NCBI GenBank assembly: GCA_019694435.1
Contig: JAIBBZ010000002.1
Span: 1-64,000 of the forward strand
Length of the DNA stretch: 64,000 bases
Source of the DNA: Pirellulales bacterium
GTDB lineage: Bacteria > Planctomycetota > Planctomycetia > Pirellulales > JAEUIK01
Reading direction: 5' to 3'
Shown: positions 1 to 64,000 of the stretch, in pieces
Position numbering within the stretch: the first letter of the stretch is position 1
Layout: every line of letters begins with the position of its first letter
Program-made: the position numbers and the translations under genes
Notes under the pieces: generated by a model
The model's input: the letters and a program-made list of their open reading frames with translations, nothing else
Databases searched by the model: none
What the model was told of the DNA's origin: nothing

Positions 1-3000
1 GGCCTCGGGCGCTGGCGCCGCCATCGGCACGGCGGCGTCCATCGCCCCGGCACCGCGGCCCACGCGCCGCACCATGAGCTCATCGACGACCGTTTCGCCG
101 AACATGCCCAGGTTTTGCATCGGCACCGCGTCCTTGGGCACCAGGTTGCCGTACATCATGCCCAGGTTGGTCACGTTCGTGGGCGAATGACTCCGGCGCC
201 ACTGCCAGAAGAATTGCTTGATCTCGGGCACGTTCGACCCCCCGGCAACTGCGTCGACCGCTTTGTCGTAAATCGCGAGCACGGTCGAACCGACGAACGG
301 CTGGCCGGCCAGATCGGTCAGCTTGAGCTGTACCTTGGCTTCCTGGCCGGGCAGATACTCTTGGGCCGAAGGGAGAACCTCGATCTGGGCCACGCGCGCA
401 GCGGGCGGCACGAAGATTTCGCGCACCTCGCTGTGCAACTTGCCGCCCGAGACGGTGACCGCCTCGACGAAGAAGTTCGGCATGTCGCCGACGGCGATCG
501 GAATGCTCACCGTCGTGCTTTTGCCGTGCAGACGCACGACCTGCGGCGCCGGATAAACCCCGTCTTGCGGTCGCACGAACAACAGCACCGTGCTGTCCGC
601 CCGATTCGTGTTGATCATCAACTCGAGTGTTTCACCGGGAGCATACTCGCGCTTGCTGGGAATCAGCTCCAGTTCGTTGAAGCGGAAGTCGCGGCCGTCG
701 AACGCCTCGCCTCGGACGACGAACACGTAGCCGCCTTCGATCGTATGCCCGGCCGCGTCGGTCACGCGGCACGACAAGCGATATTGCCCCGGCGCGGCAG
801 CGACGAGCTGCTGCTGGCCTTGGCCCCCTTCGTCGCTGGTCAGTTCCCAGTCTTCGACCTTGGTTTCGACGGGTTCCTGCTGGTCGTTGTAGGTGATCCT
901 CAGCAGCTCGAGCACCGCCGTGCCGCGGACGGGTTGGCCGGTGAGGGTCCGCGCCGCGAACTGGGCACGCAACGTTTCGCCGGTGCGGGAGAAGCCGCGA
1001 TCGACCCAGACGGTGACCTCGAACGGCCGGCGCGCCGCGAGCACGCTGCCGGTTCCGACTACGGTGCGACGCGATTGGTCGACCACTTCGGCCGTGATTT
1101 CATAGCGATGGTCCTGGTCGCCGTGGATCGCTCGGGCCAACGCCGAGTCGATTTCGACCTGCACCGTGCCATCCGGACCGATCGGCACCTCTTGTTCGAC
1201 GACGACCTCCGGCGGCTGCTGCGGGCGGAAGCCCCACCACGGCGGAATCGGCCGGATGCACCCCCACCGCGTGAACCCGGGGTACCAGTCGTAGTCGCTG
1301 CCCAACCAGATGTAGCCGCTGCCGTAGAGCCAGTCCCAGGGGCCAGAGGGGAACCAGCGATCGGCGTTCGGCGTGCGCAGCACCTTGTATTTCACCCGGG
1401 CCTCGGTGACGGGCGAGCCGAAGTAATAGCGGGCCGTGATCGTCGCGGTGAACTTGTCGCCCAGGCGGATCGGCTCGGCCGGCGCGTCGACGGTGACTTC
1501 GTACTCGGGCTTCTTGTATTCCTCGACGCGGAACGAACCGCCGCCGACGTTTTCGAGGTAGATCTGCCAGACGCCCAGCTTGGCATCGCGCGGCAGCGCA
1601 TATTCACCGGCGATCCCGCCATAGGCGTCGGCCTTGACCTCTTGCGTGAGGACCTTTTCGCCTTGTGGATCGGTCAGCACCAATTGGAAGCTTCGGCCGG
1701 CGAATTCGCTCTCGGCCGGCTCGTCATAACGGGGGTGACGGACCCACAGCTTGTATTGCACCTTCTGGTCGGGCCGGTAGATGGGCCGGTCGGTGATCAA
1801 CAGCGTCTTGACCGAGTCGTAGCGCGCCTCAGACCGCGTCGCGTACCACACATTCTGAAACCCGAGGTAGGCCAGCCGGCCTTGATTCGTGCGGGCAATC
1901 ACCAGCCAGTTGTATTGCGGATCGAGACGCTTCGAGCTGGGGCGGACCAGGCCGTCGGCGTCCGAGAACTCGGCAAAGTTGCTCGTCAACACGGTGAACC
2001 GCCGGCCGCCGCGGTGCTCCTGGCGGTAACCGAAAAACTCGACGTTCGCCTTGGGCACCGGCGCACCGCTCGTGGCGTCGGCCACGAAGTAGCAATGCTG
2101 GTTCGACAGCGGTTTTTGCACCAAGGCCGTGTCGTGCAGCCAGACGATCACGTGCGAACGATTGCCCTCCTGCATGTCGGCCGTGAGCAGATAGGCGCCG
2201 GCCTTTTGCAGCGGCGTCGCGACGCTCGTGCGGGCATCGAAGTGGTTGGGCCGAGGCTCGAGATCGACGGTCCAGTTGGCTACCTCGCGACCGAGGAACT
2301 GCGCCTGGTTCTCGATCACGAGCCGGTGACCGAGCTGCGTGATATCAAGCTGCTGCCAGTCGAGCTGTTCGGGGTTCGACTTCAGATACTGCTTGACCGC
2401 GGCCAGCAGCGCCTCGAGCTTGATCTCGCGGGCCGTGAAGTGCACCTGGCGTCCGTTGCGAAAGCGATAGTCGATCGTCGCGCCACGCCCGGCCGCTTGG
2501 GCCAGTTGACCTTCGAAGCGCCCCCAATTGTCGACGATCTGTGCGAGCGCCTGCTGCTTAGCTTCGCTCTTGCCGTGCTCGGCGATGTTGCGGCGGAGGT
2601 ACTCGGCGGCCCGATCGTATTGCCGGCGGTTGGTGAAGATGTCGGCCAACTGCGTGAGGGCCGTTTCGGCGTAGCCGCTTTCGCGTTTGTCGGCCAGTTG
2701 TGCGAGCAGTTTGATGGCGTTGAATTCGTCGTCCAGCTTGATGCGCCGCACGCCGATCGCCAGCCGGCAGATCGTTTCCTCGTCGGCCAACGTGTGCAGG
2801 GCGTAGGTGCCGCTCTCGTCGTGTTCTTCCGCGGCATCGTCAGCCTTACCGTCTTTGCCGCCCGCGGCGCGTTCTGCCTGGTCGCGGCCGAACCAGTAGC
2901 CATAGTCGGCCAGCGTTTGCACGCCGAACTGGCCATGCCAGAACATGGCCAAGGTGTAGGTCACCTCGTCGGCGCGCTGCGGATCGATCGCGACGGCCTG

Positions 3001-3759
3001 GGCCAGGGCCCAGCGCCAGCGCTCGCCGTCGTTGGCCGCAGCCTCCCAAGTGGCCGGCACGCGGTAGACGACCGGGTTGTCTTCGGCATCGACCGGGGCA
3101 CCTTGGCTGCCGCCGCTCCAGCCGCGGCCCCAGCCGCCTGCAGCTTCGTAGTCGGGCAGCACGGTCAGATCGGTCAGTGTTTGTAGCTTCCATGCGGCGC
3201 CGTAACGATTCGACATTAGCACGTCGGCAACCTGCTTATACAGCGTTGCGATCTCCGTGCGTGCCGGATCGTCAGCGGCCAATTCCAGCGCCTTAACGGC
3301 CAACTGCAACGAGCGCACGCGATCGCGCTCGAAGCAACCGACGAACTCGCCGCGGCCGCGCTGATTGCCGCGAGTAAACTCGTTGGCAATGACCTGCCCA
3401 AAGTGGTCCAACTGCGCGTACAGCTCGGCGGCCGCCGCGAGCAGGCGCCAGTTCTTGGGCTGCGCCGCCAGGCTCTTCTCGATCAGCGCGTCGCATTCAT
3501 CGACGCGGCCGAGATTGCGCAGCGACTGCACGGCCATCCGCAAGTCGTCAGGCACCTGGACCGGGTCGGATTGGGGGTCGGTCGCCAAGGGTTCGTAGAA
3601 GCTCAACGCATCCTGGAAATTGCCGGCGTCGAATTGCTTCCGGGCAGCGTTGCGAGCCTCGTTCCCGCCCGGCGGGGCCGAAAACAACACGGCCGCACCC
3701 GTCACCAGGCATAAGACCGAACCTACACACGCCGCCAGCGCGAGACGTCGCCCGTTCAT
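1..3759 (-). CDS. Alpha-2-macroglobulin-like protein, partial (C-terminus beyond window)
   Basis: Seen: an open frame of 1253 codons from ATG at 3759 running off the left edge without a stop. A purine-rich AAGGA lies about 9 nt before the start. Residues 1-25 form a hydrophobic leader. Residues 35-400 are helix-rich and TPR-like. From about residue 510 come beta-rich macroglobulin (MG) domains, including the hallmark TDRPIYRPDQKVQYKLWVR near residue 650, followed by further MG-type segments. The visible part ends in an Ala/Pro/Met-rich, bait-like segment. Known: bacterial alpha-2-macroglobulins are envelope protease traps; some carry a CxEQ thioester. That region would lie beyond the window, so its presence is unknown. 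The N-terminal TPR-like block is an addition to the E. coli-type architecture. The neighbour at 4225 is transcribed divergently. Family assignment is firm; role in protease defence is inferred. Confidence 0.9.
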   Translation of the reverse strand, partial: MNGRRLALAACVGSVLCLVTGAAVLFSAPPGGNEARNAARKQFDAGNFQDALSFYEPLATDPQSDPVQVPDDLRMAVQSLRNLGRVDECDALIEKSLAAQPKNWRLLAAAAELYAQLDHFGQVIANEFTRGNQRGRGEFVGCFERDRVRSLQLAVKALELAADDPARTEIATLYKQVADVLMSNRYGAAWKLQTLTDLTVLPDYEAAGGWGRGWSGGSQGAPVDAEDNPVVYRVPATWEAAANDGERWRWALAQAVAIDPQRADEVTYTLAMFWHGQFGVQTLADYGYWFGRDQAERAAGGKDGKADDAAEEHDESGTYALHTLADEETICRLAIGVRRIKLDDEFNAIKLLAQLADKRESGYAETALTQLADIFTNRRQYDRAAEYLRRNIAEHGKSEAKQQALAQIVDNWGRFEGQLAQAAGRGATIDYRFRNGRQVHFTAREIKLEALLAAVKQYLKSNPEQLDWQQLDITQLGHRLVIENQAQFLGREVANWTVDLEPRPNHFDARTSVATPLQKAGAYLLTADMQEGNRSHVIVWLHDTALVQKPLSNQHCYFVADATSGAPVPKANVEFFGYRQEHRGGRRFTVLTSNFAEFSDADGLVRPSSKRLDPQYNWLVIARTNQGRLAYLGFQNVWYATRSEARYDSVKTLLITDRPIYRPDQKVQYKLWVRHPRYDEPAESEFAGRSFQLVLTDPQGEKVLTQEVKADAYGGIAGEYALPRDAKLGVWQIYLENVGGGSFRVEEYKKPEYEVTVDAPAEPIRLGDKFTATITARYYFGSPVTEARVKYKVLRTPNADRWFPSGPWDWLYGSGYIWLGSDYDWYPGFTRWGCIRPIPPWWGFRPQQPPEVVVEQEVPIGPDGTVQVEIDSALARAIHGDQDHRYEITAEVVDQSRRTVVGTGSVLAARRPFEVTVWVDRGFSRTGETLRAQFAARTLTGQPVRGTAVLELLRITYNDQQEPVETKVEDWELTSDEGGQGQQQLVAAAPGQYRLSCRVTDAAGHTIEGGYVFVVRGEAFDGRDFRFNELELIPSKREYAPGETLELMINTNRADSTVLLFVRPQDGVYPAPQVVRLHGKSTTVSIPIAVGDMPNFFVEAVTVSGGKLHSEVREIFVPPAARVAQIEVLPSAQEYLPGQEAKVQLKLTDLAGQPFVGSTVLAIYDKAVDAVAGGSNVPEIKQFFWQWRRSHSPTNVTNLGMMYGNLVPKDAVPMQNLGMFGETVVDELMVRRVGRGAGAMDAAVPMAAPAPEA

Positions 3760-4224
3760 CTGACTTGATCCTTGCAGATTGTCCTGATTGGACAAGAAAA
3801 GCTCGGCCGCACGCCCGGCAGCGCGTCCATTGCTTGAATGGGGGCGCGCAGCGACCCCGAGATGCGGATGCAAATAGAGACGCTTGAAACCGGCCGCGCG
3901 TTCCACGGGCCGGCGAACTTCCTTGTCCAGCGTGCATTGTCGAAATTCGGTCCGGCGTCGCAATCTGAGTTTCTGCATCGACTTGCGACAATCGACGCAC
4001 CGCCGATTCGAATCTGTTCCCGGTAGCTTCGGTCCGGCACGCGTGACTATTATGAATAGCGACGTTTCGGTCTTTCGCGGCGCGACCCTCGGGGGGCCAG
4101 GCTGCAGAGACCGCGATCGGTCCCCCGCCTTGCCGCAAGTTGCCTGGGGCTCCCACCCTACGGCAATGCCTGCCTGTTGTATTCACCGCGGCGCGGCCGC
4201 TCACCGTGCTCGAGAGACCTGGTT
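3760..4224. other. Divergent intergenic region between alpha-2-macroglobulin and the multi-N1 protein
   Basis: This stretch of 465 bases separates two divergent genes. Open frames here have no recognisable domain and overlap the flanking genes, so I take them as chance. It should hold both promoters, but I found no convincing -35/-10 pair. The only clear structure is the inverted repeat next to the alpha-2-macroglobulin start. Confidence 0.6.
3779..3795. promoter_or_regulatory. Inverted repeat upstream of the alpha-2-macroglobulin start
   Basis: TTGTCC-TGATT-GGACAA is a perfect 6-bp inverted repeat with a 5-bp spacer, 20-36 bases before the ATG at 3759. It could be an operator or a leader hairpin close to the ribosome binding site. 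No regulator can be named. Confidence 0.3.
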
Positions 4225-7200
4225 ATGTCTGGTACTGCATCGCGTTGCGCATGGTTGGTTGTTGGATTGGCGTTCACGGTTGGCGCAACGACCGAACAGG
4301 TCGCCGGTCAACAGGCGGCCGCTCCACCGGCGAGCCCGCCGGCCGAGCCGGCACCTGCGCCGCCTCCGGTCACGGAGGCCCCTGCCCCGCCGGCGGTGCC
4401 CCTGCCGCAGCGCCTGGTGCGCAGCCTGGTCGAATTGGGCCAGCGCGCCGTGGCCGACCATCTTGATCTCACGCCGGAGCAGCGCCGCCGCGTTTCCGAG
4501 ATTCTCGAGGCCCGAGCCCGCGCGCTCGAAGAGGCCTCGCCGGAAAGCCATCTTGAAATCGAGCGATCGATCGAGGCGCAGCTCGCCGAGATCCTTACCG
4601 ACCAGCAATTGGCCCGCTGGGTGGCCATGACCGAGCCGGCGCCCTCGCCCGAGCAAACCGGTCCCCCCGGCGAGCGCAAGCTGCGATTCAGTTTTCGTTA
4701 CCAGCCGTGGTCCGAAGTGCTGAGTTGGTTTGCCGAGCAGTCGGACTTATCGCTGGTGCTCGATGCGCCGCCGCCGGGCACGTTCAATTACACCGACAGC
4801 CGCCTCTACAGTCCCGCCGAGGCGATCGACCTGCTCAACGGCGTGCTCCTGACGAAGGGGTATACGCTCATTCGCCGCGAACGCATGCTCATGTTGTTAA
4901 AGCTCGACGAGGAGATCCCGGCCGACCTGATTCCCGAGGTGAAGCTGGACGATCTCGACCAGCGCGGCAAGTTCGAACTGGTGACCGTGCGGTTTCCGCT
5001 CCAGGGTCGCGATCCGGCGGCCGTGTCGGGCGAGATCACGCCGCTGTTGGGCCCGCACGGTAAGTGCGTGACGCTGCCGCAGACCAAGCAACTCGTCGTG
5101 ACCGAGACGGCGGGCAAGATGTTGGCGATCTCGGCGGTGATCGAATCGATTCCGCCGCCGGCCGCCCCGAACCCGCCTGAGCAGCCCAAGCAAGAGGAGA
5201 AGCCGACGCTGGTCGTCTATCCGCTCGCCGGCGCCGACGGCGCGGCGGCCGTCAAGACGCTCGAAGCTCTGTTTGCCGCGGGCCGCTTCGTGCACGACCC
5301 CAAAACCGAGCAGATCATGGCCTTCGCCACGCCGTCGCTGCAGGTCGGCATCAAGGAAACGCTGGCCCAGATGCAGGCCGACGAGCCGGTCGAAAAGCAA
5401 TACCGGCTCGAGGTCTATTCGATCGCCTCGAGCGGGTCGCCGCAGCAGTTGCTCGAGATGTTCAAGGCGCTCGTGCCCGACTCGAAGGTTGCGCTCGACC
5501 CCAGCGCCGAACACCTGGCCGTTTGGGCCACGGCGCCGCAGCAGGCGACGATCCGCGAGACGCTGGCCGGCATCGAGGCCGGCGGGCCCGAGGGACAAAC
5601 CCGTCGCGTCGAGGTCTACCGCGTCGAAGAGGCCGACCTCGCGACGATCCTGGCGACGCTGCAGACGTTAATGCCCAAGGCCAAGCTCGCGCTCGATCGC
5701 AAGGCCGGTGCCATCGTGGCCCTGGCCTTGCCGGACGAGCACGAAACAATCCGCGCGACGATTTCCCAGATCGAAGTTCCGCCGGCCGCAGGCGACGTGC
5801 CGCGGTTCGAGACGTATGCCGTTACGCCCGAGCAGCGCGAACGCGTCACCAAGGCTCTGGCGGACATGGCCGCCGAACTGCCGGGTATTCAGGTGCTGGG
5901 CACCGCGACGCCGGGTGAGCTGCGCGTTCGGGCCCGCGCGAAACAGCACGAGCTGATCGCCGCGGTGGTCGAGCAATTGGCCCAAGAGGTGCCCGAGGCC
6001 TTGCGTCCGCAACTCGTCGTCTACCGTCTGCAGTACATCGACGCCGCGCCGGTTGTCACGGCGCTGGCGGCGCTGGTGCCCTCGGCCAAGGTGGTCGTCG
6101 AGGCGAAGACCAACCAGTTGCTGATCTGGGCCGCGGCCGCGGATCAGGAAAAGGTGCGCTCGACGGTCGATCAACTCGATGTCGACTTGCCCCCGACGCG
6201 GCGGCTGCAATTGCAGGTGCATCCGCTGGGTCAGGCCGAGCTCTCGACCGTGACCCAGGTGTTGGCCGTCGTCGCGCCTGAGGCCAAGCTGATCAGCAAC
6301 ACGACCGCCGGCACGATCATCATCCTCGCCCGCGCCGACGATCAGCTCCGCGTCAAAGAAACCATCGAGGGCCTGCAGCCGGCGCTCGACGATCCGAACC
6401 GGCCGCGGATCGAAGTCTATAACGTCCGCAACAGCGACCCGAGTTCGCTCGCCTCGGCCTTGACGGGCGCGTTTCCCAAGGCCCGCATTACGGCCGACAC
6501 GGTCGGCAAACGCTTGATTGTCTATGCCACGCCTGACGAGCAGGCGACGTTGCGGCCGACGATCGAACAATTGCAGCAACCGTTGCGCGGGGCGGACCAG
6601 CCGAAGCTTGTTTCCTATCCGGTAGGTACGGCCGATCTGTCGGCCACGATGACCCTGTTGCAGCAGGCGTTCGTCGATGCCCGGTTTGCGGCCGACACGA
6701 AGTCGAACGCCGTGGTCGTGTGGGCGGCCGACGACGTGCACACGCGCATCGGCGAAATGATGACCCGGCTGGCCACCGACCTGCCGGAACAGTTTCGCAA
6801 GTCGACCCGCGCCTATCGCTTCGAGTCGGCCGATCCGGCCACGGCGATGACCGTGCTGCGCGGCTTGCAGCCGTACACGCCCATGGCCGTCGATCCACGG
6901 TCCGGCAGCTTGATGGTCACGGCGACGGGCCAGGAGCATGTCCAGATTGCCGAGGCCGTGGCGGCGATCGAACAGCAAAGCGCCGGTGGCGGCAAGCCCG
7001 AGGTCCGGGTCTATCCGGTGCGCGCCACCGATCCGTCGACTTTGCTGGCCGCGCTGCAGCAGATGTATGCCTCGCGCGCCGACGTGCGGCTGTCGCTCGA
7101 TACGAAGTCGCAAAAGATTGTCGCCTGGGCTGGCGCTGCCGAGCAGGCCAACATCGCCGCCGCGATCGAGCAAATCGATCAAACCGCCGACAATCAACAA

Positions 7201-9453
7201 ACGCTGGCCGTGTATCCGCTCGACGGCGCCGACCCGACTTCGGCCGTGACGCTGCTGCAAGGTGCGATGGCCGACGCGCGGTTCGTGGCCGACACGAAGA
7301 CCGAGACGATCTTGGCCTGGGCCCGCGCCGAACAGCATCCGCGGATCACCGAACTGGTGAAACAACTGGCCCGCGATGTCCCGCCCAACAAGCGTCGCAC
7401 GTCGCGCGTTTATCCGCTCGCGCACGGCGACCCGGCGGTCGCTTTGCAGGTGATTCAGCCGTTGGTGCCATTGGCCCGGATGGCGGTCGATTTGCGCAAC
7501 CGGCAACTGGCCGTGTCGGCCACTTCCGAGGAGCACGAGGAAATTGCCACCGCGATTTCCGAGCTCGACCGCGAAGGGGCCGTGCGCGAAGAACGTACGG
7601 TGCGCGTGTACGAACTGCACGAGGGCGATCCGGCCAGCCTGCTGACCGTGTTGCAACAGATGTTCGCCACGGCGCCCGAGGTACGGCTCTCGCTCGACGG
7701 CAAGTCGCACAAGATCATCGCCTGGGCGTTTCCCGGCCAGCACGAGGAGATCCGGCGGACGCTTGATCAACTCGAAACGCCCGCCGACCTGGCCCAGGCC
7801 CGTCAGGTCGAGGTCTACCAAACCGGCGAAGCCGACGCGGCCGCGCTGCTCAAGGTCGTGACCAACCTCTTGGGCACCGCCACCGACGCGCGAATCGTGC
7901 CCGACGAGACCAACAACCAGTTGATCGTCTTTGCGCGGCCCAGCGAACACGCCACGATCCGCGCCACGCTCGCACAAATGAGCACCGTCACGCCGGTTGT
8001 CGACGTGTTGCCGCTGCGCGTGATCGATCCGTATACGGCCGAATTCGCCATCGAGGAGCTGTTCGAATCGCGCGGATCGGCCGGCAAGGGCCGCGCGCCC
8101 AAGGTCGAGGCCGATTACGATTCGCAGCAGTTGATGGTCCGCGGTACCCCCGAGCAAGTGGCCGAGATCCGCAAGCTGCTGGCGAAGATGGGCGAACCGC
8201 TGTTGGCTGACAGCACGTCGAACGGGCGCAAACTACGCGTCATCGCCATCCCCAAGGGGGCGGGTAAGTCCACCCTCGAACAGCTGCAACAACTCTGGCC
8301 GCAGATTTCGCGCAACCCGATTCGCGTGGTCACGCCGTCGGCCGTGGCCCCCACCGTCGAATCGCTGCGCAAAGAGCGCGAGGCCGACCAGCAACCGCCG
8401 GCGAGCGACCCAGACCCCGCGAACAAGCACGGCGCCTGGCAGCCGCGCCGGCTGCGCACGGCCGACCCGCTTGAAAATGCCCTCGCCTGCGCCTTCCCCG
8501 GCGATGAGCCGCCGCCCGTTGCGGACGACACCGCGGAGCCAGCACCCGCCGAAGCGACGCCGACCGAAGCGGCTCCCTCCGACACGAATCCGGCGGAGTC
8601 CGCCGAGCCCAGTTCCGATGAGCCCACGGAAACCGGCGCGTCGCCAGCCGACGCGCCGCCGCCGGTGGTGATCACCGTCGGGCCGGACAGTATCACGATC
8701 GCTTCGGACGACGAGGCGGCGCTCGATCAGCTCGAGACCGTGCTGCGTTCGCTGGCCGCGCGGGCCCCGTCGACCGGCCGCGAGTTCACCGTGTTCACGC
8801 TCAAAAATGCCAGCGCCAACAGCGTGGCCGACAGCATCGACCGGCTGTTTGCCTCGGGCTTTTTCGGCTTTCGCGCCAGCGGCGTGACCGTGGTGCCCGA
8901 CCAGCGGCTCAACGCGATCATCGTGCAGGCTTCGGCCACTGAGCTGGCGACGATTGAAGAACTGCTCAAGGTACTCGACACCGACGAGGTGCCCGCCTCG
9001 GCCCAGGCGCAACGTCCGCGAGTGCTCAAAGTGCACGACGCCGACGCCGAAGACGTCGAGGCCGTGCTGCGCGATGTCTACAAGACGCAACTCACGCCCC
9101 GGCCCCAGCCTGCGCAACGCGGCGGCGGTGGCGGCGGCGGTCCGCGCGGTGGTCGCGGCGAGTTGGCCGAATATGTCCAGTATCGGATGGCCGTCGACAC
9201 GGCCCTGCCCGACATGACGTTGAGCGTCGATCCGACGACCAATTCGCTGGTGGTCCTGGCCCCGGAAAGCCTGTTCCGCGAGGTCGAGGCGCTGGTCAAG
9301 CAGCTCGACACGGCGGCGCTCCAATCGGATCGCACGATCAAGGTCGTGCAGCTCAAGAGCGCCAAGGGCATCGCCGTGCAAAAGGTGCTCGAAGACATCC
9401 TCCGCGACCGCAACCGCGGCCGCGGGCGCAGCCGACAGAGCTCGGGTAACTAG
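4225..9453 (+). CDS. Giant secretin-N1-repeat protein, GspD-like but without secretin barrel
   Basis: 1742 residues. I chose ATG 4225 because it directly precedes a signal peptide (residues 1-25); an earlier in-frame start would add 16 polar residues. Residues 26-57 are Pro/Ala-rich. Residues 152-230 resemble an N0/STN domain. From about 247 to 1330 there are some 16 consecutive units of about 70 residues with the pattern VYPL..aDp..ll..l..l.p.a.l..D.....ivawA..e.h..I...i..l, which matches the secretin N1 (Secretin_N) fold. An acidic Pro-rich linker follows (about 1375-1475), then two or three more units, one with a Gly-rich loop near 1631-1645. The protein then ends in a basic, Ser/Arg-rich tail. 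Known: GspD/PilQ secretins have 2-4 N domains followed by an outer-membrane beta-barrel. No barrel is seen here. Likely a periplasmic scaffold or ring of the T2SS-like system encoded from 12350; that role is inferred. Confidence 0.82.
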   Translation: MSGTASRCAWLVVGLAFTVGATTEQVAGQQAAAPPASPPAEPAPAPPPVTEAPAPPAVPLPQRLVRSLVELGQRAVADHLDLTPEQRRRVSEILEARARALEEASPESHLEIERSIEAQLAEILTDQQLARWVAMTEPAPSPEQTGPPGERKLRFSFRYQPWSEVLSWFAEQSDLSLVLDAPPPGTFNYTDSRLYSPAEAIDLLNGVLLTKGYTLIRRERMLMLLKLDEEIPADLIPEVKLDDLDQRGKFELVTVRFPLQGRDPAAVSGEITPLLGPHGKCVTLPQTKQLVVTETAGKMLAISAVIESIPPPAAPNPPEQPKQEEKPTLVVYPLAGADGAAAVKTLEALFAAGRFVHDPKTEQIMAFATPSLQVGIKETLAQMQADEPVEKQYRLEVYSIASSGSPQQLLEMFKALVPDSKVALDPSAEHLAVWATAPQQATIRETLAGIEAGGPEGQTRRVEVYRVEEADLATILATLQTLMPKAKLALDRKAGAIVALALPDEHETIRATISQIEVPPAAGDVPRFETYAVTPEQRERVTKALADMAAELPGIQVLGTATPGELRVRARAKQHELIAAVVEQLAQEVPEALRPQLVVYRLQYIDAAPVVTALAALVPSAKVVVEAKTNQLLIWAAAADQEKVRSTVDQLDVDLPPTRRLQLQVHPLGQAELSTVTQVLAVVAPEAKLISNTTAGTIIILARADDQLRVKETIEGLQPALDDPNRPRIEVYNVRNSDPSSLASALTGAFPKARITADTVGKRLIVYATPDEQATLRPTIEQLQQPLRGADQPKLVSYPVGTADLSATMTLLQQAFVDARFAADTKSNAVVVWAADDVHTRIGEMMTRLATDLPEQFRKSTRAYRFESADPATAMTVLRGLQPYTPMAVDPRSGSLMVTATGQEHVQIAEAVAAIEQQSAGGGKPEVRVYPVRATDPSTLLAALQQMYASRADVRLSLDTKSQKIVAWAGAAEQANIAAAIEQIDQTADNQQTLAVYPLDGADPTSAVTLLQGAMADARFVADTKTETILAWARAEQHPRITELVKQLARDVPPNKRRTSRVYPLAHGDPAVALQVIQPLVPLARMAVDLRNRQLAVSATSEEHEEIATAISELDREGAVREERTVRVYELHEGDPASLLTVLQQMFATAPEVRLSLDGKSHKIIAWAFPGQHEEIRRTLDQLETPADLAQARQVEVYQTGEADAAALLKVVTNLLGTATDARIVPDETNNQLIVFARPSEHATIRATLAQMSTVTPVVDVLPLRVIDPYTAEFAIEELFESRGSAGKGRAPKVEADYDSQQLMVRGTPEQVAEIRKLLAKMGEPLLADSTSNGRKLRVIAIPKGAGKSTLEQLQQLWPQISRNPIRVVTPSAVAPTVESLRKEREADQQPPASDPDPANKHGAWQPRRLRTADPLENALACAFPGDEPPPVADDTAEPAPAEATPTEAAPSDTNPAESAEPSSDEPTETGASPADAPPPVVITVGPDSITIASDDEAALDQLETVLRSLAARAPSTGREFTVFTLKNASANSVADSIDRLFASGFFGFRASGVTVVPDQRLNAIIVQASATELATIEELLKVLDTDEVPASAQAQRPRVLKVHDADAEDVEAVLRDVYKTQLTPRPQPAQRGGGGGGGPRGGRGELAEYVQYRMAVDTALPDMTLSVDPTTNSLVVLAPESLFREVEALVKQLDTAALQSDRTIKVVQLKSAKGIAVQKVLEDILRDRNRGRGRSRQSSGN

Positions 9454-9684
9454 AGCGGCGGTCAGTGTTCGCAACGCTGCGCCGTTCTTACCGGCTGGGA
9501 TTCAAGTCGCTTGGAAACCAGCGGTCGCGTGTGCTCCGCCAAAGGACGAGCACCAATCCGCCGGGAGTTTTGGCCAATTGGTACGCGAAGTCCGCAGTCG
9601 CCCCTGGCCGCGCCCGTTGCGATTCCGCACCTGATGCCGCGCGCGGTCGAGCTCAGTCCGAATGGCCTGACAGATGGCGTGACG

Positions 9685-10188
9685 CTATTCGGCATACAGG
9701 TTTGCGACGATCATCCCGGCCACGAGTGGCAGCATGTCGGCACTTACTGCGTCACTGACCAGGATCGTTCCGATTTGGCCGCGCCGAAACACGGCCAGTG
9801 TCCTGCCATCCGCGGTTTTCAGCCGCCCGCCACGACAACCAGGATAATTCAAGATCGTCATCTCGCCGACACGCCATTCGATGTCATGCAAGTTCAGGCA
9901 ACAGGCCAGGACCGAGCCTGTCAGGCGACCTTCACAGACCGAAGTGTCTCCCAGCGTAATCAACCGGCATGGGACATTGCTTGATCTCTCAAGCGACGTT
10001 GGAATCCTGTTTGGCATGTGAAGAGCGAATTGTCGTCCATCATGCCACGTGTACTTCAGCTTGGACCAACGACTGCATGTTAGTTGAAAGACGCCTCGAA
10101 ACTTGACCTCGCCATCGGGCATCGCCAGGCAGAAGGTAAAAGTGTTACGCAAGGGCGATCCATAGCTGACTTCCATTCGCGTAGCCAT
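9685..10188 (-). CDS. Hypothetical protein, 167 residues
   Basis: An ATG-to-TAG frame whose translation reads like a real protein. It has an ordered, beta-rich pattern ending in a hydrophobic stretch (SADMLPLVAGMIVANLYAE), and seven Cys residues. I recognise no family and see no signal peptide. The DNA is visibly less GC-rich than the flanking genes, which suggests recent acquisition or relaxed constraint. It sits alone on the minus strand between the multi-N1 protein and the EF-hand gene. It could be an isolated lineage-specific gene or a decaying remnant. The frame upstream (10193-10432) contains possible protein-like residues but no recognisable domain. Confidence 0.5.
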   Translation of the reverse strand: MATRMEVSYGSPLRNTFTFCLAMPDGEVKFRGVFQLTCSRWSKLKYTWHDGRQFALHMPNRIPTSLERSSNVPCRLITLGDTSVCEGRLTGSVLACCLNLHDIEWRVGEMTILNYPGCRGGRLKTADGRTLAVFRRGQIGTILVSDAVSADMLPLVAGMIVANLYAE

Positions 10189-10787
10189 GGCATCAGCCCT
10201 GTCTGTCCCGCTCGAATTCTTCCGGCTTGAGCAGCCGGCCGCGACTTTCTAAGGGCCTTGGGCGCGCGGCAATTTGGGAGTTCAGTCGTCCGCTTCTCAA
10301 AAGACCACTCCACGTTCGTGTGGTTCGAAGTCGCTCGGGAACGTGGTGCGCTCGTCGAATACCGCCCCATCCCTGGCGGAGTCGATCAGCAGAGTTCAGG
10401 ACAAGTTTGCCCCCCGAAAAGAGCTTCGACAAGCATCACAGCCGATCCGATTGAGCCCTTGGAGTGAGAGTCCATCGAAGATCGTCGCAGGCAGTTGTTC
10501 TTCGTGCAGCGATGGCGAGGCGATGTCGTGATCGCAGGTGAGGACAAGCTCGACGGACAGTTCCGCACTTCTAACCGCATGGTACGGCCTTTCGCACGTA
10601 CAAGCGGCGTCGACAATTGAGCAATCGCGTGGCATCCCTCGGGGCAAAACGCCATGGCGTATCATCCCGCGTTGCACGTGAATTGAATGTGTGCAGTCGA
10701 AGCGGGCGATCTGGCTGAGTAGCCACCGGCGGTGGCCGGTCGCGGCTATACCTGGACGGGGGCTGCGTCGAGAATTGCAGTCACGCC
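10189..10787. other. Softer-composition stretch with no confident gene
   Basis: About 600 bases between two minus-strand genes. Several short frames exist. One at 10396-10665 (-) encodes 89 residues with five Cys, and one at 10193-10432 (-) encodes 79 residues. None has a recognisable domain or a good ribosome binding site. Composition is lower in GC than the surroundings. It may be gene debris; no terminal inverted repeats or transposase fragments were recognised. Confidence 0.45.
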
Positions 10788-11822
10788 CTACCGCAAGGCC
10801 GCCGCGTCGGTTGCCGAGGGTGTGGAAGGGGCCGCGGTGTTGATGGCGCGGCCCTCGGCGGCGGTGATCAGGCCGTCGCGATCGGTGTCGTACTGCTCGA
10901 AGCGGTGCAGCTCGGTGCCCGACCAGCGGGCCGAGAATTCGGCCATCGAAATCTGCGCGTCGCCGTTCGTGTCGCTGGCCAGGAACCAATCGGGCAGGCC
11001 GGTGGGCAGATTGCGCTCGGGCACATAGAACTGCCGGGCGCGGCGGGCCAGTTCGAGTTCGGCCGCCGACGGGTCGCCGCTGGGCGCTGCCGTGGCGACC
11101 GGCGCGGCGCCGGGTTCCGTGGGCTGGGTCGGCTCGACGGGCACCGGCATCAGGCGGATCAGCCGCCGGCGACTGTAGACGGCGACCCGGGCCGCGATCT
11201 CATGGGCCTCGAGAATACCGTCGGCGTTCAGGTCGGCCATCGCCGGCTCGCCCGGCATGGCGGCATATTCGGTCGGGCTCAGCCGGCCGTCGTTGTCGAC
11301 GTCGTACTGCGACACGACCACTTCCGCATAGCGGCGGATCTTGGACGAGATGTTTGTCGGCACCGGGGCCTGCGGTTCCTCGCCCTCGCGCAAGGCCTCC
11401 ATCGGCGATTGCAGCGTGCCGGGCTTTGCCGGCCCGGTCGTGGCATACGAAGAAGGCAACCGGCGCACGGGCGCTGCCGCGGGGGCGGGCGGGTCAGGCG
11501 CCGGCGAGAGCACCTGCGTCTCGATCGCCGGCAAAGCTTGCGCAGCTTGCCCCTGTGCAGGCGCCGACGCCTCGGCGCTTGGCGCCGTACCGAGCGACGC
11601 GACTTGCGGCGAGGGCTCGGCTGCCGCTGGCTTGGTCTTGCGGGGACGGGCCACGCGAGGCTTGCTCAGCGGCGGAGTCGTCGGCTCGGCGGGTCCAAAA
11701 TATGCCACCGCGCCCAACAGCGCCGCCACGACAGCCAACAACAACATGCGGCGATTCGGCGCAAGCTGGAGCCACTTCCGACGGCTCTTCACGGTCGAGT
11801 TGGCTTCGATGGATGAACTCAT
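10788..11822 (-). CDS. Membrane-anchored protein with four EF-hand loops
   Basis: 344 residues from ATG 11822. An upstream in-frame start would add 29 residues without a membrane or leader pattern. Basic N-terminus, then a single hydrophobic helix at about 26-43 (signal anchor), then a long Pro/Ala/Lys-rich linker. Four calcium-loop motifs follow in two pairs: DVDNDGRLSPTE and DLNADGILEAHE near residues 172-206, and DTNGDAQISMAE and DTDRDGLITAAE near 283-321. All keep acidic or Asn residues at loop positions 1, 3 and 5 and Glu at 12. Known: EF-hand proteins are abundant in planctomycetes. It likely binds calcium in the periplasm. It lies inside the T2SS-like locus, divergent from gspE, and T2SS major pseudopilins bind calcium; a functional link is speculative. 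Confidence 0.85.
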   Translation of the reverse strand: MSSSIEANSTVKSRRKWLQLAPNRRMLLLAVVAALLGAVAYFGPAEPTTPPLSKPRVARPRKTKPAAAEPSPQVASLGTAPSAEASAPAQGQAAQALPAIETQVLSPAPDPPAPAAAPVRRLPSSYATTGPAKPGTLQSPMEALREGEEPQAPVPTNISSKIRRYAEVVVSQYDVDNDGRLSPTEYAAMPGEPAMADLNADGILEAHEIAARVAVYSRRRLIRLMPVPVEPTQPTEPGAAPVATAAPSGDPSAAELELARRARQFYVPERNLPTGLPDWFLASDTNGDAQISMAEFSARWSGTELHRFEQYDTDRDGLITAAEGRAINTAAPSTPSATDAAALR

Positions 11823-11946
11823 AAACACTTCTGGATTGATTGCCCGGCAACCGCCACGGCTCCGGTCTCGCAACATTGTATGCCGGCCGAGCGAACGGCT
11901 GCGAGACATCCTCAGCCGCCAAATTATTGCTTTGCGCGCTAGGAGA

Positions 11947-11970
11947 AACGGAAGCCCCAGGGCTTCCGTT
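11947..11970. repeat. Perfect 11-bp palindrome
   Basis: AACGGAAGCCC-CA-GGGCTTCCGTT: two perfect 11-base arms around a two-base centre. As RNA it folds into a stem with a tetraloop-size tip in either direction. There is no T-run after it, and it lies between divergent genes, so a terminator role is unlikely. It could be a dispersed palindromic repeat or a protein-binding site. Confidence 0.6.
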
Positions 11971-12080
11971 CAGTGCATAAACCCTGTTTGTCATTGAGTT
12001 TGTGTGCTCAGTTGGTCTCTCGAAATCGGTCAGATCAGTTTCCCAGATGGTGGGCAAGTTTTCCGGCGTGCACTCTGGCA

Positions 12081-12109
12081 TGGGCAGATGCTTGCGCGTC
12101 AAATAAAAT
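12081..12109 (+). promoter_or_regulatory. Candidate promoter for the gsp operon
   Basis: TGGGCA (12081-12086), a 17-base spacer, then TAAAAT (12104-12109). The -10 matches consensus at five of six positions and the -35 at four. It would give a leader of about 230 nt before gspE. Weak, sequence-only evidence. Confidence 0.3.
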
Positions 12110-12349
12110 GCGTTCGTTCGTGGTCCCTGCCCTGGGGAGGGCTGCCGCGAATCCCGCCTTGGCCACTACCAGCCTGCCTTCACACAGCAAAGATTTCGTG
12201 CCCGCGGCGGCGAGCTGCCCCTACCCGGTAGTTCGGCCGTATGACGGGTCCGGCGCAAGCGACCACCCACCGGGGCGAATCGCACCTTCGCTGTCCACCC
12301 TGCCGAGCCCGCGCTCGCCGAACCTACCTCCTGAAGCGGATTTTCGACG

Positions 12350-14041
<1,692 letters not shown>

Positions 14042-14064
14042 CGCCGGCCGACCGGATTTGGTTT

Positions 14065-15273
14065 ATGCCCGATTTTGCCTACACAGCCCGACGCGTCTCC
14101 GGCGAGCAGGTCAACGGCACGATTGCCGCCAGCACCGAGCGCGAGGCCCTGGCGCTATTGGGCGAGCGCGAGCTGTTTCCGCTACAGATCACCCGCGAGC
14201 AGCCAGCCTCGCAATCGTGGCGCGGTCGCAAGGCGGTGAAGCCCCAACTGCTGGCCACCACGCTGGCGCAACTGGCCGACCTGCTGACGAGCGGGGTGCC
14301 GCTGCTGCGCTCGCTCGAGGTGCTGGCCAAGCAATCGTCGCACCCGACGCTCGGCGAGGTGTTGTCGGACATTCGCGATCGCGTCGCCGAGGGCTCGACG
14401 CTCGACGACGCCTTTGCCCGCCATCCCGACGTGTTCAACGAGCTGGTGGTGAGCATGGTGCGCGCCGGCAGCGAAGGCGGTTTTCTCGAAGACGTGCTCC
14501 AGCGGACCGCGCAGTTCATCGAACACCAGGAAGACCTCAAGGGCCGGGTGATCGGTGCGGCGACGTATCCCATGTTGCTGGCCATCGCCGGCACGGCGGC
14601 CGTCACGGTGTTGATCGTGTTTTTCGTGCCCAAGTTCGCCGAGTTGTTTGCCCGGCTGAAAGAACAGGGCGAGCTGCCCGGTCTGACCATCGCCCTGCTG
14701 TGGCTGAGCGACACGCTTGGCCACTACGGGCTGATCATCGTCGCGGTCTTGGCCGGGGCGATCTACGGACTGCGGCGCTACGTCGCCACGCCCGAGGGGC
14801 GCACACGCTTCGATCAGCTCCGGCTGAAGGTGCCCTTGGTGGGCGCGATTTACGTCAACCTGGCCGTGTCGCGGTTTTGCCGGGTGCTCGGCACCTTGCT
14901 GCGCAATGGCGTGTCGATTCTGCGGGCCCTGGAGATCAGCAGCGATTCGACCGGCAACAAGGTGCTGTCCGAAAAGATCCGCCGCGCCGGCGACAGCATC
15001 ACGGCCGGCGAGCGCCTGTCGACGCCGCTGGCCGAGGGCGGGCTGTTTCCCCGGGCTGTGGTGGAAATGATCAGCGTGGCCGAGGAATCGAACAACTTGG
15101 AAAAGGTGCTGGTCGACATCGCCGACGGGATCGACCGCCGCACCGAGCGCCAGCTCGACCTGATGGTGCGGCTGATCGAGCCGGCGATGTTGTTGATCAT
15201 GGCCGTGATCATCTTGTGTGTCGTGGTGGCTTTGTTGCTGCCCGTGTTCCAGATGAGCACGACGATGGGTTGA
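14065..15273 (+). CDS. gspF: Type II secretion inner-membrane platform protein GspF
   Basis: 402 residues from ATG 14065; the same frame is open further upstream but only inside gspE. The N-terminus (FAYTARRVSGEQVNGTI) is the standard GspF opening. Two T2SSF domains are present, each followed by membrane helices: about 168-192 and 212-232 after the first, and a C-terminal helix near 372-397 after the second. The conserved LLxxGVPLLRSLEVLAKQ and LLRNGVSILRALEI segments mark the two repeats. Known: polytopic platform that couples GspE to the pseudopilus. An 87-base gap to gspG includes a T-tract and a ribosome site AAAGGTG. Confidence 0.94.
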   Translation: MPDFAYTARRVSGEQVNGTIAASTEREALALLGERELFPLQITREQPASQSWRGRKAVKPQLLATTLAQLADLLTSGVPLLRSLEVLAKQSSHPTLGEVLSDIRDRVAEGSTLDDAFARHPDVFNELVVSMVRAGSEGGFLEDVLQRTAQFIEHQEDLKGRVIGAATYPMLLAIAGTAAVTVLIVFFVPKFAELFARLKEQGELPGLTIALLWLSDTLGHYGLIIVAVLAGAIYGLRRYVATPEGRTRFDQLRLKVPLVGAIYVNLAVSRFCRVLGTLLRNGVSILRALEISSDSTGNKVLSEKIRRAGDSITAGERLSTPLAEGGLFPRAVVEMISVAEESNNLEKVLVDIADGIDRRTERQLDLMVRLIEPAMLLIMAVIILCVVVALLLPVFQMSTTMG

Positions 15274-15360
15274 GGTCGGAAGTCAAGCGTGCCGCGGCGC
15301 GGGGTGTCGCGCGGCGGGCACTCGGTTGAGTTTCACGTTTTTTTGAGAAAGGTGACTGTC

Positions 15361-15834
15361 ATGTACAACGCGATTCGCCATCGCCGGCGACGGGCCGGCT
15401 TCACGCTGATGGAGCTACTCTTGGTGATGGCCATCCTGGTGATCCTGCTGGGCCTCGTCGCCCCGCGGTTCATGAACACGCAGGCCAAGGCCAACATCAA
15501 CGCCGCCAAGAGCCAGATCGGCTTGTTCAAGACGCCGTTGGAGATGTACTTCCAGAACATGAACGCCTATCCCACGACCGAGCAGGGCCTGTTGGCCATC
15601 GCCGAGGCGCCGGCCGACCTCGAGAACAAGGACAAATGGGACGGGCCCTACATCGACGGCGGTATTCCCAAGGATCCGTGGGGACACGACTACCAGTACC
15701 GCTATCCGGCTGAGAAGAACAAAAACGATTTCCCGGACATCTGGTCGCTCGGTCCCGACGGCGAAGACGGCTCGGACGACGACATCGGCAACTGGCCCGC
15801 CGACGTCGAGGGCGAAACGACCGAGGCCACCTGA
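15361..15834 (+). CDS. gspG: Major pseudopilin GspG
   Basis: 157 residues. A short basic leader ends in the type III prepilin site RAG-FTLMELLLVMAILVIL, with Phe+1 and Glu+5, followed by the long hydrophobic helix. The C-terminal half has the GspG signatures YPTTEQGLLAI and DPWGHDYQYRYP. Its end, SLGPDGEDGSDDDIGNW, matches the calcium-binding loop of T2SS major pseudopilins. Known: polymerises into the periplasmic pseudopilus after processing by prepilin peptidase; no such peptidase gene is in this window. An AAAGGTG element precedes the start by about 8 bases, stronger than the overlapping starts downstream, as expected for the most abundant subunit. Confidence 0.96.
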   Translation: MYNAIRHRRRRAGFTLMELLLVMAILVILLGLVAPRFMNTQAKANINAAKSQIGLFKTPLEMYFQNMNAYPTTEQGLLAIAEAPADLENKDKWDGPYIDGGIPKDPWGHDYQYRYPAEKNKNDFPDIWSLGPDGEDGSDDDIGNWPADVEGETTEAT

Positions 15835-15846
15835 GGCTCGATCCGC

Positions 15847-16542
15847 ATGACGGCGTCGTTGGGCCACGGCGCGAGGTCCGCCAAGCGCGGCTTCACGCTG
15901 ATGGAAATGCTGCTGGTGCTGGGGCTCCTGGTCGTTTTGGCGGCCGTGAGCTGGCCGGCGCTGCGCGGACCCATTGCCAACAGCCGCCTGCGCGACGCCG
16001 CGGCGCAGTTGCGCAACAACCTCGCCCGAGCACGGCTCGCCGCACTCAACGCGGGGCGCGATCACGTGGTGTGTTTCGCCCCCGGCGGGCAGCGCTATGC
16101 GATTGCACCGCACGACGGCGTCGGCGCCGCCGCGGCGTTTGCGACGGGCGAGGAAACGGCCTTGCAATACGACGACGCACCCGAGCGCGGGCAACGCGAC
16201 GAAGCGGCGACGCCGGCCAGCACCCTGGTCGAGTTGGAGCTGCCCGAGGGAGTTCATTTCGCCGCACGAGACCTGGCCCAATCGTACGGCCGAGAATCCG
16301 CTGCGGGCACGTCGCCGGCAGCCTGGACCGATGGAACGACCGGTGAGGCCTCGGAAGGCGAGTCGGCCGGAGCCGAACGGTCTCTCGAAGCGGAGCAGAT
16401 CGTGTTTCATCCCGACGGCTCGTGCAGCGACGCGACCATCCGCCTGAACAACGAGCGGCGCTTCGCCATCACGGTGCAACTGCGCGGTTTGACCGCCGTG
16501 GCGACCGTGGGACCGCTCGAACGCGACGAGGTGGAGCCATGA
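15847..16542 (+). CDS. gspH: Minor pseudopilin GspH-like
   Basis: 231 residues with a prepilin leader KRG-FTLMEMLLVLGLLVVLAAV (Glu+5 present) and the early helix pattern SRLRDAAAQLRNNLARARLAALNAGRDHVVCF, typical of GspH/FimT proteins. The C-terminal domain is longer and more acidic than in enterobacterial GspH (about 170-190 residues), with an Ala/Glu-rich insertion around residues 95-180 before the final beta strands. It starts 12 bases after gspG. Its stop overlaps the next start (ATGA), implying translational coupling. Likely sits near the pseudopilus tip. Confidence 0.88.
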   Translation: MTASLGHGARSAKRGFTLMEMLLVLGLLVVLAAVSWPALRGPIANSRLRDAAAQLRNNLARARLAALNAGRDHVVCFAPGGQRYAIAPHDGVGAAAAFATGEETALQYDDAPERGQRDEAATPASTLVELELPEGVHFAARDLAQSYGRESAAGTSPAAWTDGTTGEASEGESAGAERSLEAEQIVFHPDGSCSDATIRLNNERRFAITVQLRGLTAVATVGPLERDEVEP

Positions 16543-16982
16543 CCCGTACCGCGCGCGGCGGCTTCTCGCTGTTGGAGATGATGCTGGCGATGACCATTCT
16601 GCTCGGGTCGATCGCCGTGCTGGGCGAATTGGCCAGCCTCGGTCGCCGCAACGCGGCGCAAGCGGCGGCGCTGACCCGGGCCGAGTTGCTGTGCGAGAGC
16701 CTCATGGCCGAAATCGCCGCCTCGGGCACGCTGCCCGAGACGGTCGAAGAGCAACCGATTCCGGAGCAGCAGGGCTGGTTGTATTCGGTGCGCCGCGAAC
16801 CGCTCGAACAGCCGGGCATTGTCTCGGTGCGCATCTCGGTGGCGCAAGACCTGCCCAAGGAACGGCGGCCCGTCCGCTTTGCACTCGTACGCTGGCTACC
16901 CGAGCCTGCTTCGCGATCGGGTTCGACGCCGAACGGCTCGTCCAGTGGTTCGTCGGTGGCGCCTGCTGGAGGCACGCAATGA
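16539..16982 (+). CDS. gspI: Minor pseudopilin GspI-like
   Basis: 147 residues. Prepilin site RGG-FSLLEMMLAMTILLGSIAVL with Glu+5, then the helix segment RRNAAQAAALTRAELLCESLMAEI that resembles GspI (AxxLAxxxAxxxLxExxA). A small beta domain follows (GWLYSVRREPL), and a Ser/Gly-rich tail. Both ends overlap neighbours by four bases (ATGA). Known: GspI, GspJ and GspK form the tip complex that primes pseudopilus assembly. Assignment to I rather than another minor pseudopilin rests on gene order and helix pattern. Confidence 0.86.
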   Translation: MTRTARGGFSLLEMMLAMTILLGSIAVLGELASLGRRNAAQAAALTRAELLCESLMAEIAASGTLPETVEEQPIPEQQGWLYSVRREPLEQPGIVSVRISVAQDLPKERRPVRFALVRWLPEPASRSGSTPNGSSSGSSVAPAGGTQ

Positions 16983-17914
16983 ACCGACCGCGCGCCTTCA
17001 CACTGATCGAGTTGCTGCTGGCCATGGTCTTGTCGACTGTGGTGTTGGCCGGGTTGTGGACCGCCATGCGCGTCCATGTGCGGATGTTCCAAGGCGGGCA
17101 CCGCGAGGTGGAAGAAGCGCAGTTGGCTCGGGCCCTGTTCCATCGGATCGCCAGCGATCTGCGCGGCACGATCGCGCCCTTGGCGACGGCGAGTCCTGCG
17201 TCGTCGTCTTCCTCAGCCGCGCCGTCGGGTCCCGCGCGGCTACGCGGGACTGCGCGGTGGCTGCAGTGCGAAGTTGAATCGGCCGACACGCGCGTCTCGC
17301 CGCAGATCGTCACTTACTATGTGCGCGACGAACAGATGGCCACCGGCCGCGCGACGAGCGGCGGCGAGCCGAGCGCGGACGACTTGGGCCTGGTGCGCCG
17401 CGAACTGAGTGCGACCTATCGCGATCAACTGGCTGCCCAAGGTCGCCGTGGCGGCGCTCAGACCGCGGCCGCCTCGAACGATTTGCCGCCGTCGCTGCCG
17501 GTGCGGCAGTCCGAGGAAACCGAGGGGCCGTCGCCCGAGGTTTTGCTCGCACCCGAAGTGCGGCAGCTCGAATTCCGCTATTTCGACGGCGCCAGTTGGC
17601 ACGATCAATGGGACAGCGTCGCCGAGGGCGGATTGCCTAGCCTGGTTGCGGTGGCGATCGCGCTCGAACCGCCCCCGGCAAAAGCGTCGTCCGTTGCGGC
17701 GACCGCCGGCGCCGCGCCGGATTCGACCGACGACCTTCCCGACTCGCGGCGCGAATCCTTGTTTACCGAATCGCTCCAGCCGCGGCAGTTCGCCGTGTAT
17801 CGCATGAATGTGACGCTCGCCGCGGCGCGGCCGGCGCAGTCGTCGTCCGCATCGGGCACGGCAACGTCCTCGCCCTCAGCGGCCGCGCCGACGAACGCGG
17901 GAGGCATGCCATGA
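16979..17914 (+). CDS. gspJ: Minor pseudopilin GspJ-like
   Basis: 311 residues. The prepilin site PRA-FTLIELLLAMVLSTVVLAGLW has Glu+5. The domain contains the GspJ-like segments EEAQLARALFHRIASDLRG and VRQLEFRYFDGASWHDQWDS. It is about 100 residues longer than enterobacterial GspJ because of Ser/Ala-rich low-complexity loops near residues 70-85 and 235-260 and a Ser/Ala-rich tail. Translationally coupled to gspI and gspK through ATGA overlaps. Confidence 0.88.
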   Translation: MNRPRAFTLIELLLAMVLSTVVLAGLWTAMRVHVRMFQGGHREVEEAQLARALFHRIASDLRGTIAPLATASPASSSSSAAPSGPARLRGTARWLQCEVESADTRVSPQIVTYYVRDEQMATGRATSGGEPSADDLGLVRRELSATYRDQLAAQGRRGGAQTAAASNDLPPSLPVRQSEETEGPSPEVLLAPEVRQLEFRYFDGASWHDQWDSVAEGGLPSLVAVAIALEPPPAKASSVAATAGAAPDSTDDLPDSRRESLFTESLQPRQFAVYRMNVTLAAARPAQSSSASGTATSSPSAAAPTNAGGMP

Positions 17915-19509
17915 ACCTCTCCCGCCGCATGCGATTGGGCCCACCAGGCCCGCGCGGGCTGGTGCTCGTGCTGGTCTTGGTCGTGGTGGCGATGTTGAGC
18001 CTGGCCGGCTTTTCTTTTACCGACCTGATGGTTACCGAAGTCAAGGCCACGCGCAGCGTAGGGCACGAGCTGCAGGCCCGGCAATTGCTGGCCTCGGGAG
18101 CGACTTACCTGCAATCGCTCGTGGCGCTGCGCCCGGAAGAGCTGGAGCAATTCGGCGGTCTCGAAGACAACCCCGCACGGCTGCGTGCGGTCGAAGTCTT
18201 CCGCGACGAGCGTACGGGCCTCACCGGGAGGTTCACCGTGCTCGCGCCGCCCGATCCGTCGTCGAGCGCCAGCGCGACCGAATCGACCGCCGCGCCGCGC
18301 TATGGCATGGCGGACGAGTCGGCCAAGCTGAATCTCGCCGCGCTGGTCGAATGGGACCACGCACAAGCCGGCGCGGGACGCAAGGCGCTCATGAACCTGC
18401 CGGGCATGACGACCGCGGCCGCCGACGCGCTGCTCGACTGGTGCGACGCCGACAGCAATCCACGGGAACAAGGCGCGGAGGTCGACTATTACTCAGGGCT
18501 CGAGCCCGGCTACGGCCCGCGCAACGGTCCCCTCGACACGCTCGCCGAGTTGTTGTTGGTGCGCGACGTGACGCCCGAGTCGTTGTTCGGCCGCGATGCC
18601 AATCGCAATGGCGTCCTGGACGAGGCGGAATTGACCGTTGCCGAGCCGACAGCCGGCGATCGCGCGACGACAAGCGAAGCGGGCACCGCTCCGCGCGGCT
18701 GGTCTACGTGGATCACGCTGCATAGCGCCGAGGCAATGACAGACGGTCAGGGGAATCCCCGCATCCAGCTCAACGGCGATCTCAAGCAGTTGCACGAGGC
18801 GCTCGCCAAGCGGTTCAACCAGGCGATCGCGGATTTCGCGGTCCTCTATCGCCAGTACGGCCCCGCCACGAGTTCGCCGAAGCCGGGCCAGATCTCGCAG
18901 GTCGACCTGTCGCAGCCGGCACGGTTCAACTTCAGTTCGATCTTCGACCTGGCCGGTGCCAAGGTTGTCGTCCAGAAGCCTGGCGAAGCGAACGGCGTGC
19001 TCGTCGACAGCCCCCTGGGCACGGCGACCGACGCCTTGCGAGGCTGGCTGCCGGATTGGCTCGACGCTGTCATGCTCGCGGCCGCGCCCCGCGTGGGCCG
19101 CGTAAACGTGAATCGCGCCTCGCGCGAAGTGCTGCTCGGCGTGCCGGGGCTGGAAGCCACGGAGGCCGACGCCCTGATCGCGAAGCGCGAAGGCCAAACC
19201 TCGGGCCAACGCGGTGATCGGGCCCGGCAGACGGCGGCCTGGCTGGTCACCGAAGGCATCGTGCCATTCGACAAGTTCCGCAAGTTGAACGACTATGTAA
19301 CGGGGGCCGGGGCGGTGTTTCGCACCCAGCTCATCGCCTTTTTTGATGAAGTGCCGCTGACCCTGCGGGCCGAGGTCGTGCTCGACGCGACGCAAACGCC
19401 GGCCCGGGTGGTGAGCTGGCAAGATTTTCAACGCCTCGGACAGGCGTACGAAGCCGCGGTGATTCGCGGCGAGGAGGACCGGAGCCATGCCGCGTTATCT
19501 GGCCGTTGA
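17911..19509 (+). CDS. gspK: Minor pseudopilin GspK-like
   Basis: 532 residues. The N-terminal hydrophobic segment (GLVLVLVLVVVAMLSLAGFSF) follows a basic leader. As is usual for GspK, the conserved Glu+5 is absent. The helix continues with TRSVGHELQARQLLASGATYLQSL. Helical segments include GMTTAAADALLDWCDADSNP and the later GVPGLEATEADALIAKR, a helix-hairpin-helix-like motif seen in GspK. It is longer than the E. coli protein (about 330). It overlaps gspJ by four bases and the next gene by 23. Known: the tip subunit that crowns the GspI-GspJ-GspK complex. Confidence 0.87.
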   Translation: MNLSRRMRLGPPGPRGLVLVLVLVVVAMLSLAGFSFTDLMVTEVKATRSVGHELQARQLLASGATYLQSLVALRPEELEQFGGLEDNPARLRAVEVFRDERTGLTGRFTVLAPPDPSSSASATESTAAPRYGMADESAKLNLAALVEWDHAQAGAGRKALMNLPGMTTAAADALLDWCDADSNPREQGAEVDYYSGLEPGYGPRNGPLDTLAELLLVRDVTPESLFGRDANRNGVLDEAELTVAEPTAGDRATTSEAGTAPRGWSTWITLHSAEAMTDGQGNPRIQLNGDLKQLHEALAKRFNQAIADFAVLYRQYGPATSSPKPGQISQVDLSQPARFNFSSIFDLAGAKVVVQKPGEANGVLVDSPLGTATDALRGWLPDWLDAVMLAAAPRVGRVNVNRASREVLLGVPGLEATEADALIAKREGQTSGQRGDRARQTAAWLVTEGIVPFDKFRKLNDYVTGAGAVFRTQLIAFFDEVPLTLRAEVVLDATQTPARVVSWQDFQRLGQAYEAAVIRGEEDRSHAALSGR

Positions 19510-21013
19510 ATGGGAATCGCGTCAAGCGCGGTTTCTCGTCGCTCAAGCATCCGGCGGGCGGGTGCAGATCGAGGCCTGCGGCTCGGTTACGACCGACGCG
19601 CCCGAGGCGGGCGTGCGCGGGCCGCACCCTGAATTGGGCCAGCGCCTGGCCGAGGCGCTCGACGAGCGGCGCGTACCGCGCAGCCTGCGCCGCAGGGCGC
19701 TGGTGGCGGTGAGCCGCGCGCAGGTCGACTTGCGGCAACTGACCCTGCCGCCGGCCAGCGATGCCGAACTGCCCGATCTGGTGCGGCTGCAGGCCGTGCG
19801 CGAGTTGTCGGCGGCGTCGGATTCGGCGCGGGTCGACTTCTATCCGCTGTCCACAGATCCGAGCGAACCGCGCGCGGTCCTGGCGACGGCCTTTTCGGCC
19901 GAAAGCCAGCAAGCGGCGCAGCTCGTCTGGAACCCGGCGGGTTTGGTGCCCGATCGATTGTTGCTGCGTCCGTTTGCGGCAGCCTCGTTGTTCCTGCGCC
20001 GCGGGCTGGGCACCGACAAGGTTTGCCTGCTGGTCGACGTGTTGTGCGACGAAGCCGACATGACGGTGATCCAGAACGGCCGCGTGGTCGTGTCGCGGTG
20101 CCTGCGGTTGCCGGCCGAAGACGACGACCCCGTGCCGCTCTTGGCCGAGATTCGCCGCACGATCCTGGCCGTGGCCAATCAGGGCGCGGCGCAGACCGTC
20201 GACGCGGTCTACGTGTTCGGCGATACGGCCGAGCAACAAGACCTGATCGACCGGCTCCGCGACAATCTCGAACAGCCGGTCGAATGCTGCGATCCGTTCG
20301 ACGAATGCGAGCTCGAGTCGCATGCGTTTGCTGATAGGGACGAGCGGCGCGGCCCCTACGCGGCATTGGTCGGCACGGTCTTCGACGCCGCCGAACGCAC
20401 GAGCGCAGGCATCGACTTCCTGCACCCGCGCCGCGCCCCCAAGCCTCCCAGCCGCCGGCGCCGAGTGGCGCTCGTGGGCGCCTTGGTCGGCTTTGCGGCG
20501 CTGTTCGTGGGCGTGAACATTTGGAGCCGGTTCGACGAACTCAACGACCAGATCGCCATGGCAGCGAAGCAGTCGAAAGAACTCGATAAGGCCGTCAAAC
20601 GGGCCGCCGAGGTCGAGGCCACCGTCGCCGCGATCGAGGCCTGGACCGCCGGCGACGTCACCTGGCTCGACGAACTCAACGATTTGTCGAACCGCTTTCC
20701 CAAGGCCCGCGACGCGGTCATGCTGCGGCTGACGATGAGCCGGGCCCCGGCCGGCGGCGGCACGATGGACATCGAGGGCCTGGTGCGGCATCCGCAGATC
20801 ATCGAGCGGATGGAGACCAGCCTCCGCGACGAGTTCCACGAGGTTCGCAGCAAGCGCGTGCAAGAGAGCGTGCAGGACAAGGCCTACACCTGGCAGTTCG
20901 AATCGTCGTTGTCGGTCGCGCGGCGCGATCGCGACGAATTTCTCGCCGCCGCTCGCCCGGCCACTGCGCCGCCGGCGGCCGAGGTGACCACCGCCCGACG
21001 CGAGGAGCCCTGA
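19487..21013 (+). CDS. PilM/GspL-type actin-fold protein fused to a PilN-like domain
   Basis: 508 residues. The start at 19487 lies inside the end of gspK and is preceded by GAGGAGG. Residues 1-290 resemble a PilM/GspL cytoplasmic ASKHA fold (start MPRYLAVEWESRQARFLVA; VSRAQVDLRQLTLPP; LLVDVLCDEADMTVIQNGR). A basic region and a single membrane helix at about 328-346 (RVALVGALVGFAALFVGV) precede a coiled-coil and a small periplasmic domain of PilN/GspL type. Known: GspL recruits GspE to the membrane; in type IV pili the same job is split between PilM and PilN. This single chain therefore matches GspL architecture with PilM/PilN-like sequence. The membership is clear; the exact label is a matter of naming. 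Confidence 0.82.
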   Translation: MPRYLAVEWESRQARFLVAQASGGRVQIEACGSVTTDAPEAGVRGPHPELGQRLAEALDERRVPRSLRRRALVAVSRAQVDLRQLTLPPASDAELPDLVRLQAVRELSAASDSARVDFYPLSTDPSEPRAVLATAFSAESQQAAQLVWNPAGLVPDRLLLRPFAAASLFLRRGLGTDKVCLLVDVLCDEADMTVIQNGRVVVSRCLRLPAEDDDPVPLLAEIRRTILAVANQGAAQTVDAVYVFGDTAEQQDLIDRLRDNLEQPVECCDPFDECELESHAFADRDERRGPYAALVGTVFDAAERTSAGIDFLHPRRAPKPPSRRRRVALVGALVGFAALFVGVNIWSRFDELNDQIAMAAKQSKELDKAVKRAAEVEATVAAIEAWTAGDVTWLDELNDLSNRFPKARDAVMLRLTMSRAPAGGGTMDIEGLVRHPQIIERMETSLRDEFHEVRSKRVQESVQDKAYTWQFESSLSVARRDRDEFLAAARPATAPPAAEVTTARREEP

Positions 21014-21016
21014 ACC

Positions 21017-21904
21017 ATGCAAAAGCGCGAAAAAATCCTGGCGGGGCTCGTCGGGGTGACGCTCCTGGTGGCCGTCGGCCCGTCGGTCTTCGACACCGTG
21101 CTCCAGCAGCCGCTCGACCAGCGCCGCGACAAGATCGCCAAGCTCGAAAACGACATCGCCAAAAAAACGCGGTTGATCGATCGCGCCAAAGCGGCCAACC
21201 GGCGCTTGCAGGCCTGGGAAGAACAGTCGCTGCCGACCGATACGGCCCGAGCCCGATCGGCGTATCAGAACTGGCTCTTGGAGCTGGTCGAGAACGCGGG
21301 CTTTGGACGGCCCAACGTCGACTCGGGCGAGATCGTCAACAAGCCGGGCACCTATGCCAAGATTCCGTTTACCGTTCGCGCGCAAGGCACGCTCGAGCAG
21401 CTCACGCGGTTCTTGCACGCCTTTTACAGCGCCGATCACTTGCACCAGATCCAACGGCTGGGCATCATGCCCATCTCGCATTCGAACGACCTGGAGTTGT
21501 CGCTGGCGATCGAGGCGCTGGTGCTGCCGGGCGGCAGCCGCAAGGAGCAGCTCAACCGCAAGCCGTCGAACCGTCTGGTCGGTACGACGATGGACGACTA
21601 CGAGCCCATCCTGCGGCGCAACCTGTTCGGCGAGGGCGGCGCCAGCTCGTTCGACGCGGCCGACTATGCCTTTTTGACGGCCATTCTCGACGTCAATGGC
21701 GCGCCCGAGGCCTGGCTCACCTTGCGCACCACGGGCGAAGTGCTCAAGCTGCACGAAGGCGACGAGTTCGAGGTCGGCCAGTTCCGCGGCCGCATCGCCG
21801 AGGTGCTGTCGCAGGATATCGTCGTCAAGTCGGACGACGAGCGCTGGCTGTTGACGCTCGGCGAAAACCTCAGCCAGGCCACGGCCCTGCCGCCGGAATT
21901 TTAG
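21017..21904 (+). CDS. PilO/GspM-like protein with a GspC-like C-terminal domain
   Basis: 295 residues, starting 4 bases after the previous stop with GAGGAG as ribosome site. Membrane helix at about 8-28, then a coiled-coil (LENDIAKKTRLIDRAKAANRRLQAWEEQ) and a ferredoxin-like domain with the PilO/GspM pattern VRAQGTLEQLTRFLHAFY. From about residue 195, RRNLFGEGG is followed by a compact beta domain (LTAILDVNGAPEAWL...VLKLHEGDEFEVGQFRGRI...LTLGENL). This resembles the NLFG plus homology-region domain of GspC. Known: GspM partners GspL, and GspC links the inner membrane to secretin N0. The fusion would place both in one chain. It is the last gene of the operon. Confidence 0.75.
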   Translation: MQKREKILAGLVGVTLLVAVGPSVFDTVLQQPLDQRRDKIAKLENDIAKKTRLIDRAKAANRRLQAWEEQSLPTDTARARSAYQNWLLELVENAGFGRPNVDSGEIVNKPGTYAKIPFTVRAQGTLEQLTRFLHAFYSADHLHQIQRLGIMPISHSNDLELSLAIEALVLPGGSRKEQLNRKPSNRLVGTTMDDYEPILRRNLFGEGGASSFDAADYAFLTAILDVNGAPEAWLTLRTTGEVLKLHEGDEFEVGQFRGRIAEVLSQDIVVKSDDERWLLTLGENLSQATALPPEF

Positions 21905-21947
21905 GCGGCGGCCAGGCTCGGCTCCGCGACCGGGGGCCGCAGGCACG

Positions 21948-22706
21948 TCAATCCTGCCATTCGCCTGCGATCAGTTCGCCAGCGCGGCGCAGCAAAGGTA
22001 CATGCATGACCGTTGCCGGGTCGAGCAGGAGCACGCGATCCGGCGCGGCGAGTTCGATCTTCAATTGTGCGACTTCGGCGGCGACCTTGTCGGTTACCTC
22101 CTCCAAGGTCCTCAATTCGTCTTCTAGTTGCTGGCCATGAGTCGTATCTGGACCGACCGTGTCCAGCTTTTTTCGTAGCGAGGCGATTTCCGAGCGATTC
22201 TTCTGCAAGACATCTTCGAGCTTCGTGTACTTCATGTCCTTGACGAGCCGTTCCTGGCCGACAACCTCTTTGAGATACGCCCGGACGACACCATCGACGA
22301 TCGTCCGGATCGCCGTCGGGTCGTCACCGGCCATCGTGACACGCATCAATTGACCGTCGCCGGGGAACTCGGCCTTGATGTGCGCACGGAGAAACTGGAC
22401 CTGGTCTTTCTGCGCTTTCAGCAGCGGCAACTGGCCCAGCCTCGGATCCCTCAGGGCAACGTTGAGCACGAAGGGGTTTGTGACCATCACGGTTTGTGAA
22501 TGTTTGAACCGTTGGAATTCGTCGACGGGGACGCGCTCGAGAAACAGGACAGCCGGCGGCGTCAGCTCTGCACGCAGCCAGCTTTCAGCCTTGTAGGGAG
22601 GGCCATAGTGAAACTTCGCGCCGGCGGCGACCATGCCGCTCACGAAGATGGCTACGGCCAACAGTAACCAGCTCGACCAGCGCAGCACCGTGTGAGTTGT
22701 CGACAT
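21948..22706 (-). CDS. Short chain-length-determinant (Wzz)-like membrane protein
   Basis: 252 residues from ATG 22706; upstream in-frame codons encode Pro/Arg-rich junk-like sequence. Membrane helix near 13-33, then a periplasmic domain with AESWLRAELTPPAVLFLE, NPFVLNVALRDPRLGQLPLLKAQKD and FLRAHIKAEFPGDGQLMRVTMAGDDP. This is the pattern of the N-terminal half of polysaccharide co-polymerases. A short coiled-coil and the end motif ELAAPDRVLLLDPA follow. The same segments occur in order in the gene at 22859-24238, so the two are paralogues, but the long central coiled-coil is missing here. No second C-terminal membrane helix or tyrosine kinase domain. Function in exopolysaccharide length or export is a family inference. 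Confidence 0.72.
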   Translation of the reverse strand: MSTTHTVLRWSSWLLLAVAIFVSGMVAAGAKFHYGPPYKAESWLRAELTPPAVLFLERVPVDEFQRFKHSQTVMVTNPFVLNVALRDPRLGQLPLLKAQKDQVQFLRAHIKAEFPGDGQLMRVTMAGDDPTAIRTIVDGVVRAYLKEVVGQERLVKDMKYTKLEDVLQKNRSEIASLRKKLDTVGPDTTHGQQLEDELRTLEEVTDKVAAEVAQLKIELAAPDRVLLLDPATVMHVPLLRRAGELIAGEWQD

Positions 22707-22740
22707 GATTTGCCGCCCTCGAGGAGTTGACCGGATGGCA

Positions 22741-22825
22741 CTGCGAGGTGCCGTGTGTCTGAAGCCTGTCTGGACCCCCGGCGAGCCGGTTGGGGGGTGG
22801 AAACGACTCGCCGGGGGCCTCGCAG
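22741..22825 (-). repeat. Nested inverted repeats between the two Wzz-like genes
   Basis: Outer arms CTGCGAGG (22741-22748) and CCTCGCAG (22818-22825) enclose inner arms CCCCCGGCGAG (22775-22785) and CTCGCCGGGGG (22807-22817). The inner pair is a perfect 11-bp stem with a 21-base loop, and the two right-hand arms abut. As intercistronic RNA this would fold stably. It lacks a U-run, so it is not a classical terminator; an attenuator or RNA-stability element is possible. Confidence 0.5.
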
Positions 22826-22858
22826 CGTCGGGCGCTCGCCGTGCCCCCTGCCCGTTTC

Positions 22859-24238
22859 CTAGCGGCGAGTCAGACGTTCCCACAGCCCGCGGTCGCGCGC
22901 CCGGGCCGGACTGAGCAATCGCACGCGATCGGGGGCATCGAGTTCGACCTGGAGCGAGCCCACCTGCGCCGCAAGCCTGGCGTATGTTTCTTCAAGCTGG
23001 TGCAGCTCGGTTTGCTTTGCCAACAACGCTCCGGAATTCTTCGTCAGCTGGGCGACCTGCTCCTGCATCGCGGCCAGCCGCTCGTGGCCGCGCCTGAGAG
23101 CGTCTTGGCGCAGTCGCAGCTCGACGCTGTAGTTATCCAGCTCGTTCTGCGCCTCGGTAACCAACGCCTGCTTTTCCAGAGCGACCAACTCGGCTCGTGC
23201 AACAGCGCGCAATTGCTGCTTTTCGTCTTTTAGTTGTTTGATCCGCGCCCGATGCGTCTCGATGACGCGCTTCGCTGCGATGGAGTCGACTCGGCTGGAC
23301 GATTCGCGACCGTCGAGCTGCACGGTCAGGTCGGTGAGCTCTTTTTCGAGTAACGCATAGTCGGGATTGTCGCGTAACCACGCGGTTATCTTCTGGTCGT
23401 CGATGGAAGGCTCTTTCGAATTCGCCGTGTCCAGTTTTGATTGCGATCGCCCGATCTGCAGCTCCAGGTCGTTGACGTGCCGTTGAGCGACGATGAGCTC
23501 CTCGTGGGCCGCCAACAGGTCGCGATCGAGGGCTGCGAGCTTGCGCCGCGCCGCCTCGCTCGAACCGGAACCGGTCGCCGCGGCCAACCTTTCGATCTTG
23601 TCCCGCATCGCCGTGATCTCTTCGAGGTTCTTCCGCAGGACGTCGTTCAACTTGGTCAGCAGCGTGCCCTTGACCAGCCGTTCCTGGCTGATCACTTCCT
23701 TTTGATAGGCCACGCAGACCGCACCGACGATCGCTTCGAGCTGCTGGGGGTCGCCGCCGCGCATCGCGATGCGCATCAACATCCCGTCGTCGGGAAACGT
23801 GACCGAGAGCTGCTCTTGCAGAAAGGCAACCTTGTCCTTTTGTGCCGCGATCGCTGGCAGCCTGGCCACCTCGGCGTTGCGCAGCGCTGCTGCCAGCACC
23901 AGCGGCGTGCGGATCAAGCTCGCCTGCGAACGGCAGTAGATCTGGAACTCGGCCGGGTCCATGGACGGGTCCGTCGCCGCGCCGGGCGGTGACGGCTCGA
24001 TCCGAAACCAGGCCACGGCCTCGTGCGATTTGTCCAGCGGCATCTCCCCGCCGGCCAGCCAATAGCCGCCCAGGAATGCCCCAGCGACGGCGAAAATCAG
24101 CAGCGCCAGCGTCGACAGACGCACCCGGCCGCGCCGGTTGCCTGCCCCGGAGGCGTGAGTAAGCCCGCTGCGGACGGAGGGCCGATCGATGTGGTGGGTC
24201 CCGATAGCTCGGACGCGGGGCGCAAGGCGATGGGCCAT
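22859..24238 (-). CDS. Chain-length-determinant (Wzz)-like protein with long coiled-coil
   Basis: 459 residues. I prefer ATG 24238 over 24262 because GAGGAGA sits six bases before it. Basic N-terminus, membrane helix at about 42-62, then a Wzz-type periplasmic domain (AEFQIYCRSQASLIRTPLVLAAALRN; FPDDGMLMRIAMRGGDP; VAYQKEVISQERLVKGTLLTKLNDVLRKN). About 200 residues of heptad-rich coiled-coil follow, ending with LQVELDAPDRVRLLSPARA. Known: polysaccharide co-polymerases have two membrane helices flanking such a coil. Here the second helix is not evident and there is no BY-kinase. The shorter paralogue follows 152 bases downstream, probably in the same transcript. Confidence 0.75.
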   Translation of the reverse strand: MAHRLAPRVRAIGTHHIDRPSVRSGLTHASGAGNRRGRVRLSTLALLIFAVAGAFLGGYWLAGGEMPLDKSHEAVAWFRIEPSPPGAATDPSMDPAEFQIYCRSQASLIRTPLVLAAALRNAEVARLPAIAAQKDKVAFLQEQLSVTFPDDGMLMRIAMRGGDPQQLEAIVGAVCVAYQKEVISQERLVKGTLLTKLNDVLRKNLEEITAMRDKIERLAAATGSGSSEAARRKLAALDRDLLAAHEELIVAQRHVNDLELQIGRSQSKLDTANSKEPSIDDQKITAWLRDNPDYALLEKELTDLTVQLDGRESSSRVDSIAAKRVIETHRARIKQLKDEKQQLRAVARAELVALEKQALVTEAQNELDNYSVELRLRQDALRRGHERLAAMQEQVAQLTKNSGALLAKQTELHQLEETYARLAAQVGSLQVELDAPDRVRLLSPARARDRGLWERLTRR

Positions 24239-24558
24239 GGCCGATCTCCTCAAGTGAGTCACGTGGTCAGGTCAACCGAAAAATCAGCGCAACACGACGA
24301 CAGCAAACTGTCCGCACGGTTGCGCCCGGTTGCCCGAGCCAGACGACGGGACCCACCCCGCATGGCGCGAAAGTTAAGCGATGAAGGGAGGGAGAATCAA
24401 GAAAATTCCGCCGGGCTTTCCCATCCTGGCGTTAAGTGCCAAACAAGACCGACAAAATTTGACGGGCCGAGAAAGAACCCTTTATACTGCCGAGGTTTGG
24501 CGCTATGCGGCGCCCTGCCCTCGCCTGGCCCCCTGCCCACCTGTTGCGGAGCGCAACC
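24239..24558. other. Divergent intergenic region with a strong plus-strand promoter
   Basis: 320 bases between the Wzz-like gene (-) and the DUF1501 gene (+). The promoter at 24459-24488 is its clearest element. No further gene is visible. Confidence 0.6.
24459..24488 (+). promoter_or_regulatory. Near-consensus sigma70-type promoter for the DUF1501 gene
   Basis: TTGACG (24459-24464), an 18-base spacer, TATACT (24483-24488). Both hexamers match consensus at five of six positions, in a locally AT-richer stretch. The start of transcription would be near 24495, giving a leader of about 65 bases before ATG 24559. This is the best housekeeping-type promoter I found in the window. Confidence 0.65.
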
Positions 24559-26028
24559 ATGCTTGTCATTCCCGGCCGCACGACGAAGGACACCTGCGAC
24601 GGCATCACGCGGCGCGAACTGCTGCGGATCGGCGGGCTGGGCACGATGGGCATCAGCCTGGCCAATGTCTTGCGCCTGCAGGCCACGGCCCGCGCCAGCG
24701 AAGGCGGTCAGCAGACCGGCGGTCCCGGTTGGAACAAGGCCAAGAGCGTGATCCTCGTCTACCTGCAAGGTGGACCGAGCCATTTGGATCTGTGGGACCC
24801 GAAGCCGAACGTGCCCGACAACGTCAAGAGCATGTTCGCGCCGATCGCCACGAAGGTGCCGGGGCTGGAAGTCACCGAGCTGATGCCGCGGCTGGCCGAG
24901 GTCGTCGATCGCGCGACGATGATCCGTTCGATGAGCTATACGCCCATCGGTCTGTTCAACCACACGGCCGCCATCTACCAGATGCTCACCGGCTACACGG
25001 CCGACAAGGTCAGCCCGTCGGGCCAGTTGGAACCGCCGAGCCCGAAGGATTTCCCGAACGTCGGCTCGAACATCATCCGGCTCAAGCCGCCGGCGGAGCC
25101 GATGCTGCCGTTTGTCATGCTGCCGCGGCCGTTGCAAGAGAGCAACGTCGTCGGCAAGGCAGGCACCGCCGGGTTCCTGGGTCGGGCGTACGACCCTTAC
25201 TATCTCTACCCGCCCGGCGACGACATGGACATGAACAAGATGGACCGCGTGCGGGTCGACGACCTGCAGTTGCGGCCCGAGGTCAGCTCCGCCCGGCTCG
25301 AACGCCGTGCGCGGCTGCGCGACCTGATCAACGACGGCATGCCGGCCGTCGAAAAGGCCGTGAAGAAATACGACGTCGACGCGTACTACGATCAGGCCTT
25401 GGGGCTGATCATCTCGGGCCGTGCCCGCGAGGCTTTCGATCTGACCAAGGAATCGAACGAAACGCGCGAAAGCTATGGCCGCAACACGTTCGGGCAGAGC
25501 TTGCTGCTGGCGCGGCGCCTGGTCGAGGCCGGCACGCGGTTCGTCGAAGTCAACTGGCCGAAGATCGCCAACAGCGACAACCACTCGTTCGACGTCCACA
25601 CCGGGCTCTCGCAACGCATGAAAACGCAGTGCGCCCCGATGCTCGACGCGGGCCTGGCCGGCCTGATCGCCGATCTCGACCAGCGCGGCCTGTTGGACGA
25701 GACGCTGGTCGTGGCGGTGGGCGAATTCGGTCGCAGCCCGAAGCGCGGCGTCAGCACCTCGGGCAACAACAACACCGACGACGGCCGCGACCACTGGCCC
25801 TATTGCTACACGGCCGTGGTGGCCGGGGCGGGCGTGCGCCGGGGTTTGGTGTATGGCAAGTCGGACGCGACCGGCTCGGCCCCGGTCGAATCGCCGGTCC
25901 ACCCCTGCGACCTGCTGGCCACGATCTATCACAGCGTCGGCATCGTGCCGGACACGGTGGTCTACAACCACCTGAACCAGCCCCGCGAGCTGGTCAAGGG
26001 GAACGTGATCTCGGGCATTCTGGCCTAA
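24559..26028 (+). CDS. DUF1501 family protein with twin-arginine-type leader
   Basis: 489 residues. The start is the ATG at 24559, preceded by GCGGAG. Near the N-terminus [22 protein letters not shown] is a Tat-like signal. The body carries DUF1501 hallmarks: [83 protein letters not shown] and [10 protein letters not shown]. Known: DUF1501 proteins belong to the alkaline-phosphatase/sulfatase-like superfamily, occur in large numbers in planctomycetes and are usually paired with a DUF1553/DUF1549 protein. No such partner is adjacent here. The conserved His/Asp residues suggest metal binding, but the substrate is unknown. Confidence 0.9.
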
Positions 26029-26041
26029 CGCGCCGCTCAAA

Positions 26042-26083
26042 CAAGGCCGAAAACCGCCCGGGCGGCCGGGGGCTTCGGCCTTG
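26042..26083 (+). terminator. Branched GC-rich hairpin after the DUF1501 gene
   Basis: CAAGGCCGAA (26042-26051) pairs perfectly with TTCGGCCTTG (26074-26083), and the loop holds the self-complementary CCGCCCGGGCGG. A short GGGCTTTGCT follows, so the U-tract is weak. It lies 14 bases after the stop and is probably a terminator. Confidence 0.5.
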
Positions 26084-26230
26084 GGCTTTGCTAGCTTCAA
26101 GCGCCGTTTTGCGCTGGGCGGTAACTTGCACGGGCGCCCGCCGCGTTCCACAATGTGCGCCGCTGTGGAGCGTGTAAATTCCCCGCGCAACTTTGCGCAT
26201 GATCCCCAAGTTTCAGTGGAGAGTACGAGT

Positions 26231-27226
26231 ATGTGGCGACAAGCGAACGCCGGGTTGGCGCTGGCGTTGGTGCTGATCGTGGGCGTGGGCAACTGGGCCG
26301 GCGCCGAAGAAGGCGACAAGCCTGAAACGATCACCGACGTCTCGAAGGCCGGGCCCGACTATCAGATGCAAGGCGAATACGAAGGCGCCTTCGACATCGG
26401 CGACGGAAACACGCAGAGCTTCGGCATGCATGTGATTTCCCTGGGCGACAACAAGTTTCATGGCGTGGGCTACGTGGGCGGCCTGCCCGGCGCGGGCTGG
26501 GACGGCTTCACGCGGATCGAGGTCGACGGCGAGCTGGCCGACGGCGAGGTCAAGTTCATGGCCAACGAAGGCAGCGCCACGCTCAAGGACGGCGAAGTCA
26601 TCGTCGCCGGTCCCGACGGCGCCGAGATCGGCAAGCTGAAGAAGGTCGAACGCAAGAGCGAAACGCTCGGCATGGCCCCGCCCGAAGGCGCGATCGTGTT
26701 GTTCGACGGCAAGAATGCCGACGCCTGGGAAGGCGGCAAGGTGGCGGACGGCCTGCTCAGCGGCGGCTGCAAGAGCAAGCAGAAGTTTCAGGACTTCACG
26801 CTGCACGTCGAATTCCGCACGCCGTACATGCCCTCGGCCCGCGGCCAGGCCCGCGGCAACAGCGGCGTCTACGTGCAGGATCGTTACGAAGTGCAAGTCC
26901 TCGATTCGTTCGGCCTGGAAGGGTTGAACAACGAGTGCGGTGGCATCTACTCGCTCAAAGATCCGCGCGAGAACATGTGCTACCCGCCGCTCACCTGGCA
27001 GACGTACGACATCGACTTCACCGCCGCCAAATTTGACGGCGACAAGAAGACCGCCAACGCGACAATCACCTGCCGCCACAACGGCGTGATCATCTACGAG
27101 AACTACGAGCTGCAGAAGGAAACCCCCGGCGGCCAGCCCGAAAGCGCCGCGGCCGGGCAGATCCAGTTGCAGGACCACGGCAACCCGGTCGTGTACCGCA
27201 ACATCTGGATCGTCGAAAAGAAGTAG
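26231..27226 (+). CDS. Secreted DUF1080 (3-keto-disaccharide hydrolase-like) protein
   Basis: 331 residues from ATG 26231, with GGAGAG about 9 bases upstream and a clean signal peptide (residues 1-24, ending GNWAGA). After a domain with repeated GxY/VxGLPGAGWDGF elements, the DUF1080 jelly-roll runs from about 155 to the end: IVLFDGKNADAWEGG, FTLHVEFRTPYMP, RGNSGVYVQDRYEVQVLDSFG, NECGGIYSLKDP and WQTYDIDFTAAKF. These are the family signatures. Known: DUF1080 is a concanavalin-like fold linked to 3-keto-glycoside hydrolysis and widespread in planctomycetes. A strong terminator follows, and a paralogue lies immediately downstream. Confidence 0.9.
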   Translation: MWRQANAGLALALVLIVGVGNWAGAEEGDKPETITDVSKAGPDYQMQGEYEGAFDIGDGNTQSFGMHVISLGDNKFHGVGYVGGLPGAGWDGFTRIEVDGELADGEVKFMANEGSATLKDGEVIVAGPDGAEIGKLKKVERKSETLGMAPPEGAIVLFDGKNADAWEGGKVADGLLSGGCKSKQKFQDFTLHVEFRTPYMPSARGQARGNSGVYVQDRYEVQVLDSFGLEGLNNECGGIYSLKDPRENMCYPPLTWQTYDIDFTAAKFDGDKKTANATITCRHNGVIIYENYELQKETPGGQPESAAAGQIQLQDHGNPVVYRNIWIVEKK

Positions 27227-27252
27227 TCGCTCGAGCGACTGAATGCATCGGT

Positions 27253-27298
27253 GACCTGTTGCCGGCGCCGGGCGGCGCCGGCAACAGGTCTTTTCTTT
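27253..27298 (+). terminator. Strong intrinsic terminator between the two DUF1080 genes
   Basis: Perfect 17-bp arms (27253-27269 and 27274-27290) around a GGGC loop, followed by TTTTCTTT. This is a textbook Rho-independent terminator. It ends only 32 bases before the ATG of the next gene, which is unusual. Confidence 0.9.
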
Positions 27299-27330
27299 GG
27301 TCGCCATTCGAACCGGAGCCAGGGCCTGTC

Positions 27331-28302
27331 ATGACGCGCGGCATTGCGATCTGTTGCATCTTGAGCGTCGCGCCTGTCGCTGTGGCGGCCGAGCGCGTGC
27401 GGCCGATCACCGACCCGGCGCAGGCCGGGCCCGACTTTGCCGTGCAAGGCGAATACGCCGGCCAGCTCGACGACGGCCGCAAGCTGGGCGTGCAAGTCGT
27501 TGCACTCGGCGGTGCGAAATTCGATGCCCGGGTGTTCAACGGTGGTCTGCCGGGCGCAGGCGCCGAATTGCCCGCGTATTTCGGTGCCCACGGCGAGACG
27601 GTCGACGGCACCACGACCTTCGTCAACCAGGCGGCCACGTTCAAGATCTGTGATGGCCGACTGGAATGGTTCGAGAGCGGTCTGAATTCGCTGGGCACCT
27701 TGTCGCGCGTCGAGCGCCAAAGCCCAACGCTCGGCCAGGCGCCACCGGCGGGGGCGCTCGTCCTGTTTAACGGTACCGACGCCGCCCAGTTCAAGTCGGG
27801 ACGCATGCTGCCCAATCAGACGATGCCCGCCGGTAGCGTCACGCGCCCGTTGATGGGCGACGGTACGCTGCACATCGAATTTCGCACGCCGTTTATGCCC
27901 CAGTCGCGCGGTCAGGACCGCGGCAACAGCGGCGTGTATTTGCAGGCCCGGTACGAGGTCCAGGTACTCGACAGCTTTGGCCTGCTGGGCCTCGACAACG
28001 AATGCGGGGGCCTCTACGGATTCAGCGCCCCGAAGGTGAACATGTGTTTGCCGCCGCTCACCTGGCAGACGTTCGATATCGATTTCACAGGACCGCGGTT
28101 CGACGTCGCCGGCCAAAAGACGGCCAACGCGCGGATCACCGTCCGCCACAACGGCGTCGTCGTGCAGGACGGCGTCGAGTTGCCGCACGAAAGCGGGTTA
28201 GGTCAGAAGGAATCGCCCGAGCCGGGACCGCTGCAATTGCAGTTTCACATGTGCCCCGTGCAATTCCGCAACATCTGGTGGCTCGAGAAGACGGCGCCGT
28301 AG
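27331..28302 (+). CDS. Second secreted DUF1080 protein, paralogue of the previous gene
   Basis: 323 residues from ATG 27331, with a signal peptide (about 1-20, ending AVAA). It repeats the upstream protein block by block: ITDPAQAGPDFAVQGEYAG against ITDVSKAGPDYQMQGEYEG, GALVLFNGTDAAQFKSG, RGNSGVYLQARYEVQVLDSFG, NECGGLYGFSAP and WQTFDIDFTGPRF. The tandem arrangement shows a local duplication. Some positions diverge: the first gene's EKETPGG-like loop is replaced by SGLGQKESPEPG. It converges with the M48 peptidase gene, whose stop is 38 bases away. With a terminator just upstream, it needs read-through or a promoter inside the preceding gene. Confidence 0.9.
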   Translation: MTRGIAICCILSVAPVAVAAERVRPITDPAQAGPDFAVQGEYAGQLDDGRKLGVQVVALGGAKFDARVFNGGLPGAGAELPAYFGAHGETVDGTTTFVNQAATFKICDGRLEWFESGLNSLGTLSRVERQSPTLGQAPPAGALVLFNGTDAAQFKSGRMLPNQTMPAGSVTRPLMGDGTLHIEFRTPFMPQSRGQDRGNSGVYLQARYEVQVLDSFGLLGLDNECGGLYGFSAPKVNMCLPPLTWQTFDIDFTGPRFDVAGQKTANARITVRHNGVVVQDGVELPHESGLGQKESPEPGPLQLQFHMCPVQFRNIWWLEKTAP

Positions 28303-28339
28303 CTGCCCGTGGCCGGCCAAGGCCGCGCTGCCTGTGGGT

Positions 28340-29488
28340 TCAAACCGTCACGTGGTCGGCCAGGGCAATTCGTTCGCCGATCGGCGGGTGGCTGTGAAAC
28401 AGGAACACCTCGACCGGGTGCGGGTCGGGATCGTCCTTGTTGAGCCGCGCCAACTTGTGAAACGCCGCGCGGTAGGCTGCGCGATCGCGCGTGCGCACCA
28501 GGGCATATGTATCGCATTGCCGCTCGAACCGGCGGCTGAGCACGTTCTGCACCGGCTCGAGCACCAGCGAGAACAGCGTCATCAAGAACATCACCAGGGG
28601 CAGAGCCGCGATCGGCAGGCCCGTACGATAAAACTCGGTGCCGCCCAGCCACGCCGCGAGCCCCCGATCGCAAAGCCACAAGCCCAGGCAACTGGCTCCC
28701 GCGCCGAAAGCGATCAGCTTAGGGATGTGGCGATGGACATGGTGGCCAATTTCGTGCGCCAGGATGACGTCGATCTCCTCGGGCGCGAAACCATCGAGCA
28801 GCGTGTCGCCCAGGATCACGCGCCGCGTCTGGCCCAGCCCGGCGAGCATGGCGTTGGCCTTGACGGTGTCTTTGCTCATCGCCATCCGATAGACCCCTTC
28901 GATCGACAAGCCTGTCCCTTGTGCCAGGCGACCGAAACGTTCGACCAGCTCGCCGCCTTCGAGGCGTTCGATCGTATAGAACAGCGGCAGGATCAGCACG
29001 GGCACCAACTGTCCCAGAAGCACGCTGACGGCGAAGAACACCGCCGCCGCGACGAGCCACCACATGGCGCCGGCGATCGAGACGATCGCGTAAAGCCCCG
29101 CGAACATCAACAGGCCGAAGACCAGCGTCAGCGTCACGCGCTTGGCATATTGCTGCCACCAGCGCAGGGTCGATTGCTGGCTGAGACCGAACCGTCGTTC
29201 GACGACCAGCCCGCTGTAGAACGACAGCGGCAGCGACACGGCAAAATGGCCCAGCACGATCGCGCCGAACATCGCCATGAATCGCAGTACGAGTGAGTCG
29301 GTCCGCGCAATCAGCCAGGCGTCGAGCGGCGCACCGAAGCCAAAGGCCGCCACGGCCAGGTAGCCGACGTCGAGCGCCTTGTCGGCCAGCTCGCAGGCCA
29401 ATTGGATGCGGCCGTATTCCCGCGCCTCGGCCAGTTCTTCGAGCGTCTGGCCCGTTTCGATCGTCTCGCTCGCCTGCGGTGCGCTCAT
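28340..29488 (-). CDS. M48 family membrane metallopeptidase
   Basis: 382 residues. Start ATG 29488 overlaps the stop of the methyltransferase gene (ATGA). Several membrane helices, including ones near residues 60-90, 110-170 and 275-315. The catalytic motif HEIGHHVHRH (HExxH) lies about two thirds along, preceded by VKANAMLAGLGQTRRVILGDTLL and followed by SRRFERQCDTYAL, which supplies the third zinc ligand region. The end HSHPPIGERIALA is also typical. Known: Ste24/HtpX-type proteases cleave at or within membranes, for CAAX processing in eukaryotes and quality control in bacteria. The layout is closer to Ste24 (N-terminal helices and a C-terminal protease) than to HtpX. Confidence 0.9.
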   Translation of the reverse strand: MSAPQASETIETGQTLEELAEAREYGRIQLACELADKALDVGYLAVAAFGFGAPLDAWLIARTDSLVLRFMAMFGAIVLGHFAVSLPLSFYSGLVVERRFGLSQQSTLRWWQQYAKRVTLTLVFGLLMFAGLYAIVSIAGAMWWLVAAAVFFAVSVLLGQLVPVLILPLFYTIERLEGGELVERFGRLAQGTGLSIEGVYRMAMSKDTVKANAMLAGLGQTRRVILGDTLLDGFAPEEIDVILAHEIGHHVHRHIPKLIAFGAGASCLGLWLCDRGLAAWLGGTEFYRTGLPIAALPLVMFLMTLFSLVLEPVQNVLSRRFERQCDTYALVRTRDRAAYRAAFHKLARLNKDDPDPHPVEVFLFHSHPPIGERIALADHVTV

Positions 29489-30144
29489 GGCTTGACGGCC
29501 ACCCAGGTCCAGTGGCGGTCGCTCGTCGCCGCCACCGTCTCGGGCCGGGCGCCAACCTGTGCGACGAGTGCGCGGATTTCGTCGAGCGTCAGTGCGGCGT
29601 GCAACGATTCTTCGAACAGCTGCTGCTGGCGCGGCGTGCACGTGCCCGCATGCGCGACCACGAGCTGCCGCAGCGCCGTTTCGTCGCCGGGCCGCATCAG
29701 GTCGCGAATGAACACGCGCCCGCCGGGCGCGGTTACGCGCCACGCTTCGCGCAGCACGGCGATCGGATCGGGAATATGGTGGATCAGACTGTTGGAAATG
29801 ACCGTGCGGAACCGGCCGTCGGCGTAGGGCAATGCCTTGGCGTCGGCGATCCACAAATGCACCCGATCGACGAGATCGGCCAGTACCACGTTGGCCTGGC
29901 CCAAGTCGAGCATCTCGGCCGACATGTCGAGGCCCCAGAGGTGCACGGCGGGCAGCGCTTGGGCCACGAGGACGGCCAGTTGCGCAGGCCCCGTGCCCAG
30001 ATCGAGCACGTCACTCTCGATCGGGCCGGAGGCGAGCAGTCCCTCGACGAACCACCGGTTCGGTTCGTCGTGGTCCATTTCGGCGTATTCGCGGGCATCC
30101 TCCTCGGTGTCCATGACCTCGGGTTCGAGGATCCGCTCGATCAT
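29485..30144 (-). CDS. Class I SAM-dependent methyltransferase
   Basis: 219 residues. Motif I VLDLGTGPAQLAVLVAQ, followed by WGLDMSAEMLDLGQANV (acidic end of beta-2), IADAKALPYADGRFRTVISNSLIHHIPDP (motif III/IV region) and LREAWRVTAPGGRVFIRDL (post-motif). This is a standard small-molecule methyltransferase fold. The N-terminal stretch has many acidic residues (DTEEDAREYAEMDHDEPNRWF). No substrate can be deduced. It is translationally coupled to the downstream M48 peptidase through an ATGA overlap, suggesting joint expression. Confidence 0.9.
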   Translation of the reverse strand: MIERILEPEVMDTEEDAREYAEMDHDEPNRWFVEGLLASGPIESDVLDLGTGPAQLAVLVAQALPAVHLWGLDMSAEMLDLGQANVVLADLVDRVHLWIADAKALPYADGRFRTVISNSLIHHIPDPIAVLREAWRVTAPGGRVFIRDLMRPGDETALRQLVVAHAGTCTPRQQQLFEESLHAALTLDEIRALVAQVGARPETVAATSDRHWTWVAVKP

Positions 30145-30179
30145 CGGCCGCCGTCTCCGCAGGAGTTAGGACGCCACAC

Positions 30180-31460
30180 TTACTTACCGATGGCCCGATG
30201 CACCGCCTCGGGGTCCGGGCCATGGGGCAGCGCCGCGAGAATCCGATCGAGCAGGGCGGGCTCCGCTTGCACGTGGATCGTGCGATGGACGTGCCCCAGC
30301 GACTCGCCCTGCTTCAAGGCCCGGGTCGGCGACAACGTCTCCAACTCGTAGAAGCCGCCCAGCGACTCGGCCCCCGGCTCGGTGGGCCCGTCGTTGTAGC
30401 TGTTGACGACGTCACCGGTGTACGGGTTGACTTGCGGCAGGTTCCAGAGATTGTTGATGTACGCGTGCTTCGTCGGGTCGGCCGGCACCGAAAAGATCAC
30501 CAGCGTCAGCACCTGAGCGTCGAGATCGAGCGACGCGATCCACGGCAGCGCCCGGGCCTGGCTGATGCCGATCTTCGAACGGAATTGGGCGTCGGCCTTG
30601 AACAGCACCACGCCGTCGAGGATTTTCAGGCGATCGGCCGGCGGGTTGAAGAAGTAGCTCGAAGTCACGATCGGCTCGTGCGGCAGCGGGGCCTCGCGAT
30701 AGGGCACGATGACCCAAGTATGGGGCCCCGGCCGGAACTGCCCCAGGCACCAGATCGATACCAGCCCCGTGGCCTCGTGCAGATCCTTGCCAGCGTTGGT
30801 GACGGTGTTGTCGGTTTCAAAGCCGACGTAACGCACGCCGGGCTGGACGAGCAACTCGCCGAGCTGCGGCCCGCACAGGGCCGAGCATTGTGGCACCGAC
30901 AACATGCGCACGGTGCGCACCACCTTGAAGGCCAGCGGCGTGTTGAAATAGTTGCGCAACTGCAGCGCGCGGGTCAGCCGCAGAAAGGGCGCCGACTTTT
31001 CACGGCTCAGGTCGAACGCTCCTTCGTTCAAGCCCGGCGGCGTCTGCCACTGGGACAGGATCTGCGGTTTGCCGGGCTGAAAGTACAGGGAAAAGGGCCC
31101 CGCCTCGGGCGACAGCCAGAAGCGATCTTCGCCGCCGAAGTTGTTAAACGTCGTGTCGCTCTTCTTACTGCCGGCGATGTACGTCTGGATGAATTCGCGG
31201 TTCACCCAGCCCAGGCTTGGGCCATCGAGCCCCCCGACAGTGCTCGTCATCACGCGACCCTGGTATTCCGGGCAGACGGCCACGCGTGCCTGTTCGCCTT
31301 CGGTCAGTTCCTCGACGGTGGTGAACTGGCGGAGAAACTCGATGTCTTGGCGGTAGGTGGGCGGATTTTCGGCTGCCATGCTGGCGGACCCTTCGACAAG
31401 GACAAGCACCGCAGCGATCAAACCGATCTGCGTTGCGATTCTCCGAACGAAGCGAGACAT
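30180..31460 (-). CDS. Secreted DUF6786-like protein
   Basis: 426 residues from ATG 31460; upstream in-frame sequence is Arg-rich without leader character. Signal peptide about 1-30 (ending SMAAE). The mature part reads as a beta-sandwich: RVAVCPEYQGRVMTSTVGG, GGEDRFWLSPEAGPFSLYFQPG, VGFETDNTVTN, GLVSIWCLGQF and HTWVIVPYRE. I associate this set with the DUF6786/galactose-mutarotase-like secreted proteins of Bacteroidetes and planctomycetes; that family label is from memory. Substrate unknown. It is transcribed away from the MarR gene. Confidence 0.72.
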   Translation of the reverse strand: MSRFVRRIATQIGLIAAVLVLVEGSASMAAENPPTYRQDIEFLRQFTTVEELTEGEQARVAVCPEYQGRVMTSTVGGLDGPSLGWVNREFIQTYIAGSKKSDTTFNNFGGEDRFWLSPEAGPFSLYFQPGKPQILSQWQTPPGLNEGAFDLSREKSAPFLRLTRALQLRNYFNTPLAFKVVRTVRMLSVPQCSALCGPQLGELLVQPGVRYVGFETDNTVTNAGKDLHEATGLVSIWCLGQFRPGPHTWVIVPYREAPLPHEPIVTSSYFFNPPADRLKILDGVVLFKADAQFRSKIGISQARALPWIASLDLDAQVLTLVIFSVPADPTKHAYINNLWNLPQVNPYTGDVVNSYNDGPTEPGAESLGGFYELETLSPTRALKQGESLGHVHRTIHVQAEPALLDRILAALPHGPDPEAVHRAIGK

Positions 31461-31566
31461 GCGTGGAATTCCCTCGTGGGGGGAGCGCTTGGGACGTGCC
31501 GCGGGGAAGGCACTCCGCCGCAATCTAGCGGCCGGCAATCCCCGTCGCAAATGCTTGACAGCAAAG

Positions 31567-31617
31567 TTGTTGGCTTTGTGCCAGGCAAGTAGAATCTTAG
31601 GGGTCTGCGGAACAGAC
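31567..31617 (+). promoter_or_regulatory. Candidate promoter and operator upstream of the MarR gene
   Basis: TTGTTG (31567-31572), 17 bases, TAGAAT (31590-31595), followed within eight bases by the inverted repeat GTCTG-CGGAA-CAGAC (31603-31617). An inverted repeat over the expected transcription start fits autorepression by the MarR protein. The -35 is weak. Confidence 0.35.
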
Positions 31618-31704
31618 AACCTTCGCCGTGGCTGGTGCGCGAGGCGCCCGGCGCGGACTGGATCGATGAGAGGCACCGGGTCCTACGGCCCAGCGGGAGC
31701 GCGA

Positions 31705-32211
31705 ATGCTGCAATACGACTTTGAACGCAGTGTAGGTTACTGGATTTTTGCCACCGCGCATGAACTGGCATGCGCCATGAACGAAAAGCTCCAGTCGATG
31801 GGCATTACCTACCGGCAATGGGAGGTACTGGCCTGGTTGTCGTTCGAGCAGGGCTTGTCGCAAACCGAGCTGGCCGAGCGCATGGGCATCGAATCGCCGA
31901 CGCTCGTCGGCGTGCTCGATCGCATGGAACGCGACGGCTGGATTCAACGCGTGCCCAGCGAGACCGACCGCCGCAAGAAGATCATCCACACCACCGACAA
32001 GGTTGAACCGGCCTGGGCCCAGATGATTCAATGCGGCCTGGAAGTGCGCAACAAGGCGACTGCCGGGCTCAGCGAGTCACAGCTCGACTCACTGCGCGAG
32101 ATCCTCAACACGATTCGCGACAACCTCTCGATCGGGCCCATCTCGCGCAAGACCAAGAACCGCGAAACATCCAGCCCGGTTGAACCCGTTGCCGAGGCGG
32201 GTGGTCAATAA
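31705..32211 (+). CDS. MarR-family transcriptional regulator
   Basis: 168 residues. ATG 31705 follows GGGAGC; the frame is open upstream but without recognisable sequence. The winged-helix core is clear: TYRQWEVLAWLSFEQGLSQTELAERMGIESPTLVGVLDRMERDGWIQRVPSETDRRKKIIHTT. It includes the recognition helix and the DRR wing that MarR proteins use for DNA contact. A helical dimerisation C-terminus follows. It is followed on the same strand by an RND adaptor and pump, a classic arrangement in which a MarR repressor controls an efflux operon. The inducer is unknown. Confidence 0.93.
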   Translation: MLQYDFERSVGYWIFATAHELACAMNEKLQSMGITYRQWEVLAWLSFEQGLSQTELAERMGIESPTLVGVLDRMERDGWIQRVPSETDRRKKIIHTTDKVEPAWAQMIQCGLEVRNKATAGLSESQLDSLREILNTIRDNLSIGPISRKTKNRETSSPVEPVAEAGGQ

Positions 32212-32351
32212 CCCTGCGGTGAGCGCTGGTTTTCCGCAGTGAAGGCGTGTTGCTGGGACGACGCCTTTGGCACCTGCAGGTTCGGGCGTGGTGCCAAATT
32301 GCCCGGGGGGAAAGGGTCCAGTCGCTGCGGCCCTGGACTACAATAGGTTCG

Positions 32352-33683
32352 ATGATCGTCCAGCCTGCGCTCCGCACTCGTCTGTTGGTCTTGCTGTTGG
32401 CCGTTGGGCCCTGCGCCGGGGGTTGCGCGCGCCAACAGGCGGAGAAGCCGTCTAAGCCCCTACCCCACGTCAAGGTTGCACCGCTCCATCGCGGCCCCGT
32501 GGCAGCGCGGGTATCGACGGTGGGCACGATCGTCGCCGTCGAGCGCAGTCGCGTCGCATCGAGGGCCGGCGGCCAGGTCGAAGAGTACCCGCTGCGCGAG
32601 GGAGCCGCGATCCAGGCCGGCGACATGCTGGCCAAGCTGCGCACCGAAACCATGGAGATCCAATTGGGGGCCGCGCGGGCCCTGGCCCGGCAGGCCGAGC
32701 AGGAATACACGCGGCTCCAGGCAGGCTACCGGCCCGAGGAGATCGCGGCGGCCGAGGCCCGCATGAAGGCGGCCCAAGCCGTGGCGTCGCGTAGCACGAG
32801 CGATCTGGAACGGAAAAAGCAGCTCTTCGGCCAGCACACCATCTCGCAGCAAGAACTCGACGACGCCACGTTCGAAGAAAGCCGCGCCGCGCAAACCTTG
32901 GCCGAGCTGCGTGCCGATTTCGAGATGAAACGCAACGGCTATCGTCCCGAGGAGATCGAGGCGGCCCGCGCGGCGAGCGATGCCGAGCAGCAAAAGGTGC
33001 TCGAAATCGAGGAAGAAATCCGCAAGCGGACGATCCGCGCGCCGTGGTCGGGCTACCTGGTCGAGAAGCTCGTCGACGTCGGCGAATGGGTCACCGAAGG
33101 TGGCACCGTGGCGACGCTCGTGAATCTGGACGAGGTCGAGGTCGAGATTAACGTCGACGAGCGGTGGATCAACCTGGTGCAAGTTGGCGGCGAAGTGGCC
33201 GTCTTGCTCGATGCCCTGCCTGGAGCGACGTTCGCCGGCAAGGTGCGCACGATCGTGCCGCGGTCGAACTGGGAACAAGGCAGCCGCAGCTTCCCCGTCA
33301 TCGTACGGGTCAAGAACGAACTGGCCGACGGCCAGCCGCGGCTCAAGGAAGGCATGGTCGCGCGGGTCGAATTTCAGGGGCCGTCGCACGCCGCGATCCT
33401 GGCGCACAAGGACTCGATCGTCCGCGCCAGCGGCAAGCCGATCGTGTTCGTCGTCAAAGGGGAAGAAGTTCGCGGCGTCGAGGTGGTCGAGGGATTGAGT
33501 GAAGGCGAATTCATCGAAATCACCGGCGACGTGCACGAGGGCGACGTCGTCGTGACCGAGGGGGCCGAACGCGTGCGGCCGTTCGAAAAAGTCGTCGTCC
33601 AACAGGCGCCCGCGGCCGACAGCCCGCGGGTGGCCAAGGAGCCGGCCAACGCGCCGCGCGCGCCAGAAGCGGCCGGCAGCTAG
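32352..33683 (+). CDS. RND efflux adaptor (membrane fusion) lipoprotein
   Basis: 443 residues from ATG 32352. The leader ends in a lipobox (GPCAGGC), so the mature protein should start at Cys 24-25 and be lipid-anchored. HlyD/AcrA-type order: beta-barrel start VKVAPLHRGPVAARVSTVGTIV, lipoyl half-motifs SRVASRAGGQVEEYPLREGAAIQAGDMLAKL and TIRAPWSGYLVEKLVDVGEWVTEGG, and between them a long helical hairpin with two repeats of GYRPEEIEAA. The membrane-proximal domain is at the end. A TACAAT hexamer lies seven bases before the ATG, so a leaderless transcript is possible in addition to co-transcription with the MarR gene. It pairs with the pump gene 93 bases downstream. Confidence 0.92.
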   Translation: MIVQPALRTRLLVLLLAVGPCAGGCARQQAEKPSKPLPHVKVAPLHRGPVAARVSTVGTIVAVERSRVASRAGGQVEEYPLREGAAIQAGDMLAKLRTETMEIQLGAARALARQAEQEYTRLQAGYRPEEIAAAEARMKAAQAVASRSTSDLERKKQLFGQHTISQQELDDATFEESRAAQTLAELRADFEMKRNGYRPEEIEAARAASDAEQQKVLEIEEEIRKRTIRAPWSGYLVEKLVDVGEWVTEGGTVATLVNLDEVEVEINVDERWINLVQVGGEVAVLLDALPGATFAGKVRTIVPRSNWEQGSRSFPVIVRVKNELADGQPRLKEGMVARVEFQGPSHAAILAHKDSIVRASGKPIVFVVKGEEVRGVEVVEGLSEGEFIEITGDVHEGDVVVTEGAERVRPFEKVVVQQAPAADSPRVAKEPANAPRAPEAAGS

Positions 33684-33776
33684 TCGTTTAGTCGTTCACA
33701 TCACTGCTACTACCTACCTGCGTGCGGCGCCGCGCGTGAGAAGACCACGCCGCCCTGCAACCGCGGGCGACCACCA

Positions 33777-36700
33777 ATGCTACTTTCCGACTACTCGATC
33801 GATAATCCGGTCAAGGTCGCCGTCGGCGTGGTGCTGGTCGGTTTGTTCGGCGCGCTGGCGTTCGTGCAGATTCCCGTGCAGCTCACGCCCGAAGTGGTCA
33901 AACCGACCGTGGCGGTCATGACGTTCTGGCCCGGCTCGAGCCCCGGCGAAGTCGAGACCGAGATCATCGCCAAGCAGGAGGAGCAACTGCAGGACGTCGA
34001 GGGGATGATCGATTTTCGCAGCACGTCGGGCTACGGCTTCGGCGAAATCGAGATGGAATTCGCCGTCGGCACCGATTTGAACGCGACCCTGCTGAAGGTG
34101 AACAACAAGCTCTCGCAGGTGCGTGAAAAGCCTGAGGATGCGGACGAGCCGATCATTCGTTCGGTCAGCGCCAATTCCAGCTCGATTGCCTACATCAATC
34201 TGGTGCCGGCACCGCCTTCGCACGCTCAATTGCAGGCCCTGGTGCGCGAACACCCCGAGTTGGCCGACCCCGTCGCGCCGCTGCTGGCGCAACAGGTGGT
34301 CGATGTGCCGACGGTTTACCGGCTGGCGCGCACTTACCCGGCCGTGCGCGAGTTGCTCAAGAACGATCCCCGCGTCAACTCGCTACGGACGTTTGCCGAG
34401 GATGAGCTGGCCGCGCGCGTCGAGCGCGTCGAAGGGGTGGGCGAATGCGAAGTGTACGGCGGCAGCGAGCAGGAGCTGCGCGTGATTTTCAATCCCGTGA
34501 AGCTGGCCGCCCATCGGATCACGCTGGGCGAGCTGCGCGCGGCGCTGGCAAGGGAGAATACCAATGTCTCGGCGGGCGATCTCTGGGAATCGCGCCGCAG
34601 TTACGTGATTCGCACGCTGGGGCAATTCGCTTCGGGCGACGAGGTGGGCAGCGTCATCGTGGCGCAGCGCGACGGCGCCCCGGTCTATGTGCGCGACCTG
34701 GCCCGGGTCGAGCTGTCGTCCAAGAAGACGCTTGGCGTGGGCCATCAACGCGGCGTCGACATGCTCACGCTGGCCGTCAAGCGCCAGCAGGGCGCCAACG
34801 TGATTCGCGTCATGGAAGGCGTTCGCGCCGCGGTCGACGAGCTCAACGCCGGGCTGCTCGCGTCGCGTGGGCTGTACCTGATGCTCAGCTACGACGAGAC
34901 GGTCTACATCAACTCGGCCATCGGCCTGGTGACCGGCAATTTCTGGGTGGGAGGGCTGCTTTCCGTCTCGATCCTACTCGTGGTGCTGCGCAATTGGCGG
35001 GCCACGCTGGTGATTTCGCTGGCGATTCCGATTTGCGCCATCGCGACGTTCCTGGTGATCCGCATGCTGGGGCGCTCCATCAACGTCGTCAGCCTGGCCG
35101 GGATGGCGTTTGCCGTCGGCATGGTCGTCGATAACGCGATCGTCGTACTCGAGAACATTTTCTCGCGCTACCAGAACGGCGAACGCCCGCGCGTCGCCGC
35201 TAGCCGCGGAACAAGCGAAGTCTGGGGCGCCGTGCTCGCCAGCACCGCCACGACGGTGGCCGTCTTTCTGCCCGTGATTTTCATCCAGGAGGAAGCCGGC
35301 CAGTTGTTCCGCGATATCTCGATCGCCATTGCCGCGGGCGTCGCGCTGAGCCTGGTCGTGTCGCTTACCGTCGTGCCGAGCGCCACGCGCTGGTTGCTGG
35401 CGGACAAGCGAGTTCCTACCGCGCGGCCTGCTGCAGTGTCGAAAGCCACCTGGTATGGCCGGTTGATCGATCGCTGCGGCAGTGCGGGCAATGCCGCCAT
35501 TCTGCGGATCGCCAGTCAATTGACGACCGGCCACTTGGGCTGGTTCGGTTCGGTGTTGTTCGCCGCCATGTTCGGCCTCGGTGTCTGGGGCTGCTTGCCA
35601 CGGACTCGAACCCTGCCCGGGGCCGAGCCGCCGTTTCCGCCCGTGGCCTGGCCCTGGATCGCGGCGGCCGTGGTCGCCGTGGGCATCTTTGTGGCGATGC
35701 TGCGCGCCTGGCCGCGGTTGTCGATTGCGATCTCGACGTTCGTGTTGTGTGGCGGTGTCACGCTGATGCTCTTGCCCGACGCGGAGTACTTGCCCGAGGG
35801 GAACAAGAACCTCGTGTTTGCCAGCCTGTCGCCGCCGCCGGGGTACAACGTCGACCAGCTCTTGGCCTTGGGCCAGACCGTCGAGTCGCGGTTGGAGCCC
35901 TACTGGGAAGCGAAGCCGGGCACGCCCGAGGCCGCGCGGCTGACCGATGGCCCGTTGATTGACAATTTCTTCCTCGTGGCCCGCGGCGGACGCATCTTCA
36001 TGGGCGCCCGCGCCGTGGTTCCCGAGCAGGCCAAAGACCTGGTGCCGCTGCTGCAGCGCGCCACGCAAGGCTTGCCGGGAGTCATGTCGTTCGTCAGCCA
36101 GGCCAGCTTGTTCGAGCGCAACCTGGCCACGGGCCGCACAATCGACATCGAGATCACCGGACCGAAGCTCGAACAGCTCGTCGACCTGGGACGCAAGGTG
36201 ATGCTCGGCGTGCAAGAGATCTACCCGGTGACGACCGAGACGAGCGTGCAGCCGATTCCTAGCCTTGACCTGGGCACGAGCGAGTTGCACATCCGCCGGC
36301 ACCCGGAAAAAGCCGCGCAGTATGGCGTCAGCACGACCGAGTTGGGCTACGCGATCGACGCGCTGAACGACGGCGCATTTGCCGGCACCTATTGGCACAA
36401 CGGCAAGGAGATCGACCTGGTGCTCTACGGCGATGCCGAGTACAGCCGCCGCACGCAGGACATCGCCGCGCTGCCGTTGGCCGCACCCAACGGGCAGTTG
36501 GTTCGTGTCGGCGACGTGGCCGACGTCCGATTGCAGCCGGGCGCCGAGTCGATCTTGCGGATTGACCGCCAGAAGGCGATCACGATTCAAGTGCGGCCAG
36601 GCAGCAGCATTCCGCTCGAAACCGCCATGCGACGGATTCAAGCCGAGGTGGTCGACCCCTTGGTCGATTCGCCCGAGGCCCAGGGTGGCTTGTACCGCTT

Positions 36701-37367
36701 CCGCCTGGCCGGTACGGCCGACGATCTGCGCCAGGTGCGCGGGATTCTTTGGTGGCGCATCGGCCTGGCCGTATTCATCACCTTCTTGCTGATCGCGGCG
36801 CTGTACGAGTCGTTCCTGTATCCCTGGGTGATCATGGTCAGCGTGCCGCTGGCGGCCGTCGGCGGCGTGGTCTCGCTGTGGCTATTGAACCAGTTCGTCG
36901 TGGTCAAACTCGACGTGATTACTATGCTCGGCTTCGTGATCCTGACCGGGACCGTGGTCAACAATGCGATCCTACTCGTCGAACGTGCGCTGCAATTGAT
37001 TCGTTACGAGAATTGGGACTATCGCGAAGCGGCCCTCGAGGGCGTGCGCTCGCGCATCCGGCCGATCTTCCTGACCGCGGGAACGACCGTCTTGGGCCTG
37101 GTACCGTTGGTCGTCTCGCCGGGCGCCGGCAGCGAGTTGTATCGCGGGCTGGGCTGCATCGTGCTGGGTGGACTGTCGGTTTCGACGCTGTTCACCTTCT
37201 TCCTCGTGCCGGTGCTGTTTTGCCTGGCTTACGAATTTAGAGTACGGTGGATCGGACCCGAGCGCCCCGCGGCGGCCGAAGACTACGAGCCCTTGGCCGT
37301 GCCTCACGTGGCCCTGGGTGCGCCCGGCGAACTCGCCGGCGCACTGCGGAGCCCGGTCATCGAATAA
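33777..37367 (+). CDS. RND-family efflux pump, long form
   Basis: 1196 residues against about 1030-1070 for AcrB-type pumps. N-terminal helix at 12-30, then the porter domain (LTPEVVKPTVAVMTFWPGSSPGEVETEI; VNNKLSQVREKPEDADEP). An insertion of about 60 helical residues near 145-205 interrupts the first porter half. The helix-4 motif VVDNAIVVLENI keeps one Asp where AcrB has Asp-Asp. Between helix 6 and the second porter half are two extra hydrophobic helices (about 588-608 and 623-643) ahead of the normal helix 7 (648-668), after which LPEGNKNLVFASLSPPPGYN starts the second porter domain. The C-terminal helices include LGFVILTGTVVNNAILLVERA. Outer-membrane partner not in this window. Likely an exporter of hydrophobic toxic compounds. 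Confidence 0.93.
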   Translation: MLLSDYSIDNPVKVAVGVVLVGLFGALAFVQIPVQLTPEVVKPTVAVMTFWPGSSPGEVETEIIAKQEEQLQDVEGMIDFRSTSGYGFGEIEMEFAVGTDLNATLLKVNNKLSQVREKPEDADEPIIRSVSANSSSIAYINLVPAPPSHAQLQALVREHPELADPVAPLLAQQVVDVPTVYRLARTYPAVRELLKNDPRVNSLRTFAEDELAARVERVEGVGECEVYGGSEQELRVIFNPVKLAAHRITLGELRAALARENTNVSAGDLWESRRSYVIRTLGQFASGDEVGSVIVAQRDGAPVYVRDLARVELSSKKTLGVGHQRGVDMLTLAVKRQQGANVIRVMEGVRAAVDELNAGLLASRGLYLMLSYDETVYINSAIGLVTGNFWVGGLLSVSILLVVLRNWRATLVISLAIPICAIATFLVIRMLGRSINVVSLAGMAFAVGMVVDNAIVVLENIFSRYQNGERPRVAASRGTSEVWGAVLASTATTVAVFLPVIFIQEEAGQLFRDISIAIAAGVALSLVVSLTVVPSATRWLLADKRVPTARPAAVSKATWYGRLIDRCGSAGNAAILRIASQLTTGHLGWFGSVLFAAMFGLGVWGCLPRTRTLPGAEPPFPPVAWPWIAAAVVAVGIFVAMLRAWPRLSIAISTFVLCGGVTLMLLPDAEYLPEGNKNLVFASLSPPPGYNVDQLLALGQTVESRLEPYWEAKPGTPEAARLTDGPLIDNFFLVARGGRIFMGARAVVPEQAKDLVPLLQRATQGLPGVMSFVSQASLFERNLATGRTIDIEITGPKLEQLVDLGRKVMLGVQEIYPVTTETSVQPIPSLDLGTSELHIRRHPEKAAQYGVSTTELGYAIDALNDGAFAGTYWHNGKEIDLVLYGDAEYSRRTQDIAALPLAAPNGQLVRVGDVADVRLQPGAESILRIDRQKAITIQVRPGSSIPLETAMRRIQAEVVDPLVDSPEAQGGLYRFRLAGTADDLRQVRGILWWRIGLAVFITFLLIAALYESFLYPWVIMVSVPLAAVGGVVSLWLLNQFVVVKLDVITMLGFVILTGTVVNNAILLVERALQLIRYENWDYREAALEGVRSRIRPIFLTAGTTVLGLVPLVVSPGAGSELYRGLGCIVLGGLSVSTLFTFFLVPVLFCLAYEFRVRWIGPERPAAAEDYEPLAVPHVALGAPGELAGALRSPVIE

Positions 37368-37393
37368 GGCAATCGCCGGCACAGGCGGTGCTC

Positions 37394-38857
37394 ATGCCGA
37401 CGGAACCATCTGGGCAGAAACCGTCCGCGGCATCCGGCCGGGCTTCGCCTGCGGCCGACTCGACGATGCTTCCCGTGCAGGTGCGGCTGGCCTGCCCGCA
37501 CTGCGGGTCCAAGCTGTTCGGTGTTGCCGAGGCAACGCCCAGGCACGTCGGCTGCCCGCGTTGCAAAGGCGCCGTCGAAATCCCGTCGCTGGGCGCCTTG
37601 GCCGCAGCCCGCGCGCAGCAAGCGGCTGCCACGCCGGCCACGGCCGCACCGGCGCCCGAGCCTCGGTCCGAGCTGATCCCGGTCGTCTGCCGGCTCTGCA
37701 AGACGCGCATGTACGCGCAGCCTGCGCAGGTAGGCCAGCGGTTGCGCTGTCCCGACTGTTACACCGAGACGCTGGTCGAACGCCCGAAGGAGCGGCGGCG
37801 CGTCGAGCGCGCGCCGGTCGATGCCTATACGTTGGCCGGAGACGGACCGCGGCCACCCGAACAGCTTCTGGCCATGCCTTGCCCGCTGTGCCACACGCGC
37901 CTGCACTTTCCCGTGTCGGCCGCGGGGAGCACGGCGACGTGTCCCGACTGCGGGCGCAGTTTTACGGTCCCCCAGCCGCGCGTGTTGCAGCGTCGCGCAC
38001 AGCCCGACCTAGTGGCGGGCGAATACGGCGTGGGCGAGGCGCCCAGCCGCGCGCCTGCGACTCAACCGATTCTGCGCGAGCACCGCCCGGCGGCTGCGGT
38101 CGACGAGGCGTCGGAGCCGCGGTGGACATTCTTCAGCGGCGTGTTCACGTTTCCCTTCCGCGGTGCGGCGGCGCTCCGCTGGTTTTACCTGAGCGCGGGA
38201 TTACTCGTCGTCGGCCAGCTTGTTGGCCTGATTGCAGGTCTCTGGCTCAAGGCCGCCGAGGGCAACTCGATCGGCGGCGTGGCGATGGCCTTTCCCGCGA
38301 TTGCGCTGTTGTGGGTTTCGCTGCTCACGTTCTCCTTCGGCGCCAGTTGCTTCTTGTCGATTGTGCAAGAGACGGCGGCCGGCGCGGACGACGTCGAAAG
38401 TTGGGCCGATCTCGACTGGCGGCTCTGGGTCTTGCCGCTCGTTTATGTAGCGTTCGCAGGCCTGTGTGGCGCTGCGTTGGGCTACGGCGCCGGACGGCTG
38501 ATCGGCGGCTACATCGAAGTGGCCGTCGCCGCCGGCATCGCGTTGTTGGGACCGCTGGTCTTGGTGAGCACACTCGAGACGGGCAGCCCGCTCAACCCGG
38601 TTTCGCTGCCGGTGTGGGCCAGCCTGCTACGACGATGGTGGGCCTGGTTGCTCTACTACCTATTGTCCGGTGTCGTAGTCGCACTTGCAGTTGCGGTCTA
38701 TGGGGGCTTGATGGGGGTGGTTGGGTTGCAACTGGCCGGGCTCTTGGGTGCGCCCGTCGCTGCGGCCGCATGGTTTATCGTCGCGCGGCTGCTGGGGCGC
38801 TTGGTCTGGCGGGCATCGTGGGAAAATCTGCCCGATGAGCCGGACGAAGACGCCTGA
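37394..38857 (+). CDS. Membrane protein with three N-terminal zinc ribbons
   Basis: 487 residues. The cytosolic N-terminal part has three CxxC pairs of pairs: CPHC/CPRC (about residues 34-58), CRLC/CPDC (about 98-118) and CPLC/CPDC (about 162-185). These are zinc-ribbon-like modules similar to MJ0042-type fingers. Ala/Pro-rich linkers separate them. From about residue 250 there are five or six membrane helices. Known: planctomycetes encode many zinc-ribbon-plus-membrane proteins of unknown role. It starts 26 bases after the RND gene, so it may share the transcript. No catalytic motif is seen. Confidence 0.8.
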   Translation: MPTEPSGQKPSAASGRASPAADSTMLPVQVRLACPHCGSKLFGVAEATPRHVGCPRCKGAVEIPSLGALAAARAQQAAATPATAAPAPEPRSELIPVVCRLCKTRMYAQPAQVGQRLRCPDCYTETLVERPKERRRVERAPVDAYTLAGDGPRPPEQLLAMPCPLCHTRLHFPVSAAGSTATCPDCGRSFTVPQPRVLQRRAQPDLVAGEYGVGEAPSRAPATQPILREHRPAAAVDEASEPRWTFFSGVFTFPFRGAAALRWFYLSAGLLVVGQLVGLIAGLWLKAAEGNSIGGVAMAFPAIALLWVSLLTFSFGASCFLSIVQETAAGADDVESWADLDWRLWVLPLVYVAFAGLCGAALGYGAGRLIGGYIEVAVAAGIALLGPLVLVSTLETGSPLNPVSLPVWASLLRRWWAWLLYYLLSGVVVALAVAVYGGLMGVVGLQLAGLLGAPVAAAAWFIVARLLGRLVWRASWENLPDEPDEDA

Positions 38858-39013
38858 GCCGTGCCCCGGGGAATCGGGTGGCGTGCTCGTTCCGCCCGGC
38901 TCGATCTGATACCATTTTGGTTTCGACTTGCCCGCGCTGGGGCGGGCGGGGGCTCACGGAGCAGAGTGCTGGCGGCCGCGCGCCGCGCAGACGCCAACAA
39001 GGGACGCACAATC

Positions 39014-41137
39014 ATGGCCTTGGATCCCTACTCGGCTTGTCCGGGCGGAACCGGCAAAAAACTCAAATTCTGCTGCCCCGACCTGGTGCACGAGCTGCAA
39101 AAGCTCGAACGCCTGACCGAAGCTCAGCAATTCCAGGCCTGTCTCTCCGAGGTCGAACGCCTGCTGGCGAAACATCCGGGCCGCGCCTGCCTGTTGAACA
39201 TGCAAGGCGAATTGCTCGAAGTGCTCGGCCGTCACGAAGAGTCCGAACACGCCTACGAGGAGCTAGCAGTCGCGCAGCCCGATAACCCCGTGGCGCTGGC
39301 CAAGCGTGCGGAAGGGCTCGCCGCGCGAGGCGAGCTGCGTGAAGCAATCGAGCTGGTGCAACAGGCGCTGGTGCGCGGCGAGAACCAGATTCCGCGCGCG
39401 GTTCCCGACGCGCTGGAAGTCATCACGACGGTTCTGGCGCAGCGGGGCGACCTGATTGCGGCCATCGCGCACACCGAGCTGTACCTGGCAATGCTGCCGG
39501 ACGAGCAAGAGATGCAAATGGCCCTGGCGCGGCTCGAAGCGGCGCCGGCCCCATTGCTCCTCAAAGAACAGCGCTCGCTCGAGCCGCTCGACGATTTGAA
39601 GAGTCCCGCGGCCGCCGAGGCGCTCGAGCTGGCGCATCGCGGGGCCTGGGCTCAGGCCGCGGACAAGCTGGCCTCGCTGACCAAGAAGCACAAAGAGCAT
39701 CCCGGCCTGTGGCGCAACCTGGCGACGTTGCGTTCGTGGCTGCGCGACAACGACGCGGCGGCCGAGGCCTGGCGTCAACTCGCCGCGCTCGATCTGCCCG
39801 GCGACGATGCCGTCGAGGCCGAGGCCCTGGCGCAACTGCTCGACCGGCTACCCGAGGGCGACATGATTGCCCTCGTGGCGATCGAACAAACGGTCCACGA
39901 TCTCGACCAGTTGTTGCAGAACCTGTCCGCCGACGCACGGTTCAACGCGATCACCGTCGAGCGGCGCGCCGGCGACCAGCCCCCGCCGCAGGCCGCGTTC
40001 CAGATTCTCGATCGCGCACTGCCGGCCGAAGGCGCGACGCTCGAACTGGGCGATATCCCGCAGATCATCGGACAGTTGGAGCTGTACGGTAAGGAAACCG
40101 ACCGCGATGCCCGGATCATCCTGCTGGCTGCCCAGGACGAACGTCTCGACCAGGCCCGGGACATCCTGGGCGAGCACGGCTTTGGGCTGCTGGGTCCGGC
40201 CAGCGAGCCGCGCGTGTTGAATCCCGCGTACACGCACAAGGGTTCGCAGGCCGTCCAGTGGCGTTTGCCCGACGATACACCACCGGAAAAAGTCGCCCAA
40301 TTGTCGGCCGCCCATCGCGAACAGGCCTACCTGCAAACCTGGCCGAAGACGCCGGCCCAAGTGCTCGGCGGCAAGACGCCGGCCCAGGCGGTGTCCGACC
40401 CGCGCTGGAAACGGGCCGTCGCGGCGCAGATCCTGTTGCACGATCTCATGACCGAAGCCGACGGCGAGCCGTTCGACTTTGATCGGCTGCGTTCGCAGCT
40501 CGGGCTGCCCGTCGCGCCATCGATCGAAGCGGCCAGCGTCGACGTCGATCGACTGCCGCTCGCGCGGCTGCATCGGGTCGACGTGCAACAGCTAACCGAC
40601 CATCAGCTCGAGCACCTGTTCTCCACCGCTGCCCGGTTTCGCGCCGACCGGGCGCTGCGTAAGGCGGCCGACGAGATTCTTGCCCGCGAGTCGCTGCGCA
40701 CCGCCGAGGCCGGCCCCCGCGCTTGCCTGGTGCTGTCGGGCCTGGCCCGACAGCCGCAAGAGGCGCTGCAGTGGATCGATCGCGGCCGCGAGCTGGACGA
40801 GGCGCGAGGCAAGTCGTCGGCACCTTGGGATCTGCGCGAGCTGCGGCTGCGGATCGTGATGGGCCAGCCCGAGGAGTTCCAACGCGTGCTCGATCATCTG
40901 GCCCGCGAACATTTCCGCGAGCCGGGCGTGCGCGAAGCCGTGATGTCGTTTCTGATGCAGATCGGCGTGATGACGCCCGACGGCCGGGTGCGCGGTCCGC
41001 AAGTCGCACCATCGCCCGAGACCGCCTCGGGGCTGGTGCTGCCCGAGTCGCCCGCCGCGAGCGGCGAGATCTGGACTCCGGACAGCGAGCGCGCGGCCAG
41101 CGGCAAACCGGCCCTCTGGACGCCCGATTCGGACTGA
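39014..41137 (+). CDS. SEC-C motif protein with TPR-like repeats
   Basis: 707 residues from ATG 39014. The N-terminus MALDPYSACPGGTGKKLKFCC is a SEC-C zinc-binding motif (CPxGxGxKxKxCC). Helical TPR-like repeats follow: FQACLSEVERLLAKHPGRACLLNMQGELLEVLGRHEESEHAYEELA and ALAKRAEGLAARGELREAIELVQQAL. The middle part (residues 300-480) is a distinct, mixed domain. The C-terminus returns to helical repeats and ends in a Ser/Pro-rich tail with the repeated phrase WTPDS. Known: the SEC-C motif binds zinc and, in SecA, SecB or ribosomes. A planctomycete role in protein handling is a guess. ribD starts 16 bases downstream and is probably co-transcribed. Confidence 0.82.
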   Translation: MALDPYSACPGGTGKKLKFCCPDLVHELQKLERLTEAQQFQACLSEVERLLAKHPGRACLLNMQGELLEVLGRHEESEHAYEELAVAQPDNPVALAKRAEGLAARGELREAIELVQQALVRGENQIPRAVPDALEVITTVLAQRGDLIAAIAHTELYLAMLPDEQEMQMALARLEAAPAPLLLKEQRSLEPLDDLKSPAAAEALELAHRGAWAQAADKLASLTKKHKEHPGLWRNLATLRSWLRDNDAAAEAWRQLAALDLPGDDAVEAEALAQLLDRLPEGDMIALVAIEQTVHDLDQLLQNLSADARFNAITVERRAGDQPPPQAAFQILDRALPAEGATLELGDIPQIIGQLELYGKETDRDARIILLAAQDERLDQARDILGEHGFGLLGPASEPRVLNPAYTHKGSQAVQWRLPDDTPPEKVAQLSAAHREQAYLQTWPKTPAQVLGGKTPAQAVSDPRWKRAVAAQILLHDLMTEADGEPFDFDRLRSQLGLPVAPSIEAASVDVDRLPLARLHRVDVQQLTDHQLEHLFSTAARFRADRALRKAADEILARESLRTAEAGPRACLVLSGLARQPQEALQWIDRGRELDEARGKSSAPWDLRELRLRIVMGQPEEFQRVLDHLAREHFREPGVREAVMSFLMQIGVMTPDGRVRGPQVAPSPETASGLVLPESPAASGEIWTPDSERAASGKPALWTPDSD

Positions 41138-41153
41138 CGCAGCGAAGACACCG

Positions 41154-42308
41154 ATGCAACAAGCCGACCTCGATGCCTGGCACATGCGTCGAGCGCTGGC
41201 CTTGGCCGAGCGCGGGCGCGGCGCGGTCGAGCCGAATCCGCTGGTGGGTTGCCTGATTGTCCACGGCGCCGAAACGATTGGCGAAGGGTGGCATCGGCGT
41301 TTCGGCGGGCCGCATGCCGAAGTCGAGGCGCTGCGTGTGGCCGGTTCGAGGGCCGCCGGAGCCACGCTCTACGTGACGCTCGAGCCGTGTTGCCATCACG
41401 GCAAGACCCCGCCCTGCACCGACGCCATTCTGGCTGCCGGGATTCGTCGCGTGATCGTCGGTCATCGCGATCCGTTCCCGGCGGTCGATGGCGGTGGCCT
41501 GGCGAAGCTCGCTGCGGCAGGCGTCGAGGTTGTGGTGCCCGTTTGCGAGGCCGAGGTGCGGCGGCTGAATGCGCCCTATCTCACGCTGCTGGGCCAGGGC
41601 CGTCCGTGGGTGATTGCCAAGTGGGCCATGACGCTCGACGGGCGGATCGCGACAGCGAGCGGCGACAGCCGCTGGATCAGCAACGAACGCAGCCGGGCCG
41701 TGGTGCACGAGATTCGCGGACGGGTCGACGCGATCGTCGTCGGGCGAGGCACCGCCGACGTCGACGATCCGCTGCTGACGGCCCGCCCGCCGGGGCCACG
41801 CACCGCCACGCGGGTCGTGCTCGATCGCCGTGCCCGGCTCGCATCCGATTCGCAGTTGGTGCGCACCCGGACGGCGGCGCCGGTGCTCGTCGTCGCCGGC
41901 ACCGAGGCCGCTGCGAAGGATGTCGAGCGTCTGCGTAAACTGGGTTGTGAAGTGCTGACGCTGGCCGCCTCGACGAACCACGAACAGTTGCGCGAGCTGT
42001 TGGCCGAGCTGGGCCGGCGACGGATGACCAACGTCCTCGTCGAGGGGGGCGGCACAGTGCTCGGCGCGCTGTTCGACGCCGACCTGGTCGACGAGGTCCA
42101 CGTCTTCACGGCGCCGCGCATCGTCGGTGGTGAAGGGGCGCGGTCTCCCGTGCTTGGTGCCGGACGCGCGACCATCAACGACGCCTTTTCGCTCGCCGAC
42201 GCCCGCATCGCCACACTCGACGGCGACGTCTATCTCCAAGGCGTCGTCGCGGGCCACGACCCCGGCGCTATTGCAACTGATCCAGCGCCGCGGGCAGATC
42301 TTCCGTGA
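41154..42308 (+). CDS. ribD: Bifunctional riboflavin biosynthesis deaminase/reductase RibD
   Basis: 384 residues, the usual length. Deaminase half: NPLVGCLIV, then PHAEVEAL (zinc His and catalytic Glu) and EPCCHHGKTPPCTDAI (two zinc Cys). Reductase half: WVIAKWAMTLDGRIATASGDSRWIS, VDAIVVGRGTADVDDPLLTAR and NVLVEGGGTVLGALF. Known: converts the pyrimidinone formed by GTP cyclohydrolase II in two steps (deamination, then NADPH-dependent reduction of the ribosyl side chain). No other rib gene is nearby. Its last 41 bases overlap the convergent gene at 42268. No FMN riboswitch-like leader is apparent; it follows the SEC-C gene after 16 bases. Confidence 0.96.
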   Translation: MQQADLDAWHMRRALALAERGRGAVEPNPLVGCLIVHGAETIGEGWHRRFGGPHAEVEALRVAGSRAAGATLYVTLEPCCHHGKTPPCTDAILAAGIRRVIVGHRDPFPAVDGGGLAKLAAAGVEVVVPVCEAEVRRLNAPYLTLLGQGRPWVIAKWAMTLDGRIATASGDSRWISNERSRAVVHEIRGRVDAIVVGRGTADVDDPLLTARPPGPRTATRVVLDRRARLASDSQLVRTRTAAPVLVVAGTEAAAKDVERLRKLGCEVLTLAASTNHEQLRELLAELGRRRMTNVLVEGGGTVLGALFDADLVDEVHVFTAPRIVGGEGARSPVLGAGRATINDAFSLADARIATLDGDVYLQGVVAGHDPGAIATDPAPRADLP

Positions 42309-43041
42309 CGATCGACAGGCCGTCCGAGGCCCGTAGCTGGACCTTGTAGAGCTTGCCTTTGCGCAGTTGCACCGAAGGCGCCTCGCCCTGCACGACGCGC
42401 ACCCCCGCCGCCGCGGCCCGTGCCGGGTCGTTGGCAAAGTCCCAGAAGTTGTCCCAAATCTCTTGTTCGAATTCCGAGATCGGCGTGCCGGGACTGTAAG
42501 CGGCGGGCCGCGATCCGACCGGGTCGAGCCGCAGCCCCTCGTTGGGCTCTTGATGTTCGCCGAACAAGCGACGGAACAAACACACGCTCGTGGCGCGCAG
42601 TGGATCGCCCGTCTCGACGAAGTTGTCCTGAAACTTGATCACCCAGGCGTCGATGTAGATCACGTCGCCGTCGATCGTGGTTTGCTTGGGCTCGGCCAAG
42701 GGCCGGCCTTCGTTGTCGACCTCGACGAAGCGCAGCGTCGTCTTCAGCGGCTGGTCTCCCTCGGGCTGCTGCTGCTCGATGACGACCACCTGCGCCACGC
42801 GATGATCGACCTTGGACAGTCGCAGGGCTGTCTCGGCTCGTTCGCGCTTTTGTTCCGATACCTCGAGCTTGCCGGTCAGCTCGGCGACACGTGCAGTCTG
42901 CTCCGACAATTTGCGTTCGGCCTGTTCGCGGGCATGGAACAGGTTGTAGCCGTACCAGCCGCCGAACGAGAGCAGGAACACGATCACCAGCGAGAGCAAT
43001 GTTCGCAGCGCGCTGTTGAGCGCCGACAAGGTTTTCAGCAT
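42268..43041 (-). CDS. Hypothetical membrane-anchored coiled-coil protein
   Basis: 257 residues. One N-terminal membrane helix (about 12-33, LLSLVIVFLLSFGGWYGYNLF), then a coiled-coil at about 36-75 (AREQAERKLSEQTARVAELTGKLEVSEQKRERAE). A beta-rich domain follows with TTLRFVEVDNEGRPLAEPKQTTIDGDVIYIDAWVIKFQDNFV, FRRLFGEHQEPNEGLRLD and a C-terminal RASDGLSIVTEDLPAAL. I do not recognise a family, though the composition is that of a conserved gene. Its 3-prime end overlaps convergent ribD by 41 bases, with both reading frames clearly used. Confidence 0.75.
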   Translation of the reverse strand: MLKTLSALNSALRTLLSLVIVFLLSFGGWYGYNLFHAREQAERKLSEQTARVAELTGKLEVSEQKRERAETALRLSKVDHRVAQVVVIEQQQPEGDQPLKTTLRFVEVDNEGRPLAEPKQTTIDGDVIYIDAWVIKFQDNFVETGDPLRATSVCLFRRLFGEHQEPNEGLRLDPVGSRPAAYSPGTPISEFEQEIWDNFWDFANDPARAAAAGVRVVQGEAPSVQLRKGKLYKVQLRASDGLSIVTEDLPAALDQLQ

Positions 43042-43224
43042 GGCGAGTCGATCCTCGCATCGAGCGAGCGGCGGACGGGGGGGGTACGGTCGCGACTCTA
43101 GCCGCGCGGGCCGGTAGCAGGCAAGATCAGGCCGGCGGTCCCGGGGCGGCGCATGCCGGTTATTCGCCGATTCCTAGCAATGCTTGCCGCGCTTTCCCGC
43201 GGGGCGACAAAGCCCAGGCGCCCG

Positions 43225-45075
43225 TCAGCGGACAAAGGCCGCCAAGGCGTCGGCCGCCGCGTGCAGTTCCTGGAATTCGGGCCGTTGGGGCACGGCGGCG
43301 CCGACAGCCAGCTCACCGATCAGTCCGCCGAGAAATTCGCGTTCGAGCGTCGCATAGAACCACTCGACCCGGCTTTGGGCGTAGTGCTGCTGGAGCCGGC
43401 GAAACAGGAGGGCCGCCGTATGGGCCAGGCCACGGCCTGCCGCCAGCACGGCCGCATCCCCTCCGCCGGCCATGCCGCCGGCAACAGCAGCCTCGGTCGC
43501 CAAGTGGCTGGCCGCCTGGGACGCTGCTTGTACGGCGGCCTGATGGGCCATGCCGTCGAGCACGAAGAAGCCGCTAAAGAACAGCGACACCGTGATCGCC
43601 GGCCGGGCCAATGCGGCGGCGTGATCGAACGATCGCAGCCAGGCAACTTGTCGCGGGTTCTCCAGCGCCCAGCGTTCGAGCTCTTCGTGCAGGTGCGCAC
43701 GGTAGTCGTCGGCCACCGGCGGCAATTGCGCGTGCGCCGTCTCGATCCGGGCCAGCAGCGATCGGCGCGAGTCTCCGCTCAGCAATTTCTGCAGCCGCGG
43801 CCGCAGCGTCTCATTGCCTACCTCGGCCAGCCGCTCGAGTTGACCCAGCAAATCTCCGACCGCGCATACGATGGCGTCGTGCTCGGCCTGATGAAATTGC
43901 GCGAGCGGATCGGGCCCCGCCGGGTTGAGTGCGCGCCACCCGGCCGTGACCGGCCAGGTGATCGCTTGCCACGCCTGGCGATAGGCACCATGCACGCGGC
44001 GCGACCACGCGGCGCGACGCTGGTCCCACCAGGTTTGGATCTCCTCCACCATCAGCCGGGAAGGCAACGTCGGCCATTCGACGCGGGCCATGTCGGTCGA
44101 GGCCAGGACGTTCTGCGCCACGCCGAATTCCGACGCGGCCGCGCGGATCTGGGCCAGGTAAGCCGGTAGACCAGTAGTGACCGTGGCCAGGGCGCCGCGC
44201 AACGTGCGTAACTTGATGGCGTCGAATTTCAGCGCGGCCAGTTCGTCGCGTAGCGACGAACTCTGCTCGGGCGCATTGCGGCCCGTGGGACCCACTTCGT
44301 AGAACGACAGCGCGAGCGAATTGGCCGCGCGTCGATCGTACGGCACGACGTACACCAATTCGGGCGCGACGCCCGTCTCGGCCGTGAACGTCTCGAGCCA
44401 GAGCGGCCAGTACTCGCGGTCTTCCTGCACGTCGACCTGGTTGAAAACGACGATCACCGCCTTGTCGGCGGCGGCCGCCTTGCGAAAGAACTGTTTGACG
44501 GCGGCGTCGTTGTACTTCTGCTGGGTCAAGACGGCGATCAAGACGTCGGCCGCCTGCCGCACGGAGTCGGCCCGGCGCCAATTGACCTGGGCATCGGAAT
44601 CGATGTCGGGCGTATCGAGCAACAGCAGCCGCGCCGGTACGCGCACCCCTTCGCGCCAGAACAGGTGATCGGTCTCGCCGGCTCCCAGGGCGTCGTCGGC
44701 CGAGTGCCACGGCGCCAGTTCAAATCCGGGAAACAACTCGGCCAGTTCGGCCCGGGAGTGGAAGTCAGGCGGCACCAGGCACACCGGGTGTTTGGTGCCT
44801 GCGGCCAGGGGGCTGACGCCGCTGGCCGTTTCGCCGGCCAGGTGATTGAACAACAGCGACTTGCCGATGTTCGTGCCGCCAACCACCGCCACGACCAGCC
44901 ACGGCTCGCCCCGCGTCTGCGGCAGCAGCTTGTGCACGAGCAACTCGTGCCATTCGTGCCCCGCTGGCGAGGGAACGGCCAAGGCGCCGATCGGCTCGGC
45001 CAGCGCGGTCAACGCCTGCTGCGCGCGACGGAGCCACGCGGCCCAATCGCGAACGTCGTTGCCGGATTTCTGCAT
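43225..45075 (-). CDS. Dynamin-like / ribosome-assembly-type GTPase with membrane segment
   Basis: 616 residues from ATG 45075; a TTG nine codons upstream (45102) is possible. G1 is GGTNIGKS (residues 66-73). A Thr-rich switch region (ASGVSPLAAGTKHP) follows. The G3 position reads LLLLDTPDIDS, with Asp replacing the usual Gly of DxxG. G4 is NQVD near residue 210. Long helices follow, and a hydrophobic segment of about 30 residues near 480-510 (ITVSLFFSGFFVLDGMAHQAAVQ) suggests membrane association, as in bacterial dynamin-like proteins. The region after it is Ala/Gly-rich. It is divergent from uvrA; a shared role is not implied. Substrate unknown. Confidence 0.8.
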   Translation of the reverse strand: MQKSGNDVRDWAAWLRRAQQALTALAEPIGALAVPSPAGHEWHELLVHKLLPQTRGEPWLVVAVVGGTNIGKSLLFNHLAGETASGVSPLAAGTKHPVCLVPPDFHSRAELAELFPGFELAPWHSADDALGAGETDHLFWREGVRVPARLLLLDTPDIDSDAQVNWRRADSVRQAADVLIAVLTQQKYNDAAVKQFFRKAAAADKAVIVVFNQVDVQEDREYWPLWLETFTAETGVAPELVYVVPYDRRAANSLALSFYEVGPTGRNAPEQSSSLRDELAALKFDAIKLRTLRGALATVTTGLPAYLAQIRAAASEFGVAQNVLASTDMARVEWPTLPSRLMVEEIQTWWDQRRAAWSRRVHGAYRQAWQAITWPVTAGWRALNPAGPDPLAQFHQAEHDAIVCAVGDLLGQLERLAEVGNETLRPRLQKLLSGDSRRSLLARIETAHAQLPPVADDYRAHLHEELERWALENPRQVAWLRSFDHAAALARPAITVSLFFSGFFVLDGMAHQAAVQAASQAASHLATEAAVAGGMAGGGDAAVLAAGRGLAHTAALLFRRLQQHYAQSRVEWFYATLEREFLGGLIGELAVGAAVPQRPEFQELHAAADALAAFVR

Positions 45076-45174
45076 CGGTTGCCAGGTGCAAGCGGTGCGC
45101 AAGAAAGGTGCCTGCTAGAAGTATATCGCCCACTCGGCGGCGTTTCTTGCAGAACGTCCCGACGCAGGTGCGGG

Positions 45175-45204
45175 TTGTCGGTTTGTCGCGAAAAACCATA
45201 AAAT
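45175..45204 (+). promoter_or_regulatory. Candidate uvrA promoter
   Basis: TTGTCG (45175-45180), an 18-base spacer and TAAAAT (45199-45204). Transcription would start near 45211, after the earlier in-frame ATG at 45203. That supports ATG 45263 as the real uvrA start. No LexA-type box is recognised nearby. Confidence 0.45.
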
Positions 45205-45262
45205 GCCGGGCTCGCCTCAACCGGAACATCTCGAGTTCACTCGCTCGCCACGGACCCGCCGC

Positions 45263-52363
<7,101 letters not shown>

Positions 52364-52405
52364 TGCGCAGGGCCGCCGACCTGAAATCGAGACGGAGAAG
52401 TTGCG

Positions 52406-53065
52406 ATGAGCGAAGGTGAGGCGCTGCTTCCGGCGCGGGCCCTGTTCCGCTTCGAGCTGCCGTGTTCGAGAAAAGCCACGCTCTGGTCGGCCAAGGGCGC
52501 CGAATTGGGTCCCGAGTTTCGGCTGCCGAATCTCGGCGAACTCGAGGGGCGCTCCGAGTTTGCTGACGTCCGCATGGCGTGGAACGAGTCGGGCCTGGCG
52601 TTCAGCGCCGTCGTCACTGGCAAGACGCGCACACCCTGGTGCCGCGAATCGAAGCCGGCCGACAGCGACGGGCTGCATGTCTGGATCGACACGCGCGATA
52701 CACATAATACCCACCGCGCCACGCGTTTTTGCCATTGGCTGGCGCTGTTGCCGGCAGGCGGCGGCGGTCGGTTGATGGACCCGGTGGCTGCGCTGCTGGC
52801 CATCAATCGAGCCCGCGAATTGCCCAAACCGCTGGCCTACGACGTGGTGAAGCTGCGCGGGTCGGTCAAGGCGAACGGCTACAGCGTCGAGGCGTTCGTG
52901 CCGGCCGCCGCGTTGACGGGATTCGACGCGACCGAGCATCCGAAGCTGGGGTTCACCTATGCCGTGCGCGATAGCGAACTGGGCGAGCAGACGTTTTGCT
53001 GCCCTGGCGCGCTGCCCTACATGGAAGACCCCAGCTTGTGGTGCACGCTCGAATTGGTGAGATAA
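52406..53065 (+). CDS. CBM9-like (DOMON-fold) hypothetical protein
   Basis: 219 residues, ATG 52406 after GGAGAAG. No signal peptide is visible. The sequence FADVRMAWNESGLAFSAVVTGK, DGLHVWIDTRDTHNTHRATRFCHW, VEAFVPAAALTGFD and LGFTYAVRDSELGEQTF follows the pattern of family 9 carbohydrate-binding-like domains (a beta-sandwich in which a Trp/Asp-rich strand pair frames the ligand groove). A cytosolic location would be odd for sugar binding. The gene follows uvrA by 42 bases and precedes a small gene, so co-transcription is likely. Function unknown. Confidence 0.65.
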   Translation: MSEGEALLPARALFRFELPCSRKATLWSAKGAELGPEFRLPNLGELEGRSEFADVRMAWNESGLAFSAVVTGKTRTPWCRESKPADSDGLHVWIDTRDTHNTHRATRFCHWLALLPAGGGGRLMDPVAALLAINRARELPKPLAYDVVKLRGSVKANGYSVEAFVPAAALTGFDATEHPKLGFTYAVRDSELGEQTFCCPGALPYMEDPSLWCTLELVR

Positions 53066-53120
53066 TGGAGAGCCAAGCGCCGCCTTGCGCTCCCCGCACC
53101 CCGCGAGAATCTACCGCACC

Positions 53121-53327
53121 ATGACCAGCTCCAAGCATCACGCCGAAATCGTCGCCCACCTGACTGAGCAGGGATACACCGCACCGCAGATCATCAAGAT
53201 CATGGAGAAGGTCGCCGAATACGATCGCCGGATCGTGCGCGACTCGGTGCTCGACGCCATCGCCGAGGGCAGCTTCAACCTCGACTCGATCATCCGCGAA
53301 GCGCTCAACGACGACGAAGCGTCTTGA
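53121..53327 (+). CDS. Small hypothetical protein, 68 residues
   Basis: ATG 53121 to a stop at 53327. Sequence-wise it is a compact all-helical protein: HAEIVAHLTEQGYTAPQIIKIMEKVAEYD then VLDAIAEGSFNLDSIIREAL. No transmembrane or metal-binding motif. Codon use agrees with its neighbours, and the regular helix pattern suggests a real gene. It could be a small regulator or adaptor; I do not recognise the family. It follows the CBM9-like gene with a gap of 55 bases. Confidence 0.7.
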   Translation: MTSSKHHAEIVAHLTEQGYTAPQIIKIMEKVAEYDRRIVRDSVLDAIAEGSFNLDSIIREALNDDEAS

Positions 53328-53356
53328 TTCCGGGCAGCGATGGCCGTGGTGCGGCG

Positions 53357-54565
53357 TCAGATCCGCAAAAACACCTTGCGGCGATACATCCACCAGCACA
53401 CCAGCCAGAGCACCAGCAGTGCCAGGCCCGATTCGACCACCGGGCCATAAGTGCCCGAGAAGATTTCATCGCCCAGGTGCGTGTGCATGGTCTTCTTGAC
53501 CCAGGGCTTGAACAGCCAGCTCATCACGTACATGGCGAGCGAGTTCATGCCCACGACAATCAGCGGATAGGCCCAGGCCCGCAGTCGCCAGACATCGATC
53601 ACGAGCACGAACGCGGCCAACGTCAGCAGCGTCCAGCCGGTGCTGAATACGGCCCAGCTCGGCGTCCAGATCCGTTTGACGATCGGTGCCACGGACCAGG
53701 TCCATTCGACGCGCGGCCAGATGTAGCCGTCGATCGCCATTCCCACGGCCAGGCACAGCAGCCCACAGCCAACCAACATGCCCACCTTGCTCAACAGCGT
53801 TCGCGGTCCGCGGAGCATTTCGCCCGCCATGATGCCGAACGTCATCGTGCCCATCGCGGGCACGAAATTGAGCGTCTGGTAGCCGCCGCCGTTGGCGTAA
53901 AACTTCTCGGGTCGCGGAAATAGATTGAGAAACCAGCGATCGAAATAGCCGGCCGGGTTGACGTGCTTGTTCCAATGCGCGGCAAAGCCGGTCAGTTGTT
54001 GCCAATCGGCTGGGATGTGCTCGGCCGCGGCGTTGAAATCGGCCGGCGGCACCGGCCACGCCGCGAATAGCGCCCAATAGCCGAATAGCGTTGCCGCCGT
54101 GGCGGCCAACTGCACGCGCCAGCCCTGGCCCAGGGTGAGATAGACGAGCGCGTATCCCAGGCCGATCTGCGACGCGACGTCCTCGTAGGTGAAGTTGGTC
54201 TGCGCGTGACCGTTCGAACGGAGGAATACGCCCAGCGACGTCAGCAGCAGTGCCCGCCAGATGACGTGCCCGCCGATGGCGCTCGTCGAGTCGCCGCGCG
54301 CCTTGCGGGCCGCGAACGAATAGGGCATGGCCACGCCGACGATGAACATGAACGAAGGCTGGATCAGGTCCCACGCCGCGCAGCCGGTCCACTCGACGTG
54401 CTCGAGTTGATAGGCGACGGTTTTCCAGACGGGGCTATCGGGAAACTGCTCGGCGACGTCGGTCAGCGCCAATCCGCCCGAAACCATCGCCAGCATCACG
54501 AAACCGCGATAGGCATCGAGCGAAACCAGCCGTGGCGCCTCGTCAGGAGTTGGGTCGGTGGCCAT
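53357..54565 (-). CDS. DUF5009 / heparan-alpha-glucosaminide N-acetyltransferase-like membrane protein
   Basis: 402 residues from ATG 54565. The opening RLVSLDAYRGFVMLAMVSGG is the signature of this membrane acyltransferase family. About ten hydrophobic segments follow. Conserved-looking features include EHVEWTGCAAWDLIQPSFMFIVGVAMPYSF with a His and an Asp at a helix end, and GMNSLAMYVMSWLF near the C-terminus. Known: the human relative transfers acetyl from cytosolic acetyl-CoA to lumenal glucosamine; bacterial members are uncharacterised and common in planctomycetes and Bacteroidetes. Convergent with the small gene at 53121, divergent from the sigma factor. Confidence 0.85.
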   Translation of the reverse strand: MATDPTPDEAPRLVSLDAYRGFVMLAMVSGGLALTDVAEQFPDSPVWKTVAYQLEHVEWTGCAAWDLIQPSFMFIVGVAMPYSFAARKARGDSTSAIGGHVIWRALLLTSLGVFLRSNGHAQTNFTYEDVASQIGLGYALVYLTLGQGWRVQLAATAATLFGYWALFAAWPVPPADFNAAAEHIPADWQQLTGFAAHWNKHVNPAGYFDRWFLNLFPRPEKFYANGGGYQTLNFVPAMGTMTFGIMAGEMLRGPRTLLSKVGMLVGCGLLCLAVGMAIDGYIWPRVEWTWSVAPIVKRIWTPSWAVFSTGWTLLTLAAFVLVIDVWRLRAWAYPLIVVGMNSLAMYVMSWLFKPWVKKTMHTHLGDEIFSGTYGPVVESGLALLVLWLVCWWMYRRKVFLRI

Positions 54566-54773
54566 GCGCGGACTTCTACGGAACGAACCGGGACCGGCGG
54601 ACGAAGGCAAGACAGGTCGTGCGACAGTTTAACCACGAGGGGGGGTAAGCGAGCAATGCCTTTCCGCGAGAATCGTGTTCCAATTTTCCCCGGCCGCGGG
54701 GATTAACCTGCAGCGGCGCCGCGGAAGTTCTCCCGCATCGTCAACCGCCGCCGGGGTTGAGCGGAGATTGGCC

Positions 54774-55310
54774 ATGGAATCGGTGACCGTGATGGACGAA
54801 CGCACCGACTTCGTGCGGTTGCTCGTGCAGAACCAGCACCGAATCTACGGGTACATCCTGGCGCTGTTGCCCGATTTTGCCGCGGCCGACGATGTGTACC
54901 AAGAGACCTGTACGGTGCTGTGGCAGAAATTCGCGCAGTTCGAGCCGGGGACCGACTTCTTTCGCTGGGCCAGCACCGTCGCGCGGTTCAAGGTGTTGAA
55001 GCATCGCCAGCGCCGCGGCCGGGAGGCCCTGCTCGTGGGCGACTCCTTCTTGTCGGTCGTCGAGGCCGAGGTTCAGCGCCAGGCACCGCATTGGGATCTT
55101 CGCCGGCAGGCCCTCGCCCAATGTCTGCAGCAACTGCCCGACGCCGATCGCCGGCTGCTGCAGGCGCGATACGAAGCAAACGTCGATGTGCAGACTTTGG
55201 CTGCGCAGCGACAGCGAACGGTCTTCGCCATCTACAAGGCCTTGACGCGCATTCGTCAGTCGCTGTTGACATGCATCGAACGGCGGGTTGCCGTGGAGAC
55301 CGCACCATGA
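54774..55310 (+). CDS. ECF-type RNA polymerase sigma factor
   Basis: 178 residues. ATG 54774 has GGAG at a good distance. Region 2: DFVRLLVQNQHRIYGYILALLPDFAAADDVYQETCTVLWQKFAQFEPGTDFFRWASTVARFKVLKHRQR, with the ECF pattern of paired helices and conserved D/W. Region 4: ALAQCLQQLPDADRRLLQARYE...TLAAQRQRTVFAIYKALTRIRQSLLTCIER. Known: this group is expanded in planctomycetes and Verrucomicrobia and is paired with FecR-like proteins. Here the FecR gene starts inside its stop (ATGA), so the two are coupled. It probably controls this operon and the PEP-CTERM gene after it. Confidence 0.93.
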   Translation: MESVTVMDERTDFVRLLVQNQHRIYGYILALLPDFAAADDVYQETCTVLWQKFAQFEPGTDFFRWASTVARFKVLKHRQRRGREALLVGDSFLSVVEAEVQRQAPHWDLRRQALAQCLQQLPDADRRLLQARYEANVDVQTLAAQRQRTVFAIYKALTRIRQSLLTCIERRVAVETAP

Positions 55311-56896
55311 ACGCCGATGACGCGCTGGTGCGTGAATGTGCCGAACTGGTCGGAGCCCTGGCGGATCGCGAATTGTCGCGTCCCGAACTGGCTCGGCTTG
55401 AGGAATTGGTTTGCAACTCGCCGGCGTGCTGCACCTATTACGTGCGGTTCGTACAGCTCAACGCCGGCCTGCGCCATTACCTGGCCGCTGCGCCGGCAGG
55501 CGACGCCCACGCGGCAGTGGCTCCGGGTCAGGACCCTCCACCGGCTCACCGTCGCGAGCCGCTCCCCTTGCAATTGCCCGACGCGGTTTGGCCGCCAAGG
55601 GGGCAGTGGGGCGCAATGTTGAGCTGTGGGCTGTTGCTCGTGGCCCTGGCCGTCCTTTCCTGGGCCGTGCGCTCTGCCGATCTGAAGCCGTCCGCACCGC
55701 AGGTCGTGGTTCGGCCCGCCCCGCGATCTGTCGCAAGACCCGAAGAGGAACCCCTGGCGACAGTGATGCCGGCGAGCACCGCGCAGCTCGTCGCCGAGCC
55801 AGGGCCCGTGGCGGCTTATCGAAAGTTGGGTTTGGGTCGGCTGTTGGTTGCCGGTGGACGGTTGATCTTGTTGTTTCGCGGCGGATCGCTGGCGCTCATC
55901 GAGGGGCCGGCGGAAGTCGAAATCGCCGCCGCCGATCGAATGATCGTCAACCGGGGTGAGGTCAATCTGGCGGTACCTCGGGCGGCGATTGGTTTTACCA
56001 TCGACAGCGCCGTGGCGCGGACCGTGGATCTCGGTACGCGATTTGGCGTGCGTGTCGCCGACGGAGGGCAGACCGACGTCCAGGTTTACGAAGGCGAGGT
56101 TGAAGTGGCGCCGCTGCAATCCAGCGCTGCGCAGAAGCAACGCGTCAAAGCCAGCCGCGCGGTGCGGCTCGGCGCGGGCAGGAACGCGGAATGGGAAGTG
56201 CTCCGCTTCGTGCCTCAGCCGCGACAGGCTGAACTTCTCGCGGGCGTCGCTGCCGCCATACCCCATTGGAAGACCGTTTTTCAGGACGATTTTCTGGATG
56301 ATGCGTTGGACGTCGATCGCTGGTCGGTCGTCACCGCCGGACTTCCCGGTGCGCCGCGCATCACGGTCGAGAAGGGGCGTGCGATGCTTTGCGATCGCGG
56401 CTACCTCGTGACGCGCGAAGAGTTCGATCCCTACGCCGGGGGCGTACGGATAAGCGGCCGCTGGCGGTTGGGCACCGCCAAGGACGTGCTCTCGGTCGTC
56501 ACGCGCAGCGATGCGGTTCCCACCGGAGAATACGGACACTGTCACCGCGGTTTGGAGTTTGGCATCGTGTCCGGGCCGGGGAAGAACTTCATTGCCATCC
56601 TGGGCCATGGCGATTGCCAGGCCAATTACCAGTCGGCGCCCTTTGAATTGCGTGTCGGCGACGAGATCGACTTCGAGATCGTCGATTCGCACGCAGGCCA
56701 GATGTTCCGCGTGCGCACCACCGACGGCCGTGCCGAAGCGGTGCTCACTGCGGTGGCGATTTCGTCGCCGGGTGAGAACCATGTGGTGTTTCACAATCGC
56801 AACCGGCAACGGCTACCGGTTGTTAGTGAACTGGAAACGGTACGGATCGAGCTGCCCGAGGCGCGTGAGCTGCGCGACCCAGGCCTTGCGCCTTAG
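55307..56896 (+). CDS. FecR-like anti-sigma/sensor protein fused to a LamG-like domain
   Basis: 529 residues. The N-terminal 60 residues (ECAELVGALADRELSRPELARLEELVCNSPACCTYYVRFVQLNAGLRHYL) resemble the cytosolic anti-sigma segment. A membrane helix lies at about 103-122. The FecR core spans about 178-275: GGRLILLFRGGSLALIEGPAEVEI, VNRGEVNLAVPRAAIGFTIDSAVARTVDLGTRFGVRV and VQVYEGEVEV. From about 325 the C-terminal part is a beta-rich LamG/concanavalin-like domain (FQDDFLDDALDVDRWSVVTAG... FEIVDSHAGQMFRVRT). Known: in Gram-negative iron systems FecR relays a signal to a sigma factor. Here the ligand sensor is presumably the LamG-like domain, perhaps a glycan. Confidence 0.88.
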   Translation: MNADDALVRECAELVGALADRELSRPELARLEELVCNSPACCTYYVRFVQLNAGLRHYLAAAPAGDAHAAVAPGQDPPPAHRREPLPLQLPDAVWPPRGQWGAMLSCGLLLVALAVLSWAVRSADLKPSAPQVVVRPAPRSVARPEEEPLATVMPASTAQLVAEPGPVAAYRKLGLGRLLVAGGRLILLFRGGSLALIEGPAEVEIAAADRMIVNRGEVNLAVPRAAIGFTIDSAVARTVDLGTRFGVRVADGGQTDVQVYEGEVEVAPLQSSAAQKQRVKASRAVRLGAGRNAEWEVLRFVPQPRQAELLAGVAAAIPHWKTVFQDDFLDDALDVDRWSVVTAGLPGAPRITVEKGRAMLCDRGYLVTREEFDPYAGGVRISGRWRLGTAKDVLSVVTRSDAVPTGEYGHCHRGLEFGIVSGPGKNFIAILGHGDCQANYQSAPFELRVGDEIDFEIVDSHAGQMFRVRTTDGRAEAVLTAVAISSPGENHVVFHNRNRQRLPVVSELETVRIELPEARELRDPGLAP

Positions 56897-56982
56897 TCCA
56901 CCAGCGATCTGCGCTCGTCGCTTGCACAGTCTTGTTTCGATGTCTGACTTCACCCTACGTCTTCCTCCAGAGGAGTACGCCA

Positions 56983-57693
56983 ATGAACTGCGAATCGATC
57001 CGCCTGCCCGGGAGTATCGCCCGAGGCATATCGCTCGTCTGTCTGATACTGATCGCAGCAGCCGTCCTGCACCGATGCGCCCGGGCCGATTTGATCATTG
57101 CCGACTCGGTCTTCAACGACTCCGATTGGACGCTGACGATCGAAGGAGGCGACAACTTCGGTAGCAGCAATGGCCAGGATGGAGTGTCTGGCAACCCCAC
57201 ACCGTCGCGATTGCATACCATCGGCGTGGCAGACGGACGCACCGAACCCGCGTACACGATGGCGACGTTTCACGCGACGGCTTACGACCCCAGCCTGCTG
57301 GGCGCCATCGACCATATCAACTGGTCCTACGACTGGCGCCGCGGTCAACAAGAAGTTACCTCGCTCTTGGCCCCGGCCGTGTGGCAAAACGGTAATGTCT
57401 ATTCCGCCGGCAGCACGCTCCAAGCCATCTATTTCACGTGGGTCTCGGAGAACTTCGTGCTTGCGGCGACCGATTTTCCCGGCGCCGATTTCTCGGCGAG
57501 CGGCGCGCCAATGCAGTTCGGTTACCTTTGGGACACCGGCACCTTTAATGGCTTGATGAACCTGGCGATCGACAACTGGAACGTCGAAATCGTCTCGGCG
57601 GTGCCGGAGCCGACTTCGCTGTCGCTCGTCGCCGGGGCGTGCGTCGCACTGCTGGCCGGAGGCATGTGGCGGCGGCCAATGAGGCGGTGCTGA
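56983..57693 (+). CDS. PEP-CTERM sorting-domain protein
   Basis: 236 residues; ATG 56983 follows AGAGGAG at 8 bases, better than the ATG at 56932. N-terminal signal segment (about 14-36, ISLVCLILIAAAVLHRCARA). The body is a secreted beta-rich domain without known enzyme motifs. The C-terminus is a textbook PEP-CTERM: VPEPTSLSLVAGACVALLAGGMWRRPMRR (Pro-Glu-Pro, a hydrophobic helix and a basic tail). Known: exosortase cleaves at this motif and PEP-CTERM proteins are linked to exopolysaccharide-rich envelopes. No exosortase gene is in this window. Being right behind the sigma/FecR pair, it is likely their target, though this is inferred from order alone. Confidence 0.85.
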   Translation: MNCESIRLPGSIARGISLVCLILIAAAVLHRCARADLIIADSVFNDSDWTLTIEGGDNFGSSNGQDGVSGNPTPSRLHTIGVADGRTEPAYTMATFHATAYDPSLLGAIDHINWSYDWRRGQQEVTSLLAPAVWQNGNVYSAGSTLQAIYFTWVSENFVLAATDFPGADFSASGAPMQFGYLWDTGTFNGLMNLAIDNWNVEIVSAVPEPTSLSLVAGACVALLAGGMWRRPMRRC

Positions 57694-57758
57694 CAATCGG
57701 CGTAGTCCGCCAGCAGGGAAGCATGCGAGTTCGGCGATTTTCGGATTCCGCCGGCAGA

Positions 57759-57788
57759 CGACCGGGTGCAGGCGTGCGCACCCGGTCG
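57759..57788 (+). terminator. Candidate hairpin after the PEP-CTERM gene
   Basis: CGACCGGGTGC (57759-57769) pairs perfectly with GCACCCGGTCG (57778-57788) over an 8-base loop. No U-run follows. It lies about 65 bases after the stop and could end the sigma/FecR/PEP-CTERM transcript. Confidence 0.4.
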
Positions 57789-57846
57789 CTGCGCCCATGT
57801 GCCTGCAAAGACGCTACGGGGCCATTTGCATCCGCCGTCCGGGATG

Positions 57847-57866
57847 GATTACGATTCTTCGTAATC
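57847..57866. promoter_or_regulatory. Inverted repeat upstream of the second DUF1501 gene
   Basis: GATTACG-ATTCTT-CGTAATC: 7-bp arms, 6-bp spacer, 60-79 bases before ATG 57926. Its AT-rich character stands out in the local GC-rich DNA. Operator or weak hairpin; unassigned. Confidence 0.3.
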
Positions 57867-57925
57867 TCCAGAAGCTTGCTTGACCTTGGGCAATCCGGCG
57901 AGTTCAGCCGCTTGAGGAACCGGCC

Positions 57926-59287
57926 ATGGCAAGGCGGTCGTGCAGCGGACCACTGCCGCGACGCGAATTCCTGCGTGCCGGCGCCTTGGCGCTCGGTGGA
58001 CTGACGCTGCCCCAGGTGCTGGCTGCGCGGGCGGCCTCGGGCAACGCTTCGGCCGATACGTCGGTGATCCTGTTCTGGATGTGGGGCGGTCCCGGCCAGC
58101 ACGAGACGTTCGACCCGAAGCCGGACGCACCGAGCGAATATCGCGGCCCGCTGGGGGCCATTCGCACGCGCGTGCCGGGCCTGCACTTTGCCGAGGTCTG
58201 GCCGCGCTTGGCCTCGGTGGCCGATCGGCTCTCGGTCGTGCGCTCGTTGCACCACGAGATGACGGCCCATAACGACGGGTCGATCGAGATTCTCACCGGC
58301 AAGACTCCCGCCAAGATCGATCTCACCTCGCAGGCCAAGAGCGAGCATCCCGATTTCGGCATGGTCGCCAGCCACGAACGCGGCACCCGAGCCGACGGCC
58401 TCCCGCAATACGTGGGCATCCCGCGCCAACCGTTCATGACGCAGACGGTTTACCTCGGTGCGGCGCATGCGGCCTTTGCCGTCGGCGATCCTTCGGCGAA
58501 GACCTATGCGCCGCCCAATCTGACCCTGCCCGCCGGGGTGAACGGTTCGCGGCTCGGCGATCGGCGCGGCTTGCACGCCTCGTTCGACCGGCTGCGGCGC
58601 GATCTCGACCTGCACGGCAGCCTGCGCGGTACGGACGAGTTTCGCGACCGCGCGCTTGATTTGCTCACGCATCCCGGCGTGATCGAGGCCTTCGACTTGT
58701 CGCACGAGCCCGACGCGCTGCGCGAGCGTTACGGGCGGCACCTGTGGGGCCAGGCCTGCCTGTTGGCCCGGCGTCTGGCCGAGGCAGGTACGTCGGTCAT
58801 TACCGTCGATGCCCTGGCGCCGACGCTTTCGGACAAGTACTTCAGTTGGGACGACCACGCCGGAGCGAGTCTCGATTGGGACATGGCCGCGGCCATGCGC
58901 TATCGGGCCCCGTTCATGGACCAGGCCGTGTCGGCGCTGATCGAGGACCTGGCAGCCCGGGGACTCGATCGCCGGGTGATGGTCTTGGCGCTGGGCGAAT
59001 TCGGCCGCACGCCCCGGGTCGTGAACTACCTGGGCTATCAAGGGCGCGATCACTGGCCGCAGGCCCAATGCGCTCTCGTCGCCGGCGGCGGCTTGCGGAT
59101 GGGACAGGTCGTCGGGGCGACCAATTCCAAGGGCGAGTACCCAGCCGAACGCCCGCTTTCGCCGCAAGACCTGATGGCGACGGTCTATCGCCACCTGGGC
59201 ATCGACTACGACCGGCACTTCATCGATTTCACCGGCCGCCCGGTGCCGATCCTGCACTCGGGCGACCCGATTGCCGAGTTGATTTGA
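57926..59287 (+). CDS. DUF1501 family protein, second copy in the window
   Basis: 453 residues; ATG 57926 follows GAGGA at 8 bases. Tat-like leader PRREFLRAGALALGGLTLPQVLA. The body has the DUF1501 pattern: VILFWMWGGPGQHETFDPKP, VVRSLHHEMTAHNDGSIEILTG, GRHLWGQACLLARRLAEAGTSV, DDHAGASLDWD, VMVLALGEFGRTPRV, GRDHWPQAQCALVAGGG and LSPQDLMATVYRHLGID. It is only moderately similar to the copy at 24559 in this window and has a different N-terminal half. No DUF1553 partner is adjacent. Metal-dependent phospho/sulfo-ester chemistry is a superfamily inference. Confidence 0.9.
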   Translation: MARRSCSGPLPRREFLRAGALALGGLTLPQVLAARAASGNASADTSVILFWMWGGPGQHETFDPKPDAPSEYRGPLGAIRTRVPGLHFAEVWPRLASVADRLSVVRSLHHEMTAHNDGSIEILTGKTPAKIDLTSQAKSEHPDFGMVASHERGTRADGLPQYVGIPRQPFMTQTVYLGAAHAAFAVGDPSAKTYAPPNLTLPAGVNGSRLGDRRGLHASFDRLRRDLDLHGSLRGTDEFRDRALDLLTHPGVIEAFDLSHEPDALRERYGRHLWGQACLLARRLAEAGTSVITVDALAPTLSDKYFSWDDHAGASLDWDMAAAMRYRAPFMDQAVSALIEDLAARGLDRRVMVLALGEFGRTPRVVNYLGYQGRDHWPQAQCALVAGGGLRMGQVVGATNSKGEYPAERPLSPQDLMATVYRHLGIDYDRHFIDFTGRPVPILHSGDPIAELI

Positions 59288-59414
59288 CGGGCACTACGCC
59301 GGGATTGTTCCAACGCAGGCTCGAATCGCGAGTTGGCGATCACCACGCGGCGGTCGTCGTAGGTTGCGTTCGCGCCGGCGAGACGATCCTAGCGCCAACG
59401 GTCGCCGTCATGAA

Positions 59415-59981
59415 TCAGTTCAGCGAAGGGTCTTCCGGCCGGACGGCCACCTTCATGGCCCGGAGCAGATCGTTGGCCGTGGCCTGACCGCGGAGCCTGG
59501 CCCAAAGATCGCGCTCGACGGCAAACACGATCTCGGCCGAGGCGGGCAGCACGAGCCAACTGTCCTGGGCCAGCTCGGCCTCGAGTTGGCCGGCGCCCCA
59601 GCCGGAGTAGCCGACGAAAAACCGCATGGGCCCCGAGGTCTGATCGACAAGATGCTCGATATGCTCCGGCTGGGCGCTAAAGTGCACGTCGGGCACCACC
59701 TCGACCTCCGAGCATTCGGCGTTGCAGTGCACGCACATCAGCATGCCTTCGCAGGGCCCGCCGACGTAGAGGTGCTCTTCCGTGCTGCAGGGCTTGTCGC
59801 TCACTTGGGCCCAGCCCTGCTTGACCGGCACATTCGTACACCGGTTGAGCACCAGGCCCAGCGCCCCCTGTGCCGAATGTTCGACCAGCAAGACGACCGC
59901 CTGGCGAAAATTCGGGTCGGCCAGCTCGGGTGCGGCGACCAGAAAATGACCGCTGAGGCTTTTTTTCCCTGGGCTGCTCAC
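59415..59981 (-). CDS. YqgE/AlgH family protein
   Basis: 188 residues, the family's usual size. The start is GTG 59981 with GGGGGAG about 10 bases upstream. N-terminal SLSGHFLVAAPELADPNFRQAVVLLVEHSAQGALGLVLNR is the signature, followed by EHLYVGGPCEGMLMCVH (the YxGGPV-like loop), MRFFVGYSGWGAGQLEAELAQDSWLVLPASAEIVF and a final helix. Known: YqgE/AlgH occurs across Proteobacteria and others; AlgH was once linked to alginate regulation, but its molecular role is unclear. Contains two Cys pairs (CEGMLMC, CNAEC) that are not typical of the family and could be a structural peculiarity. Next to the mechanosensitive channel gene on the same strand. Confidence 0.92.
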   Translation of the reverse strand: MSSPGKKSLSGHFLVAAPELADPNFRQAVVLLVEHSAQGALGLVLNRCTNVPVKQGWAQVSDKPCSTEEHLYVGGPCEGMLMCVHCNAECSEVEVVPDVHFSAQPEHIEHLVDQTSGPMRFFVGYSGWGAGQLEAELAQDSWLVLPASAEIVFAVERDLWARLRGQATANDLLRAMKVAVRPEDPSLN

Positions 59982-60160
59982 GAACGACGAACTCCCCCTG
60001 CGCGACCCGGCCGACTCATGCCACGACCGCCCGGGCCAGGATAATCTGTACGCAACCCGGGCACGAAGGTTCGGCCCGGCTCGTGCTTTATTGTATCGAG
60101 ATCAGAGCATCGCGGAGGGGACTTTGGTCTAACCCCGGGCGTTGCCCTGGCGGTCTGAGT

Positions 60161-63100
60161 TCAGGCTGCTGGCCGCGCAGCGGGAGCGTGTTCTTGCAGG
60201 GGTACCCATTGGCCATCGACGAGCCGGACGTGCAAATCGCGCTGCTGTTTGCCGAGGTCGATCCGATGCCTGTGGAATTCGCGCTGGATCGCCAGGTTGA
60301 GATCGTGCTGCACGCCGCCGAGATGGTCGGGCGTCGCCACGCACACGCGCAGCACAAAGCTGTAGGTCCCATCGCCGATCCGCTCGAACGTGACCGACAG
60401 CGGCGGCTCGGCCAGCACGAGCGGATGGGCCTGGGCAATCGACCGCAGCAGCCGTTCGACTTCCACCGGCTCGCTGTCGGCCGAAACCTCCAGCGAGATC
60501 GCCAATTGGATCAGCGTGTCGCTCAGCGTCCAGTTGACCAGCCGGTCGGTGATGAAGGCCTTGTTCGGAATCACCAACTCTTTGCGGTCGCCGTTGAGCA
60601 GCGTCGTGGCCCGCATGCGGATTTGCGTGACCCGGCCCGTCAGATCGCCCACGTTGACGATGTCGCCGACCCGGACGGGCCGTTCGAACAGGATGATCAG
60701 CCCGGAAACAAAGTTGGCGAAAATCTCCTGCAGGCCGAACCCCAGGCCCACGCTCATCGCGGCGATGAGCCATTGGACCTTCGACCAGCCGATGCCCACT
60801 TCTTCGAATGCGGCGACCAGGCCGACGACGGCGATCAGGTATCGGGCAACGCTGGTGATGGCATAGCGCGTGCCGGTGTCGAGCGGCAGCCGTTGCAACA
60901 GGCTGATTTCCAACAGGCCGGGCACATTGCGATAGGCCACGGCCGTGAGCCCGCCGAAGATCAGCGCCACCAGCAGGTGCGCCAGGGTGATCGGGTTCTC
61001 GGTGCCGCGGGCCCAGAGCGCGATGCCATTGAGCATGCCGAGCGCCGGGAGCACTTCGACCCACACGGCCCACAGTCCAAAGACCGTGGCGACGGCCATC
61101 AACGCGCGGAGCAATTGCTGCGACTGGGCGTTGATCGTCGAGAGGTCGACGCGCGACACCTCGAGCGGTGCCTCGCCGCTCTCTTTGGTCTCGCTGGCCA
61201 GCGCAGCGCGCCGGGCGCGGGCCTGCTTGATCGCGAGACTGCGCCGCGCCAGCAACAGCCAGCGCCACAGCAGCCCGCAGGCGAGCGCCACGCCCACCAA
61301 CAGCGCCATCGACAAGAGCATCCGTTCGGCGAGCTTCAGCGCGGTGAAGTAATATCCGCCCAAGGCCATCACGGCCAAGACCAGCGGCGCACCTACCAGT
61401 GCCGAATACCAGAACCAACGCCCGCGCTGCAGCCACCGGCCCGAATCGCTGTTCAAGAAAGTTCGCGGCACGCCGCGCGTTGGGTGCAGCGTGCGTACGG
61501 CAAACGCGGCCAGGGCCAGCAGGCCGACCACGAAGACGAGCCGGCCCAAGGGTGCCATGCCCGGCTCGTCGACCACGATTTCCTGCAGGGTAACGACAAA
61601 GCTGACTGGTACGACGACCGCCGCGAGCCACCGCAAGTTGCGGCGCAACAGGCTCAGATCGGCGCGCGGCCAACCGAAGTGCGACTCGGCCAGGCCCCAG
61701 GGCCGGCAGATCTTGAGTACCAACTCGGCCAGGAAATAGTGGATCGCCGCGGTCTGCAGTCCCGCGGCCACGCCGCGCACGAAGGCCTCGCCCGGCCAGG
61801 TGGCCGTCAGACGCCAGGAGAGAAACACCAGCACGCCGGGACCAAGCCCGGCCAGCAGCAGCGTGAGCAGCGCGGCCCGCGCCGTCGGCGCGAACGACTC
61901 GCAATAGGGACCAGCCGCCGTCTCGCCGTGCAGCCGCAAGCGGCGGCGCAGATATCGATGGAACAGTAACGCGAGAATCACCAAGGCCGCCGCCAGGACC
62001 CAGACGCTGCGATGCTTGTCGATGTCGGCGCGCAGCCAGTCGACGACGAGCTGCCACGACGCCGGACGGACCAGTTCGCGGCTCGCCTTGGCCAGCCCGG
62101 GCCCGTCCCGCCAGGAAATCCACGGCAGGCTGCGGATCCACAATACGCGTTCGTCGATGTAGGCCCGGCTTGTGAGCGTCTGGTCGATCAGTTCGCCTTG
62201 CACCGTGTCGAGATCGACGAGCAGGCGGTGCAGGCTGTCGGTGTCGACCAGCAACGCGTCGAGCACCTCGCGCCGCGTTTCCAACGAGGCCCGGATCGTG
62301 TCGCGCAGAATCCAGGTGCTGCGGTCGACGGGGAAGTCGCCATGTTGTTTGAGAATGTCGGCAGCCAGGGTGTCGATTTCGGCGAGCGGTTCGCGCTGGT
62401 CTTCGAGCTCGAAGCGGTGCAATTGCAGCTCGGCCAGCTCGGCCTGGCGCAGGCGGCGCTTCTGGCGGTACTTGCGCACGTTGGGCAGCGACGAGCATTG
62501 CCGCCGCAACAAGGTGCCGACCGCGTTCGACAGGCCCGCCTCTTCGACTCGGGTAGCCGTGCGCTTGTAATCGTGTCGCAGGCTGGTTAATCGCTTGGTG
62601 GTACGGTCCAGCTCGTTGTGCAACTCTTCGATCAGTTCGGCGACGCGCTGGCGCTCGACGGCCAACTGATGGTTCTGCTCGGCCTGGGCCTTCACGATCG
62701 GGTTGGTATGCGCGGCCAGCCTCCGGGCGAGCTGTTCTTGCCGCTGCGCATCGGCCGCGCGGCGCGCATTGGCCTGTTCTTGCAGCGCGGCGACGAGCTT
62801 TTCCAATTGCGAGACTTGCCGCGCTGCGAGGTCGCGATCGAGCGGCAGCAGTTCGACCGACGCGTCGTACCAGGCGAGTTCGGCCTCGCCGCCGGCCAGC
62901 TCGGCGGCGACTTCGCGGCGATGCGCGGCGGCCAGGTCGTCGAGCGCCTGCTGGACCGCCGGGGCGGCAGCCGCCGCGGCCGTGGCCGTCGACTGCGGCT
63001 GCTCGTCCGAGCCGTCGATCAACTCCAGCTCCTGGCGCAGCGCCGACAACGATCGGGCCAGCGCCCCGCGACGCTCGGCGCGCCGGCTGGGTTCGTCTTG

Positions 63101-63547
63101 CGCCTCGGCCAGCGCCTGACGCGCGGTGTCCAGTTCATCGGTCGCCGTCGCCAATCGTTCGAGACAAGTGGAAAGCTCCGCTTCGGCCGGCAGATCGAGC
63201 GGCAGCGGCGCCTCGGGCACGCTGAGCTTCGATCGCACCGCTTCGAGCTGCGCGGTGAGCGCCTGGCGCCGGCGCTGGAACTCGGCCGCGCGCCGGGCAT
63301 GGTTCTCGCCGGCTTCGAGGGCAGCGCCGGCCTGCTCGTACAGCTCGGCCCCCGTCGTGCGGTCGCCGGCCTCGAGATTCGAGCTGGCCGCCAGGGCTTC
63401 GGCCCGGGCCGATAGCTCCTCGCGCGAAAAGGGCGCGCTGGGCAGGGCCTGGCCCTGGGCCGGTTCGGCACCGGCCAACGCCAGCGCACTGCATAGGTAA
63501 AGGCCCACCGCTGCGAGTCGCGGTTGCCGACGATTCCACGGACGCAT
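60161..63547 (-). CDS. Giant MscK-type mechanosensitive ion channel
   Basis: 1128 residues, close to E. coli MscK (1120). ATG 63547 preferred over GTG 63556. Signal peptide about 1-30, then a periplasmic helical region of some 450 residues with long coiled-coils (QRRRQALTAQLEAVRSKLS; QLEKLVAALQEQANARRAADAQRQEQLARRL). Around ten membrane helices follow. The MscS channel domain occupies about residues 880-1110: WLIAAMSVGLGFGLQEIFANFVSGLIILFERPVRVGDIV, then RVTQIRMRATTLLNGDRKELVIPNKAFI. The pore-helix Gly/Ala pattern and the beta domain are intact. Known: opens under membrane tension to release solutes on osmotic downshock. Confidence 0.92.
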   Translation of the reverse strand: MRPWNRRQPRLAAVGLYLCSALALAGAEPAQGQALPSAPFSREELSARAEALAASSNLEAGDRTTGAELYEQAGAALEAGENHARRAAEFQRRRQALTAQLEAVRSKLSVPEAPLPLDLPAEAELSTCLERLATATDELDTARQALAEAQDEPSRRAERRGALARSLSALRQELELIDGSDEQPQSTATAAAAAAPAVQQALDDLAAAHRREVAAELAGGEAELAWYDASVELLPLDRDLAARQVSQLEKLVAALQEQANARRAADAQRQEQLARRLAAHTNPIVKAQAEQNHQLAVERQRVAELIEELHNELDRTTKRLTSLRHDYKRTATRVEEAGLSNAVGTLLRRQCSSLPNVRKYRQKRRLRQAELAELQLHRFELEDQREPLAEIDTLAADILKQHGDFPVDRSTWILRDTIRASLETRREVLDALLVDTDSLHRLLVDLDTVQGELIDQTLTSRAYIDERVLWIRSLPWISWRDGPGLAKASRELVRPASWQLVVDWLRADIDKHRSVWVLAAALVILALLFHRYLRRRLRLHGETAAGPYCESFAPTARAALLTLLLAGLGPGVLVFLSWRLTATWPGEAFVRGVAAGLQTAAIHYFLAELVLKICRPWGLAESHFGWPRADLSLLRRNLRWLAAVVVPVSFVVTLQEIVVDEPGMAPLGRLVFVVGLLALAAFAVRTLHPTRGVPRTFLNSDSGRWLQRGRWFWYSALVGAPLVLAVMALGGYYFTALKLAERMLLSMALLVGVALACGLLWRWLLLARRSLAIKQARARRAALASETKESGEAPLEVSRVDLSTINAQSQQLLRALMAVATVFGLWAVWVEVLPALGMLNGIALWARGTENPITLAHLLVALIFGGLTAVAYRNVPGLLEISLLQRLPLDTGTRYAITSVARYLIAVVGLVAAFEEVGIGWSKVQWLIAAMSVGLGFGLQEIFANFVSGLIILFERPVRVGDIVNVGDLTGRVTQIRMRATTLLNGDRKELVIPNKAFITDRLVNWTLSDTLIQLAISLEVSADSEPVEVERLLRSIAQAHPLVLAEPPLSVTFERIGDGTYSFVLRVCVATPDHLGGVQHDLNLAIQREFHRHRIDLGKQQRDLHVRLVDGQWVPLQEHAPAARPAA

Positions 63548-63642
63548 CACCCTCACCCCCTTCGGCCCAGGCCGGCGGTTGGGTCGATGACGATATCCGT
63601 ACCGCGGCGCAGGCGTCGAGGTCGATTCTGCCGGCTGCTAGC

Positions 63643-63672
63643 TTGCCACGTGCTTTTTCGCAGGGTTACGAT
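63643..63672 (+). promoter_or_regulatory. Candidate promoter for the penicillin-acylase-like gene
   Basis: TTGCCA (63643-63648), 18-base spacer, TACGAT (63667-63672). Five of six and four of six consensus matches. It would give a leader of about 55 bases before ATG 63735. Confidence 0.4.
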
Positions 63673-63734
63673 GGCGATTCGCTGCAGTCGGGGGAAGTGT
63701 TCCGGGGCTGTTCTTGCTGGGGAAGGTGTCTTTC

Positions 63735-64000
63735 ATGCCATCGCTCTGTGCGCGTGTCGCTTGTGGCCTGTTCGTCGTGTTGCTGGTGTGTCCGCTGGCC
63801 CCCGCGGCCGAGCAAGGCTCGCCGATCGATCCCGAGCAGCTGGCCGCCAGCACGACGATCTACCGCGACCAGTGGGGCATGCCGCACATCGACGGGCCCA
63901 CCGACGAAAGCGTCTGCTTCGGCTTTGGTTACTGCCAGGCCGAAGACTACTTCTGGCAACTCGAAGATTCGTACCTGCTGGGGTTGGGACGCTATGCCGA
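63735..64000 (+). CDS. Penicillin acylase family protein, partial (N-terminus)
   Basis: Frame open from ATG 63735 through the right edge (88 residues visible). A signal peptide (about 1-22, ending in APAAE) is followed by LAASTTIYRDQWGMPHIDGPTDESVCFGFGYCQAEDYFWQLED. This is the conserved opening of Ntn-hydrolase acylases (RDxxGxPHI, then fxxGYxxAxD). Known: precursors are exported and cut into alpha and beta chains with an N-terminal Ser nucleophile; members hydrolyse penicillins, acyl-homoserine lactones or other amides. The catalytic Ser lies beyond the window, so activity cannot be judged. Confidence 0.85.
   Translation, partial: MPSLCARVACGLFVVLLVCPLAPAAEQGSPIDPEQLAASTTIYRDQWGMPHIDGPTDESVCFGFGYCQAEDYFWQLEDSYLLGLGRYA

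Follow-up and report, generated by a model that had tools for sequence, protein, structure and literature searches.

A long, barrel-less array of predicted secretin N domains linked to the type II secretion system in Pirellulales

Ahead of a type II secretion system (T2SS) operon, the window analysed here, which is a stretch of 64,000 nucleotides from a Pirellulales bacterium, encodes a protein of 1742 residues (positions 4225-9453, plus strand) that contains a long series of secretin N-type domains. The locus raises the question of what such an array could contribute to secretion and where the corresponding outer-membrane barrel is encoded. The reading frame is open throughout and conserved across the order, and the long minus-strand reading frames in the array region reflect overlap in GC-rich DNA, which together rule out a pseudogene or an antisense artefact.

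The protein consists of one GspD-type N0 domain, nineteen N1-type secretin domains, a half-N1 and a basic tail (Table 1), and we refer to it below as the array protein. The Pfam family Secretin_N (PF03958) matched it with an E-value of 1.3e-111 over 12-14 separate stretches, and a hidden Markov model (HMM) of the repeat unit located array units with a median spacing of 66 residues (range 64-69). These E-values and the conservation across the order argue that the array is not a chance observation. Consistent with the first-pass annotation, which had described about 16 consecutive N1-like units and no barrel, the unit HMM counted 16, and a Pfam search of the protein for the Secretin barrel (PF00263) gave no match. 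A barrel hidden in the C-terminal part is ruled out by Pfam searches of 26 homologs and by the AlphaFold2 (AF2) model of residues 1185-1742. The same annotation had placed a linker and two or three further units behind the array; more units do follow, but the supposed linker is a split 17th N1, interrupted by a disordered, acidic and proline-rich insert of ~90 residues (about 1388-1480) that AF2 modelled with low confidence. The protein is also not made of N1 domains only, as the annotation had overlooked the N0 domain, which is joined to the first N1 by a conserved linker of ~25 residues. The basic Ser/Arg-rich tail that it reported is present and comes after the conserved half-N1; in most of 24 aligned family C-termini, a half-N1 recurs with a tail that is Gly/Arg/Ser-rich or basic. 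The last 20 residues of the array protein have a net charge of +3, and a transmembrane anchor is absent. Ahead of N0, positions 4408-4635 encode two LTxxQ motifs with a likeness to Spy/CpxP-type periplasmic proteins, for which the Pfam match is weak (PF07813, LTXXQ, E 0.085, below the cut-off).

Table 1. Features of the window and giant one-piece secretins of other planctomycete classes. Positions are in nucleotides and residues are those of the array protein; for the giants, the locus precedes the positions.
Feature	Position	Strand	Basis
Signal peptide, probable Sec, residues 1-28 (MSGTASRCAWLVVGLAFTVGATTEQVAG)	4225..4308	+	Translation read by eye, without predictor
Ala/Pro-rich linker, then charged segment with two LTxxQ motifs, residues 29-137	4309..4635	+	Translation
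N0 domain, residues 145-232	4657..4920	+	Conserved through the order; AF2 pLDDT mostly >90; match to GspD N0 (4jtm)
First N1, residues 255-312	4987..5160	+	Unit HMM; AF2
15 N1-like units with 66-residue period, residues 329-1325	5209..8199	+	Unit HMM; AF2 beta-alpha-beta-beta-alpha
Three-unit block 9-11, residues 795-986, source or copy of next block	6607..7182	+	Identities
Three-unit block 12-14, residues 994-1186, duplicate of 9-11	7204..7782	+	Identities
Split 17th N1, residues 1337-1513	8233..8763	+	AF2: strand-helix-strand, low-pLDDT stretch, strand-strand-helix
N1 domain, residues 1521-1587	8785..8985	+	Best Pfam Secretin_N stretch; unit HMM
N1 with internal Gly/Arg-rich insert, residues 1599-1696	9019..9312	+	Unit HMM; AF2
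Terminal half-N1 (beta1-alpha1, about 1707-1732) and basic Arg/Ser tail	9343..9450	+	Alignment of C-termini; AF2 helix
EF-hand protein, hydrophobic N-terminal segment	10788..11909	-	PF13202 E 3.2e-12; synteny
gspE, T2SS ATPase	12350..14041	+	PF00437 1.3e-133; TIGR02533 9.2e-186, just under cut-off
gspF (start approximate)	14065..15273	+	TIGR02120 1.9e-102, below cut-off
gspG, major pseudopilin	15289..15834	+	TIGR01710 1.3e-37, above cut-off
gspH-like pseudopilin	15847..16542	+	TIGR01708 2.3e-10, below cut-off; PF12019 just above cut-off
gspI-like pseudopilin, probable	16422..16982	+	Prepilin motif at cut-off; weak GspI/XpsI matches
gspJ-like pseudopilin (start approximate)	16970..17914	+	PF11612 4.9e-05, below cut-off; prepilin motif above cut-off
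gspK	17911..19509	+	PF21687 1e-15, above cut-off; NF037980 1.7e-21
gspL/PilM-like	19487..21013	+	PF11104 1.9e-08
gspM-like	21017..21904	+	NF040576 4e-10, below cut-off
Giant one-piece secretin	L124:307-15525	+	
Giant one-piece secretin	L125:2127-16628	-	
Giant one-piece secretin	L126:336-14597	+	
Giant one-piece secretin	L127:5067-18968	-	
Giant one-piece secretin	L128:2685-16532	+	
Giant one-piece secretin	L079:7083-19733	+	

AF2 modelled residues 135-665 with a pLDDT of 87 as a single N0 fold followed by beta-alpha-beta-beta-alpha repeats, and residues 1185-1742 with a pLDDT of 72, the insert and tail being of low confidence. Confidence between domains was low (pTM 0.43 and 0.30 for the two models), and the orientation of the units is not confidently predicted. 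The top Foldseek matches of these models were XcpQ N0-N1-N2 (E 1.3e-9), PulD and GspD. Alignment to PulD with VIA-align yielded a Z of 14.3 with a large overall rmsd, which indicates that the match holds domain by domain, and the N0 domain matched that of GspD (4jtm) with a Z of 11.4 and an rmsd of 2.0 A over 80 residues. The family profile also matched solved T2SS GspD chains among PDB sequences (best E 1.5e-10), whereas a phmmer search of the same sequences with the 1742-residue sequence alone found no match. As modelled, the domains of the array protein are secretin N0 and N1 folds, which bears out the earlier proposal that the repeats are N1-like.

The identities between units indicate how the array grew. 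The closest pairs are 11/14 (47% identical), 9/12 (46%) and 10/13 (40%), whereas array units are on average 29% identical to one another, which indicates that units 9-11 were copied as a block to 12-14 and agrees with the stepwise duplication previously proposed with units 11 and 14 as the example. Across species, units 1, 16, 17 and 18 have orthologues at the corresponding positions, and the inner units mostly do not. Variable inner units between conserved ends would be expected of a spacer that adjusts its length and has specialised ends.

The T2SS core components E, F, G, K, L and M and a GspD barrel are present in the genome of the array protein, several of them recognised by weak or below-cut-off matches. 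A search of this genome for GspC (PF11356), for which E. coli and Caulobacter served as positive controls and which a very divergent GspC could escape, gave no match. The EF-hand gene sits between the array gene and gspE in many Pirellulales, and its product is possibly a calcium-binding T2SS accessory or a substitute for GspC. On the other side of the array gene, positions 1-3978 (minus strand) encode a neighbour of >1300 residues that runs off the window and reads as alpha-2-macroglobulin-like, with no confident family match.

Barrel-less N0-N1 proteins occur in many Pirellulales, including Aeoliella straminimaris and Thermogutta/Thermoguttaceae bins, in bins labelled Planctomycetaceae or Planctomicrobium, and in another family of the class, denoted f21. 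Among 26 full-length members, Pfam detected Secretin_N in all and Secretin in none. Their length is variable: proteins in the sampled loci mostly have 6 detected N1 domains (range 4-7), and those in the long-array clade, which holds the window protein and in which several genes are cut by contig ends, have from 14 to 47 or more. We examined co-occurrence with GspK in 148 Pirellulales genomes of at least 90% completeness. The N0-N1 model matched in 95 genomes and GspK in 96; both were found in 94 and neither in 51, and of the remaining three genomes one encodes the N0-N1 protein without GspK and two encode GspK without the N0-N1 protein (Fisher P 4e-36, which ignores kinship among genomes). Furthermore, T2SS genes lie in the same stretch as the barrel-less gene in 18 loci, and this gene is often the first of the gspE-M operon; in two loci (L083 and L094), it is followed 4-105 nt on by gspE and then by gspF, G, (H), J, K, L, M and GspD. 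That the array protein belongs to the T2SS is well supported by this co-occurrence and linkage. Some barrel-less paralogs have no T2SS gene within the stretch read. One genome (G025, L047:1366-13816) encodes two barrel-less ring proteins (1104 and 1351 residues) and a GspD (1403 residues) in a row, others contain 2-4 paralogs without a barrel, and in G380 the model matched nine times. A long-array barrel-less protein from another class (G213, L082:4403-10753, minus strand) is nested among Pirellulaceae in the tree, for which transfer or a misbinned contig is a possible explanation.

The barrel, which the first-pass annotation had suggested is encoded elsewhere, lies on another contig (C1:485470), within a GspD of 1242 residues that has eight Secretin_N stretches and a barrel and is without N0. 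This GspD is 53% identical to the one encoded beside gspM in genome G005. In 19 Pirellulales-side loci, the T2SS GspDs have 6-8 detected N1 domains and a barrel, with N0 undetected, and in many cases the first N1 starts within ~60 residues of the open-frame start, which leaves too little room for an N0 after the signal peptide. The two proteins do not complement each other so strictly everywhere, since GspD in family f21 keeps N0 beside a barrel-less N0 protein. This retention, together with a tree that parts barrel-less from one-piece N0 sequences and in which the f21 GspD rows are partial, long-branched and unsurely placed, does not support simple fission of GspD as the only origin. Because N0 is retained there, a duplication after which GspD lost its N0 is a more probable origin than a single clean fission.

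Other planctomycete classes encode a T2SS with either an ordinary GspD (N0, 3 N1 and barrel; 700-820 residues) or a giant one-piece GspD of 4217-5073 residues, in which N0, 43-51 N1 domains and a barrel share one chain encoded beside gspF/G/K/L/M. In the two giants searched with Pfam, Secretin was detected together with 44 Secretin_N stretches in one and 41 in the other. Long N1 arrays thus do occur in line with a barrel. The giants form a separate clade in the tree and have a repeat period of ~77 residues, compared with 66 in the window protein, which indicates that long arrays arose at least twice.

Based on these findings, we consider it moderately probable that the array protein is an N-module that has become detached from the T2SS secretin and grown larger, and that extends the GspD channel through the periplasm by stacked rings. 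The separate GspD would provide the outer-membrane barrel, and the window protein would add N0 and ~19 N1 domains that oligomerise into stacked N1 rings continuing the channel. The N0 end would face the inner-membrane platform of GspE/F/L/M and the C-terminal units would meet GspD, with interchangeable inner units that set the length and end units that are specialised. If each ring measures ~2.5-3 nm, as we estimate, a stack of twenty would lengthen the channel by about 50-60 nm, and the added rings may bridge a wide periplasm. Strong genomic support for a spacer comes from the GspD on another contig, the tracking with the T2SS, the place in the operon and the one-piece giants. The channel-extension reading is weakened by the failure to find the N0 partner GspC, by the lack of a membrane anchor, by the low AF2 confidence between domains, by the N0 that GspD keeps in family f21, by the two GspK-encoding genomes without a detectable member and by the paralogs without a T2SS gene. 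In addition, nineteen rings would amount to tens of nanometres, longer than any solved secretin that we know of, which counts against it. Lacking a barrel, the array protein is by definition not a secretin, but it very probably belongs to the T2SS and functions there in the manner of a secretin N-module.

Several of these observations could also be explained without stacked rings. The array could be a monomeric or low-copy periplasmic tether, in which a bead-string of N1 domains joins GspD to the platform and replaces GspC. GspC had a match in only 3 of the 148 Pirellulales genomes (above the cut-off in two) and was undetected in 145, although GspK was found in 96, and in Klebsiella the distance from the platform to the secretin is bridged by PulC (PMC6882859), both of which fit a tether, as do AF2 models without fixed geometry between units. 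We nevertheless judge a tether unlikely, because the units are regularly spaced, the array protein has no transmembrane anchor, its N0 is a part of secretins and not of GspC, and the one-piece giants have the same kind of array in a chain with the barrel. To our knowledge, the barrel oligomerises in all known secretins, which also counts against a tether. We give still less credence to a separate tube or cage round the pseudopilus that works with the T2SS and is not stacked on GspD. Such a structure would suit family f21, in which both proteins keep N0 and each could own an inner-membrane-facing end, and the ability of several barrel-less paralogs to share one genome; it accords poorly with the Pirellulales-side division, in which the barrel-less protein has the N0 that GspD is without, and with the fusion of array and barrel in the giants.

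Two further explanations appear very improbable. The 16 consecutive N1 units of the window protein are near the 15-fold symmetry of secretins, which could suggest that ~15 side-by-side units of a single chain make up a whole ring, but the counts across proteins (4-7, 14, 16, 21, 25-27, 31-36 and 47 or more) include no multiple of 15, and barrel-fused arrays have 43-51 units per chain. Just as improbable in our view is a protein with reused N1 domains that plays a structural part in the envelope or at the surface and is not specific to the T2SS, which the paralogs lacking a nearby T2SS gene would favour; the near-perfect co-occurrence with GspK and the repeated position as first gene of the gspE-M operon argue against it.

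If the channel-extension reading is correct, the T2SS channel of bacteria is not always a four-ring secretin of a single polypeptide, and planctomycetes have split this channel or raised its number of rings about ten times, at least twice independently. The means by which secretion machinery gets across a periplasm of large and varying width would then become testable. The planctomycete periplasm is variable and sometimes greatly enlarged, with crateriform 'press stud' connections (PMC5394234), and the tubes would supply molecular candidates for these connections, the components of which are not described in the papers that we found. A broader proposal is that planctomycete T2SSs form tubes across the periplasm from ~10 to 50 stacked N rings, made from two polypeptides or one giant, with the number of rings serving as an evolving molecular ruler, and that these tubes may be the crateriform structures; we regard this as rather doubtful, and the association of ring tubes with structures that pin the outer to the inner membrane is speculation.

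In our literature search, outside the scope of which subscription journals and preprints mostly lay, barrel-less or giant planctomycete secretins were undescribed, and the pore of the bacterial T2SS is described as an oligomer of a single polypeptide in a 2023 review (PMC10128026). The nearest precedents for the array protein are the split GspD/GspDN of mitochondria and the six-ring PilQ of Thermus. A further close system is the N0-N1-N2-N3 module of GspD (PulD, XcpQ), which shares with the array protein the N0 and N1 folds, the order of N0 to N1, the ~25-residue linker and the T2SS context. In contrast to this module, the array protein is without a barrel and encoded apart from the barrel protein, has ~19 N1 domains instead of 3, and contains a disordered insert and a Gly/Arg-rich or basic tail. 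In Klebsiella, the four-ring secretin and the PulC domains attached to it extend ~20 nm into the periplasm (PMC6882859). In Thermus thermophilus, PilQ has six rings, which were called unusual and said to span a wide periplasm (PMC5745081), and extra N rings are likewise explained by periplasm width; PilQ, however, is one polypeptide with its barrel, has six rings rather than ~20, and serves a type IV pilus and DNA uptake instead of a T2SS. A free N0-like domain is already known from Legionella DotD, for which a periplasmic ring was proposed (PMC2951367), but DotD is a single-domain lipoprotein of a type IVB system without an N1 array. Separation of barrel and N domains is likewise known, from the mitochondrial T2SS, in which a truncated GspD barrel and GspDN1-GspDN3 are separate polypeptides and a GspD-GspDN1 interaction is indicated by yeast two-hybrid (PMC8134430). 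The mitochondrial GspDN proteins are eukaryotic, with single or half N domains and without N0, whereas the array protein is bacterial and has N0 and a long array. Both share Secretin_N homology, half-N domains, a missing GspC and the separation of N domains from the barrel (PMC8134430), and the array protein would, if our reading holds, represent a bacterial counterpart of the split mitochondrial GspD/GspDN.
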